Origin: Polyodon spathula
Taxonomy: Eukaryota; Chordata; Actinopteri; Acipenseriformes; Polyodontidae
Assembly: GCF_017654505.1 (NCBI RefSeq)
Contig: NC_054555.1
Coordinates: 9,058,335-9,122,334, forward strand
Length of the DNA: 64,000 bases
Direction of reading: 5' to 3'
The translations under genes were made by a program, and so were the position numbers. The notes under the pieces were generated by a model. That model saw only the letters and a list, made by a program, of their open reading frames with translations, was not told the DNA's origin and did not search any database. Below, one piece after another: positions 1-64,000 of the stretch; the stretch's first letter is position 1; every line of letters starts with the position of its first letter.

Positions 1-2062
1 AATTGCACCCAGGGTAACTTTTCACTTTAGATTGACCTTTGAAAGGTCACCGGTCAAAGGGGAATTAATTTCTGAACTCAGCATGTCTGAAAACCCCCAG
101 GTGAATCTTTGTAGGACAATCTGAGACAGACGGGCAACGGCACTGGTTGAGTTGGCATGGAATGACCCTTATATAAGAAAATATGGGCAAATGGGAAAAG
201 GTCTGTTGACTATACAAGTCATGTTTTAACAACTGGGCTGGTACCTTCTGTTGATTTACTGTTTGAAGATGAGTCGATACTGTTAATTCTCTATCTTTTT
301 CTTTGATGACTACATAAACTAATCATTTTGTTACATCATTTGTCTTGCATCTGATTGGCTAGTTATGCTGAATTGTCTGTCATGCTGTACTAGCTGCAGC
401 ACTAGAATGTTCAGTATTGAATTCAGTTCAGTATTGACATTTAAAAGCTTTGTGTAACTTGGCAAGATAAACTGAATGTCACTGTGCAACATTTGATGTG
501 ATATCAGTAGAGAGCCTTATGCATGCCATCATGGTGTTCAGGGACGATTTGCTTTAGACTCAAGAGGGTGATGATAAAACTGGCTGATGACCTGCAATAA
601 ACACATCTAAACAAAACTAAATGTGATCTTGATTTTAGTAGTTTTTTTACTGGGTGTAAACAATGGCAATACATTCCTGGGAAATTGTTTTAAAAAAATA
701 TGTATATACTATAGGGTGTGCTAGAGTTGCTCTACTGCATCAAAGCAAATCCCAGCATGCAAGTAGCAGTAATGCGCTACTGTACTACTGATGAATGAAG
801 ACCTGAAAGAATCGACTGGGCATCTTTTTTTACTTGTCCTGATATTGAGCCTTTCCTCTGTCTTCTTTATAACATAGACTTCCAAGGTCTATGTATCAGT
901 AAGGGTTTGGCCTCAAAATGTTAGTCCCATATATAATAATATCTTTATTTTTATATCGCGCCATTCATAGTGGATCACCAAAGAGCTTTACAGAGGTAGA
1001 CTGTGAACTGTGCATTATATGCAGAGTCACTTGGAACAGGACATTGATTTAATATCTCATCCGCAGGATGGAGCGCAAGGAAGTTAGTTGACTTGCTCAG
1101 GGTCACACAGTGCGTCAGTCAGTGACTGAGGTGGGATTTAAACCAGTGACCTTCTGGTTAAAAGCCCTGGACTTTAACCACTGGACCACATTGGCCTCGA
1201 CAACTGTAATGAGAGGGATTTCAGGAAACTTAAAGATTAAATGTATGGAGTTTTAACAGCACTGGCTCTGATAAAGATCTGCAATAAAAAAAAAAAGTAT
1301 TGTGTCATTGTACAGTACATTACATTGTATTCATATTTAATGTGACAATCATTTTACCTGTGAGAACAGTATAACATGTACCAAAAAAAGTATAAAATGA
1401 TCTCCTCTGAAACCCTACTAATGTTTAGAGATGTGTGTCTGAACACTGCTACTGTGAAATTAAAACATGTGTGGAATAGCAAAGCTTGATCATACGTGCT
1501 TTTGTTTTCAAATTTAGGAATTGGAAAGATTTACAAATAGTGGTCATTCTTAAAAAAAGTTGGGGAGCTCTGACATAGAGAATGGTATTGAGAAGCTCTT
1601 GTATGCCAAAGAATTACTTTACCAGTGCAGGTAGCAAGTCACCAGGAAGGAACAGTGTGGTCTGCCTTTATGCAATGAAAGTGATCAGAAAAAACTGGGG
1701 GAAAACAAAAGAATATGTTTGCACATGCACACTTACACATACAAGAACATCCCAAACATCCATCAAAATACAGTTTTTACCAGTGTACACTTTAATGATA
1801 TAAATAGCATCCCTGAAGGACAGTCTTACAGTATGGAAGATTAGGAAATGCAGTTTTAAATAGATTCTCTGCTAGTATTCATCCATCATAAAAAATACAG
1901 ACGGTTATTTTAAATACATCTCGGAGTAGAAGTGACATATAATGGATATGTCTGAATCAATTACTGCACCACAGGTCATGTTGTCTTCCTCTATTGAGGT
2001 GACCCTTTTAACTGATGAATCGTTTTAGGTATTTATCATGTTTTGTTTTTTTGAAGTTGCAG
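1..2062. other. RNF130 intron 1 (3' part)
   Basis: AT-rich non-coding sequence upstream of the first visible RNF130 exon. It contains one SINE (935-1198) and short homopolymer runs. I see no exon encoding the RNF130 signal peptide here, so exon 1 should lie left of the window. Confidence 0.7.
935..1198 (-). repeat. tRNA-derived SINE (minus strand)
   Basis: Read on the minus strand it opens with a box-A-like stretch (GTGGTCCAGTGGTTAAAG) and a box-B-like stretch (GGTTTAAATCCCA). It continues through a conserved body and ends in a tail reading GCGCGATATAAAAATAAAG followed by AT-rich repeats. Internal Pol III promoter boxes plus a LINE-type 3' tail are the hallmarks of a tRNA-derived SINE. The family name is not certain. 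Confidence 0.7.
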
Positions 2063-2251
2063 ACCGTCTGGGTTGTGACCGTCAGACTCGCTTCCTTGTC
2101 CCTCCCAATACCAAGCACTGGGTTGCACTGCTGCATAGAGGAAACTGTACCTTCAAGGAGAAGATCCTGAGAGCGGCCGCCTTCAATGCCTCTGCTGTCG
2201 TCATCTACAACAACATGTCCAAGGAAGAGACCATCACCATGGCGCACACAG
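2063..2251 (+). CDS. RNF130: RNF130 exon 2 (PA domain)
   Basis: Acceptor TTGCAG and donor GTAGGA bound a 189-base exon entered with two bases of a split codon and left with one. It encodes the second half of the protease-associated domain, starting DRLGCD and including [15 protein letters not shown] and ASAVVIYNN, all close to human RNF130. Two N-glycosylation sequons (NCT, NAS) fit a lumenal domain. There are no in-frame stops. Confidence 0.92.
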
Positions 2252-5200
2252 GTAGGACCTGGAGGACAGAGGTGTACATTGTCAGGCCTTTGCCTTTATA
2301 TCTCCCCACTGGATACAGTGGTGCCACCCGTATGTTAGTTTACAATAATAACTGGTGAGCAGTTTTTTCAGTGGGCTCATCAAATTGATATTTCCCTTGA
2401 TACGGGAAACATGCGCTCATTAACACCAGCAACAGAGCGTGACCCCAGCGTGATCTGTCAAACTGAAAGGAATTTCATACAGTTGCTGTCTTCTCTTGCT
2501 CTCTTCTCAGCAGCAAAAGAAAATAAATTGCTCACTAGAGATGTATTTTAAAAATTGCATGGGGTAGTGAGTGATACATGAGAATTTAATGCCCACACTT
2601 GTGGTGGGATGCTTGGATAAACCTAGAAGGCTTCGCCCTTGGAGTTTATGTAGCATCCCACCCCTTGGATGGGCATTCAATTCTCAACACACACTACCCC
2701 ATGCGTTATTCTCTATTTTTTATCTAGAGAACCACTTATCCAAATGTGATGAAACATGTCCAATCTCTAATACAGAATGTCATTACCTCAATTTTTTCAT
2801 ATAGTTAAAAGCAACAAATAAAGTTACTAAATCAGAAATAAGCAGCTCAGAGATTTAATCAAGGAGAGTGTGAGTGAAGTTGTTTCTTATTTCAGAATTG
2901 TAAATTGTTTTCTTTTAGACAAAAATAACTACTGTGATTACGACTTGGAGTCATACGCTTTGAGAATCCAGCATATTGTGTCCTATTGACAAAGCTGAAA
3001 ACTCAGCATAGGGAAACAAAATGATGATATTAAGAAAAAAATAGGGTCAGAAATCACAAAGATATGGCTGTGCACATTTAATAAAATAGCAATGTTTACA
3101 AAATACTTTTTTTCACTGTATTTATTTGAAAATGACCCTTGAATCTTCTTGTTTCATAGAGCTGCTTTGATGTTAAACACTGAACTGGTGGGCACTTACC
3201 ATCCTTTATAAATGCTGATGATGATTGGCTGCTATAAACTGGCTCTGACCTGTACTACATTTTACACTTACGATGTTAATGACAAACATGTCTACAAGAG
3301 CACTGTTTTTGAGATGGTTCGTTAACAATTTCACATTAGTAATGAAGAAAAAGCTGACCGGGCGTTTTCAGTAAAAGTCTCTGAAGTTGCCTATTTCATC
3401 CTTTGAAGACTCTTAGGAGCAACCATGTTGTAGGAATAATGTAATTCTTTTTGTGGTTGTTTAAGAGGAATAGAATCCACTGTCTTTGTTCTGTTCTCCC
3501 TGTCCCTGCTCCCTGTAGGTGCTATAACTTTTTTATTTGATTACTCACTGTCCAGCCCCATATACCTCAGGAAAGGAGGACTTTTTTTACGCACTGTAAT
3601 CTGCATACTATTTTCAAGGTATATTAGATGGGGGGGGGGGGTTGGTGGGCAGGACATAAACATGGCCAAAAAAAGTGTTCCTGTTTTTTTTGTTTTTTTT
3701 GTTTTTTTAACCATTATCTTTTTAAGAACAAAGAGGTAGTTTAATTAAAAGCAGAAATGCCATATAAAATCAGATGTTTGCATCTTAAGAAAATGCTTCA
3801 ATGCAGCAAGCATAGGATCCGCAAGGGTTAATCCGATGAGAGGAATTGTGTGTTTTAGGGGAAGCCAATACTACTGTAGCAACATCTTATAACAACAATG
3901 AAAATTAAAAGTGGGTTATAGAAAAACTCCCAGACAATGAAATTATGTTCAATGAATTTGTTGAAAATTATATCCTAATTAAGGCATGATTTCCACGAAG
4001 TACTTTATTCAATTAAAAATTGCATTGTTGTCATGAGCCTTTTATGCACAATTATTATGTTTTTCTTTATGCAAAACAAAAAGGCCTCTAATGAAAATCC
4101 AATAGATAGCTAATCAACAGCACTGTTGTGTTTCGAATAAGATGTATACAGTTGTAGTCAAAAGTTTACACAGTTATAATTTTTATAAGTTGTAGAATTT
4201 TCTCGAAAGCAATTTTTTTCCTTTTTTTTTTTTTAGGAAAAATTCAAAAGTATTCATACCCTTTGATGCTATGATAGTATTAGCTACAAGGTGCTAGAAA
4301 TTTCACCTTGTGATGAAGTGATTTGTTGAGATTGTTTTCAAGACTATGAAAGAGGTTTGAAATAGTATTTTCTCATTTTAATAGAACAGTGGCTCTGAAG
4401 GATCAGCCATTCTTGGGTTGAAAATATGAAAATCCACATTTTCTTTCTGAAATTTTGAATAAACAAAGCAAAAAAGAGAAATGTGGGCTAGGAATTAGGC
4501 CTATACAATGTTGCTAAAAGATAATGAGAAATAGTGGTAGTAGACAGTAGTAAACGGTCTGAAACATTATCCCAGACGTGAGGATAGAAAGAGGGATTGT
4601 GGGACCTTTTACCGCGTCCTTCAGCTTTCAGTACCCTCAAATTACTGATAATGTACAGAACAGATGGTTCCTTGTTGCTACTCAGTCATTTATACATGGC
4701 TACTGTATGTATTGTTTTTGCAATACACCTCTGCCACAACACTGTTGTGACTGAAAAGCATTTGAGTGTTCATTTGAGGCAATACCTTGGACATTCATAT
4801 ATTTGATAGACTACAATATGCAAAATTTCATTATGATTTTTTTATTATTTTGACAGTTTTAAAGAAAAACATTATTGTTTGAACATCACCATAATGAGGT
4901 ATTAATTTATTATTGTTTTAATAATTTAGTCGTCTCCAATTTTTTTACCCCGGTTTTATTCCCCAATTATTATCTGTTTCCTCGGCTCACCACTCACAAC
5001 CCCCCCGCCAACTTGGGGAACAGAGGCTGGAGCACGCATCCTCTGAAATGTGCTTCTGCCAATCTGTCATTTTTCACACTGTGGATCCACAGCGAGGCCA
5101 CCAGACCTGTAGCGCTGGAGGACAACACAGATCTGGAAGCTCCACTGCAGACCCACAGATGCCCTATCGGCCACAGGGGTCGCTGCTGCGTGGTGAGCCG

Positions 5201-8200
5201 TGGATTCCCCTGCTGACCTAAGCCCTTCCTACCCGGGCAGTGCTCAGCCAGTTGTGCACTGCCCCCTAAGAACTCCTGGTCATGGTCGGCTGTGACATAG
5301 CCTGGACTTGAACCTGCGATTCCCAGGCTATAGGGCAAATCCGCGTGGAGTGCCTTTGCTGGATGCGCCACTCAGGAGCCCCATGAGGCATTTATTTTGA
5401 ACCCTCATCAGCTCAACAAATAAACTTGCAGAAAGAATGCACATGTTATGTGTAGCTTTTCAGATTAAGCTGCAACATCATATCTCCCTTATAGACAAGT
5501 TAATTTGAAAATTGGATTGTGTCTGCAAAAGTGAAGGCTTTCCTGCTGAGCTGTGCATGCCTTTTCCCTGAGCTGCTTAAATCACTGATTCGGTACAACT
5601 GTGTACATGTCTGTTTTATTAGTGCTTAAGGTTTAAAGATGTTTTTCCAAGTGTTTTGACATTACACACATCATTGTGTAAAATAAGAACTCTACTGTTT
5701 TCGAAAGGTCATGCATTGGCTGGTTTACAACCTCTCAACACCATCTAATCTTACACAGTTAAACTGTTGTATAAAGTACAAGAAATGGAGTTTGTGTTGT
5801 TTGGATTTTTGTTTGCCTATAGTGATTAAAGTGTTTGGACATTTTTGCTGTTGAGCATTAGATGAATTCTAAATAATGTGAATTCTTGTTAGTATGGTGT
5901 TCCTTTGTTATAATGTTCTTATCTGGATGCATATACACCAATTCAGAGGCAAACAGTTTTTCAGAAAGGGTTGCAATTATTAGGGATCAATGTCTTGCAT
6001 GTTGATGTGTTCTGTGTTTTTGGTTTATATATTGTATTACTGCAGTTTTGACTTTGGTCATATGTAAGGTCATTGGTCTGTGTTTGCTCACTGGAATGAG
6101 TGTCATGGATGTTTACTCAGTAACTGTGGTTACAAGTTTACGTTCCTATTAAATATTAAATACTGAACCCATTACCTTAGCTGCCCAAAGCATGTTTCTC
6201 CACTAGCATTTGAATGAGTCACTTGCTCACAGAATCTCTTCTGCAGTAGTCAAATGAAATCATATATCTCAAAGTTAAAGAAGTATACATACATTAGGAC
6301 ATATTATTATGCTGGGTATAAAACTGATATGCAATTAGTCTTTAATTCATAAAATCTAATAAAAACATCTAAGCTTGCAGTATTCTTAAGTGGTCTTTTT
6401 TGTATAAAAATTTATTTTAAAGTTCAGATTATTGAACTTGATGGAGGGGTGGGGGGCCTGTTACAAAAGCATTTATGTAAAATCTGTATTCAAGTGAAAT
6501 TTAGGTTCTTATTTTCTACTGTATTTGTGCATTGTTTTTCAAAGTTATGTAATATACCATACAGTAATTAGATGCTCTCAGCTGTTCAATGTCAGGATAC
6601 AACTTTAGTGCAGTTAATAATTACAGAAGATGGTTAACCCACAGATGTACTGGTAGAAGAGGAATTTGCTATAAATTCATCCGTTTAGAACACAGGCATT
6701 TTACAGCTTCCAGTTGTAATCTGTGAAATATATCCTCACCCGTCAAGCTTTGCAGTATGTGATCTGAATTGTTACTCACCTGTCTGGGCTTGTTTGAACC
6801 ATTACATGATGATATGCTTTGTTGCTTCTGGGGTGAACACCTGTCGTTTGTAGCACACAGTTCTGTACATTCATAGCACACAGTTTTGAGTAAATATAGG
6901 TCATTGTCTGTCGTGACAGACATTGATATAGAGAATTAGCAGGCACTGTATCAAATCACTGGTGTTTCACAATACGTTTCCATCCTTTACTCCCCTGAAG
7001 GATTTAGAGAAAATCATCAATAAGTTATTGACACCGGAACAATATTAACTCCCTTTGCACTTGCCATGTCAAATGAGTGACATGCTGGCTCGTGGTAGCC
7101 CTATGCCCTGTTGACAGTGCTATGGCAGGTGTTCTTGTATGTACTGTAGTCTAAATATGATCTCCAGAAGCGCATAATTGCTTTAATTTGTTGGATTACT
7201 CAATGTTGGATTACTTCAGTATTGTTTTATTATTTTATTACTCGTGGGATATGTTTATGAAATAGCAGTAAACAGCTAAATATTTTGCTGTTGGCTGATG
7301 TGGATTTTCTCCAAATATACTTCATACTAGCTATTTTTTATTTTTATTTTTTTTTGGTCTAGATCTGTTTACTAGCTAGCACATTTTAACTGCGTGAGAA
7401 TCAATTCTTTAATTTGCTTCCCTTGCATTGTTCAGCTTTTATTATTGAGCTCCCCTAAATCCCTTGTTCAGAAAAATACAGGGTTTTAATGCTTGTGACA
7501 GCCTTCTGCCTTGTGTGGGGGTGGGTGCGTGGCAGGAGATCGAGACAAAGGTTGAAGTTGATACACCCCAACAAATCAAAACACTGGTCAACTCACGTGA
7601 CTCTACCAGCCATGGTAGCGCACAGAGCACATACAACATGGTGCACGAAAACTTTGATTCGGCCAGATATGTGACAGGCGGATACACGATGGATTACTGT
7701 GCATGTACTTAACAGGTTATATTTAAAAATGATCCTTTATTAAATGGCATTGCATTTATTAAAATTATTTAATCAGCTATACCACTGTATTAGTTAACAC
7801 TGTGATTACATTTTATTTAAAAAATAAATGTGTTGTGTTACATTATAAAGCTATTGCCTTGTGAGTGCATATTAAAGAATATCCCCTCAGAAGGCATTAT
7901 CCTTTAAGTGTTATTTTAGCTCTAGAGCTGTAACTAAGCTTAGACTGTCCAATTACATTCTGCGTCTGCAGACAGTAACAGGAGCAGGCCTAATTGGCAT
8001 ACAGAGTGGCAGTGGGTTTCCAGGCTGAAGGAAACTGCTGATAATGCAGAATGTGCAGAAAGCTAAACTGTGAGATTTAAATGCAGTCCCAATCATTATT
8101 TTTTTTGGAGGAAGGGGGGCCCTTAGAAAAGCAGCCACGTTGGCACCAATTTCAGTGAAATCAGTGTTGAAACAAAGGGTTTCATTGCAGTACAGCTTGC

Positions 8201-9555
8201 TTTATTATCATTTCTTAGTACTGTACCACTCTAAATATATGTGTTGGGGACTGTGCAGTAACCAGAGCGTCACAGATCTTTATCTAAAGACATTTGTTTT
8301 AGATTCATTTATGACTTATGATTGGGCACACTAACAATTCAAGAGGGCTGAACATAACTCTGAAGTTATGAAAAAAACTACAAAATTACAGGTCTGTAAA
8401 CTGGAGGGACGCTCAACCGTTCTTCAGTGACTACTGCTTAAAATCATTTCTTTCAGAGGTAGACATCGCAAAAGGTGTCCATTCATTATTATAATTTTTT
8501 TAGACTGACGTGCAACAGTAGCTCAAACAGAAATGCTAACTATAATATTCTGAATTTCCTACAGTATTGTAAACAGAGATGTTTGTTGCAGGTACCGGAG
8601 ACATTGTGGTGGTGATGATCACACATTTTTGCTGTGCTGAATAGCAGGGTAACTTTTTATTGTAAACTGCATCCACGTAACCCAGAGGTAAAATCCCATT
8701 CATATTTTTGTAAAATATAGAAGAGGTAACTTGCCATGTCTGCAATGAGTTAAAAAATATCAGTCTTTTTGGTTACATTAGTGGCTTTCAGCCTGATAAC
8801 TATGGTACACATTCAAGAGAAGACCCTGCATGGGTAGCAATGGTTTACTGAATAAATAAATAAAAAATAACATCAGACAATCGGGATTAAATGTTGTGAA
8901 AAGGCAGCAGAAAATGTGTTAAGTGCATGGGATAACACCAGCCTATTTTCCATTTTCCATTATTGAGTGCTGTTGTCAGCATGTACTGTCACAGTTAAAG
9001 ATGTTGGATTGATTTTCTGACCCCATGCATGGAGTAGCCACCATAATCCAAAATAAGGGAATTGTGGCTCCAGAGTTCAGCATGTCAGTTTGGGCTTTCT
9101 GTCAAATCTTGAATCAGTTTGGGTAAGTCTTGAATCAGTTTGGGTAACCTAAAAACAAAAGAATGAAAATAAGTAGAGGACTTTCTTTAAATAATCCACG
9201 CACAGCTTGAATGATAAATAAAAGGTAAATCATATTCAGGTTACAACATTAGGTTGTAAAAAGTGCACCAGACCATCTGCTGCTTTCACCATGCATTCCC
9301 CTGTGTATACACTATTCATGTGTGCTGATTTTGTTATTATTGAAATTTTGGGTCAGGGCGTCGTAAGTTACATATAGGATGCCAGAAGGAAAACAAAAGC
9401 ACTTTTATTATGGGTCATTTTATTTTAATGTGTGGCATTTTATATGCAAAGATGAGCTTTGTGGTGGGCTTGTATAATGCAGTAGTGCTCAGAGTCTGTT
9501 ATTGTGGGAGTGCCAATTTTAAAGTGATTTCAATATCATAAGTGGGTAGCAGTTT

Positions 9556-9602
<47 letters not shown>

Positions 9603-11013
9603 CATAGATACATAGATACATAGATTATAGTCACAGTGGTTTGCAGAAGTATTCACCCCCCTGCAAAGTTTCCACATTTTGTTGGCACCTGAACATAGAA
9701 TCTACAAAAACTACTCCACATGCATATAGAATATAAATAGGTAAGATTTACAGAGAAAAACAAATTAATCTCAGTTGCATACGTATTCAACCCCTTTGCT
9801 ACTGCAGCTCAAAATCAGCTCAGGTACAAATGATTTGTTTGAAAGGTCACAAAATTAGTGAAATGGTTTCATCCTGTGTGTACTAAAGTGGTTTAACTTG
9901 TAGATAATTTCCCTCAGGTATATAAAGTCTTTCAAGCTGCAACTCACATAGTGATCCAACAAAGCAACCATGAAGACCAAGAAGCTTTTGAAACAAGTCA
10001 GGGATAAAGTGGAAGAGAGGCACAGAGCAGGAGAAGGGTACAAGAACATTTCAAAGCCGCTGATTATCCCTCTCAGCACAGTGAAGTGCATCATTAAGAA
10101 GTGGAAGATGCATCATGCTACCCAGACACGACCCAGATCAGGTCACCCTCCCAAACTGAGCAGCCAGGCAAGTAGGAAACTGGTTCGGGATGTCACTCTG
10201 AAGCCAACAATGACCTTGACAGATCTGCAGAGTTCTGTGACTGAGATGGGAGTCAGTGTTCACACATCAACAATAAGCCAGTCCCTACACAAAGTTGGCC
10301 TGTATGATTGGGTGGCAAGAAAGAAGCCATTACTCAAAAAGCCTCATCTTAAAGCATGCATGGAGTTTGCGAAAAAGCATGTAGATAAAGGTTTTGTGGT
10401 CAGATGAAGCAAAAATTGAACTTTTCGTTCTAAATTCCAAGCTTGGTGCAAGCCCAACACTGCACATCAACCAGTGAATCCTTGAGGAAAACCTGTTTGA
10501 GTCAACCAAGACTCTGAAACTGGGGAGGAAATTCAAATTGCAGCAGGACATTGACCTGAAGCACAAAGCCAAAACCACACTGGAGTGATTGAACAAGAAG
10601 AGAGTGGCCTTGAGTGGCCTAGTCAAAGTCCTGACTTGAATCCAATCAAAAATTTATGGTGAGACTTGAAGACTGCACTCCATCGACGATCCCCAACTAA
10701 CTTATCAGAACTGGAGCAATATTCCCGTGAAGAATGGGCAAAAATTTCAACATCCTACTGTGCAAAGCTAGTACAGACCTATCTAAAAAGACTCAGCAGT
10801 AATTGTTGCAAAAGCGGCTTCTACCAAGTACTGACCTAAGGGGCTGAATACTTATGCAACCAGTAAATGTCATTTTGTACATTTGTTGACATTTAACCTC
10901 CTCCTATATAACAGTTTTCGGTTTAACCACTACAGCTTTGAATAAAAAAAAAGTTTATTTGAAAAACTGCATAAATTATTTGTAATTCAACAAAATGTGA
11001 CATTTCTGCAAAC

Positions 11014-11087
<74 letters not shown>

Positions 11088-14000
11088 CCCACATTACAGT
11101 AAATGGAGTTTTACATTGTCTTTCCAAATACTAAGATCATCTTAATTGAAATCTCATAATGTCAGACTTCACTCCTGAACCCACTCCTTTTTTTTTTTTT
11201 TTATTATTAATAGGAACACTAATGTCTGTAGCAGGCACATTACCTGCCATTGTATTCATGCTTTTGGCTTTTTCTAAATCCTTAGATGTTGTTGCAGTCA
11301 GTTATCTGTATGGTATTGCCTGCTGCATTTGGGTTATATCATTGGGTAATTTGTGCCTAAGCTTGCATGCTTATCAGCATGCTAATTCATAAAATGTAAA
11401 CACATACTTGTATACATATAACAGTATAGCATCTAACCTTCCATACCAGAGAATTTACTGGTACATCACATCTGCATGTGCAGTATGTACATTGTATTGC
11501 TTGTGCACACTTGTGCATGCATATGCACACACTTTGCTTGTAGAGAGAAATGCATATCCAAAAATGTACTGTACTGTATATTAAATGGTCAGACTTGCAT
11601 TTGTGCAAACATATTGAAACACATTCCACACCTACGCATGCACATCCTCTGTGCGGATGCAGAAAACTGAGAGACAGATAACTGATAACCTGATAGCACA
11701 CCTGTTCTCAGACTCTGTGGTGGGTTACAGCTTTGAACTGCGTTGCAAACAGTTTTAACTGACTGTCAAAACCTATTCTCACTGTGATGACACAGTTTTC
11801 GCAGATGTACTTGTTGAACCACTTTTGTTGTTGTTGTTTTTACAGTACTGATGGAAACCAATGTAAATGTTTGCTGAATTTTGCCTTATAGTTTACTCCT
11901 TAAGTGGAAGATTGAAACCTGTAGTTGCAGCGTGCAGAGTGGCTGGTAATAGGGAGTGTATTAATGCTGTTAGAGGTTAGCCGCTTAGTTCACTAAATGG
12001 CTTTGTTTGGTTCTTCCACTTATACTTGATTTCACCAGTCCCAGTGCTGTAGAAACAGCAAACCTAGCTAGAATTAGCAGCGCAGTGATGAGATGGTGTA
12101 ACCTGGTTTCGTTGCCACTTTCTGGAATCCAAATATAAAGAATCCTGTTATATGAATCATCCTGCTTCTGCTTCAGCTCCACTAGCCTGCATGTCCAAAA
12201 TCTAGAAACATACACAAAAAGCTACTGACAGGAAGAACCAGAAGGGATTATAATACTATCTAGTGTATGTATTATCCCTTTTTCTTCAACATCTGTGATG
12301 TCATTAGTTTGCATTGGCTATTCTTGGTCAGATATTTGCTAAAAATGAAAGTGGGTGAATGAGGAAATTCAATAATATTTCTCAAAAAGAAAATGGATGT
12401 TGAGAAATAAGAAAGAAAGCCCATTGCTCTTGTTGTACCCCACCAAATTTAACCCATTTAAAATCCCATATTAAAATCCAGTTTATCTCCTCAGGGATGT
12501 TGTCGACTTAAGCGGATCCAGTAATTAAAATTCATAGAAATACCCCTCCATGATCTGAGAACTCTTTTACTAACAGGGACTGTCAATGTAATGTCTGAAT
12601 CACGCAGTGTGATGTAGAAGTCAGACAGAGTATTGTATAATTAATGGATTCTGGGTTTTAGTTCCTGCCATATATAAGCTCTGTCGAGATCAGCTATCTG
12701 AAGATGGCTTTTGCTAATGAAATCTGAGAATCAAAATGATCTGTGCCCACGTCCTGGGGTCTGGCAAGTGGCCATTCAATGTGCTCATTCTGACTAGCCA
12801 AGGTAAACGGTGTGTGTAGCCCAATCATTCTTTAAAAAACAAGTCTACAGGTACAAGCTGTGATAGTCCTGTGACCTTTCTCTGTGACCTGATTCCTGAT
12901 TGCCAATCTGAGTATACAATACCATAAAACCAAAATACCTATTTTATCTAATGAGAATCAAAAGGATGTAGCTTTACAGAGTACTATTCATGCAAGGCTT
13001 CAGGTTACTAGGTAACCATTAACTGGATTTCCATCCAACTTTTTAAGTTAGTTGAAAACACATAATTTGTTTGTTTGTTTGGATGGAAAGATATGTGCAC
13101 ACACATGGTTTTCTTAAGCTAACCTACATGAGTAAAACATAAACATAATAAACTGATGGAAACAGTTTTTTCACGTGTGACGACCCTGTACTGGGTTTAA
13201 TATTCCCTGAATGTGACTCATGCTCCTGCTATCATGTTTCTATGGAGATAAGATGACACTACTCCTGCTGAAAAGTAGATAAGTCACTGCCAGAGAAAGC
13301 AAAAGACCTAAAAGCAAGAGATGCCCTTGTTTAATGTTATCATTCTTTGAAAATATAGCAAACAAATTGAAGTTTTAAAAAAGTGTGCTCCTTCAGCTTC
13401 ATATTCCGGATTTACAGGATTTCTGCCCCAGCTTAACCATGTTATACCTGGTTGATTTTGTGAAAAATCAATACAGACTTTAGTGGATGAGCAGTAAGTA
13501 AATGTCAGTTCAACAACACAGGGCTTTATGTTTTCTGTTACTAGATACTTGTCATTGAAGATCCTTATGTATTAAAGAGCCAGATTCCAATATCCCCAAG
13601 TTAAATATGATAATACAGAAATAAGTAAACAAAGATTTGTCTGCATCAGTGAGATCTTTTTTGTTCATCTGCAGTTTAAAAATGGAGGAAGGAAAATGAA
13701 AATCAAACTGTTCGATGGCAGTTCATGTTAGGAAAACACTTATAAAATTCATAGGAATTTGTCAGACTACATTTTTAAAATGTAGTTTGAGAATTGTGTC
13801 CTCTTTTTGTTGCTGTTGTGAGACGTAATGGAATGCAGATAGTTTGTTTAGAGAAAACATAATGTAAAGAAAGGCATTTTACAGGATATTGGTATTAATG
13901 AAATGAAGGAACTTTATACACTGGCGTCCTTTTGGGTGAGCTTGGCGATTTGTTAAATGTGATTGGTACTTCAAAGAACACTGAATGGAAATATCTAGGA

Positions 14001-17000
14001 GAAGGACATGGTTGTTTTGTACTTGAGAATATTTCAAGAATAGCAATTCTGAAAACTGGATTCTGCCAGTGTACATATCTTCTGGGAATTCTCTTGTACT
14101 TGTGTTTTGTCAATGATTAATGTTAAACACTTCAAGGTATAAATGTTATTGATCCCTAAGGAGGTATTCTTAAATTATCCACTTACCTAAAGGTGTCTTC
14201 TAAGTGGTACTACCATCCAGAAAGTAAGAGCTTTTAATTTCCAATGTTGGCTAGTTGCATGCAAAGAACCTGTCTATGCAAGGCAGGATAGATGCAGGAT
14301 ACCAGTATCACTTAGAAAAGTACTGTATGTACATTTAGTTGTGCTTGAAAATTCAGCATTAGAGATTTAAAAACTGAAGATTTGTACATATGAGAAACCT
14401 GGAAACAATGGATTGAATGTGAAACCTGCTGTTTTTCAACAAGTTCTTTTAGAAAAGACACAGATTTGGGAAGCTGTTTGGTCACTTGAACAGTCAAACT
14501 GTACTAGTTGTACTGCACGTTGAACATTTCCAGATGCGCAATTGAAGTGCACCGCACAGAATCAAGTGAGTGTCCACTGAGACTCTGACATATTTTAGCT
14601 TTGTTTTGGCAGCCAAGTGCCCCTTTTGGCATTTGGACATAACAGTCTTTGTTCAAAGCCTATCAAGGCACTGCAGTGCAGAATTGCTTGTTCCAAGATT
14701 CAGTCCTGAATGTTACAGACTTTTCCATCACTGTAACTATAAAATGATACAAATTGGAAAGGTCTTGTTTTTGGATCTTTAAGGAGCATTTTCAAATGTC
14801 ATTTAATCTCTTTTATACATTTCCCTTACAATTATACGGCGGGTGCAGTCGTTCTGAGTAGTTCAGGGTTACATTGCTCCACTATTGAGATATCACTGTT
14901 TTGCCTTTACCTGGCTTGAACTGCTTGGAGCCACCCCCCACCTAGATAAGCAGAGCCCATGTTTGAATATTCATGTCACATGATTTGAATGGAATGAGGA
15001 AGGCTGTTCAGGCCCACCACATGAGATTCTCCAAACAAACAAGTTGAAATCAATGTAAATGTTGATTTTATGATAGCCTACTATTACTAACAGAACCTAG
15101 AACTAAACAGTAAAGGAAATTAAAATGACGTGCTTTTTGTTGACATGTCAATTTTCTGAATGCTATCTATCCAAATAGTCGTTATACTTCAATGTGCATT
15201 TCTGTTAACGTTTGGTTCCAGGAAGCTTCATAAATTACTATTTTTTTTTTTTCTGTTTCAGCGCCAGCTTGGAGATGCAGCTAAAAAAGCCATTAGCAAG
15301 CTTTCCACTCGGACTGTGAAGAAGGGTGACAAGGTAAGGGTTAATTAATTTGTTATTTTATTTACAAAAAAGAACGTTGTTTGAAATGTTTATCCTCAGA
15401 ACGTTCTTTAGCATTTGTTAGATGGATTTATGACACTTGCAAGGGATTATTTTGGGCTGTTAGGGTCAGTTATTTATCGACAAACTCAAAAGCCACCACA
15501 AAAAATAAAAAATAAAAAAAATAAATGCTTGCACGTGATACAGTATGTTCTGCCATGTAATGACAAATGATTTTTGCCCGACATCACAGGAAGAAAGATG
15601 CAGCATGCAATGTCTGATAATGCATTGCTCTGAAATTGACTATTTTAAGTGTGTAATGATGATTTATAGTGACTGTAGAAAGACTCTGTCAGCAGCTGTA
15701 TATGTATCTGATTGTGAATATTTTGTCTGCGCCACACAGTAGCACAAAATCCTTCACACAAAGCCAGGTTAAATCAGGAGGTCTCACAAGGGCCAGTCTG
15801 TAATTTTGAAGAGGTTTATAGAGGGAATGGGGGTGGATTCTAATAATACCCACACTTTACAGTTATGTTAAAATGTTAATTGAAGTGCAGAATTTGGAAT
15901 CAATACAGTGCTGTCAGCCAGAGCACTTGGGGCAGGTCAAGGTAAGGAGTGCTCTTTACATAAATAATACATTGCACTTTCAAAGCTATACCAAATGGGA
16001 TCCTTATGGCTTTAGTCATTAGCTGTAATACATCATTATCTACAGGATATGATCTACAAAGATGGTTCAGATAAGGTGGCCAGCCCATGCGTATTTAAAC
16101 TCAGCTGTTGTCTCTATTGCCTCTTTTCATGTACAGTGCAGGTCTAATTGTAGACATGCTTCTTGCTCAGTGTGGAATGCAGTGTTTCCTCAAAGCAGTT
16201 TATCTGCCTATAAGGGATGTTTTGGCCACCATTTGTAGGGAGTGTGTCTGGGCATCACAGGAAATAACCTAGCCCTGAAAAACTGTTCTTTTAGTGAGTA
16301 ATTGAATTAGTTACCTTTAGCCAGTCCCAAGCTTAGCACGATCCATACAATTTATCTTGGAAGTAGGTAAGGAATGATAGAATAAATTGTTGAAATGGGT
16401 AGCGATTACAGACATACAAACATTGTTTTCTATGGAGTTGGTTGTGTCCTGGCTGGGGTATCCATTCTTGTGCTACACAGACACATTTTTTATTTATTTA
16501 TTTTTTTTGTATAACAGTACACATTAGCACACCACCCACATCCTCCCCAGTGTTAACACCACCCGCCTGAGTTTTACACTTACTTTAGAGCTAGCTATTG
16601 AGAGATGCAGTTTCTAAATTGAGCATTACAGTAAACAAGCCAAAATGCAAGCATGTGGTTCATAAACTAAAGATAACCAAATGGACACAGCCTAAAATCA
16701 GTTCAAAACAACTTTAAAACCTACACTTATATTATTTAACTAGTACTTTATCTGTAGAAAATTATTGTATAATAAGCACATGTACATGTATGAAATGTGG
16801 TTACAAATATAGTGGGTTTTTTTGTTTTGTTTTGTTTTGTTTGTTTTTTTTAATGGTTAAAATGTTTGTAATAATGTTGACTAATATATGACTAGAGTTG
16901 GATACAGGTACTGTAAACCCATAATAGCATTTGGATGTTGGGTGTTCACTAATACTAATGGAAGCTGCTATATTAAACAACCATCTTTTTGATGAAGAAC

Positions 17001-20000
17001 TGTTTGATTTAAGATGAGAACTTCAATGGTGGAGTGAATCAATAATTGAGGCTCACAAAATGAGCTGGGGTCTACAATATTCAATGAGATAGATTGATAC
17101 ATAATGTGAGTTGCACTGCTTCACAGCTAACAGGAATATACTGCTGTGGTACTCTTGAGGAAAATGTCCTCTTAATAACTGCAATAAAATGTACTGTCTA
17201 AACATTGACCTTGACAGGATAACATTTTGAAAAGTTACTCAAGTGATTTACTTTAGTCTACCCTTTTAGTGTATCTCTGTGTGTTGTTCTGAAACCCTGA
17301 CATTTCTCATAAACAGGCAGCACAGAAGTATTCCAACATCCCTCCTTCAGGGACCTTTGGTGGACCATGAGCTGTCAAGACATGGCCTTTGCATAATTTA
17401 CACACTGTCTCTTGAAAGTGAAGTTAACTCAAGCTATTTATTGATGTCTTGTTTATTTATTTTTTTCTTTTAAACTGGGCTCTGGCACATCAAAAATCCA
17501 TAATTGCTGGAGGATGGGGGATTATCACTGTCGCTTCCCTGAACGTCTTTTCATTTTTCTCTGCCTTCCTAATCCCAATTGGAGCATGACGCAAGTAGTT
17601 TATTTGGGGTTAGTCTGCCGGTTGCACTCTCCTCTTCTCTGGCAGACTGACTAATTAGGTAAAGCCCCAGACAATTTGGTTATGGCTTCATAAAATGAGT
17701 TGTTAAAGCTGCAGTCTCCCACATCATGCTCAGTTTTACACGACTATATGATTCCTGGGTGAATGTTTACCACATTCCTCCATACATAGCCATCTGTGTA
17801 CACTGGGCTGAACTATTGGGCTCCAAATCTAGACTAGCTAAAAGTTCCCTTAGACATCTGTTACAGTTCTGTATTCTGTAAATGATCTACCTTGGATTGA
17901 CAGCTTCTGAGCATATCTTGGTAACCCAAATTTGATTAAACTCTTCATGGTCATGAGCGATGAATCTTGAAAACCACTTGTTTGGTTCCCATGAAACTAT
18001 GCATGGCCATTTCTTGCAATGTGCTGTTCTATACAGTAGGATCATTTACTTTTTGTGATACCGACTAATTTTGTTATTCATAGCCATGGCTGGGGAAATG
18101 TTTTAGGCTGCATTTATATCAGGAAATATGTTATGTTTTTATGAGAGAAGTTAATGCCCTGACTGATTCTAACTGTTGCCGATCATTTAACTGCCAAGCA
18201 GTTGTTGAATGTGTCAAAGCTCTAAAGCCAGGGTCTAGTCTGCATGTTTGAGAGGAGAAAAAAAAAAAAGAAAGGGAGATAATTCCAGGTTAAGTCATCT
18301 GTCACTGTGACCAAGCAGACAGAACTAGAAATGAATCACTGCTGACAAGGGAGTAAAGCTGGAGGATCTGTGTGGCTCAGCGGGTTACACACTCAGCAAA
18401 GGAATTCTGGGCTCAAACTGCACATACTGTAGACAAGCCATGCCAAAACCACTCTGCAGCTCACACTGATGTGTAAGGCCTTGCTGGACACCCTGCGGTG
18501 CCCACAAGCACAATAGGCAGTGCACAGGGTACATTTCCTGGAGTACAACCATAATTAATGTACCAGCTGTAGGTCTGTCTGCAATCATCAGCAGTAGTGA
18601 ATTGTAAATAGGAGGTCCCCAGTGAAATTGCCCATACGTGGTGTTGCAGCACAGGTATTTCAAAAATATCTCTCTCATCCTCCAGAACGTGCTTGCTTCT
18701 CCCTGTTTATTTAGTGAGCCATTGATCCCCGAGTTTCGAGGGGCCTGGTTGTTATTTCTGTCTCTCGTTGAAGTTTTAATGTCCTTGCTTCCTTTCTTCT
18801 TGTCTTTTCTGTCAGCAAGTTTTCTGGGTATCAACGCTATATAAATGATGCTCCAGTGATCTCTCCCTCTCTATTCTCTTTATAATCTTACATACCTTTC
18901 TGGGTTACACCGTGTGCACGCTTTCACTGGAAGACTTAAGCAGAGTGATGTGCAGTTGTCAAATGCGCAGTGTTTGTTTGGAAGGTTAAAGAACAGGCTA
19001 ATTGAGACTCAAGAGGAAAGGAAGCACTCTCTGTATAAAGCAGCTGTAGTGCTTGTGCTGTTTTTAACTCCTGTTTTTCAACTGAGATTATGTTTTTTGG
19101 TTCTGAGCTCCCAGACATAAGACAGCCACACTTAGCCACATTTGTACACTTACCTCACTGTAACTGTTATAAACTGATCTGCACACTACAGTTTATATAT
19201 TTATTCATTCTAAAAACATTGCAGTCTAGGAAGAACCTTGTGTAATCAAATTCCACAGGCCTGATTCGGATGCAAGTGCAAAGATGTATCCAATATTATT
19301 AATATAGTAAGAAATAGCCTCATTGGAGATAGGAGCAGTATGATACTTGCTATTATTTCCTCTTTCAAACACACTTTGCACTTGCTTCAAAATTCTAAGC
19401 AGTATATAATATGCTCTCCCTGGCTATCCTCTATAGTGCTGTAAGATAGAAACATCCAGGCAGCCATGTGATCTTGGTGTAACCCTGGAGGTGAGATTAA
19501 TTATTTCATCTTTCTTGCTCAGGCCCAGCCACTACTATTACCAGTTATAGCAACCCACGTGAAACAAGAACAAGACCTCTCATTTGCTCTTTACTGGTTA
19601 AGTGATTTTTTTGGTAAATGTGGTATATTTGTACTGTGTATATCCTAAAATCATTTCTGTTTTGTCTGTTTTTCAGGAAACAGACCCAGACTTTAACCAC
19701 TGTGCAGTTTGCATTGAAGGATACAAACTAAATGATGTAGTCCGCATTCTGCCTTGCAAGTAAGTCTGCCTACTATGAGCACATGATGCCTTGAAAGCTT
19801 ACATTCATAGCTTTATAATCACACTCAATGAACGCTGAACACTCCCTGATATTCAGTCCTATACCTTTCTCAGCATAGGCTACTAAATATGCCAAATTGT
19901 GTGGTGGTTTTATGATGTAGACAGTTGCCTTCCCAGGTTTTACACCGGATGCACATATTCTACGGTGAGGTGGGTATCTAATGAAGACTCAGAACCCCAT

Positions 20001-23000
20001 TAACATTCCCTGCACTGCTCGGCTCATGGATAAATGTAGTATAAATACATGGTTTACAGAGTGCATTCTTCATAACCATAGTAGCTGTCTCTAAGAGGAG
20101 TTGCACTACTATTCATCACTTTGAATGAACCTTCATTCGAGCACAGTTTGTCCCCTTTGCCATAGACTCCAAAGTAAACTGTCAACCTTCGTTTACACAA
20201 CCAAGCTGACTTGTTTTCTTTATGCAGTCTGTTTGTGAAGATTGTCAGATTGAAGATTGTTTGTCAGTGTATAGAAACCTAATGATTGGGGTAATCTGCA
20301 AAACATTTGGATGTTTTAGGGATATAGTGGAAGCTGGTATATGTATATATCTAAATAATCTTGTTTTTCACGTGTGTCAACTGGGAAAGTTATTTTTTAA
20401 GTCGAATCTAGTTGTTTTATAAACCATAGACTTGCATGCAACTTTCAAACACAACAGATTCACACACATTAGGGTAGATTTGGCATTGCAAAGTTACTCG
20501 CATTGCAGTTTGCAGAAAGTGGTCAAGAAACCTCTAATGAGGTGCATTAATTTTTATCTCACACATGAAAAACATGCCCTGTAACCACAGACAACCAAAC
20601 CCATCGTCTTCTACACTGTAATTTTTTTTTTACTTACAGTGAAATATAATAATGGATGGAAATAGGGCGTGTTTTTGAAGTAACAAACTTTAAATAAATA
20701 CAGTGGTCCCAATAAGAACTTAAAGGCTGAGCGTTCAGAAACGCAGTCAATCATTTACTGCCTGAATGTACTGTTACAAGTTTATTAAATACTTAACTTT
20801 CAATCATGTAACTTTCAATTGCAATACATATTTTTAACCAATAGCACATAATAAAAAAAACATTATTATTAGTTTTGTAAAGACAAGTCTTGAAGATAAG
20901 TACTGATTTTAAAAATAGGCCCTTCTAGGTGACTGTCATACATAGCATGTGCACGCATTTTGAACAGATCTAAGGGATATATTTTAATAGTCAGTTTCAG
21001 TTGCAAAGCTCTTGAAGGCTGTCTTCTTCTTTTCAACAGCCTCTTCAATTCCAGCAGTGTTCGATTGGTTTTAGATCTAAAGATAGCCTGACCCTTGGAC
21101 CAAACACCATGAATCTTGTTATTTCCACCCCAGTGAGACGTGTGTTTTTTGTTTTTTTTATTATTAGATTCTGCCATTTCTCATCACGAAACACATTAAA
21201 ACGAAATAGCTTTAGTCATGCACTGCACAAGGAAAGCATGGTCATCAGGTCGAGTAATTGATTAATTGAGGATTGCAAAATATACGTCATGGAGAACAGT
21301 AATAACTCAATCAATGAATTGTTGCATCACTAGTAGCAATATTTGCAATGTAGTAAATCATATGCATAATACACCTTTAAAGAATTGAAATGATCATGAA
21401 TGTTTCATTTATTTATGTAGCTGTTTTTCCAGTGCCATGATAATGTTCAGTTTGCTGTACGCTTTCAATACATGTCAGCGTTCATATTTAGGTTCTTTAT
21501 TGTGTTAGCAAAACTACCAAGGTTCACTTCCAGACCTTCCCTAATGGTATTGTAATGTGTTTTACACAGCTATGGTCCTTCAGTTCAGCACTGGGGTAAT
21601 TGGAACCTAATTGCATTGGGGTGCTTTATGCCTATTGAGATTTAGTAGAAGCAGTGATATCATTCCCATCTCCATGGTATCATATAACGTAAATAAGAAT
21701 TAGCTTAAGCTTGTTTTCTGGTAGGAATGCCACCCTCCCTTATTTTATTAGGTTATATGAGGACAATTTTCTACCTAATAGCTGAGATTAAAACTACTGC
21801 ATTTTCGCTTTAGTAACAAAATTAAATGAGTTTATTATTAAAATATGTATATACAAATAAATTGCTATTGCTGTTAAGTTTTAGTGAGCTATGGTAGTGT
21901 TTCTGCCATTTGCACTGATCATTGTTTTTGTTGCTGTGCGTAGCTTAAGGCTGTTAGAGCTGAGGGCAGAAAGGGAGTGCTTTCTACAGATCTAAGCTCT
22001 GGTATTCACTAGCATGCATGCACTTCATTTTCCAAAACGATTGTTGGTCTTGTAATAATTTACATAATAATCAATGCATTGAGAACACTTTAGTATTCAT
22101 AAAAAAAAGTGCATTTGCACAAAATGCAACTGAAAACATTGAATGATACATGCTTTGAGAATTTTTTTTTTAAAATTAGATTCTGACATTTCTCATCACA
22201 ATGAAAACAAACACAACAGCTTTAGACTAGCAAATTGAGACTCGGAAAGAAAAAGACATGGCAATAAAAAAAGATTAATCAAATAGTTGAGTCTCAAGTG
22301 CTGTACTGAAAAAAGGCTAGGGTTGGTCAAGTTATCCAGTTGGGTCTAAATCGGACTAAAATGTAGCAGAAGGAAATCAGGCAGACAGAGTTGTGTGCTC
22401 TTCAGGACAGTGAAAGCTGACCTCTCTTGCTGACAGGACTTGGCTGATGTATGGGGATTATTTGGGTAGTAGTGTCCATTCCCACAAGACATATGATGCA
22501 TAATGATCTATTGCATCTGCCACACTTCTCAGGTATGACTGCCATGTAACCTTGTTCAGCTTTTTATATGAGTTTTAAAAATAGAAATGGTTTTAAAAGT
22601 AATTTAAAACTTGCTCTATCTCATGACTGCCGGATAAATCTTCTCTATTGAAGCACATTGCTTTCACTGGAATGTTGTAATTTCTTTAGGGAACACAGTT
22701 TTTTCCCTGATCTGGTAACATGTGACTCTCTTCCATTCCCGTGCATCAAAATGGCATGTGGGCAAAAGCTGTGTGTGGCTGTTTAGCTGAAAGGGTGCCA
22801 CAGACATGCAAATCTCCTGCAAATGCTTTCTGTGGATTTTTGTATGAACGCCTCCCATTGAACAATGACCGAGAACATGTGAATTAAAACATCATAAAAA
22901 GACATTGAAAAATCATTTTTTGGAGTACAGGCAGTAATCTAGTATAGTATGTTTATTCTCAATTTATACAGTATGCAGTATCACTTTGAAATCTTTGCAG

Positions 23001-25635
23001 AGGATGACTAATAAACAAGACGCTAACCAATGGTCTGACATAATATGTTATGAATGTTATGAATTCTCACATAGTTCTTTGTTATGCATCTGGAAACAGC
23101 TGTGTTGCTTCTCCTTTCTTTTTCCTTAAGGGAATATTAGAACATGTGACATTATCAATGGTGCTAAAGATCTTTTCATGCTTCTGGTTGTTAATTCTTT
23201 TATTTATTTTTTAAAATAATGCAGACATTAAGAAACTGCTTCTTCCTGGTACCTAGTCAAGACTCTAGCTGCAGTCCGGCTTTGTGACCTACAGCACAGG
23301 AAGTGATTCAGTACCAGGGAGCAGCGGCATTCTCTTAACCTTTACAGTGGGAACCTAAAACAATCAACATATTCCCAATGAGAAAAACTTTCCTTTTAAA
23401 TGGAATGTGTTTCCTATAGAACAACTAGCTATTCAATTCAGCTGCAGTTTTCTATTTGAATTGAAATAAACTGGACAAGGTGTATATATTGCCATGCACA
23501 TGCAGCACCTGTGTGCAAGTTTCTCATGTGTCTGCGCTTTTGAAATTTCCTTTTTTTGCCCCTTCCTGGCTGGGGGTCTACCAGGATCTGATGGTTAGAA
23601 GATGATCATCGTTCATCTGCAGCCAGAATGATGTCTTTTGGAGCCTTAGTGTCTCTCTAGGTTCCTACAGAGCATATTAGATTACTTACTAATGCTCTTG
23701 CTAGGTAAAGTCAGCTTTTAAAGCTTACTCAACTCAAACTAAAGACACTCAGAAATTGCATAGGGCATCCCCATGTGAAATATTTACGCATACAGTATGT
23801 ATGTTCACTGAAATAGGTCTCAGGCTCTGTATCAAGGTGTGAATAGATGGTTGGTGTCTTGGCATGTTACTTGCACAAATTTGGGTCAAAGAAGACATGT
23901 TTGAATCCAGCTTCAGGATAATAGCTTACTAAATATGTTTTTATCAAACATAGTCACACCTGCTGAGGGGCTCTGTTGTTCTAGTAAGATCTAATAGTTA
24001 GTTATTTCAAATGTTTTATTAAATGTTGAGGTGCTTGTAACAGGACCGAACTACTAATATCTGTTTTGATAAGCATACTTAATTAGCCTGAAAGAGCTTT
24101 AATGGAATAGAAATACATTTACGTCACTGATGCATACATGTACAAAGAGAAAGACTGTGTTCTGCATTAGAATAGAAGACTCCATGAAGCTAAGTCAAGA
24201 AAGTGCAAATCAATCTGTAAAAGATAAAAGCTACAAGTTTTGAAGTAAGTGAATTAATCCTGTTACCATTAAGCAAAAGAATATTGATTATTTCAGCAAC
24301 AATTCAGTTCATTCTTGATTTGTTTTACCTCAGAAATTCTTCTCAATTAAAGATTATGCAATTGTTTCTTAGCCTTTTATGAAAATAAAGAATTACAAAT
24401 AAATATACAGTCATAGAACTCTTGCAACTCGGTGGCGTTGTGAATATGGTTACTGGGGAATGATAGAATGAATTGGCTAGACGATCAAAAGATTGCATCA
24501 TAGAAAATGTTCTGAAGGTATTGTCAGGATTTGAGTGGTGTGAGAAAGGATTGAAAGTTCAAAAGTCACTCACAAGTCTCCACTATTCTCTAATCACAAA
24601 CACAAAACTAAACAGAGCACTCCAGAGAGTTAGTATTTCAGTGTAAGGGGTCGTACTCACGTAGCTGTGACCCCTTTGTACTGCCAAACTCCTCCCTGTG
24701 ATCAGCCCGGCGCCACACTATCCAATCGTTGCGTGTCCCACAGCTGATAAAAATGGATTTGTTTAGCAGTTCTTTCTACATTCTTTCTCCAAAATGGCTG
24801 ACTTCCGGTTCCGTCCTACCATCAAGTTGGGCCATCTCTGTAAAAGCGTACCACCAACCTTACCTAGTGCCCTTCCTGGTCGGAAGGTAGATTTGCCGTG
24901 CAGATTCCTTCTCTCCTCGTCACAGGTTGGTAGCAGATTCTTTGAGCCAACCCTGTAGGGCATGGAGCAACCACCCAGCATGGTGTATGTGTGTTCATGT
25001 GTGTCAGTTGTCATCTCATTCAAACGAGATGACAGCGGCACAATAAAACGAATGGTAAGAGCCTGAGCTGTTAGAGTAAGAGCACAGCTGTTAGATGCAC
25101 ACATACCTTGTAGACAAATGCTGGTAATGGACTGTATAAACGGGATACCATTTCACTAGTTAAAGTCAGTTATAGGACATTGATGGTATTTCTCTGTGGT
25201 TCTCAACCCTAAGCCTTAGTATGCAACTGATAAAATTGTATATCTGAAAGAACAAGGGGCAGTGGGGGTCTGCATAGGACAGTTAGAGAAAACAACGAGA
25301 ACCTCTTATCTATTGGTTATCCATATCCTACATTTAATAACAGTCAACATGTTTTGTTTTTCCTCAGGCATGTCTTCCATAAAATGTGTGTGGACCCCTG
25401 GCTGAACGAACACTGTACCTGCCCCATGTGCAAGCTCAACATTCTCAAGGCCCTCGGGATTATGGTGAGCAAGATCAGCCTTTCTACGGTTTGGTACTGT
25501 TTCCCTCTTAATCCTGAATCTGTAAAAACACTGCTTAAGTTTGAGCTTTGGTTAAATCTTTCCAGTTTGTTCGTGTGTGAATTACTCTATGTTTTTGTGG
25601 TTTTTGCACACAAAAGAGTAACGACAGTCATTTCC

Positions 25636-25696
<61 letters not shown>

Positions 25697-28600
25697 TACC
25701 AAGTAGTTAGTATCCATTATCAGTAAACCACAAGTTTTTTGTTTTATTCATATTTGAAAAAACTGGTTGTTTGTGCCACCTAGTGGGAGAAACATTATAG
25801 AAACAAACGCATTGTATTAAACAGGTTGCATGCAAAGGTTTTTTGCACGATTGAGCCAACCTATATTGACAGCAGTTTTTGTTGTTGTTGTTGTTGTTTT
25901 ATTAAAGCCAAACCTACCCTGTGTGGACAATGTTGCCTTTGACATGGACATGATATCCAGAAGTCAGACGTCCAGCCAGAGATCAATTCTAGGAGATTCG
26001 ACCAATGAAAACTCAATCAGCCTCGAGCCCCTGAGACAGTCTGGGACGTCCCAGATCCCTTTGGAGGCTGAGCTGACGCCTCGCTCTGGAGAGATTAACA
26101 TCGCCGTCACCAGTAAGAGCCCGTCCTTTTCAGCATAGCTTTAACTTTGCCAATGCACAGGACCTTCCGGATGTTTTTGACAGACACCCTGAGAATACCT
26201 TTTCCATTAGAAACCTTATGATAACCTGCAAGCATTAATCAGTGAATGACATTTCCCTGTGAACGCTGTCAGTCACATACCATTATTTCAGCTAACTTTG
26301 CTATGTTGATTTTAAAAGGCTGGTAACTGCACTGTACTGTAATGTACTAGATACAATACAACACGAACATGCAATCATAGAAAGACTTACCAAGAAATGA
26401 AGTCAAGTTAACAAAAGCTTTGCTTGTGCCTTATATCTGTGTGGCCTAACATCTACCAATCTGGGATTCATTATTTATTTTTTTCAAAGGTTCATGGTCT
26501 GATGCCTAAACTTAATCTTTTTACAAACTAGTATAGACGGTAATGTAATATCTCTGAGAAATCGTCCAACAATGGGTCAAGATGTTTTCATTTTAGAAGT
26601 CACTGTAGAATGTAAAGGCAAAGTAAAATCTGGATTAAAGAGCACCTGTATAACAGGGTTACCTGGATTTATATTTCCAGTGTTACTTTAAATCACTATC
26701 TGTCTATCAAGACCCCTTTTTGATCATCTCCTTAGGAGTTAAAAGCAGGTTGTAATTATCTCTTTCTGGGGATCTGCTGTACATATGTCAGACTTCAAGT
26801 TGGGCTAATGAAATCTTGCCAGGACATTTGTTACAAGAATAGCTCAACATGCTGTAAAATGTAATGTAGGTCAAGATATGGCAGCCTGTCTGTATTATGT
26901 TTACATTTTTGTAGTTGTATATTATGGAAGTGTGGTGAAACTTTTATTTTGTCACAGATTTACATCAGAATATATCTCATGCTGACCTAATTGTGTCATT
27001 TCTGCAATGCGATTGGTTACAGCATTTAAACATGGCTGTTTTGATGGTACATGTGGTTCAGTGGGTGGCGTGTATCTCATCTCATCTCACCTCCTAGCTC
27101 TTTAAACTGCCTTGCTGCTCATCTGCATTCAGTCTCCTCACAAACCTGTAACTCACGGCAACTAAAAACAAAATCCTATCAGAGATACCCACCCCCCACT
27201 CCCCTTCCTCCTCCCCTCTTCACATGTTAAGTTGTTTTCTGTTATTGCTTGTCTCATCTACTGGATGCTGACAATGTTGAAAAGTAAACAGTAGCTGCAG
27301 GCGATGCTGCTAATATGATTTTAATAATGAAATTTCACATTTTAAGAGCATTTCTTGCCTATCAGGATTAACAAGAAATTCATGTCAGCTTTTGGGGAGA
27401 CTTGATATCTCCAAGCTAGATTATGAAAGTGCTGTAACAAGCAATCATAGCATTAATAATATAGGTCTCTCGTCACCCATTCCTCTTAATGTCTAAAAGC
27501 AAATTATGTTCTCATTAAGGAAATAAACAAACTTGCTTTTAAATGCAGAGTCGTGTTTCTCCAGCAGAATCGAAAGAGGAAATTTGATCAGTTATTCCAG
27601 CAGTAGCAGAAAATTCAGCCCTGATGTGACTCCCCCCTTTCCAGTAGAAGAGACCATATTTTTAAATTTAAGCCTTTAAGAATGTGCAGTGTTACATTGT
27701 CTGATATAATGTTCTTCGGCTTAGTGCCACTTTTAACTCCTTGTGAAACAACCTTGCAAAAGGACAACTATAACTTTAAATAAATTCAGTGTCTTATATA
27801 AAATAAGTCGCACAAAAATGACCGCTGTGCTGAGGGAAGTCTTATTTACCGGCTACAGTGTTGAAGGAGTTAAATGGTATATGGGGATTGTAGGGCCGCA
27901 ACTAGTAACTGTTTACTGAACTGAAGTAGGGAAGTATAGCTTTGGCTCTGGAAGTGAATCCATTTCTTCAGTTAAGAAATCTACATATTTAAGAATTGAT
28001 ACCAGATTAACAATTACATATTTTTGTTCTGAGCTATGGAGTACAGTTTCAAGAAAGTACAGTAGTTCTGTTTTGAATTGTATTGTAGTGTAATATGTAT
28101 GCAATATCCTGTTTATTTAGTAGGCTGTAAAATGATGTCTGTTTTGTTTATGTTTTATGTGTTATGTGAGTATGTGTGGGAAATTAGTTTAGATAGCAAT
28201 CAGTAAAAGGCCAATCTTGTTTATTTTTTATGAAGGCATATTATGTTATTAAAATGGTGAAAGTAAACACAGCTCTCAGTAAAGGTTATTATGCCCCAAT
28301 GCTCTTCCCTTCAGGGATACACAATTAGCCCCTGGCTGTGCAGAGTCAGACCAGGGTCTCATAGCTGCCAATCTTCGATTTCAGCCACCATGCCACACTA
28401 ATGCTTTCAGGAAAGAGGGAGAAACCAGTCAGATGCCATCACATATGAAAGCTAATATACTATGGCAGATTGAAAACCTGCGAGTAGGAAACATTTCAGT
28501 GGTTTAAAATCATCACATATAAAGTGAAGGTAATTCTTTTAAAAAGTTTCAGTATCATACATGTTTTGCCAACTCTAGCTAAGTATTGATATTCATTCAT

Positions 28601-30238
28601 ATTAATTTTTCACAACGCAAGAGTTTACTGTACAACAGGGCTACTCAACCCTGGTCCATGGGGGCTGCATCACTAAACCACAACTTTTGAAGCACTGTAG
28701 TATTGCACAAACAGCACATGGGCTTATTTTTAGTATACTGTTTTGTGTGGAAATCTCATGGTTTCTTTGTCAAGTATAAATGCCTGGGGGCTAAGACAGC
28801 TTAAAATCCTGCATTGAAGTACGATGCATTATCTTATGTATAGGTCCCTATGCCTGAGCACATCTGCCTGTACTGGAATATGTGACATTTTTCAATTATT
28901 TTTCACCAAGTTGGCAGCATTTTTATATGTAGTGTAAACTTTGCACATGGTGGAAATTGCTTTAAAATCTCAGCAACAACTATCTGTTTCAAGTTGACAT
29001 GTTTTGCTTTTTCTTTCACTGCACTGCTTCTGTTGTTGCCTCTGCAAATATGTTGCAGCAGTACTTTTTAAATGACAGTTTTTTGTTGGTTTTTTTTAAT
29101 GGAATTTCTTCAAAAAGAAAACACATGCCACCATGTGGCTATATATTGTATTGCAGTTTTGGGGTTTTTTTGTAAGGATGTTACGAAGAGACAGAAACAA
29201 ATAACCCAGTACTTCTCACACACCTGTTGAAATGTACTTGAATGCCCTTTTATCTGGTTTTGTATCTCTCACCGTGTTCTTCTTTCACTTCTAACCTCTG
29301 AGAGAAGGGGGTGCCCAGCTTGGTGCTTAGTGTCCTCCTGTGTTCTCTCAGCATCAGCTCTGTTTCTATCTCGCTGATTTCCACTCTCTTGCTTTTCATC
29401 CCGGATGAGCTCTCCTCGCTCTCTTCTGATGCTGCGGCTCTGGCCATCCTCTCCCTCTGTCGCGGGACTGTCAATGGGCATCTTGGGCATCTTTCTCAAA
29501 TAGCGTAGCCCCTCCAGAGTGACTTCCCCTTTCCTTTGTCAACAGAAGAGTGGTTTATTATCGCCATCTTTGGCCTGCTCAGTGTCCTTACTCTCTGCTA
29601 TATGATCATCAAAGCCACTTTTAGCTACTCTACAAATGTGTAAGTACTCACAGCATTTATTTTTTGTATTACATCAGCTGCAATTTTATACTTTTAATAA
29701 TAAAATAAAAACATGTAACTTTTTCACAGAAGTTTCATATCATTCAAATACTTTTGCACTTGTTTGAAAATAGGGCCTTGTGTCATTTTAAAGTGGGGTT
29801 TGTAGGCTTTGTAGAACTTGACTATATGTTTTAATACATTTAATAAAACCAACAAAAACCGAATGTTTTTGATCATTTATAATCCAAGTTTATACCAAAA
29901 GAAACTAAATCATGCAGCCTGTTTCAAAATGATTGTTTTAAAAAAAACATTTACACTAGTACTAAGAAAATATAATCACTGGCAATAAAACATAATTAAT
30001 CTTCATTGTATATCTTTCTGGGCCTGCATGTACACAAAGCGTGGTGCTTCCTGGAATCCAGTGTTTTATATTCATGTCATAAAATTAATACCAAAATGAA
30101 TTTGTTTTGAGGTAATTTGTGGATTGTCAAGTCAAGGTTTCAAACACTCTGGTTTCAAGTTTATATTCACTATCTTAGGATTGCTTCTTAACTCCATTCC
30201 TGGTTGTTAAAAGTCCAGGTTTTGATTTTAATCATGGC

Positions 30239-30274
<36 letters not shown>

Positions 30275-33147
30275 TTTATCTGTTTTTAAAACATAATTTT
30301 AATTTAATTTAAGCAGAATTTCAATTCAATTGTCAATTTTTGTTTTGTGTACACTGGGCAGTATAGAAATAGAGATTTAAGATACAAATGTAAGTTAAAA
30401 CAAATGGCCATCTGGAAGTGGAGTTGAAGAAGCAGTCAGTGGCTTTAAGGTCCTATTTCTCTCATACAGTTTTTTCCCATTTTTATTTTGCAGAGGCGAG
30501 TGGTGTTGAAGACTCCAGCATAGTGACTGAAACATAAACACTGGCAATTGAGCAAAAGCATTTTTTTTATTTTTTATATATTTTTACGCATTTGTAAAGG
30601 TAGTTTAATCATGTGTTTTATGTGCAATGCCTATATGCTTTAACTATTAAAGTAAAACAAAAAATAAATAAATCCACTTGTAAATGGTGTCCCTTTGTTC
30701 CAAAGAATATGAATGCCATCAGCTCATTGTGAATGGCCCTGTAGTGATGGCTTTCTGCATGAGGTATTAATTCTGTTATTAATTATAAGTTTTACATTAT
30801 GTGTATGCATGTCTTTTATAGATAGTTGTTTTAATTCATTGTTTAAATTGTGTGTGAATGTGTTTTTATCATCGTTTTAATGTGCTTACTAATTCAGTTG
30901 CTTTAATATGCTTTAATATTAGGTTTATATACATTATTGTGTAAGTTTCGAGTTCTTTCATTTCCCATCGGCAAAACCAGCTATATGCAGTTTTGCATAG
31001 CCTAACGTGACTCAAAGTCACAGATAGCTGTCTGAGCTAAATGCCAAAAGGCAGGAGATTAGCAGAGTTAGTTTGATAAGGGGCAGGGATACTGAAAGAC
31101 AAGATAGATGTGTGTACCTGCAAGGTACATCATGGTATGGAACCCCCACCTTTTGCCCTGCAGAGGGAATGTGCAATGATAGAGTGGAAGCCCCTATTAT
31201 TGGACACAAGTAAGACAAATGGGAGTGAAGTTAACACTTGTTTACAAAGGTATAAATACCCAGCATTGTAAAGTTTTGTCAGTCTTTTCATCTCTTTCGA
31301 ATTGACTCCATGGATATCTGTGCTTTCTGATACAAACGTATGCACTGAGCTGTACTGAGGCCTTGTCCGAAGTCATTTTAAATTTCGTGCTTATATGATT
31401 GTATTGGAGGTTTACCTTTCTTGTACATAAAGTGTTTTTGAATTAAAAAAAATTTGTTAGCTGAATTTTTTTCACTATAGCCCACACTTGAGTTTCCATC
31501 ATTGCTGATATACAGTCAGATGTTTTCAGTTTCTTATCACCATAGGAAGCTGTGGGATGATTTTTTGGGATTGTGAAAAGGTCTGCAGTATATTGGCAAC
31601 ACAGGCAGTGAAAAAGAAAGTTTTCCCATATAGTCCAGCATGTACTGCTCAAACCTGCCCAGGACAGACTGTCATCTGTCAAGGGTGAAAGAGCAGTTCT
31701 CATTCTCACACTGTGGGTGGGGAAGAAAAACAGGAAATTATTTCATCCAGTTCATGCTTCGGTGTTAAACTACCATAAATACACTCTGAACGTTTGGACA
31801 AATAGATTGAGTAGACCACGGCTGACCTATGGTGTCTCATTAAGCTCCACGATATGGCTTTCTTAATTCACAGATGAAGATGAGCTATTCAGTAGTTTTG
31901 GAAGGAGTCATTCAAAGTACAAAAACAAATGCTGTGTAAGTTTAATGAGCCCAAAAATGCTGAAGCGATCTAAGTCTAGTTCAACTTTTTTTTTTTTTTT
32001 TTTTTGGCCAATACAGCTCTGTCTGTCAAAAAGATTTGACAACTCTGGATTAGACATTCACAGTAATAAGAAATGTTCCCACTAGACTTAGATACATAAT
32101 TAAGCACGGTTTAAATTTAGATCCTTGGATATTAGTCCAGTAAACTTAAAAAATGGGTATCCAGATCATTTCTCGTACATGTTTTCATGTTTTGTGCCAC
32201 CTGTTAAGCACATTTATTATCTTGTGTCCATCGTCACGATTATTGAAATCAGGACCGCTTGTTCAAATCTGATTAACTTTTCATGAATATTGGTTTTAAT
32301 GTTATTTAACACACTGTGAGAGTTATAAATCGATAGTTTCTTGTACTCATTTTAAATATAATAAAACTGTGATTAGTTGTATTAGTATTACCAATATCAT
32401 AGACATTTGTCACTCAGAGATTTGGAGTCTAACTTCCTATTACTTTTATCAGATACAGATCTGCTGCCTGTAGCAGCTATTCTTAGTTGTATCGGATACA
32501 GATCTGGTGCCTGTAGCAGCTACTGCTTAATAAGCAATCACTGGAGGCTTCATTTGAGATATGGATGTGAGGTACTTGGGTTTCTACCCAAAATGATTTT
32601 TTAGAGACCACCAATTAAACATTCATATCCAACACAGTGGACATTCTTGGTTGTGATGACAGTAATACAAGGTCAGTTCATTGTTTTACTATTACAAAGA
32701 TATTTCCCAGTGTAGTTAAACTACAGTCTACCTATACTACTGCTGTGTGAATTTATTACAGTTTCGGGTGCATTAAGTCTATTACTAGCATCTGAGTGCC
32801 TGCTATGTTGAATTAGTGATAGGTGATTGAAAAACTGAACAAATAACACAAACATAGAATAGTGGTTAAAAACTTTAGATTAATGATTAAAGTTCCTCAA
32901 ATATATAGGGGGGGAAAAGTCCATTGTAATCATACACTGTATACAACACATATTCTGTAGCTGCAGGCAGATGGTCTTTGATACCAGTGTCACTGTGTTG
33001 TCATACACTCAACACTCTTCTCCCTGCTTCACCACAGGTGGTCATTTCTTCAGCCGCACCTCCCTGTCCCCTCGAAACTTGGTCTGTGAGATTGAGCTTC
33101 CAGACATCCAGCCTTCTGTGGACCTTTGCGACGATAATAAGTCCTGA
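2063..33147 (+). CDS. RNF130: RNF130 (Goliath-type E3 ubiquitin ligase), exons 2 to end, split gene
   Basis: Single-pass membrane E3 ligase of the PA-TM-RING family; family members ubiquitinate membrane cargo on endosomes. Visible coding exons are 2063-2251, 8592 onward (decayed), 15262-15333, 19677-19759, 25368-25464, 25908-26112, 29546-29639 and 30494-30509, with an alternative last exon at 33038-33147. The PA half-domain, the RING-H2 motif (CAVC, then CKHVFH, then CPMC) and the conserved tail segments match my recollection of human RNF130 nearly residue for residue. TBC1D9B and SQSTM1 downstream repeat the human 5q35.3 order, which favours RNF130 over RNF150 or RNF128. Exon 1 with the signal peptide lies left of the window. 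All exon phases join except around exon 3, where the transmembrane-coding part was not found, so this copy may be non-functional or make only truncated products. Confidence 0.9.
2557..2704. mobile_element. 148-bp foldback hairpin element
   Basis: The whole segment is an imperfect palindrome. The left arm begins GCATGGGGTAGTG and the right arm ends CACTACCCCATGC. The inner arms GGTGGGATGCT and AGCATCCCACC also pair, around a CTTCG loop near 2632. This is a foldback or MITE-like element, with no coding capacity. No clear target-site duplication was seen. Confidence 0.75.
4148..4345. mobile_element. Tc1/mariner-like terminal repeat remnant
   Basis: ACAGTTGTAGTCAAAAGTTT near 4148 and AAAAGTATTCATACCCTTTG near 4245 resemble the outer and inner terminal repeats of fish Tc1-like elements. 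No transposase and no matching opposite end were found, so this is a fragment at best. Confidence 0.4.
4905..5382 (-). repeat. Full-length tRNA-derived SINE, acipenseriform-like
   Basis: On the minus strand the element starts GGGCTCCTGAGTGGCGCATC (box A region). A box B region follows (GGTTCAAGTCC), then a long GC-rich body. Near-matching direct repeats ATGAGGTATTA (4894-4904) and ATGAGGCATTT (5383-5393) flank it as a target-site duplication. GC content is far above the flanking intron. From memory this SINE type is abundant in sturgeon and paddlefish, which is a taxonomic clue and not proof. Confidence 0.75.
7433..7637. repeat. Dispersed LTR-like repeat, copy A
   Basis: This segment matches 41181-41417 through shared blocks such as GAGCTCCCCTA, TTAATGCTTGTGACA, GGAGATCGAGAC and TCACGTGACTCTACCAGC, with indels between them. 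No open reading frame of a retroelement is attached. TGTGACA near the middle resembles an LTR start, so a solo LTR fragment is possible. Confidence 0.6.
8592..8644 (+). pseudogene. RNF130: RNF130 exon 3, decayed remnant
   Basis: After a TTGCAG acceptor and in the phase left by exon 2, the sequence encodes [11 protein letters not shown], matching the first residues of human exon 3 (GTGDIIAVMIT). The match then breaks off. The frame reaches TAG at 8642-8644, and the following GAATAGCAGGGTAA vaguely echoes the expected ELRGK codons. In human the same exon continues through the transmembrane helix, and no such coding sequence was found up to 15261. Skipping the exon would join exon 2 to exon 4 out of frame and reach a TAA within eight codons. 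Either this copy is a pseudogene, or it encodes a secreted fragment, or the assembly is wrong here. Confidence 0.7.
9558..9625. repeat. GATA tetranucleotide microsatellite
   Basis: Uninterrupted GATA units followed by TACATAGA variants, directly beside the left end of the Tc1-like transposon. Confidence 0.95.
9636..11020 (+). mobile_element. Tc1/mariner-type transposon, degenerate
   Basis: Inverted termini CAGTGGTTTGCAGAAGTATT on the left and TTCTGCAAACCACTA on the right bound about 1.4 kb, with TA dinucleotides at both edges as expected for Tc1 insertions. The interior holds a broken transposase, and an AT microsatellite abuts the right end. Confidence 0.88.
9970..10850 (+). pseudogene. Tc1-like transposase pseudogene
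   Basis: The open frame 9970-10407 encodes 145 residues of the paired helix-turn-helix DNA-binding half, including [11 protein letters not shown]. The frame then breaks near 10407. The DDE region continues in other frames, with WSDEAK after the break and [11 protein letters not shown] downstream, where the usual acidic residue after PI is lysine. Frameshift, internal deletion and loss of the last catalytic position leave it inactive. Confidence 0.85.
11021..11086. repeat. AT dinucleotide microsatellite
   Basis: About 33 TA units, beginning at the transposon right end. Confidence 0.97.
13018..13180. mobile_element. Possible MITE with GGATGGAAA-type ends
   Basis: TGGATTTCCATCCAA at the left faces TTTGGATGGAAA and CTGATGGAAACAG to the right, an inverted arrangement common in small fish DNA transposons. 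Boundaries and target duplication are uncertain. Confidence 0.35.
15262..15333 (+). CDS. RNF130: RNF130 exon 4 (juxtamembrane)
   Basis: A T-rich tract and TTTCAG precede 72 bases that encode [20 protein letters not shown] plus KGDK, before a GTAAGG donor. This basic cytoplasmic segment between the membrane helix and the RING matches human RNF130 with few changes. The exon starts and ends on codon boundaries. Confidence 0.93.
15334..19676. other. RNF130 intron 4
   Basis: Non-coding AT-rich intron, with a GTTTT repeat near 16817-16848 and a SINE-like block at 18364-18640. No exon was recognised. Confidence 0.7.
18364..18640 (+). repeat. Possible tRNA-derived SINE
   Basis: TGTGTGGCTCAGCGGGTTAC fits a Pol III box A, and GGGCTCAAACTGC some 40 bases later is a weak box B. 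The following 200 bases are richer in GC than the flanks. No second copy in the window supports the call. Confidence 0.45.
19677..19759 (+). CDS. RNF130: RNF130 exon 5 (RING-H2, first half)
   Basis: The acceptor TTTTTCAG leads into [20 protein letters not shown] and VVRILPCK, closed by donor GTAAGT. It carries the first two zinc-binding cysteines (CAVC) and the third (PCK). The lysine codon is split with exon 6. Confidence 0.95.
20869..21335 (-). mobile_element. hAT-like transposon 5' fragment (minus strand)
   Basis: On the minus strand it starts CTAGTGATGCAACAATTCAT, typical of hAT-superfamily ends. It then runs through an AT-rich leader to an open frame beginning [11 protein letters not shown] and lasting 102 codons with no recognisable catalytic domain. 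A related leader lies at 22160-22320. Confidence 0.5.
22160..22320 (-). mobile_element. Second hAT-like leader fragment
   Basis: It shares AGATTCTGACATTTCTCATC, the AACAGCTTTAG block and the GATTAATCAAATAGTTGAG stretch with 21161-21270 on the same strand, so both are fragments of one repeat family. Confidence 0.45.
24520..25110. repeat. GC-rich LTR-like block
   Basis: A sharply bounded block, starting about TGTCAGGATTTGAGTGG and ending near GATGCACACATA, with clearly higher GC than the intron. A minus-strand open frame of 113 codons (24763-25104) resembles nothing I know. A solo LTR is the simplest reading, but no partner copy or target duplication was established. Confidence 0.3.
25368..25464 (+). 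CDS. RNF130: RNF130 exon 6 (RING-H2, second half)
   Basis: The acceptor CCTCAG leads into [20 protein letters not shown] and [12 protein letters not shown], with donor GTGAGC. It supplies the two histidines and the last three cysteines of the C3H2C3 RING-H2, and the E2-contacting tryptophan in DPW. With exon 5 the set of eight zinc ligands is complete. Confidence 0.96.
25465..25907. other. RNF130 intron 6 with TTA microsatellite
   Basis: Short intron. A TTA trinucleotide array runs 25637-25697, and a GTT array makes part of the polypyrimidine tract before the next exon. Confidence 0.85.
25908..26112 (+). CDS. RNF130: RNF130 exon 7 (cytoplasmic tail)
   Basis: This 205-base exon encodes [15 protein letters not shown], a serine-rich stretch, LEPLRQSG and [14 protein letters not shown], all with clear counterparts in human RNF130. 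It ends one base into a codon with donor GTAAGA. That phase fits both the exon at 29546 and the exon at 33038. Confidence 0.94.
26113..29545. other. RNF130 intron 7
   Basis: Mostly AT-rich and non-coding. The last 300 bases (29250-29535) form a GC-rich block with open frames on the minus strand, annotated separately. Confidence 0.7.
29250..29535 (-). other. Unexplained GC-rich, coding-like block on the minus strand
   Basis: Two overlapping minus-strand frames stay open through most of the block: 29250-29474 (74 residues) and 29269-29499 (76 residues). Both are rich in Arg, Glu and Ser. Composition differs from the surrounding intron, and AACACGGTGAGAG at the minus-strand 3' side looks like a splice donor. 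I do not recognise either peptide. A retrocopy fragment, a repeat or an unknown antisense exon are all possible. Confidence 0.3.
29546..29639 (+). CDS. RNF130: RNF130 exon 8 (C-terminal hydrophobic segment)
   Basis: The acceptor CAACAG completes the split lysine codon and gives [20 protein letters not shown], then [12 protein letters not shown], with donor GTAAGT. Human isoform 1 has a near-identical segment. The hydrophobic run could be membrane-associated. Confidence 0.92.
29640..30493. other. RNF130 intron 8
   Basis: AT-rich and non-coding, with a 28-base poly(A) run at 30243-30270. Confidence 0.8.
30494..30509 (+). CDS. RNF130: RNF130 exon 9a, terminal coding part
   Basis: TTTGCAG precedes 16 coding bases. 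They complete a valine codon and add GEWC before TGA at 30507-30509. Human ends NEVEWF, so length and the EW pair agree. The 3'UTR follows. Confidence 0.75.
30646..30668 (+). terminator. Candidate poly(A) signals of the short RNF130 isoform
   Basis: ATTAAA (30646-30651) and AATAAA (30663-30668) lie about 140-160 bases after the exon 9a stop. A GT/T-rich stretch follows near 30687-30700, as expected downstream of a cleavage site. Confidence 0.5.
31018..31440 (+). repeat. Possible solo LTR
   Basis: A compact block with a TATA-like motif (GGTATAAATACCC near 31249), a short downstream leader and an A-rich end near 31441. That order of signals is LTR-like. There is no second copy, primer site or coding sequence, so it is a weak call. 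Confidence 0.25.
33038..33147 (+). CDS. RNF130: RNF130 exon 9b, alternative C-terminal exon
   Basis: A pyrimidine-rich tract and CACCACAG precede 110 bases. In the phase left by exon 7 they encode [20 protein letters not shown] and [16 protein letters not shown], then stop at TGA 33145-33147. The codon bias is coding-like and GC is above the flanks. Splicing exon 7 directly to 33038 keeps the frame, whereas splicing from exon 8 does not. It would replace the hydrophobic C-terminus with an acidic soluble tail. I infer an alternative isoform; no transcript evidence is available here. Confidence 0.7.
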
Positions 33148-35140
33148 GATTACCTCCTGTCTGCCTCTCTGGCTTTCCCCTCTCGGATGCACAACGAAAA
33201 AATGAGAAGACATACAGCACAACGACAAACTATGGGAATACAATCCCCACGCTGTGAGGCATACCTATAAAATCTATTCTTACAGAATGTGCCCTAACAA
33301 TCCTGAAGAAGAAGGTTTCCTTTTAGAGTGTTGTTTTGTTTCCGTGTACATGTACATACTTGATTTATTTTTAATTGAATGTTATTTTTCATTATTATTA
33401 CTATTTGTGTTGAATGAATGACTGGATGGTTTTTGCTTTTGTTCGAGTGTGCTTTACCGACTTTTATTTTTTAAGCAGAAAATTGTAATGAGAGGCAAAC
33501 GTTTGACCAAATCAATCCTCTTTCCGAAATTTGACTGATTTACCTAATAACCCTGTGTTTGAGTGGATTTAAATCAGATACCCAGTGTCAGACTGCAACT
33601 GATACATCTCCATACACAACTTGCTTCCTGTTCACTCTGTCTTGTTGTTTTTCATCCTTACCTGAAACCTGAAAGCTCTTTAATGCTCTCTCTGCAGTGT
33701 TGTTCAGGTTGCCTCTTAAATTTGCTGTGTGAGAGACCATCTATAAAAGACAGGGAGTTACAGGTAGTTGTTAGGTTGTTGGAGGGAAGGTCTCAGAAAC
33801 TAAAAGGTTTTTCAAGATTTAATGTCATTGTGTTGTACCTGACAGGGCTCAACCTGACAAAACATTATTTTGTGAAAGCAACATAGCTTAAGTGTCCCAA
33901 GACACCACAAGCAGCTAAAGGGTTATGGTAAGGGTACAGACTGATATTGTAATTTCCCAGTTATTTTGTATTTTATTACTGTTTTTCAAAGATCAGTCCT
34001 CCCCTCTCCCTAGTCAACTGACGTCCTCTGCTGTTTTGAATGGATGTGGATTTCATTGAGATGTCACAACAACAATGGGGGGAGGGTTGAGTTATTGAAC
34101 ACCTGATTAAACTCCATACAATAGGACTGCTATTGCTTCATCTGTAGTTTAAAAGTATGGAGAGTCTGAAGAAGAAACACATTTGGAATTTTAAATGCCC
34201 TCTCTTTGTTTGTTGCCAGTGCAAACACAATTGTATAAATGATGCTGCAAAAAACATCATTAAACTAGAGATATTAATCACAACGCATATACCAAATCAG
34301 TATATAATTTATAATTGATATGACTTACCCATTAAACGTGAATGGCTCTCTGCTGGAAGCAGCTGCTGCTCAGGGACAGTCTCAGGTTCAGAGCAGTAGT
34401 TCACAAAGCCATATATACCTCACTGCCTGGGTAGCATGCAAAGGCTGGGCCATTTATTTGAAAGAAACTGGAGCTGGCAAATGTTGGGATCAAAAGCAAA
34501 ACTACCTGTCCCCTAAACGAGATAGGATTCTACTGTAACAACATCGAGGAAAAGCTCAATATGGCAGCTTCTGAGTACAATGCAGTATTATGAATTCACA
34601 GTTGACGAAGGCAGTGACAAAGCCTGGTAAGTTAATTTGTGGTTGAGACACTAGCAGCTGCAGTATTTTTTCATAAAAAAATGGTTTGCGGGACACAGGG
34701 TTGATTAACCCACATTCCATCCTGCCAGATTTAGGGGTTACAGCTTTATAACCACAAATGTTATTTCTTATTTCATATTTTACTCATTTTAGTAGTTACT
34801 TAGACCAAGTTAAGTGTTTCGAATGCTTATTTGGTAGCAGCAGAGTAATGCAAAGATGCTTATAAAATACATTTCTTTTCAAATAAACATATCCACAGGA
34901 TGTAAAGGTTTTGTTTTGTGCAAAAAGTCTCTTTCCAAATGAGTTTATTTTGAACTTGACTGCTCTCTACCGCTATCACTTCTACAAACGTTCCACAGCA
35001 CCCAAGGCCATGCAGATATGCACAATCGAGTTGGCACTGTTTTGTTGTTTAAAATAACCTGATACTTTTTTCATGTAATGGCCACTTGTTATTTTGTGCT
35101 TGAGGCTTTTGGTTCAATGTCTGTGTTTCACTGTGTGCCT

Positions 35141-35178
<38 letters not shown>

Positions 35179-36925
35179 ATGTTTTGCAATATACAAACTA
35201 GAGATTAAACTTTTCAAAAACAAGGAGAGTGGCATTGTGTTGCACTGCATTATTTAAACATGTGGTATGTTTGTGAAACATGTAGCCATAACTTATTTTT
35301 ATGTATGTGTAGTCATTGTGTTTGTATGTAGGATAGGTTTGTATTTAGGTATATACAATAAATACAGTACTTAATTCGTATTAGATCCACTCGTACTGTA
35401 TGTTATCTGAGCTTTTATACACAAACACACGCTGTTTACTTTCTTAAAATGCAGAAGACAAAACTCACAATGCGAATGTTTTTCTGTGTTAAAACGTTCA
35501 ATACTGCATAACAAGCGTAATTCAAAAAGTGCAAGTTGTAGATTGAACAGACATTTTGATTGACAAGTGATTCGAACAAAAGGAAACCCTGACAAATGGG
35601 TCTGGGGGTGTGAAAACAATCGACCACCATGTGGCGGTATGTGTAAAGTTGCATTCCCTTTCAGTGAGGCAACAATTGTAACATTTAGAATAGAAGGTTA
35701 ATGTAGGAGGATGTAGGAAGATGTTTTTACCTTGATTTTTGCCTATCCTTAAAAGGAGCTGGAGAACTACAGTACGGTACATGTTACTTCTTTTAGGGTT
35801 CTGTACAGAATAATTTTCCACATACCAGTATGTAATGATTTCCAAATTACTGTAACTTGCTTCTTTCATTCTGAAAGAGACCTTTTAAGCCCTCTCAGTC
35901 TTACTCTTCTGATCAGTTTATTTCAACTCCCTTTGCTTTTTTCCAAAGCCAATAAGCTAAAGCTTAAATCTGTAATGCTACCTGCAACCTTTGTAAAAAG
36001 AATGTTAAATACCAATATACATTTAAACTTTTCGTGTACATGTTGAATATGTGTTGAAGGGGGACAGTGATAGTCATTACTGTTTGTAGCGGTCAGGGGG
36101 CGGTTCTGGTGACAATAATAAAAGCAGTGTTTTTCCATAGTTTTCCATTAAGTTAATCAACTGTCTTTATAAGAGGGGGATATTCAAACGATTATAAATC
36201 TACATCCTGTAACATGGTGTAATGTATGGTTTACACAATTGTGTTTGTGATAGGGTTGTCATTTTTTTAAATAAATTTTCAGAGGGGGTCCAAGTTCTGT
36301 ACTGTATGTCCACTTTCCCCTGAGTTTTAGTCCCCTTTGTCAATTACAGGGGTCTGAACTCCACTGAGTTGTAGCAAACACTGCTGGATGAATGATGCAG
36401 CTGCCTCTATAGCAGCAGGTATAGCTGCCTCTGTCTCACAATGGCTGCTGCCCTAGTCCAGCAGTGTGTCCTGCAATTTACTCTGTGCTGCATTGTGGTT
36501 TTCCTTCCTGTGGGTGGTGCCACACCTCCTCCAAACCAGCACAAATGTTTGAATCCAGTGACCGGCATCATTCTTACCATTAATCAAAGTGACCAGCACT
36601 AAGAGGTTTAACTATTTACATTTCCAACTGTGAAGGGAGGTGATTGAGTTAAGCACTATAAGAGACACGGTAAGGTAACACACTCTCTACCCCACTGTAT
36701 GAAAGTTGTATTGACAATCAAAGCAAAAACCAATGTAAAAATTGCAGTATACAATAGCAAACAACGACAACTATGTACACCAAACGTTTTGATAAGTGTA
36801 CAGTAAACTGTTGTAATTAAGTGTTATCTGCCAATATTATATTAATATTAGTGTATTCCTACAAGGTAGCATTTACTTATGTAATATATTTCAAATAAAA
36901 GTTCATTGAGGCAACTCTTGGAGCT

Positions 36926-36927
<2 letters not shown>

Positions 36928-36980
<53 letters not shown>
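36928..36980. repeat. GT dinucleotide microsatellite
   Basis: About 26 uninterrupted TG units. Confidence 0.97.
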
Positions 36981-36983
<3 letters not shown>

Positions 36984-37806
36984 TAAAGTGCTCCCCACAT
37001 ACTCTCAACTGGTTTAAATTCTGATGCTTATCAACAGACAGCAAAACAGCAACAGGAAGAAAGAGGCCTGCACTTACAGCTTTATATTCTTTTCCCATTG
37101 ATTGTATTATCCATATCATACATCATGCATGTTGTACCTACTTCACTTATGCATAACCATCTGAGTTGCTAGCATTGTATGTTCAGCAACATTAGGTTTT
37201 TCTTTCACCAGATTAAAGTCCCAATTTCATATTTGTTTAAAGTTCTAGGTGTGGCCCTAAGGATCCATTCTCCTCATTTGCTTGGGGCAGTATTTAATGA
37301 CACAGACTCTCTAAGTCAAGCAGGCAGACAAACGGACAACTCTTAATTATTGAGTAATTATAAAACATGACCAGAAACAACTGCAGCAAAAACTGCAATA
37401 AAGAAAGAGATTGCACATTGGGCCTATGAAAATAACAACTACTACAGGTGCATGATTATCGTATTGTTTCTTTCCTATTACAGTACTGTTTGATTACCCC
37501 CCACTTCACTCATTTCTAATTACGCGATTGAGGAAGCACTGACCCCTATATGTTGCAGTACTGTTTACTCCAGGTTGTCAATTTTTTCTCCCTTTTCCTA
37601 GTTCATTCTGCTTTAAGGAAGGACCTTAACTTGACGTCAATAAATATATAGTGCGATAGTTCAAGTAACCTCAGAATTGACTGATACATATATCTAGCGC
37701 TACTCGTTCATTTGATGACGGACATACAGCTTGAAAAGTCGCTTTCTTTTTCAGTTTGGCAGATTTGTCTGACAAACTAATTTACAACAGCTGCGACGTC
37801 AGGGTC

Positions 37807-37807
<1 letters not shown>

Positions 37808-37893
<86 letters not shown>
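37808..37893. repeat. AT dinucleotide microsatellite with central interruption
   Basis: Long TA array broken by TCTATATAATA near 37856, about 400 bases upstream of the TBC1D9B promoter. Confidence 0.95.
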
Positions 37894-37898
<5 letters not shown>

Positions 37899-38295
37899 TA
37901 CGGTATGCCAAAAAATCAACAATTTTTAGTTGTTTATTTATTTTTCCATCTCCAAATATATACATGACACAATAATAAATTACAATCGATAACAATAATA
38001 ATTATACCATTGTTTTATCTGTTTTTTTTTGTTTGTTTTGTTGTTTTTTTTAATACACACGCTTACATATACATTACCACACAGATGTTACACCTTCATA
38101 TTTCATATTTCATTAAGTTAATGTGAACAACCTACAAAATGCACGTATTCTAAATTTCTGTTTAAGATACTGTAAGTATATTTACAGTGCAATATGCATA
38201 TCCAATTACGGCAAGATATGTATGTTTCTTTCCTCCAGAAATGCACAGTTCAAGGAGTTTTCATTGTAAACTGCACCCTTACCCTTACTTGTCTA

Positions 38296-38522
38296 CAGCT
38301 GGGTCACGTGAGAATTGTTGAGCTGTGTTTTCGTCAGCGGCCGAAAGGGGACAGCTGTATTCTGCACCAACAACATACACAATTACATCGACGGCCTATG
38401 GAGTAGAGCAGAAAGCCCCGCAGCAAAACGTCTGCAAACGGCAATCGATAACATTTTACCAGTGCACAAGCACAAGAAGAAGCCCATTTTAATTTGTAAC
38501 AGGAGGGTTTTTAAACGGGCAA
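38296..38522 (+). promoter_or_regulatory. TBC1D9B: TBC1D9B promoter and 5'UTR, CpG-enriched
   Basis: CpG dinucleotides cluster from about 38300 to 38660, in contrast with the CpG-poor surroundings, and no TATA box lies nearby. The cluster ends in the TBC1D9B start exon. A minimal upstream frame ATG-GAG-TAG sits at 38398-38406, out of frame with the main start, and would matter only if the transcript starts above it. Confidence 0.6.
38303..38312 (+). promoter_or_regulatory. CLEAR-like E-box GTCACGTGAG
   Basis: The ten bases differ at one position from the CLEAR consensus GTCACGTGAC bound by TFEB/TFE3/MITF, which drives lysosome and autophagy genes. It lies 211 bases before the TBC1D9B start codon. 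Binding is an inference from the motif alone. Confidence 0.45.
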
Positions 38523-38640
38523 ATGTGGATCATTCCAGAGGAGGTTTTACTGGCGAACGCGCTCTGGGTTAGCGAGAGGGCGAACCCCTTCTTTATTCTC
38601 CAGCGAAGAAAAGGACATGGAAAAGGAGGGGGTATCACCG
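38523..38640 (+). CDS. TBC1D9B: TBC1D9B exon 1 (start codon)
   Basis: ATG at 38523 opens [20 protein letters not shown], then [19 protein letters not shown], before GTAAGA. It aligns without gaps to human MWLSPEEVLVANALWVTERA and the following residues, which fixes the start. The initiation context is weak (C at -3, T at +4). The exon leaves one base of a glycine codon. Confidence 0.93.
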
Positions 38641-41600
38641 GTAAGACGTCAAAATAATTATAATAATAAACAGTATTGGTCACATCACTAGCCGTTTTAC
38701 TGACGATTGCATTTACAAGGTGGGAGAGGTCTGCTGTGAACTTGTATATGAACCCTACAGTATTTTGTCAAGTCAGGTGAAGTGAACTACGCCGTTCTCT
38801 TCATACTGTACGTACTACTGTTGTTACAAAACAATAAGGTAAAATAATAAAATGCGTCAGAGAAACAATTGCCGTAACAACAATGTGGCGTATTCTAAAG
38901 TACCTGTGAGATGCCACGCGTCTGTACATAACAATAACATGATATATGATCCAAGAACTAACCCACTGATGTGGAAACTTAAAAAGGAATGGGGGGGGGG
39001 GGGGGGATAATATATTAGCCTAATCTTAGAATTACTGTTGAAATTTTAATCTTTAAACGTTTCCATTTTAGAATGTATCTGCAAGACACATTCTGTATTT
39101 TGACCCAAGTACTGTACTAGCAAAAACATCGGTGTAATTGTTTATAAACTGATGTAGCCCTGTTGCATTTAGTGAGTGAACATGCAAAAAACAGATCCTC
39201 CATGTCGAAAATAAAGCGAACCATTTATGTTTAGTTTGGCTTTTTTAATCCAGACAGGAAGAAATACATAGAGCCGGGGAAACAAACAGGGAGGGATTTC
39301 TACTGTGTCCGGTGGCATCAGTTAAATTCACCCTAACAAATGTAACGTTTTTCACCATTTATTTACTGTTAGTACTGCAGGGTACCCCAGTTATACAATA
39401 CTTAATCAGGTACCACCTCCAAACTGTATGTATATGTCAAATTAAGACAGCTTGTGTATTGTTTGGTTGGTTGGTTTGTCTGTCATCAGTCAAAAGGAAG
39501 TTGATGTCATTCAGATCAGCTGACCGTTTTTTTTTTTTTAAATGCCTGTTGGGTGGTGTAAATCAGTAATGTTTAGTCTTTGAAATGCAATTATACGTTC
39601 AAAGTGCATATATATATATATATATAATAATAATAAACATTCTGTTTTTTCCCTGTAATGCTAAATGTTCAGTCCTTCACAATGCTTGTTTCCACTGGTT
39701 CCAGCTAGAGTCAGTTTCATGTCAGTCCTCTGCAGCTAATTCAGATGCTAATATCTCCAAATGCTATAAATGATAATATGAAATAACAGCTGCACATGTT
39801 CAATGTTATGGAAACTGTTCTGGGGAAATCCAAGGGCACCTTTTACCTGTTACCTGTGACCTTGTTTAGTAAAAGATTAGCAGTGTGTGGTAGGCATAGG
39901 TAATGCCCAGCGAGGTATGGTAAAGTATATTCAAAATTAAACTTTGGTAAATGCATAGCACTGTACCAGTACAACCATAGGGAAAGCATGGTAAAACTGC
40001 AAATAAACTGTGGTCAACTTTTATAAGATGGCTGCCATATTATGGCCCTCTTCTATGGAGATTACTACAGTATAAGTTGGATGCAGTATATTATTGTAAT
40101 TTTTCGTATGAGTTGCATTTTTCCTACTGATAAGAACATAAGAAAGTTTACAAACAAGAGGAGGCTATTCGGCCTATTCAGCATGCATTTACCTTAAGAT
40201 ACATTTACTGGAGATAAAAAGGATTTTAAAGGAAACTTGTTCTAGCAACTCGTGAAAAGGAAAAAGCAATTATTATGATAAGGCTATATTCTTTCTGTTG
40301 GAAAGAAACTATTGTTTAAAAGATTAACTGTATAGTTTTAGATTGAGTTAGTAAAAGATAATCTGGATTTAATATGAACTACTGGAGCAGGCAGACAGAT
40401 GGTAAGGGGAAAGGATTAAAGTGTACCAAATGGCAATTTAAAAGGGGGCCCTGTGCTTTGTTCAGAGAGAATACGTTGGGGGCTAAAACCTTCTAAAGCT
40501 TAAACAATCACCTTCCTTTCTCATCATTGGAGTGGAACATCCAACAGGTAATAAAATGAAAGTGGACTCACATGGTCAATAATACTCTGATAGTTTAAGG
40601 AATAAGGGGTGATGTCTAAGAGAAGCTGTGTTAACTCCAATATTGAATTGTCTTGTTGATTCTGTTATGACCTGTGCTTAGGGAAAATAGAATACCCAAC
40701 TGTTCAACTGTATTGTATAAAATGTCTTTGTTGAAATCTACAACAGAGTTTGGATTCACAATAATTATTTATACTGACGGTTGCATGAAGGAAGAAAAGA
40801 ACACTAACTTCTAACAAACTTTTATTTTAAATTCAACACTTTCTATGAAATATCTTGAACAGTAGCACATACTGGAAAATGCAACCAAGGGCAATGGGGC
40901 ATGTCGGTACGCTTATTCATTACACCAAATCTATCAGAGACCATTTTAATAACCCTGGCATTTCCATGGTGCAGGGCCCCCGGGTGAAGATGGCTTATCA
41001 GGTCTCTGCATGGCAGGAGACCTGCTGTAGCTGACCTGTGATGTCCACACTGTTGCATCAAGCACTAGCTGTAGAGGCTGTAATACTTAGATTAGCCATT
41101 TTGCTCTGGTTTATTGCTGCACAGTGATCTGTAATGGGTCAAATGTCGTTTTTTTCATATACAGTGTATCTGACAGACTACAGCTTTTATTAGAGAGCTC
41201 CCCTACCCCTTGTTTAGAAAGGTAGAGGATATTAATGCTTGTGACAAGGTAGCCATCTGCCGTGTGGGTGCTTGCATTTGCTGCTGAGTGATATGCAGGA
41301 GATCGAGACGGTTGAAGTTGACACGCCCCGCAGGCGAACAGGATTTATTCACATATCAACACACTTAACAGCTCACGTGACTCTACCAGCAATGGTAACG
41401 CACGAAGTACATACAACAGTAAAGTGTCTCTTCCTGTATAAGTGACAGAATTATTGCAAAGTGAAGCTAAGTGTTTCTGGCTGCTCAAACTGTGTGAAAT
41501 GATGTCTCTGGTAGCTTATTAAGCATAAAAACATATCTTGTACTCTGGCATTAATATTGAATAGGTAAAAGTAGGGTTTTCTTTAAATTAAGAATTGTCT

Positions 41601-44600
41601 CATGGTCTACTGTATGCACAGTTTAAGATTCCTGACAGGATGGAAAGATGTGAATTGCATCTAGCTGTTTTTTTACACTGGTTTATTTTCTGTTCAGGCC
41701 TGCTGGTGGGCACCCTGGATGTGGTGCTGGACTCCAGTGCGAGAGTTGCCCCCTACAGGATTCTTCATCAAACGCAGGATTCGCAGATCTACTGGAGCAT
41801 TGCCTGTGGTGAGGACTGTGCATCCACATGTGTAAATGGATACTCCACAGAGTATTCAGTGTTGCTTTACAGGAAGTGGCATGCATGTATAAACATATTG
41901 AACACAGTATTGATCTATGCAAATCAGCCAACTGTTATGATTAAAAAAAAAAAAAAAAAACTAGGACACCTAGTAGTGCTGCATGAACTGATTATTCGAG
42001 TTGAACTCTTCACATGAGGTGCTTATAGTCAAGTGAAGAAACAGCTGCTTGGATTTGTGATCATTGATGTATTTCCTGGACTCTGGAGAACATCAATTTA
42101 CACAAATCCTAGCAACTGTCTCTTCAGTTTTGGTGGTGGTGGTGGTGGTGGGGGGGGGGGGGGGGGGGGGGGGGTTGGTTTGGTTTTACTTGGAATGGTA
42201 AATTAGCCCATTCAAAACCAATGATAACATTTTCATGCAGCACTGTTCTGCAATAAAGTCTGGAAATAAAAATCGACAGCTGAACATTTGTTTTTTCTCA
42301 ACTCCAATTTACTACTCCAGTTGTTAACCCAGGCTGTCCTGTCCTCCTCTCGCAGGTTCCTCTCGAAAGGAGATCACAGAGCACTGGGATTGGCTGGAAG
42401 CAAACCTGCTGCAGACTCTGTCCATCTTCGACAATGAGGAGGACATCACCACCTTCGTCAAGGGCAAGATCCAGGTACACCAGGCTGGGCTTGCATATTA
42501 GTGGTTCGGGTGTGTGGTAACGGGTAGTCCTGCACATGGTGTTAACCCCTGAGAAATCACTGCAACCGCAGTAGACAGTGACCTCTGTCTCAGTAAATCA
42601 CACAAAACAAAGTCAGCCTTTGTTTTTTGTTTACTCCAAAAACTCCAGTTCCGATTTGTGACCTTTAATACCTCAGTTTCATTTTTTAAAGCATCCTTCA
42701 AACATGCCTTTGGTGAAGTACAGTAGCCTTTATTATTGATTTTACTGTTTTAGATGAGTAAAACAGGTTCAAAAGGCATTGAATCGCAAAAGGACACTCA
42801 GTACTGCATCTCCAGCCAAGCCTCACCCCTTGTTGGCTGTATTTTACTCATACCTCTTTATAGACATGAATACTGATAAATCCTCTCCTGATCACTCGTT
42901 TTATCGCCAAACTCCTCAATAATGTGATCCAAATCATTATTTTATTACTGTAACATCTCAAAAAGATCTGCAAATGCCTGTGATATTCTTTGAGTGCTGG
43001 ATGCAGAAGCAGCTATCTCCTTTGTTTATGTCCGTGTTATCTCAATAGTGCATGGGGCTATGAGATACACCCTTTTTTTTCCCCCCGGCTTCATTCGGCT
43101 CCTATCGGTCGCACTCAGCCATCTAAAGGTTTTCTCTGCTTTTTCCGGAGAAAAAAAGACTATAGACCTGTGCTTTATGTCTTTTTCATGATATCGGACT
43201 GGAAAGGGAAAATTGTAATGTCAGACCTGGTCCGACGTAGGACCGCAAAGAGTTAGTTATATGGTAACAGAATTATTGCAAAGTGAAGCTAAGTGTTTCT
43301 GGCTGCTCAAACTGTGTGAAATGATGTCTCTGGTAGCTTATTAAGCATAAAAACATATATTGTACTCTGGCATTAATATTGAATAGGTAAAAGTAGGGTT
43401 TTCTTTAAATTAAGAATTGTCTCATGTTCTACTGTATGCACAGTTGTGTCGCTTTTTAATTCCAGTTGCATTTTCATTTCATGGAACTAAATTAATTAAT
43501 TGTAACACATTCACATAGAATTGAACTGTTAATTATTTAGTTTGCACTCTTTGTGTGTGAAATAACTTTTGGTGAAACTTGATGAAGTAACTAAATAATC
43601 TACCTCATAGTATGAAGAATTTATTTACAAGTAAACTTGCCATATACTTAATCTATATAACATTAATAAGCTTAATGTGATATAAGATTGTCTGCGTCAT
43701 CTCAGTTGTGTGTGTGTGTGTGTGTGTAAAGGATATTACCTCACAGCCTGCTTGCTTGCTGTGCTGGTGTGTGAGGAGGCAGGGGGTGTCATATTTCAAT
43801 TGCCTGCTAGTCAAGATAAGGCAGTCAGAGTTTTGAATTGCGTTTGTGCTTAGAGACTAAGAGATTTACTTTCTAACTTTTCTGATTTCTGTTTATTATT
43901 TGTGTACTTAATAAAATACTACTATTGATTAAACATTCCTTGCGTCTGCGTGTGGTATTTCTAACTCGTCAAATAAATATTGTTAATAAGAGAACTAATC
44001 AACCCAGATAAACATTAAATTATCAATTATTGAATTGAATGTATGATTACTGGTTGGAGCTAAAACTAGTCCATTTTTGGCAGATAATGACCACCCCCAG
44101 CCAATCAGAGACCAGATTCATCACAAACGGTGTATGATGCATATTAATCACACATTATGCATTTTTGCACATGCCACCTTAAAGTGAAGGGCCAGGTGGC
44201 TAGAACTGCTCTGCAGTTGATGTGGATAACTATTTCAGTGCCAGAGGCTGGGGATGATCGTGTGTTTTTTTGGGATTTCAGGGCATTATTGCCGAGGAGA
44301 ACAAGAATAAGGAGGTTCCCGAGGACGAGGATTGTGGTAAGTTCCGTGAGGCGGAGCTGAAGATGCGGAAGCTGTTTGGAATGCCGGACGAGGAGAAACT
44401 GGTGAATTACTACTCCTGCAGCTACTGGAAGGGGCGGGTCCCTCGCCAGGGCTGGGTCTACCTGAGTGTCAATCACCTCTGCTTCTACTCCTTCCTGCTG
44501 GGAAAGGAAGGTGAGTGCTCATTGTGGGGATAAGGACTGTGAACTGTACTGCAGCTAGTCTGTTTCACTGGGAGGATATAGGTTTAGGATTACCCTCCGA

Positions 44601-47600
44601 GTTAGATGGCAAGAAGACCCCTTTATTTTTTTAACACAGCTGTGTTTAATCTATCTTGCAATTAAATTATTCCTTTTTTCCCCCACCTACTGACTGGTTT
44701 ACTCTTTTTATCTTAATACATTTGAGAAAACCGCTGGCGCTGGGTTGTTAGCAAGTACACACAGGACAGAGAAATAAGAGTCCACCTTTACTGGATATGG
44801 CATCAAAAATGGTTCTGTTGTTCTGACCTACAACCTGCTAAATGTCGTCTTCTTTCCAAAATACACATTACACACTTACCGTCCTATTTTGCAACACATT
44901 TGTAACAGTTTTCCCCCAGACCACAAGTCATTTACACAAGTCAGTCTAGATTGACTGAACAGGTCTTCTACAACTTTACATCAGCCTTTTAAAAGGAGCT
45001 CCATCGTTGAGCAGATACCTGAACCACTGCACTGTACAGTTAGCTGTGAATGCTGTACTGTTTGTCTCCCAGTGACGCTGGTCATCCAGTGGACAGACGT
45101 GACTCAGCTTGAGAAGAACGCCACACTGCTGTTCCCAGAGAGCATCCGAGTGAGCACGCGGGACACCGAGGACTTCTTCTCCATGTTCCTCAACATCAAC
45201 GAGACCTTCAAGCTGATGGAGCAGCTCGCCAACATCGCCATGCGGCAGCTACTTGACAACGAGGCCTTTTCCGCTGACCGCTCTCTGCCCAAGCCGCGCA
45301 AGGCACACAAAAACATCTCAACACTAAAGAGGTACACATTCACCCTCACATTGTTCTGAGGTGAACACATAGAACACCTAACCACCTACCTACATACAAC
45401 TGTACTGTAATGTATTGTAGAAAGTGGCCCTGATTTTAAGCTTTAATGCAAGTGAAGAACTTTTAGGAAGTAGTAGCTGTCATTATTGAACTACAGCAGT
45501 GCAAATTTGAGGGCTTTCATTCTTATTAGAGTACATACTATTCATTGCAGACATACTGTGCAGTATAAGCTTGTCTGCTTTTTTGAAGAGGCAGCCTCTC
45601 CCTGGTGGTTTGAGGAACCGAAGGGAAGGGAAGTGAGCAACCGTTGTAAAACAGAAATCCAAATTAAACAGTCTTTCCTGTTGTGGTGAGGTGGTGCTTA
45701 ATTCAGTGTAAGCTGTGAGACCTTGAATCACAGTTTTATTGCTGATCTGCTGTATAGATCATGATGCAGCACATGCTATCCCACTTACGATGGTGTTTGT
45801 CAAATGGTCAGTGCCAGGTAACTTCATTACAGACCCCCATAGCGCCTCTATCTATCTATCTAACTGTCTATCTATCTATCTATACCCTGGCTGTCGGGTG
45901 CAATAAACAAGAGGCAAGCTTACTGCCCCCAAGCCATCAGCTGGAGAATATGTGTCCTTTTATATTCAGGTGCAACCACATTCTACCCTGCTGACATTGT
46001 CAACCTCAAGTTGGTGTGGCTTTCTGATTTCAGGGACCTGGATGCCAGAGCGAAGAACGAGAGTTACCGGGCCACCTTCAGGCTGCCCCAGAGCGAGAAG
46101 CTGGACGGACACACTGACTGCACCCTTTGGACTCCCTTCAACAAGATGCACATCGTGGGACAGATGTTCGTCTCCAACAACTACATCTGTTTCTCTAGCA
46201 AGGGGGAAGACCTGTGTCACCTCATCATCCCACTCCGAGAGGCCAGTGCAATCCCTAACCATCTCTAGCTGTCATCTTCCATCCTTGGTGTGAGAGATTG
46301 ACTTCCATATACAAAGCGAGTTTTTATTCAGATGTCACTAAAACAGACTGGGGTGTCATGCTTGGCAAAACAATACAATACTGACATGAAATGAAACACA
46401 TTTAAAATAGTGACAATGAGGATATTATTTCCATTATACGGAGCAGTGTTGGTGCACACATTCACTGTAGATTAAACTATTTAGTAAAACATCCCCCCCC
46501 CCCCCCCCCCCCCCCCCAGGTGTCAGTAGTGGAGAAGGCTGACAGCTCTAGTGTCCTGCCCAGCCCTCTGTCCATCAGCACAAAGAACAAGATGACCTTC
46601 CTGTTTGCCAATCTGAAGGACCGGGACTTCCTGGTCCAGAGAATCTCTGACTTCCTGCAGCGCACCCCAGACAAGCAACAGCATAATAGTAAAGAACAGC
46701 AGGTGAGCGACTTGCTATGTAACAAGGAATTTGACATGTAACCTCATTGAGAGTTGATACAAATTTGAGCATAAGGCTTGAAACCCTTTTAAATCAGTAG
46801 TTCTCAAACTGGGGTCTGCAAAACCACATACGCGAAAATGCAGTATTAAATGTACATCAGACATCTACGTCGCTTTTACTGCAGTGAAGTTTTGTTGCTT
46901 GGTTTGGGATTTGTCATTTCTTCAGTTTTCAGTTGGGGATCCCTATATATATTTTCTTTAAAAAGGGATCCCCCAAACACCAAAACTCTGAAGTTTGAGA
47001 GCCTCTGTATTAAATCACCTGAATAAATATTGCTCCTTTTTTATTGCATGACTTTACTTCCAAAATGCTTTTTTTAAAGATATTTTGACATGTCCTTTAT
47101 TTGCTTGCAGGACCCCTCCAGCCCCGTATTCACAGCCTCTAGCAGCCCCTGCTCTTCCCTGGAGAGACAGCCTGCCCAGTACTACAGCCCTGACCTGGCC
47201 ACCGCTAACCAGGGCCTGCTGAGCATCTTCAAGAGGGACGCCCCCGAGGAGCTTGGGCCCAAGGCGGTGAGTCTCAAGCAGGGCTTTCACCTCCTCTGCG
47301 CAGGTAGATGTCGGTGTTGGGTTATTAATGCACCTTTAAACATGATCGCTAACCATTTTTTGTGTTGTTTTTTGAAAAGGCGAAGGAGAAGATGAAGGAG
47401 GAGTCGTGGAATATTCACTTCTTTGAGTTTGGCCGAGGTGTGTGCATGTATCGCACATCCAGGACCCGGGACCTAGTGCTAAATGGCATTCCAGAGAGCT
47501 TGCGTGGGGAGCTGTGGCTTCTCTTCTCAGGTAATTACATGCTTGCACTCCCATCCCCTTCCACACCCTTCTCTCCTTCTGTGCTCTCCAAACATATAGG

Positions 47601-50600
47601 TTGCTAATCATGAATATATGATATATATAAATATATGACATGACCCCGTCATCGGTGAACAGGGTTGGATAGGGTTTCATCTTTTATTAATTTGAATTTA
47701 ATTAAATGCATAATTGCATTGAAATTAATTGATACAGGTGGAGCCCCGTAATCGGGATGTCTGCTTAAATGGGATACAGCTCTGGGAGACGGTTCTTCCC
47801 AATGCTATTTATGTCATTTAATTGGGACTTCACTTTGTTTAATTAGGATACAATATTTTCAAATGATGAACGGAGATCGTTTTTCAGAGCACAGCAGTTT
47901 CACATAGCACAGTGCAATGATTACCCTGTGACTTGCGTAAGCCATGTTGAACTCTTGAAAGAGCCGAGTCCCCTGTGGTTTCTCGGGCTACTGCTGCAGA
48001 GAAAGCTGGCATGTCAACATCGCAGGTGCCCCGCCTTGTGAGAGGATGTGATTTCATTCTTTTTCATTTCATGTAGAAATAAAAAACAGCAATTTCATTT
48101 TTTTTAGGAATAAAAAAAAAACAATTGGCTTATTTTTAATTATGTATTTAACATTTCATCATAATGTGGTTTTATTCTTTTTCTTTTCATCTAGAAACAA
48201 AAAAGTGACCAAATTTCATCTCAAATGCCTCTTGTTTAATTGGGACATCCGCTTATTTGGGATATTTTTACTTCTCTCGAGGCATTCCGTTAAAGCGGCA
48301 CAGACTGTACTTTTATTGTTTAAATCATCATAACTATAATTATGCTGACCGCAGTCATATTTTGATGGTCGTACTGTAGCTTCATAAATACTAATGTAAA
48401 AACTAAGGGGTTACTTGGAGAAGCCTCTGCCCCGCTTGCATTAGCTTGCTTAGCGGGTCTTGTAAGGTAAAAAAAAGTCTGTACTCAGGAGAGTGGATCT
48501 GACTATCATTTCATTGTAAGACTGTACAACCTGATAAGGAAATTGTCCAGATCGATAGGTAATTAATTTGTAATTTATTAAGGTTAGCATTAAATCACAT
48601 TTGCTGACCTGTGCCTTATGGATATGGTTCCTGAATATGGTTTTGCCCAGTGAGCTACTTATTTACTAATTTACATTAATGATTAAACAAAATTGATACA
48701 TGTGAAATATATATTGTGAAGCTCTAGGAATAAAGCCAGCCTGATATAGAGGTCTTGCAATCTGCACACTGTTTCATGTTTCAAAAGAAGATAAAACCAG
48801 TGAAAAAGCAGCTTGCACTGCACAGTGATTTAGTCCTGAAGCACTAGTGGGTGTTCGCTGTGACTTTTCAGCTCTGCACTCCACACAGTCTTTCTCTGAT
48901 GAAGAGCAGCTCTTTATCCTCGATATGAAAAGGTTAGATTTTACGTTGCTGTGAAAAAGAACTGATGACAGTGTGGCGTACATTTCAGTTAGACAAGTGG
49001 AACAGTAAACATGTGTCCCTTTCGTTGGTGTAACTTGGTTCTTTATTTTTTATTGTATTTAATTGATAATCCACTAGTGTACAAGTGTGTGCTTGTGTTG
49101 TCATTCACTTCTTTAACCTTTTGCAGTCCATTTATTCAGCGCTCATCAGGTCCAATTTATTTTTACACGCGCTGTTTATTTTATATGTGCTGTTTAACAT
49201 GTTTTTTTTTCAGAGTAAAACAGGTTCAAAAGGTATTGAATCGCAAAAAACAATCAGTACTGAATCTACAGCCAAGCCCCACCCCTTGTTAGCTGTATTT
49301 TTCACATACCTCTTTATAGACATGCATACTGATAAATCCTCTCCTGATCACTCCTTTTATCACCAAATTCTTCAATAATGTGATCCAAGTCCTTATTTTA
49401 TTACTGTAGCATCTCAAAAAGCTCTGCAAATGTCTGTGATATTCTTTGAGCGCTGGATGCAGAAGCAGCTACCTTCGTTGTTATGTCCTCCTGCCGGTCT
49501 ACTCGGCCATTGAAAGGTTTTCTCTGATTTTTCCAAAGAAAAAATTACTAGAGAGCTGTGCTGTATGTCTTTTTGATGATGTCGGACACTGGAAAGGGAA
49601 AATTGTAATGTTGGACCTGGCCCGACATAGGACTGCAAAGGGTTAAAAAAGAAAATAAATCATTCTGTAACTTTTGCTGTAAATAGAACAGGAGTTAACA
49701 CTGACACTATTGTAACTAATGGAAACTATTTCGCTCCCTGCAGGTGGCCTGAACGACATGGCGATGAACCCTGGGTATTATGCAGATCTGGTGGAGCAGT
49801 CGATGGGCCGGTGCACTCTGGCCACGGAGGAGATTGAGAGGGACCTGCACCGCTCCATGCCTGAGCACCGCGCCTTCCAGAACGAGATGGGCATTGCTGC
49901 TCTGCGCCGCGTCCTCACCGCCTACGCCTATCGCAACCCAGGCATCGGCTACTGCCAGGTCAGAGCACGGGGGAGATCGACATCTTCTTATGAGGACATT
50001 TTAGCTCTGCAAGTAACAGGCAGGTTTTAAGTGTGTGCACTGTACTGTAATCAAGGACTAACCCTTGACTGTTGTGTTTCCAGGCTATGAACATTGTCAC
50101 TTCGGTTCTGCTGCTGTACTGCACTGAGGAGGAGGCCTTCTGGCTGCTGGTGGCTCTGTGTGAGAGGATGCTGCCGGATTACTACAACACCCGGGTGGTG
50201 GGTGAGTAGAGCAGCTTGCTGTTAACACAGCCAAGACACTCCTAGGGATGTAAACTGCATTTTAATATGCACACATGGCAAAACATGTGTGCTAGATGTG
50301 ACCATCTCAGGGGATGCAGGGATAGGAGGTCATTTTTAATTATCTAAATATTGCCACACATATGCACTGGTTCCTGTACAGTTGCACTTACAATTTGAAG
50401 TCATAACAGCATTGGTTATTAGATATTGTAGATGTAGGTCATTGTAGCTTTCTTATGATTGACACCTGCAGCATGTATTTTATATCCTTATCGGGGGGGA
50501 AATTGATATTTCTGAGGTAAAACTAATAAAGCCAAGAATACAAGAGAAGTTCAGGAACGAGAAAAGGTCGTTCGGCCCATCAAGGCCTGACCCCTGTTAG

Positions 50601-53600
50601 CACATCATTTGCCCCTACCTGGGAGATATAATTTAAAAGCACATAATCTAGACCTTTTTTAAAATGTTACCAGTGTTTTAGATCCTCCTACATTACTGCT
50701 AGGCTATTCCACGCATGTATAACTCTCTATAAACAAGAATGTCACTGAACTTCAATGACATTTCTTAAAAATAACACTTGTAAAACACATTGGTAAAGTT
50801 AGCTTGTTTTGTGTTTTACGTTAAAAAGCCCTTGAAAAAGCTGAGCGAATCGTGCGTGTCTGTGCTCTCAGGTGCCCTGGTGGATCAGGGGGTGTTCGAG
50901 GAGCTGACGCGGGCGTGCCTGCCCCTGCTCTATGAGCGCATGCAGGAGCTGGGGGTCATCTCCACCATCTCGCTGTCCTGGTTCCTCACCCTCTTCCTCA
51001 GCGTCATGCCCTTCGAGAGTGCAGTGCTGGTGGTCGACTGCTTCTTCTACGAGGGCATCAAGCTCATCTTCCAGGTGTCCCTGGCTGTGCTGCACGCCAA
51101 CATGGATCAGCTGCTGGGCTGCAGCGACGAGGGAGAGGCCATGACCATCCTGGGCAGGTCAGTGCACAGACCTTGGGTCTCCGGAGTCTCTGTCCGGAAT
51201 GTAGACCCTAATAGTACAAGATATGATAAATTCTGTCCGTTTGGTCTAGCGCAGCAGAATGATATTATATTCATCTGGGGATTCATATACCCCCGACGAC
51301 AGGGATATACTGAAGACACCTGCAAATACAGGACGTAGGTGTGATGTCATGCGTTACAGATAACAAGGGAACCACTCATTAGGACATTTTTTAGCATGTG
51401 TTATTCAAGGTATTGAGTCAGGAAATATAAGAAGATGACTGTCCATATAAAAACTTACAGTATGTCACTCTTACATATTTGCTTATATCAAGAGAACCCA
51501 AGGATTGAAAAGTCATTGCACAGCAGTTTGATAAGACACCCCTGAGCTTGTTAACCTAGACAGTTGGGCACATCAAGCACATATTAAAACCTGGAATGGG
51601 TGAAACTGCTATGCAAAAGCAATCTTATTGCCATCCCTACCAGTTATACAGTTGTTGTAAAACTTGATTAGGACCTTCCTGAAGAACATAGAGATATACT
51701 GAGGAACCTGTCCATCAATATTGATGCCATACTTCACAGTCTTGTTGGAGTATGGGCAATATGTTATAAAAGATCCCTGAATCCATTTTTTTGATCTTTG
51801 TCCTGTTTGTTTAAATACTAGGTACCTGGACAATGTTGTTAACAAGCAGACCGTGTCGCCACCCATCCCTCACCTCCATGCATTACTGACCAGTGGAGAT
51901 GAACCCCCTCCTGAAATAGATGTCTTTGAACTCATAAAGACATCCTACGAGGTTGGTGTGCAGTCTTGCTGCTGACCTCATTGTGCATCTGGATGGGACT
52001 GAGCACTGTGGCACACAGAACCTAAACCCTTTAACTAAAGTGGGTACCATCCCACCTGTAGGTACATGTATTTTTCTTATGCTGAAATGACCAATAGCAT
52101 TGTGTGTTTCAAATACATACAAAGTTGCCAAGATGTTTTCAATAACCCATCTCACCTAGAACCTCACTGCCATGTGTTCAGCCTGTGTCTGAAAATTATT
52201 AGAGAACACTGACGTACTGCAGTAGGACCTGTAAGTCTGTGTTTGAGAGTTGCCACCAAGCACTGTCTGATGCATGCTTTTTGTCTCAATCTCGTATTTT
52301 CCTTGCAGAAGTTTGGCAGCCTGCGTTCAGACGTGATTGAGCAGATGAGGTTTAAACAGAGACTGAAAGTGATCCAGTCACTGGAGGACACAGCCAAGAG
52401 GAGTGTGGTGTGTAGAGCTTGTGTCTGTTAGTATTGACTTGCAGAATTGAGTATGAACCCATGTACCTAGTATACTGCAATGTTTAATCTGAGAAAGAGC
52501 TGCATTAATGGTTATGTGAGATGTGCGAGTTTCTTGGTAGTTAATGTTGGCAGCAATGGAGGCTGAAACCCCTTCCCTATGTCCTCAGGTGCGCTCCATC
52601 ATGACTGACTCTGCCTTCACCATTGAGGAGCTGGAGGAGCTCTATGTGCTTTTCAAGGTTAGTGGACTCTGCACTGGAGTGGAAGTATCTCTGTCATATT
52701 CATTCTACAGCAAAGGGTGTCCAACACATGTTCATCATTGCTTCTCCCAACATTACTGTGTGAACAGTATGTATGACAGCACACTTAACTATATGATTAG
52801 AATGTCTGCACCCCAAAAGCTTACAGTATCCAGTGTTTAGAGTTCTACTATTTTAAAAGAACAATTAAACCACAAAGCATGCTGTTAATATACCGTTTTT
52901 ATTTCCTGTCAGAAGATTTGAGAGTCTTCTTACCTGTAAAGTGGATTATGTTTTAAATCCAACATGCTCATCTGTGGTTTGCAGGCGCAGCACATAATGA
53001 CTTGCTACTGGGGATCGAGCTCCAGTGCCTCGGAGCACCATGACCCCAGCCTGCCCTACCTGGAGCAGTATCGCATCGACCTGGGTCAGTTCAGCCAGCT
53101 GTTCGGAGCACTGACCCCCTGGGGCTGTGGGGTGCACACCCCCGTCCTCGCTGCGCGCCTCTTCCGCCTGCTCGATCACAACAAGGACAGCCTCATCAAC
53201 TTCAAGGAGTTCGTCACCGGCCTCAGTACGCACCGATCCATTCATCAGTTTATTTGTATTTATTTTGTATGTTGCACCTGTACTTTTTTTTGTTTGTAAC
53301 AGATCTGTGTGGTTTAGGAAAAAAAGCATATGGGTCTTAAGTGTTATTGCAGTCATGGGCATTACCGGTTAAGAGAAATGAACAACATTACCTCTACTAT
53401 AGTCAGTACTTGGGTTACTGATGTTTAAAACCTGCATACTCTATTTATTAGTAGTGGCAGCTTCATAAGTGTCGGATCCAAACGATTTGTTCCTGTGATT
53501 TTTTTTTGTTCATGTCTTTAAGAGTTCTGATCTTTGGAATCTTTTTAAATAGAACATGTGTTTGATTATGTTGGGAGTGATCTGCTTTATCTCCCATCAC

Positions 53601-56508
53601 TGTACTTTATCAAAAGACTAGAGTTTTCTGTTGTATTTAAAGAAACTGGGTCAGATTTATTTAATGTAGAATTTTGAAATTATGTGATCTCAAATATTTA
53701 TGATCATAATTATAATGGAAATTGGTATTTCTCTGCCAGGTGGGATGTACCACGGAGATCTGACTGAGAAATTAAAGATGCTTTACAAACTTCACCTGCC
53801 TCCAGGTATGACGAAATTAAAACAGTGATACGATCTTCTTCATTTTATATACCTGGGACTCGCTGCCATTCACTTTCATTTGGACTTGCAAATCCTATAT
53901 AAAGGACACTGTCCACTTTTGACATCACAAAGTCATAGCAGCCTGTCACTGAACGATTGATTCGGTTGAAGTCCGAGAGCGGCAGCTGTTGACTTTGCTT
54001 TTAAAACAAAAAACAGTAAAGTAACATTCGGTACCGGTAGTCCAAGGTTATTGAAACCAGCTGTGTGTGTTGTAAGCCTGTGATTTGAATTGTGCCTGTT
54101 TCCTCCCCTCAGCTCTGTGTCCAGAGGAAGCGGAGTCAGCACTGGAAGCCACTCAGTACTTCACAGATGACCCCAGTCCACAAGGTCAGTCAGCTACACG
54201 ACTATCCAACAGGAAAATACCATCGTCTTCACTTAACAGTGTTGCTTCGAAACGCTGTCCAAAAGCTCTGTCAAATGTGTTTGAGGTTTGAGTTATAATA
54301 TGATAGATGCTCCACACATGGGTGGAACGACTCGTACGGAAAAGAATACAAGGCTAACAACCAATCCAGTTGCTTTGTCTTTTCTGCTACCCTCCTCAGT
54401 ACTGCTGTGTTGAATGCATTGCGTTTCCATCCTAGAAACCTTTTCTGCACATTCAGGCTTTAATATATAATACAAAATCTAAGATAATAGTTGAAGTCTT
54501 TCATCAGTGTGCAGAACATCCTCACAGGTGCATGAGCTTTGTGTTTTCTTTACATTCTTCACCTTGCTTTACCTTTTCGTGCATTTTCTTTACGTTGTTT
54601 TTCTCTCTTGTATCTCTCTTTCCGCTGTTCCAGAGACTCCTTTCATCTCTGACCTGGACTTCCTGCTTCAGGAAGGGAGCTCAGGTTGGTCCCTCTGATC
54701 TCTGTGGTCAAGCATTTAAAAGGCCCGGGGGGGGGGGGGGGGGCTGCTGAGTTGCGATGATACCTTTTTTAGTCTATTTTTCTTAATGTTCTCTGCCTAG
54801 TTCAGTAACAGTACGCCTTGATGATTATATGTAGACAAAATATGAAAATAAGCTACAGGTCTTTTGGGTCAAAGTCCTGCCTGAGTTTATACAGGAAGTG
54901 ATTGAACCTAGAAATAGCATTGACGGCTTAGAGTGTCATAGAGCTTTGTTGCAGATCAGTTATGCAGTTGGAGAACTCTTTGTTATCCCTCTCAATGTTT
55001 TCTTGCTCTCTGCTTCCCCTAGCAACAAATCCGCTGGCTGCAGAAGCTAGAGACGGAACAAGGAATGATAACATACAGAAGAAAGGTAACCTGCTTTTGA
55101 AATTAAAGAATAAACCAAATGACACAATTGCACAGTGTTGAAAACAAGGTTTAGTGAGTTCTGAGAGCACAAAAAATCTTATTTGCTATTTTGTAAAGGT
55201 GGTGCTATATATTTGTCATTACCATTGCAATACTGACTTTTTACAATTGTTATTAGTATTAATATTTAACAGTAGATTATACAAATTGTAACTGATGTTA
55301 GAAATGTGTTCTGTAATGCCAATAGTTGAGAGGGTTGTTGCACAATCAAGGTTATTTTTGTAACCAAAACCCTTGGTCTACAAAAGCAGCCTTCATTTTA
55401 TAATGATGCCCTCTGTTTATCAGACTATTACACTCAAAAGCATCCATTATTTGTACATGATTATAAAGGTAGTGACAGCAACCATTGTTGTGTTTCTTCT
55501 CCTTTCCAGAGGAGAAGGTCCAGGATTACCGGTATTACCTTCGCATGTGGGCCAAAGAGAAGGAGCAAAAAAAAGAGACCATCAAAGACCTGCCCAAAAT
55601 GAACCAGGTACGATGCGAACTCCCTTTTTCATGTGTAGTTTGTGTCTCATCACGGCAAATTTCAGATGAGAGACAACAGCAGAGGCGGTCTGGAGCACAC
55701 CATTTTAGCAAGAGAAACATGTGACTGTACCAGATTGTTCATTTCATTTTGTCAGGTTTAGAATAATTGCTTAGTGTATTTTTAATATCCTATATTTTTT
55801 GCTCCTATTTTAAAATACCTGCAGGGTCTGTTTTTGTTAACTTGTTCTCTGTCTCTTCTTTTTCCACTCCAGGAGCAGTTCATTGAGCTCTGTAAAACCC
55901 TGTACAACATGTTTAGCCAAGACCCTTCTGAGCAGGAGCTATATCACTCCATCGCAACAGTGGCAAGCCTTCTTCTGAGAATCGGAGAGGTTGGCAAGAA
56001 GTTCACAAACCACACCCCAAAGAAGCCAGAGAACAACGACAGAACACAGCCTGCTTCTCTTGAACTGCCTACTCTAGAGAAGGAGCTCTCTACTAGTATG
56101 CAAGAGGAAAGCAAGGGAGGGAATTCAGACAAGGTCCAGGCTCCCGAGGTCCCAGTAGAGCTCTCAGAGAGCCCTCAGCCTCCCACATCGGATGAGGAAG
56201 CCAAAGACGAGACTTCAGTTTCTTCTTTCTCAATCGTGAGTGCTAGCTCCCTGCAGTGTGAGGACATCGCTGAGGACACGGTCCTGATTGGCTGTGGAGA
56301 GCAGCAAACGTGCAGCACCCTGGATGCTGATTGGTCCATCTCCTTCGAGCAGATCCTGGCCTCCATTCTAACTGAGACACCCCTGGTCGACTTCTTTGAG
56401 AAACGGAAAGACATCCGTATCAAGATAGCAGACTGCAAGAGCCAAAGGACCATTGAGAGGCAGGTCAGCTCCTCCAGCGACTGCGAGCTCTCGCTGCTTT
56501 CGGGGTGA
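38523..56508 (+). CDS. TBC1D9B: TBC1D9B, complete gene of 22 coding exons
   Basis: Rab GTPase-activating protein; in mammals TBC1D9B acts on Rab11a in membrane recycling. I could place all 22 coding exons. Their lengths sum to 3678 bases (1225 residues plus stop) with every splice phase compatible, close to the 1250 of human as I recall it. Approximate domains: N-terminal segment 1-115, GRAM1 140-235, GRAM2 290-395, linker 410-480, TBC 490-705, EF-hand loop 881-892 ([12 protein letters not shown]), C-terminal conserved block 960-1226. The catalytic arginine (R548, in IERDLHR) and glutamine (Q583, in GYCQ) are both present, so GAP activity is expected. Sequence and synteny with RNF130 and SQSTM1 favour TBC1D9B over TBC1D9. 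No internal stops were found. Confidence 0.96.
40131..40185. repeat. Short non-LTR repeat fragment
   Basis: AAGAACATAAGAAAGTTTAC and GAGGAGGCTATTCGGCC belong to a repeat I recall as common in non-teleost fish genomes. A longer relative lies at 50525-50770. Confidence 0.5.
41181..41417. repeat. Dispersed LTR-like repeat, copy B
   Basis: Matches 7433-7637 in ordered blocks. This copy has an extra stretch around 41268-41300 and the segment ACAGGATTTATTCACATATC, absent from copy A. Confidence 0.6.
41445..41623 (+). repeat. 179-bp direct repeat, copy 1
   Basis: Identical in length to 43267-43445, with two mismatches that I counted. It starts ACAGAATTATTGCAAAGTG and ends TGTATGCACAGTT, 74 bases before exon 2. 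Confidence 0.95.
41698..41808 (+). CDS. TBC1D9B: TBC1D9B exon 2
   Basis: The acceptor TGTTCAG completes the split glycine and gives [20 protein letters not shown], then [16 protein letters not shown], with donor GTGAGG. This segment is almost identical to human TBC1D9B. Confidence 0.96.
41809..42355. other. TBC1D9B intron 2
   Basis: Non-coding, with a poly(A) run at 41942-41960 and a GGT repeat leading into a 25-G run at 42132-42174. Confidence 0.9.
42356..42474 (+). CDS. TBC1D9B: TBC1D9B exon 3
   Basis: CTCGCAG precedes [20 protein letters not shown] and [20 protein letters not shown], ended by GTACAC. It aligns with human without gaps and leaves phase 0. Confidence 0.96.
42756..43256 (+). 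mobile_element. piggyBac-like MITE, partial copy
   Basis: Colinear and clearly similar to 49213-49646, from GAGTAAAACAGGTTCAAAAG to GTAGGACCGCAAAGAGTTA. It lacks the left terminal repeat, has an extra segment near 43030-43110, and its right end reads TTAG where TTAA is expected. Confidence 0.75.
43267..43445 (+). repeat. 179-bp direct repeat, copy 2
   Basis: Near-identical to 41445-41623 (2 mismatches in 179), same orientation, 1822 bases downstream, eleven bases after the MITE fragment. Confidence 0.95.
44282..44510 (+). CDS. TBC1D9B: TBC1D9B exon 4 (GRAM1, first half)
   Basis: The acceptor GATTTCAG leads to [20 protein letters not shown]. The start of the first GRAM domain follows, including [20 protein letters not shown] and [12 protein letters not shown]. 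The donor is GTGAGT. GRAM domains bind phosphoinositides. Confidence 0.96.
44511..45072. other. TBC1D9B intron 4
   Basis: Non-coding, no recognised repeat. Confidence 0.9.
45073..45331 (+). CDS. TBC1D9B: TBC1D9B exon 5 (GRAM1, second half)
   Basis: CTCCCAG precedes [31 protein letters not shown] and [20 protein letters not shown]. It ends in NISTLK with an arginine codon split at donor GTACAC. Close to human throughout. Confidence 0.96.
45332..46033. other. TBC1D9B intron 5
   Basis: Non-coding, with a TCTA microsatellite at 45846-45893. Confidence 0.9.
46034..46241 (+). CDS. TBC1D9B: TBC1D9B exon 6 (GRAM2, first half)
   Basis: GATTTCAG precedes [40 protein letters not shown] and [19 protein letters not shown]. 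Conserved coding ends at GAG 46239-46241, followed by GCCAGT, so the natural junction uses a GC donor. A GT donor four bases later (46246) needs a different acceptor to keep frame. Confidence 0.88.
46242..46519. other. TBC1D9B intron 6, probable GC-AG intron
   Basis: A 278-base intron, apparently starting GC and ending in an uninterrupted 25-C tract (46493-46517) followed directly by AG. See findings for the alternative splice choice. Confidence 0.7.
46493..46517. repeat. 25-base poly(C) acceptor tract
   Basis: An uninterrupted C homopolymer touching the exon 7 acceptor AG. It serves as the polypyrimidine tract and is likely to be length-variable. Confidence 0.9.
46520..46702 (+). CDS. TBC1D9B: TBC1D9B exon 7 (GRAM2, second half)
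   Basis: Encodes [40 protein letters not shown] and [12 protein letters not shown], with donor GTGAGC. The [11 protein letters not shown] start keeps the human length exactly. If the alternative acceptor at 46526 is used, the exon starts at 46527. Confidence 0.92.
46703..47110. other. TBC1D9B intron 7, carrying a hAT MITE
   Basis: More than half of this intron is the MITE at 46797-47009. Confidence 0.9.
46797..47009. mobile_element. hAT-type MITE with 8-bp target duplication
   Basis: Termini GTAGTTCTCAAAC and GTTTGAGAGCCTCTGTA are inverted relatives of the common hAT end. The direct repeat TTAAATCA flanks both sides exactly (46789-46796 and 47010-47017). An inner palindrome pairs TTGGGGATCCCT with AGGGATCCCCCAA. 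Non-autonomous, no coding. Confidence 0.85.
47111..47266 (+). CDS. TBC1D9B: TBC1D9B exon 8 (linker)
   Basis: GCTTGCAG precedes a Ser/Pro-rich low-conservation linker ([16 protein letters not shown]) that ends in [20 protein letters not shown]. The last part resembles human SQGLLKLFQKN. Donor GTGAGT; phase 0 at both ends. Confidence 0.9.
47267..47379. other. TBC1D9B intron 8
   Basis: Short 113-base intron. Confidence 0.9.
47380..47530 (+). CDS. TBC1D9B: TBC1D9B exon 9 (TBC domain start)
   Basis: TGAAAAG precedes [20 protein letters not shown] and [28 protein letters not shown] is the first conserved TBC motif. The donor GTAATT is weak in its last bases but fits the phase. Confidence 0.94.
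47735..48310. mobile_element. Possible pogo/Tigger-like non-autonomous element
   Basis: GGGATGTCTGCTTAAATGGG near the left and, on the opposite strand, AATAAGCGGATGTCCCAATT near the right form an inverted pair. ACAG-type outer ends lie at both edges. No coding. Exact ends are uncertain. Confidence 0.45.
49113..49646 (+). mobile_element. piggyBac-like MITE, full copy with TTAA sites
   Basis: The left end TTAACCTTTTGCAGTCC and the right end GGACTGCAAAGGGTTAA are inverted repeats. Each begins with TTAA (49113-49116 and 49643-49646), the piggyBac target duplication. A second shared inner inverted block is AGGTCCAA. No transposase is present. Confidence 0.82.
49744..49958 (+). CDS. TBC1D9B: TBC1D9B exon 10 (TBC catalytic core)
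   Basis: CCTGCAG precedes [40 protein letters not shown] and [18 protein letters not shown]. It holds the arginine finger (R548 in IERDLHR) and ends on the glutamine finger (Q583). Donor GTCAGA. Confidence 0.97.
49959..50083. other. TBC1D9B intron 10
   Basis: Short intron, nothing else recognised. Confidence 0.9.
50084..50201 (+). CDS. TBC1D9B: TBC1D9B exon 11 (TBC domain)
   Basis: TTTCCAG precedes [20 protein letters not shown] and [19 protein letters not shown], with donor GTGAGT. Near-identical to human. Confidence 0.97.
50202..50871. other. TBC1D9B intron 11
   Basis: Non-coding, largely occupied by the repeat at 50525-50770. Confidence 0.9.
50525..50770. repeat. Non-LTR repeat fragment
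   Basis: CGAGAAAAGGTCGTTCGGCCC followed by a long unique tail is a diverged relative of the fragment at 40131-40185. Confidence 0.5.
50872..51157 (+). CDS. TBC1D9B: TBC1D9B exon 12 (TBC domain end)
   Basis: CTCTCAG precedes [52 protein letters not shown] and [13 protein letters not shown]. The donor GTCAGT splits an arginine codon. SLSWFLTLF is a signature TBC motif. Confidence 0.97.
51158..51821. other. TBC1D9B intron 12
   Basis: Non-coding, no recognised repeat. Confidence 0.9.
51822..51951 (+). CDS. TBC1D9B: TBC1D9B exon 13
   Basis: AATACTAG precedes [40 protein letters not shown] and SYE, with donor GTTGGT. Conserved with human. Confidence 0.95.
51952..52308. other. TBC1D9B intron 13
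   Basis: Non-coding, nothing recognised. Confidence 0.9.
52309..52407 (+). CDS. TBC1D9B: TBC1D9B exon 14
   Basis: CTTGCAG precedes [20 protein letters not shown] and [13 protein letters not shown]. The donor GTGTGT is chosen because GTG at the next exon restores the human RSVVR. Confidence 0.93.
52589..52657 (+). CDS. TBC1D9B: TBC1D9B exon 15
   Basis: TCCTCAG precedes [20 protein letters not shown] and LFK, with donor GTTAGT. Exactly 23 codons, phase 0 at both ends. Confidence 0.94.
52658..52984. other. TBC1D9B intron 15
   Basis: Non-coding, nothing recognised. Confidence 0.9.
52985..53225 (+). CDS. TBC1D9B: TBC1D9B exon 16 (EF-hand)
   Basis: TTTGCAG precedes a segment that includes [20 protein letters not shown] and the EF-hand loop [12 protein letters not shown] (residues 881-892). 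The calcium-ligand positions D, N, D, S and E are all acceptable. Donor GTACGC. Confidence 0.96.
53226..53739. other. TBC1D9B intron 16
   Basis: Non-coding, AT-rich. Confidence 0.9.
53740..53805 (+). CDS. TBC1D9B: TBC1D9B exon 17
   Basis: CTGCCAG precedes [20 protein letters not shown] and P, with donor GTATGA. Conserved. Confidence 0.95.
53806..54112. other. TBC1D9B intron 17
   Basis: Non-coding, nothing recognised. Confidence 0.9.
54113..54184 (+). CDS. TBC1D9B: TBC1D9B exon 18
   Basis: CCCTCAG precedes [20 protein letters not shown] and PSPQ, matching human [20 protein letters not shown]; donor GTCAGT. Confidence 0.93.
54185..54633. other. TBC1D9B intron 18
   Basis: Non-coding, nothing recognised. 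Confidence 0.9.
54634..54684 (+). CDS. TBC1D9B: TBC1D9B exon 19
   Basis: GTTCCAG precedes [17 protein letters not shown], with donor GTTGGT. Human has ASDLDLFL here. A short variable linker exon with matching phases on both sides. Confidence 0.85.
54685..55022. other. TBC1D9B intron 19
   Basis: Contains a 17-G run at 54727-54743; otherwise nothing recognised. Confidence 0.9.
55023..55085 (+). CDS. TBC1D9B: TBC1D9B exon 20 (variable linker)
   Basis: CCCCTAG precedes [20 protein letters not shown], with donor GTAACC. Similarity to human is weak. The call rests on splice sites, phase (1 to 1) and position. As the length is a multiple of three, skipping it would keep the frame. Confidence 0.7.
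55086..55509. other. TBC1D9B intron 20
   Basis: Non-coding, nothing recognised. Confidence 0.9.
55510..55607 (+). CDS. TBC1D9B: TBC1D9B exon 21
   Basis: TTTCCAG precedes [20 protein letters not shown] and [13 protein letters not shown], nearly identical to human; donor GTACGA. Confidence 0.96.
55873..56508 (+). CDS. TBC1D9B: TBC1D9B exon 22 (last exon)
   Basis: ACTCCAG precedes [20 protein letters not shown] and [15 protein letters not shown] variable acidic stretch follows, then [35 protein letters not shown] and FFEKR. Stop TGA at 56506-56508. The conserved ends and variable middle match the human last exon. Confidence 0.97.
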   Translation, partial: EQFIELCKTLYNMFSQDPSEQELYHSIATVASLLLRIGEVGKKFTNHTPKKPENNDRTQPASLELPTLEKELSTSMQEESKGGNSDKVQAPEVPVELSESPQPPTSDEEAKDETSVSSFSIVSASSLQCEDIAEDTVLIGCGEQQTCSTLDADWSISFEQILASILTETPLVDFFEKRKDIRIKIADCKSQRTIERQVSSSSDCELSLLSG

Positions 56509-57210
56509 ATGCCCCACCTGAGGTGGAATGAAGGGAAATCCCAGAAGCGATCTTTGACACTTGACCCCAGGCTCCAAAGCACCCTCACTTGCTCTTAATA
56601 AAAAAATAAAAAAAAACTCCTCCAGGCTCGCGTCCAGGGCTAGGTTTATGATTGGTTAATGCTCGCCTTGCAGCAGGCATCAGCTTTCAGCCTCACATGT
56701 TGGTTTCAGGCACACTTAATTTTTAATTTAAAAATATCTATACAAATACCTATCTTTTGCAATGTTAGTTTGTTTGAAGTATACGTTACGTAAGTGTGTA
56801 TATATGTATCTAAACATGTGTCTGTATACACATGCACTTTAATTCTCTCCATACTTGTCATAAAGCATTAAGAATGTGTGTATGGATAGTTATACATATA
56901 TACAAATATTATCCAACACTTTTACAGCCTGTCAGAAGGAAAAATCCTTTGCTGCCTGATAAGGTGAAGAATATGTGAGTCTGTGCATGTGGCATTTGAA
57001 TGCATTAATAATAGTGTATCTAAAGTACACACAAAGTATAAACAGTACAGAAGAGAGAACAGAATTCCATGGGAGTCAACATTACCGATTTTATAATTTT
57101 GGGTTTGCACAGCGGCATCAAGGTGATTTTTCTGTATTTGTTCAGATCAGCATCCTTAATGCAGCAGGTAAATAATGCAGTGTTTTTATAGTGGTTCATT
57201 TCAACTGAAT

Positions 57211-57241
<31 letters not shown>

Positions 57242-60240
57242 CACCAAATGAAATGGGGGGGGTTTAAATTTTCTATGTCTTTTTTTTTTCTGCTCAGTTG
57301 GGTGTACAGCGTTTGCATTAAATCCCACCTCATAATTGTGAACAGTTATGGCGTTTGCCAGTTCAATTGCATGTTTCTGACCATTCAGCACTATTGACTC
57401 CGCCTGCTGTAATTGTATATTATAACTCATGGAACAAGATTCAGCCGTTCTAAGTTCCTATCATTTTGACAATACTGTTTTCACACACATCCAGTTCTGT
57501 CATAATTGATAAGCTTGACACGGTCTCGTTGACAGACGAAAGGCATTATGACTTATCCTGGCAAATCAACCAATTAGCCTCGTGGTCCTGATGATTTACA
57601 GTGTAACAGTGTCTATAACAGTGTTGTTGTGTCAAGTTATACTGGTGAGCTTTTGCTCATCAGTAATAGGCAGAAAATGTTAAACTGTATTTAAAGCTAT
57701 TCTGTAATGTTCTAATTGTTTTCAGTGTAGTTTACACATTTACTTAATGGTCACAGTCCTGTTTTGTGCTATTTGTACCTAGAAATGACCCCATGGTTGA
57801 ATGGTTGATATGACACTAATAATTAAAGTCCAATGCAAGCCACTTTTACAGTAGGACAGTAGGAGTATAGATATAGTTGTACAATACCACATGGTAAGAT
57901 CATAAGAAATCAATTCTATTGTGGAATTTGTCTGTTTTGAAGCATGGTTTGTTTTCTAATATTAAATACGCTGGAGCACAGTGGTATACATATTCTTATA
58001 GTACAGCTTTCAGTAAATGGTCTGCCAGTGCAACATGCTGTCCTTTTTAAATGAGAAAGCACTGTTCAGCTTTAGAATAAAAAAAAAAAAAAAAGGGTAA
58101 ATAAGTGCATGTGCTCTTGGCTTCTTCTCAGACCATTTCTACTTATCAGGGCACGTGCTGGCTACTCGCATGTCAGAGACAATTTGGTCAGCTTGCAAAC
58201 CAGCCTGGGTAATGGCTTCTGATAGTGCAGTTTGCAAAGATGACTTCTGACAGATGCCTCCTTCTCTTGTGAATGCAGGCCTTCTGTCTTGTGTCTTTTT
58301 AGTTAAAGTGCTTTGCTAGGGGCTTGCTCACTACACGCGTGTACCAGTGCTGTGTGTAACTGTTGTTTAAGTAATGTGCAGTGACTAAGTGCATGCATTT
58401 TAGATAAAGGATATATTGTTTTAGCTCCACAGAATACTAATAGTACTGCACAGGTTGTTTGGCAATGTATTTAAAGGTAGCCTACATCACTCTACTCCTG
58501 AATTTGTATCAGCTGCTTTGTCAGTTTAAACATCTGTACAGTACACGTGTCACGCTAGCAGTTCTCATGTTTTAAGGTGGGGAGAGCTATTTCAATGTTT
58601 CAACTCTGCATTGCATTTCCAATGCTGTTGCTTTTCAAATAGACATAAGTACTTTAAAAGCAGGAGATCTGAGATCTTTGCATTGGTGTTGTGAAATGTT
58701 TCTTCGTTATAGTTTTTGTATGTTTTTTCTCTTATTATTATTATTATTATTAACTTGTTTTGCTCTGTATCTTGAACACATGTCATACCCGTTGACCAAT
58801 TTGCTGTCTCTTTTTGTTGTTCCACAAATGGTGAAAAATTTAGCCAGAACTGGGAGATCTTTATCATCGTGTCATAATGAATTTATTTTTTGTAACCTAA
58901 AAACATGTTAACTGTAGTCTTGCGAATAAGCTGTGCATTGTGGCTGTATTTTTTAAATAATGCATATCTGCCTGAATGGGTTTTCAATAGGGTGATTGGG
59001 TTTCATCCCACTGATAAACCAAATCTATCTATTTGTTTTAAGAAAATGTAACAGATCTGTTGCAGGTCCGTTTTATTAATTTTTAAACAAGCAGCTTAGA
59101 AATGTAAGGATGATCTTGTCCGCTAATGAGTTTGCAGCTTTGGATTAATAGCGGTGTAAGACGTACAATATTCATAACCATATAGCCTCTATGTGGGAGG
59201 TGTAAAGGTGCAGTGCCTCACATGACTGAACCAGTAGAAGAAGTCTCTTAGACCATGTTGAAAATCCCAACTTTTGTTAAATGTTCAGCAAACAGAAATC
59301 TTATCTTTGTTTACAGCTTTGTTTACCCAGCACAGCTGCTGCCGACCTTTATCATGTGACTGTTTAGATTACAGTGACCAAATGTCAAAAAGGCTTTTAT
59401 TTTTACCGCTGGAAGTAGCTTTAAAAAGCTTTAAAAGCCAGCGGTATCTTGTTACAGTTCACAGGAGGGCAAGTTTATGGAAGAAAAAACAAGTGTCATC
59501 TTTAATTGTAAAAACTGATTGTGGGACATTGCAGCTTTAACGTAGTTCAAAGTTACGTTGAAGAACTTCATGTTTGTCAATTCATTTATTACTTTTATTG
59601 TATCTAAATTTATACTCTTGCGTGCTTAACAGTTATGGATGCCATTAGAATCCAAAATGAAAGCGACCAACCTGTTTTACTAATGTATGACAGTTCTGCT
59701 TAAATACTCCGTCAGGCACAAGAGTTAGATCAGAACTGTATGTAATCAAGGAGTGAAAGACGACCAAGACAAACTGCAGTACTTTCATTCTTTTATCAAC
59801 CAGGTTTGCAAGCTTTATTATGGCCAGAAAGCAACATACTGTAGCATGGTGCTACATGGGTTTGTTCCTGCTCTTAAATAAAAATGCTGCTCAATAATGA
59901 GTGATCAAAGGCAAAATATGGATTATAAAATAACACATTTCTGTTATAGGGTAGTGGTGGTGGTGATGTATTGTTTATTTCTTTTTAAAGCTTTGCTAGA
60001 ACCATCCAAGTATTTAAGGTATTCCTTTTATGAATACTGCTATCACAGTTTATGTAACCTGTCACTGCTGAACCATCTCTTTATTACTAAAACAACCAAT
60101 TTATTATTTATTTACAACCTGTTGTTCAGTGCTCAACTGAGGTTTTTAATTATCTGTATCTGCTGTATGGCAATGATATCTATGATCCGTTATAAAATAA
60201 AATAAAGAATACTGATTTAAAAATGCTTCTTCGTTGATGT
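56509..60240 (+). other. TBC1D9B: TBC1D9B 3'UTR candidate region
   Basis: No gene-like open frame. AATAAA at 56597-56602 would give a very short 3'UTR. The signal at 60196-60206 would give about 3.7 kb. Poly(A) runs at 57214-57241 and 58079-58094 and a TTA array near 58735 lie between. Which end is used cannot be told from sequence. Confidence 0.5.
60196..60206 (+). terminator. Strong distal poly(A) signal
   Basis: Two overlapping AATAAA hexamers are followed 20-50 bases later by GTTGATGTGTTTTTTTT, a classic GU/U-rich downstream element. The likely distal end of TBC1D9B transcripts. Confidence 0.55.
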
Positions 60241-61140
60241 GTTTTTTTTTTTTTTTCATGTCTCTAAAATACAATTTCCAATTCCGAAATGGAACTGGAA
60301 TTTGGAATTGAAAACAGGAATTGACCCTGGCGCTGAAGACCGGAAAGATTTAAACCAGGCCTAGCAAGGAGTGAGAGATTACCTAATTAAACAGCTGCAT
60401 CACCTAGCCCTCTCTTTGTTGCATTTATTTTAATGGTATTTGTGTTTCCAATTTAAGTTCAGCTTTTGGTTACCATGGGCAGACTGCACGGACATTAGGC
60501 CACAAGAAATAACAAAACAATGTGTTTATTTTAATGTTTTTCCAAATGAAGTGGACTGGAAGATGAGTTCCCTGAGGAAATCTTACCTCAAGATGACTGA
60601 GCATTAATAGTCAACGGGTAGGACATTTCCACTGCAGATTGTTTGTTTATTTTCATTATAATTTGAGGGCAAAAATAGCGTAGTGTTTGAAGTAATTCAT
60701 TCTGTTCATAAATGTGTCAAGTCTCAGTGTATCGTGTTCAGATGCGGTAGTGTTTATTTTTGGTTTTTTTTGGTGTTGCATTATGCAATATGTGAGCGCA
60801 GAGAATGCCATTTGATCTATCGCTTTTGTAGAATTTAAAAAAGAAATAGTTGCTTCATATCTCATAATGTAATCGCTATGTACCAGTGGAATTCACATCA
60901 GTGCCGATGGGAATATGGTGGAGAGTTTCATCTTAACAACTGCTCATCCAGTTGTCATGAAACATGGGTAGAACATTCTTCAGCACAAGAATCAGGATCT
61001 GGTTGCACTGTACATAGTTAAATATATAAGATACTGACATGAGTCCATACTGTTTGCTCTAAATTTACACTTTACAGCCATAGTACATTTTACTTATCTA
61101 ATAATGTGTTGTTGATATTATTGTTCTTATAGACTACAGA

Positions 61141-61280
61141 TGCTGCACCTGGGCTCAGGTGCTGGACTAAGTTCCTGGAGAGCCAGCAGTAGAAGAGGGA
61201 CTGGTGGATAAAGAGGAGAATGGGTACACAGACAAGGATCACTTTTACACAGAGTGATCAAGAGGAATCAGAGGTACAAG

Positions 61281-61329
<49 letters not shown>

Positions 61330-62610
61330 TTTCCCACAATATTTACTGAACCAACACAACAAGCACTGCCATGTGGTTTCCAATATACCAGCTTATTAAA
61401 AAGATATTTAACTGCATAGTCCCTACTTTATTATATAGACCATGGCACCTAATATAAAAAGCCTGTTGTTCCTGTATTAGTTTTAAATGTTTAAACCTTC
61501 AGTATAAACGCAAGAAAACTAATTCCACCTGATCAAGCTGTGCCAGCTTGTTGGCAGTTTGCCATGAATAAGTTTATGAACTTTCAGTGAAGGTTCTGTC
61601 AATATTTGTGCTGATTGCTTGTGAACTTGATTGAACTGTGTAAACATTAGTGCATTGAAAAATGCAACCTTGGTAAGCTGGTGGACCATTTCTTCTTTTT
61701 TTGTTTTTGTTTGTTTTTTGCCATCAGGAATCTGACAGCTAATTCACAATCTAATGTTTCTGTGCTTAAGAGTCCCAATTTTAATCAGGATGTATGTGTG
61801 GTCAACACACTTAGATAAATAGAAATAGATTCAATAAACTTTTGTCCCATCATTTTTCGTTCAAGTAAAAAGTCCAGATTCTAAGTTTTTTTTTTTTTTT
61901 GGGGGGTGTTATTTATTCTGTCTCTCCCACTGTATAAGAAAAATTGTGTTATTAATAAAGTGACCACAGCTTCAGTCACACTTAACTCCCTTTGCGATGT
62001 TCTGGTTGATTCAGTTTGCTCAATATCTATATTTAGTGTTTTAGTTATTGGTGGTATCGATCAACACCTGGTGCATTTGCTGTTCTTTAACAATATGTGC
62101 TGCAGTGGTCCCCGATTTCAGTTTTATTCTGAGATACATATTATAATCCAATACTTTTCCCTTTACTCGCTGACAGAATCTTAAACAAGGCATCCTCCTA
62201 AACCTACTGCTACGAAGATGCTGGCTGGTATGATCATGGGTAAACCATTGCCTCCTTCTAAACCTACTGCTAACAAGAAAACATATCTGGGAATTAAGGA
62301 TTCAACCATTCCAGAGTACTGTCCAAACAACTCTACTGGGATCACAGCTTCCAAGTGGGAAAAGTTCCTTTCTTCTACCACAAGATCCTACAGCATTCAC
62401 AAACCTTCACAACTCCCTTGGCTTTTTTCTGTGCACTGAACATGCCTTCACAGCTCGAGGGAACAGTATCCTTGACATTAGAAGATAAAGCTTTGCAGAG
62501 GAGGAGGTCTAAATTAACTGCAGTATGTGGTTTGTCTAACAAGTTATCTCCAGTTTGCATACAGCCACCATCGTCCTTCATTCTGCTCACTGTTCCAGAC
62601 AGATGAGACC
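61141..62610 (+). pseudogene. MRNIP-like relic (two fragments)
   Basis: After TTATAG, 61141-61275 reads through RCWTKFLES, resembling human MRNIP SRWLKYLEKDS, but meets an in-frame TAG five codons later. The second fragment, 62163-62421, contains GITASKWEKFLSSTTRS, resembling human TATSSKWAQFVLPPRKS, and two KPTA repeats, and ends at TGA. Strand and position, convergent with SQSTM1, are those of MRNIP in human. The N-terminal cysteine motif and the acidic C-terminus were not found. Similarity is short, so homology is tentative. Confidence 0.4.
61282..61326. repeat. TTA trinucleotide microsatellite
   Basis: About 15 uninterrupted ATT units. Confidence 0.95.
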
Positions 62611-63146
62611 TTTTAACCTCCTGAGTTACTGATGTTGATGGCTTGGCTTGTCTGAGTTCAGTGGTTTTTTCCACTGCACCATCAGCATGCTGTTTTCTTC
62701 TACAATGTTTTAGCAAAACTGATTTAAAAATTTATATTTGGTATTTCCTGTTTATGTAAATATGCCGTCAAATAAAAGTAATAAATTAAGCCCAAATAAA
62801 ATTCATAAATGAATCCAAACTAAAGTTTTACTTCTCAAGCACTGTTTATTTGCAGATAGATAGGACAGAGACATAAAGATCAGAGTATTATATTGAAATT
62901 TCCATCTATATAGTTATATTAGGTAATAACCTTTGCCCAATTAATTTTAATAGAAGCCAAAACATACTTCAGCAAACAAAACTGACAATGTTTACCTTTC
63001 AGACATTTGCTTTACACAGTTTAGGACACTACTATTTTGTTAAATGTATCTTGAATTGACATTTTGATAATTCCTTCAGTATCTCTTTAAATTATAGACC
63101 AACTTTCCCTCTGGTTTTAAGTCTGTGCTTGTGGTATAAAAAGAAT

Positions 63147-63292
63147 ACTGACTGATCATTTGTGGTATACAGTTTTTACTCTCCTAAGGAGGATGTCCTT
63201 AAATAAACCACTTGCCCCTATCGGAGCTCATGATTTACTGGGACATCCTCCTGTGGCAAATGAAAACTGTATAACACAAGCAATCAGTCAGT
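63147..63292. mobile_element. 146-bp foldback hairpin element
   Basis: The left arm starts ACTGACTGAT and carries TATACAGTTTT and GGAGGATGTCC. The right arm mirrors all three blocks and ends ATCAGTCAGT. The arms are about 53 bases and pair imperfectly. It sits immediately downstream of the SQSTM1 poly(A) signal, reading the minus strand. Confidence 0.75.
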
Positions 63293-63314
63293 AATATGAC
63301 GCAACTTGGTGTAG

Positions 63315-63320
63315 TTTATT
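63315..63320 (-). terminator. SQSTM1: SQSTM1 poly(A) signal
   Basis: AATAAA on the minus strand, 87 bases after the SQSTM1 stop codon. It implies a very short 3'UTR and a cleavage site near 63290-63305, at the edge of the foldback. Confidence 0.6.
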
Positions 63321-63406
63321 GCCAGTGTAATGTGCTGAAGTGGCTACAGGTCAGTGGAATGCAAGAAACACTATTGCTCTGAAGCTCTATGCGGACAGGC
63401 TCATTT

Positions 63407-64000
<594 letters not shown>

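Follow-up and report, generated by a model that had tools for sequence, protein, structure and literature searches.

RNF130 and TBC1D9B in two collinear blocks

The window analyzed here is a stretch of 64,000 nucleotides from the paddlefish Polyodon spathula (C22:9058335-9122334), and it contains most of an RNF130 gene together with exon stretches of a second gene, all on the forward strand (Table 1). RNF130, the homologue of Goliath, is a PA-TM-RING E3 ubiquitin ligase; the Polyodon spathula record P0002 carries the names RNF130 and GOLI ligase. Exon 1 falls outside the window, at the upstream positions -13675 to -13399; it is open and encodes the start codon and a hydrophobic N-terminus. The next identified gene downstream is, from human synteny, presumably TBC1D9B.

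Table 1. Positions of RNF130 and TBC1D9B features in the window.
Feature	Position	Strand	Remarks
RNF130 exon 2	2057..2251	+	Open; encodes most of the PA domain; length 195 bp on C22 and on C12, with 5 mismatches between them; C12-like splice sites (acceptor ...gaag, donor gtaggacc)
RNF130 exon 3 remnant	8592..8623	+	First 32 bp, against 251 bp in the C12 exon; acceptor tgtttgttgcag; aligned to C12 exon 3
Junction filler	8624..8628	+	5 bp opposite 1105 bp of C12 (exon 3, 219 bp; intron 3, 886 bp)
In-frame TAG	8642..8644	+	Intron 3 sequence; TAG also present in the C12 intron
Possible cryptic donor GT	8649..8650	+	6 of 8 consensus bases; 3' of the TAG; out of frame with exon 4
RNF130 exon 4	15262..15333	+	Open; splice sites like those of C12
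RNF130 exon 5	19677..19759	+	Open; first part of RING-H2
RNF130 exon 6	25368..25464	+	Open; second part of RING-H2
RNF130 exon 7	25908..26112	+	Open
RNF130 exon 8	29546..29643	+	Open; read as last exon, ends in TAA
RNF130 alternative last exon (SGHFF...NKS)	33038..33147	+	Open
TBC1D9B, nine exon stretches (A-I)	44282..53226	+	Pfam matches to GRAM and Rab-GAP TBC; all nine open on C22, the C12 copy broken

A second RNF130 copy lies on contig C12, where it is open over eight exons and its spliced product is identical to P0002 through residue 393, as far as the alternative last exon. When the window plus 30 kb of C22 upstream is compared with 120 kb of C12 (C12:28880001-29000000), collinearity extends across about 91 kb of C22, nearly the whole of the fetched stretch; the chain consists of 77 matches, each 100 bp or longer, and its 74,797 alignment columns are 83.0% identical when gaps are counted. 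The corrected mismatch distance over the body of RNF130 is 0.104, and the two gene copies share exon order, phases, and the next identified gene downstream. From this collinearity the blocks probably derive from the genome duplication of sturgeons and paddlefish rather than from a later one; PMC10199039 describes the resolution that followed that duplication as slow and largely lineage-specific. No paper linking RNF130 with paddlefish was found in the literature collection searched.

Exons 2, 4, 5, 6, 7 and 8 have the same lengths on C22 as on C12, with corresponding splice sites, and comparison with C12 revealed no frameshift or extra stop in any of the eight C22 exons other than exon 3. An earlier note on this stretch had described the other visible exons as looking intact, including a full RING-H2, and this agrees with the comparison; the half encoded by exons 4-8 matches Pfam zf-RING_2 with 47.4 bits. 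Within intron 3, positions 9560-11090 hold what appears by eye to be a decayed transposon beside simple repeats, presumably Tc1/mariner-like.

A deletion across exon 3

Exon 3 begins with its acceptor and then breaks off. Read in frame after the final base of exon 2, the remnant encodes 11 residues, which are followed by HFCCAE and the in-frame TAG. In a tblastn search with a human probe the stub alone scores an E value of only 0.12, but the collinear C12 gene has its counterpart at the same place with one mismatch in 32 bases, so the match is not due to chance, and the earlier reading of an exon recognizable for 11 codons and then destroyed holds. From 8629 onward the alignment pairs the C22 sequence with C12 intron 3, and the TAG is thus intron sequence. 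The extent given previously, 8592 to 8644, therefore has the correct exon start and the correct stop codon, although the remnant itself ends at 8623 and gives way to the filler and then to intron 3.

The alignment defines the lesion to the base. In the reversed C12 stretch, base 57147 is the partner of window position 8623 and base 58253 that of window position 8629; as exon 3 of C12 ends at 57366, the exon accounts for 219 of the missing 1105 bp and intron 3 for the other 886. With a probe spanning the junction, the piece of C12 left unmatched between the two flank matches is exactly C12:28941749-28942853. In this assembly the lesion is one clean deletion in which 1105 bp are replaced by 5 bp, and the C22 gene, unlike that of C12, no longer encodes the transmembrane helix or the last part of the PA domain and is without the splice donor of exon 3. 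We also considered an insertion into C12 and rejected it, since the helix is conserved in RNF130 records of gar, reedfish, coelacanth and tetrapods, which identifies the difference as a loss from C22 and not a gain by C12.

End joining may have produced the deletion and left the 5-bp filler behind. The filler, CACATTTTT, occurs once within the deleted segment, and although it could conceivably have been copied from there, it has too few bases to carry weight. No special cause need be sought for an event of this size, as sizeable differences in length occur frequently in this block: they reach at least 500 bp in 20 of the 76 gaps between chained matches.

We searched for the missing segment in the window and throughout the assembly, whose 4204 contigs total 1,541,705,134 bases; because the genome search passes over very frequent words and gives scores to its best candidates only, its outcome is strong, albeit not absolute. 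In the window, tblastn found neither an intact exon 3 nor further exon 3 coding sequence, in agreement with the earlier note, which had found no coding sequence for the membrane helix before exon 4; relative to C12 that sequence is deleted. In the assembly, the best match of an exon 3 probe is C12. The deleted 1105 bp match in three places, C12 itself and exon pieces of 112 bp with 79% identity on each of C1 and C2, and a probe across the C22 junction likewise has three matches, C22 itself and the two C12 flanks. The search thus finds the segment on C12 only, the pieces on C1 and C2 being paralogous, and no second copy of the C22 type was found on any other contig of the assembly. A displaced exon 3 elsewhere in the genome was rejected, because the matches besides C12, on C1, C2, C9, C15, C7 and C20, look paralogous only. 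That the rest of exon 3 was moved by a rearrangement and is restored through distant or trans splicing is accordingly hardly credible: the search of the window did not find the segment, that of the assembly found no C22-type copy of it, and we found no point in favor of such an arrangement.

The deletion could be polymorphic, either heterozygous in this fish or variable in the population, with an intact gene on other haplotypes, or it could be a local error of the assembly, the gene in fact being intact, and this would fit with the finding of no other disabling lesion in the C22 gene and the conservation of the remainder. Against this, the flanks on both sides of the lesion are of the C22 type (corrected divergences from C12 of 0.125 and 0.136), there are no N bases in the fetched C22 and C12 stretches, the junction is exact to the base and carries a short filler, and the C22-type version of the missing piece was found on no other contig. 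A description of the paddlefish genome in PMC8042750 gives a size of 1.54 Gb and a contig N50 of 4.30 Mb, from short as well as long reads at 300x raw coverage; by its size this appears to be the assembly used here. We regard a polymorphism or an assembly error as improbable, though as the chief source of doubt, and the error proposed in the earlier note has become less likely with the C22-type flanks, the absence of Ns in the fetched stretches, and the failure to find another contig with a C22-type version.

Predicted transcripts and products

The losses from C22 leave a full reading frame in none of the transcript forms that we tried. Skipping from exon 2 to exon 4 is out of frame, as the earlier note had stated, and meets a stop at codon 165; skipping of exons 2 and 3 leads to a stop at codon 100; and both splicing of the remnant at the weak donor GT at 8649 and reading through the remnant give a stop at codon 175. 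Rescue by splicing was rejected, given that all four forms stop by codon 175. A stronger donor GT at 8726 (7 of 8 consensus bases) is frame-compatible with exon 4, but it lies 3' of the TAG. The longest predicted C22 product has 174 residues, and in the four forms the RING-H2 half is never joined in frame to the PA half.

A stop codon located upstream of exon junctions is expected to result in decay of the mRNA. The proposed course of events is that a deletion that removed the exon 3 donor, together with the final 219 bp of that exon and 886 bp of the intron behind it, would leave a transcript that does not encode the helix and in which the PA half could not be joined to the RING half, the stop being met 18 bases beyond the break. 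If the remnant were spliced to exon 4, five exon junctions would lie downstream of the stop, and nonsense-mediated decay would be expected. The intact C12 copy would then carry the function, and that of the C22 copy would be lost.

The truncated gene might instead be retained for a secreted PA-domain protein of 174 residues, another of the alternatives raised in the earlier note. The start codon and hydrophobic N-terminus of exon 1 and the open exon 2 would allow for this, and the PA domain is still recognized by Pfam with 44.5 bits. This match covers profile positions 8-88 of 95, however, while the C12 record P0002 reaches 95 of 95; the stop upstream of several exon junctions predicts mRNA decay; and the RING half is conserved to the same extent as the PA half (omega 0.21 each), which is not what long selection on PA alone would be expected to leave. 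A search with the 174-residue product returned 13 protein records, all with identities of 74% or less. A secreted fragment thus gathers no positive support and is very unlikely, whereas the young post-polyploidy pseudogene also proposed in that note is supported by an intact collinear ohnolog, a single clean deletion and eight other exons that are open.

The corresponding search with the RING half returned 144 records, and none among the best 120 of the 144 is named as from paddlefish. The 90%-identity cluster of P0002 has 18 members from 2 contigs, and it is possible that a C22 gene model is hidden within it. Any model that joined the two open halves on C22 would be an invented protein whose PA and RING parts have no membrane anchor between them, and annotations of this locus should be viewed with this in mind.

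Two records from the sturgeon Acipenser sinensis show irregularities of their own. P0054 (310 aa) is an RNF130 model that has neither exon 3 nor exon 4 and passes from the PA half through a short unrelated stretch to the RING half; this is possibly a parallel loss, or merely a faulty model. P0001 (490 aa), unlike P0054, contains exon 3, but has exon 2 twice in tandem in slightly different form; two copies may have been merged in the assembly, or the duplication may be real.

Age of the break and loss of opposite copies

Over the 352 codons compared, the C22 and C12 copies of RNF130 have 33 nucleotide differences, 19 synonymous and 14 nonsynonymous. The dS value is 0.083, and omega is 0.21 in both halves; the PA half (exons 1, 2 and the remnant) has 10 synonymous and 7 nonsynonymous differences, and the RING half (exons 4-8) has 9 and 7. 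With the remaining exons open and omega at 0.21 in both halves the break looks recent, and it is probably young relative to the age of the gene pair.

We assigned the amino acid changes by eye against the sturgeon P0001 and other vertebrates, eight outgroup records in all, four of which (gar, Amia, eel and Latimeria) were left out from position 394 on because they have the other last exon. Among the 14 differences in the shared parts of exons 1-8, seven are assigned to C22 (positions 32, 34, 64, 243, 369, 401 and 407), four to C12 (130, 295, 375 and 425), and three could belong to either copy (11, 28 and 60). The alternative last exon adds three, two of them C22 changes relative to gar and one unpolarized. 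With this exon included, changes on C22 and C12 stand at 9 to 4 (binomial p = 0.27), or at 11 to 4 (p = 0.12) on a looser count; relaxed selection on the C22 copy may be hinted at by these numbers. That the gene otherwise looks alive, with omega 0.21 in both halves and no clear excess of amino acid changes on the C22 side, speaks against a pseudogene; this fits a recent break, but also a polymorphic or artefactual one.

The neighboring gene is informative about how far omega can be trusted here. On C12 the TBC1D9B stretches contain frameshifts of 11 bp and 1 bp, in-frame deletions of 48, 9, 57 and 3 bp, and a change from AG to AA at the likely splice acceptor. We read the state of the gene from stretches A-I, with candidate stretches J, K and L outside the count; the start of F and the ends of C and I are anchor words and not proven splice sites. 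Omega between the TBC1D9B copies is 0.23 over 549 codons in eight of the nine stretches, stretch H being left out as the anchor words missed it (it is open by eye), and stretch B being poorly aligned in this comparison and better so in a separate alignment. This is about the value for RNF130 despite the many lesions on C12, and omega is thus a weak indicator of a broken copy at this locus.

Taking these observations together, we consider it very likely that the C22 member of the RNF130 ohnolog pair is an unprocessed pseudogene, broken by the single 1105-bp deletion with its 5-bp filler, and that the C12 copy is functional. Loss of one copy is the common fate of genes after genome duplication. 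Unprocessed pseudogenes left by whole-genome duplication have introns, a collinear intact partner and a disabling lesion, as does RNF130 on C22, and nothing sets the latter apart from typical cases, one lesion having been found and the rest being clean. The event is an ordinary one.

Each of the two neighboring ohnolog pairs has one broken copy, TBC1D9B on C12 with several lesions and RNF130 on C22, so that the neighboring genes have lost opposite copies. The locus offers a clean example of duplicate resolution after an old genome duplication, with neighbors resolved on opposite chromosomes, one by several lesions and the other by a single event. More tentatively, and with considerable doubt on our part, this opposite-copy loss may include an RNF130 loss on C22 so recent that it still segregates or is in the first stage of decay. 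If so, the resolution of a gene pair would be observable in living paddlefish populations.
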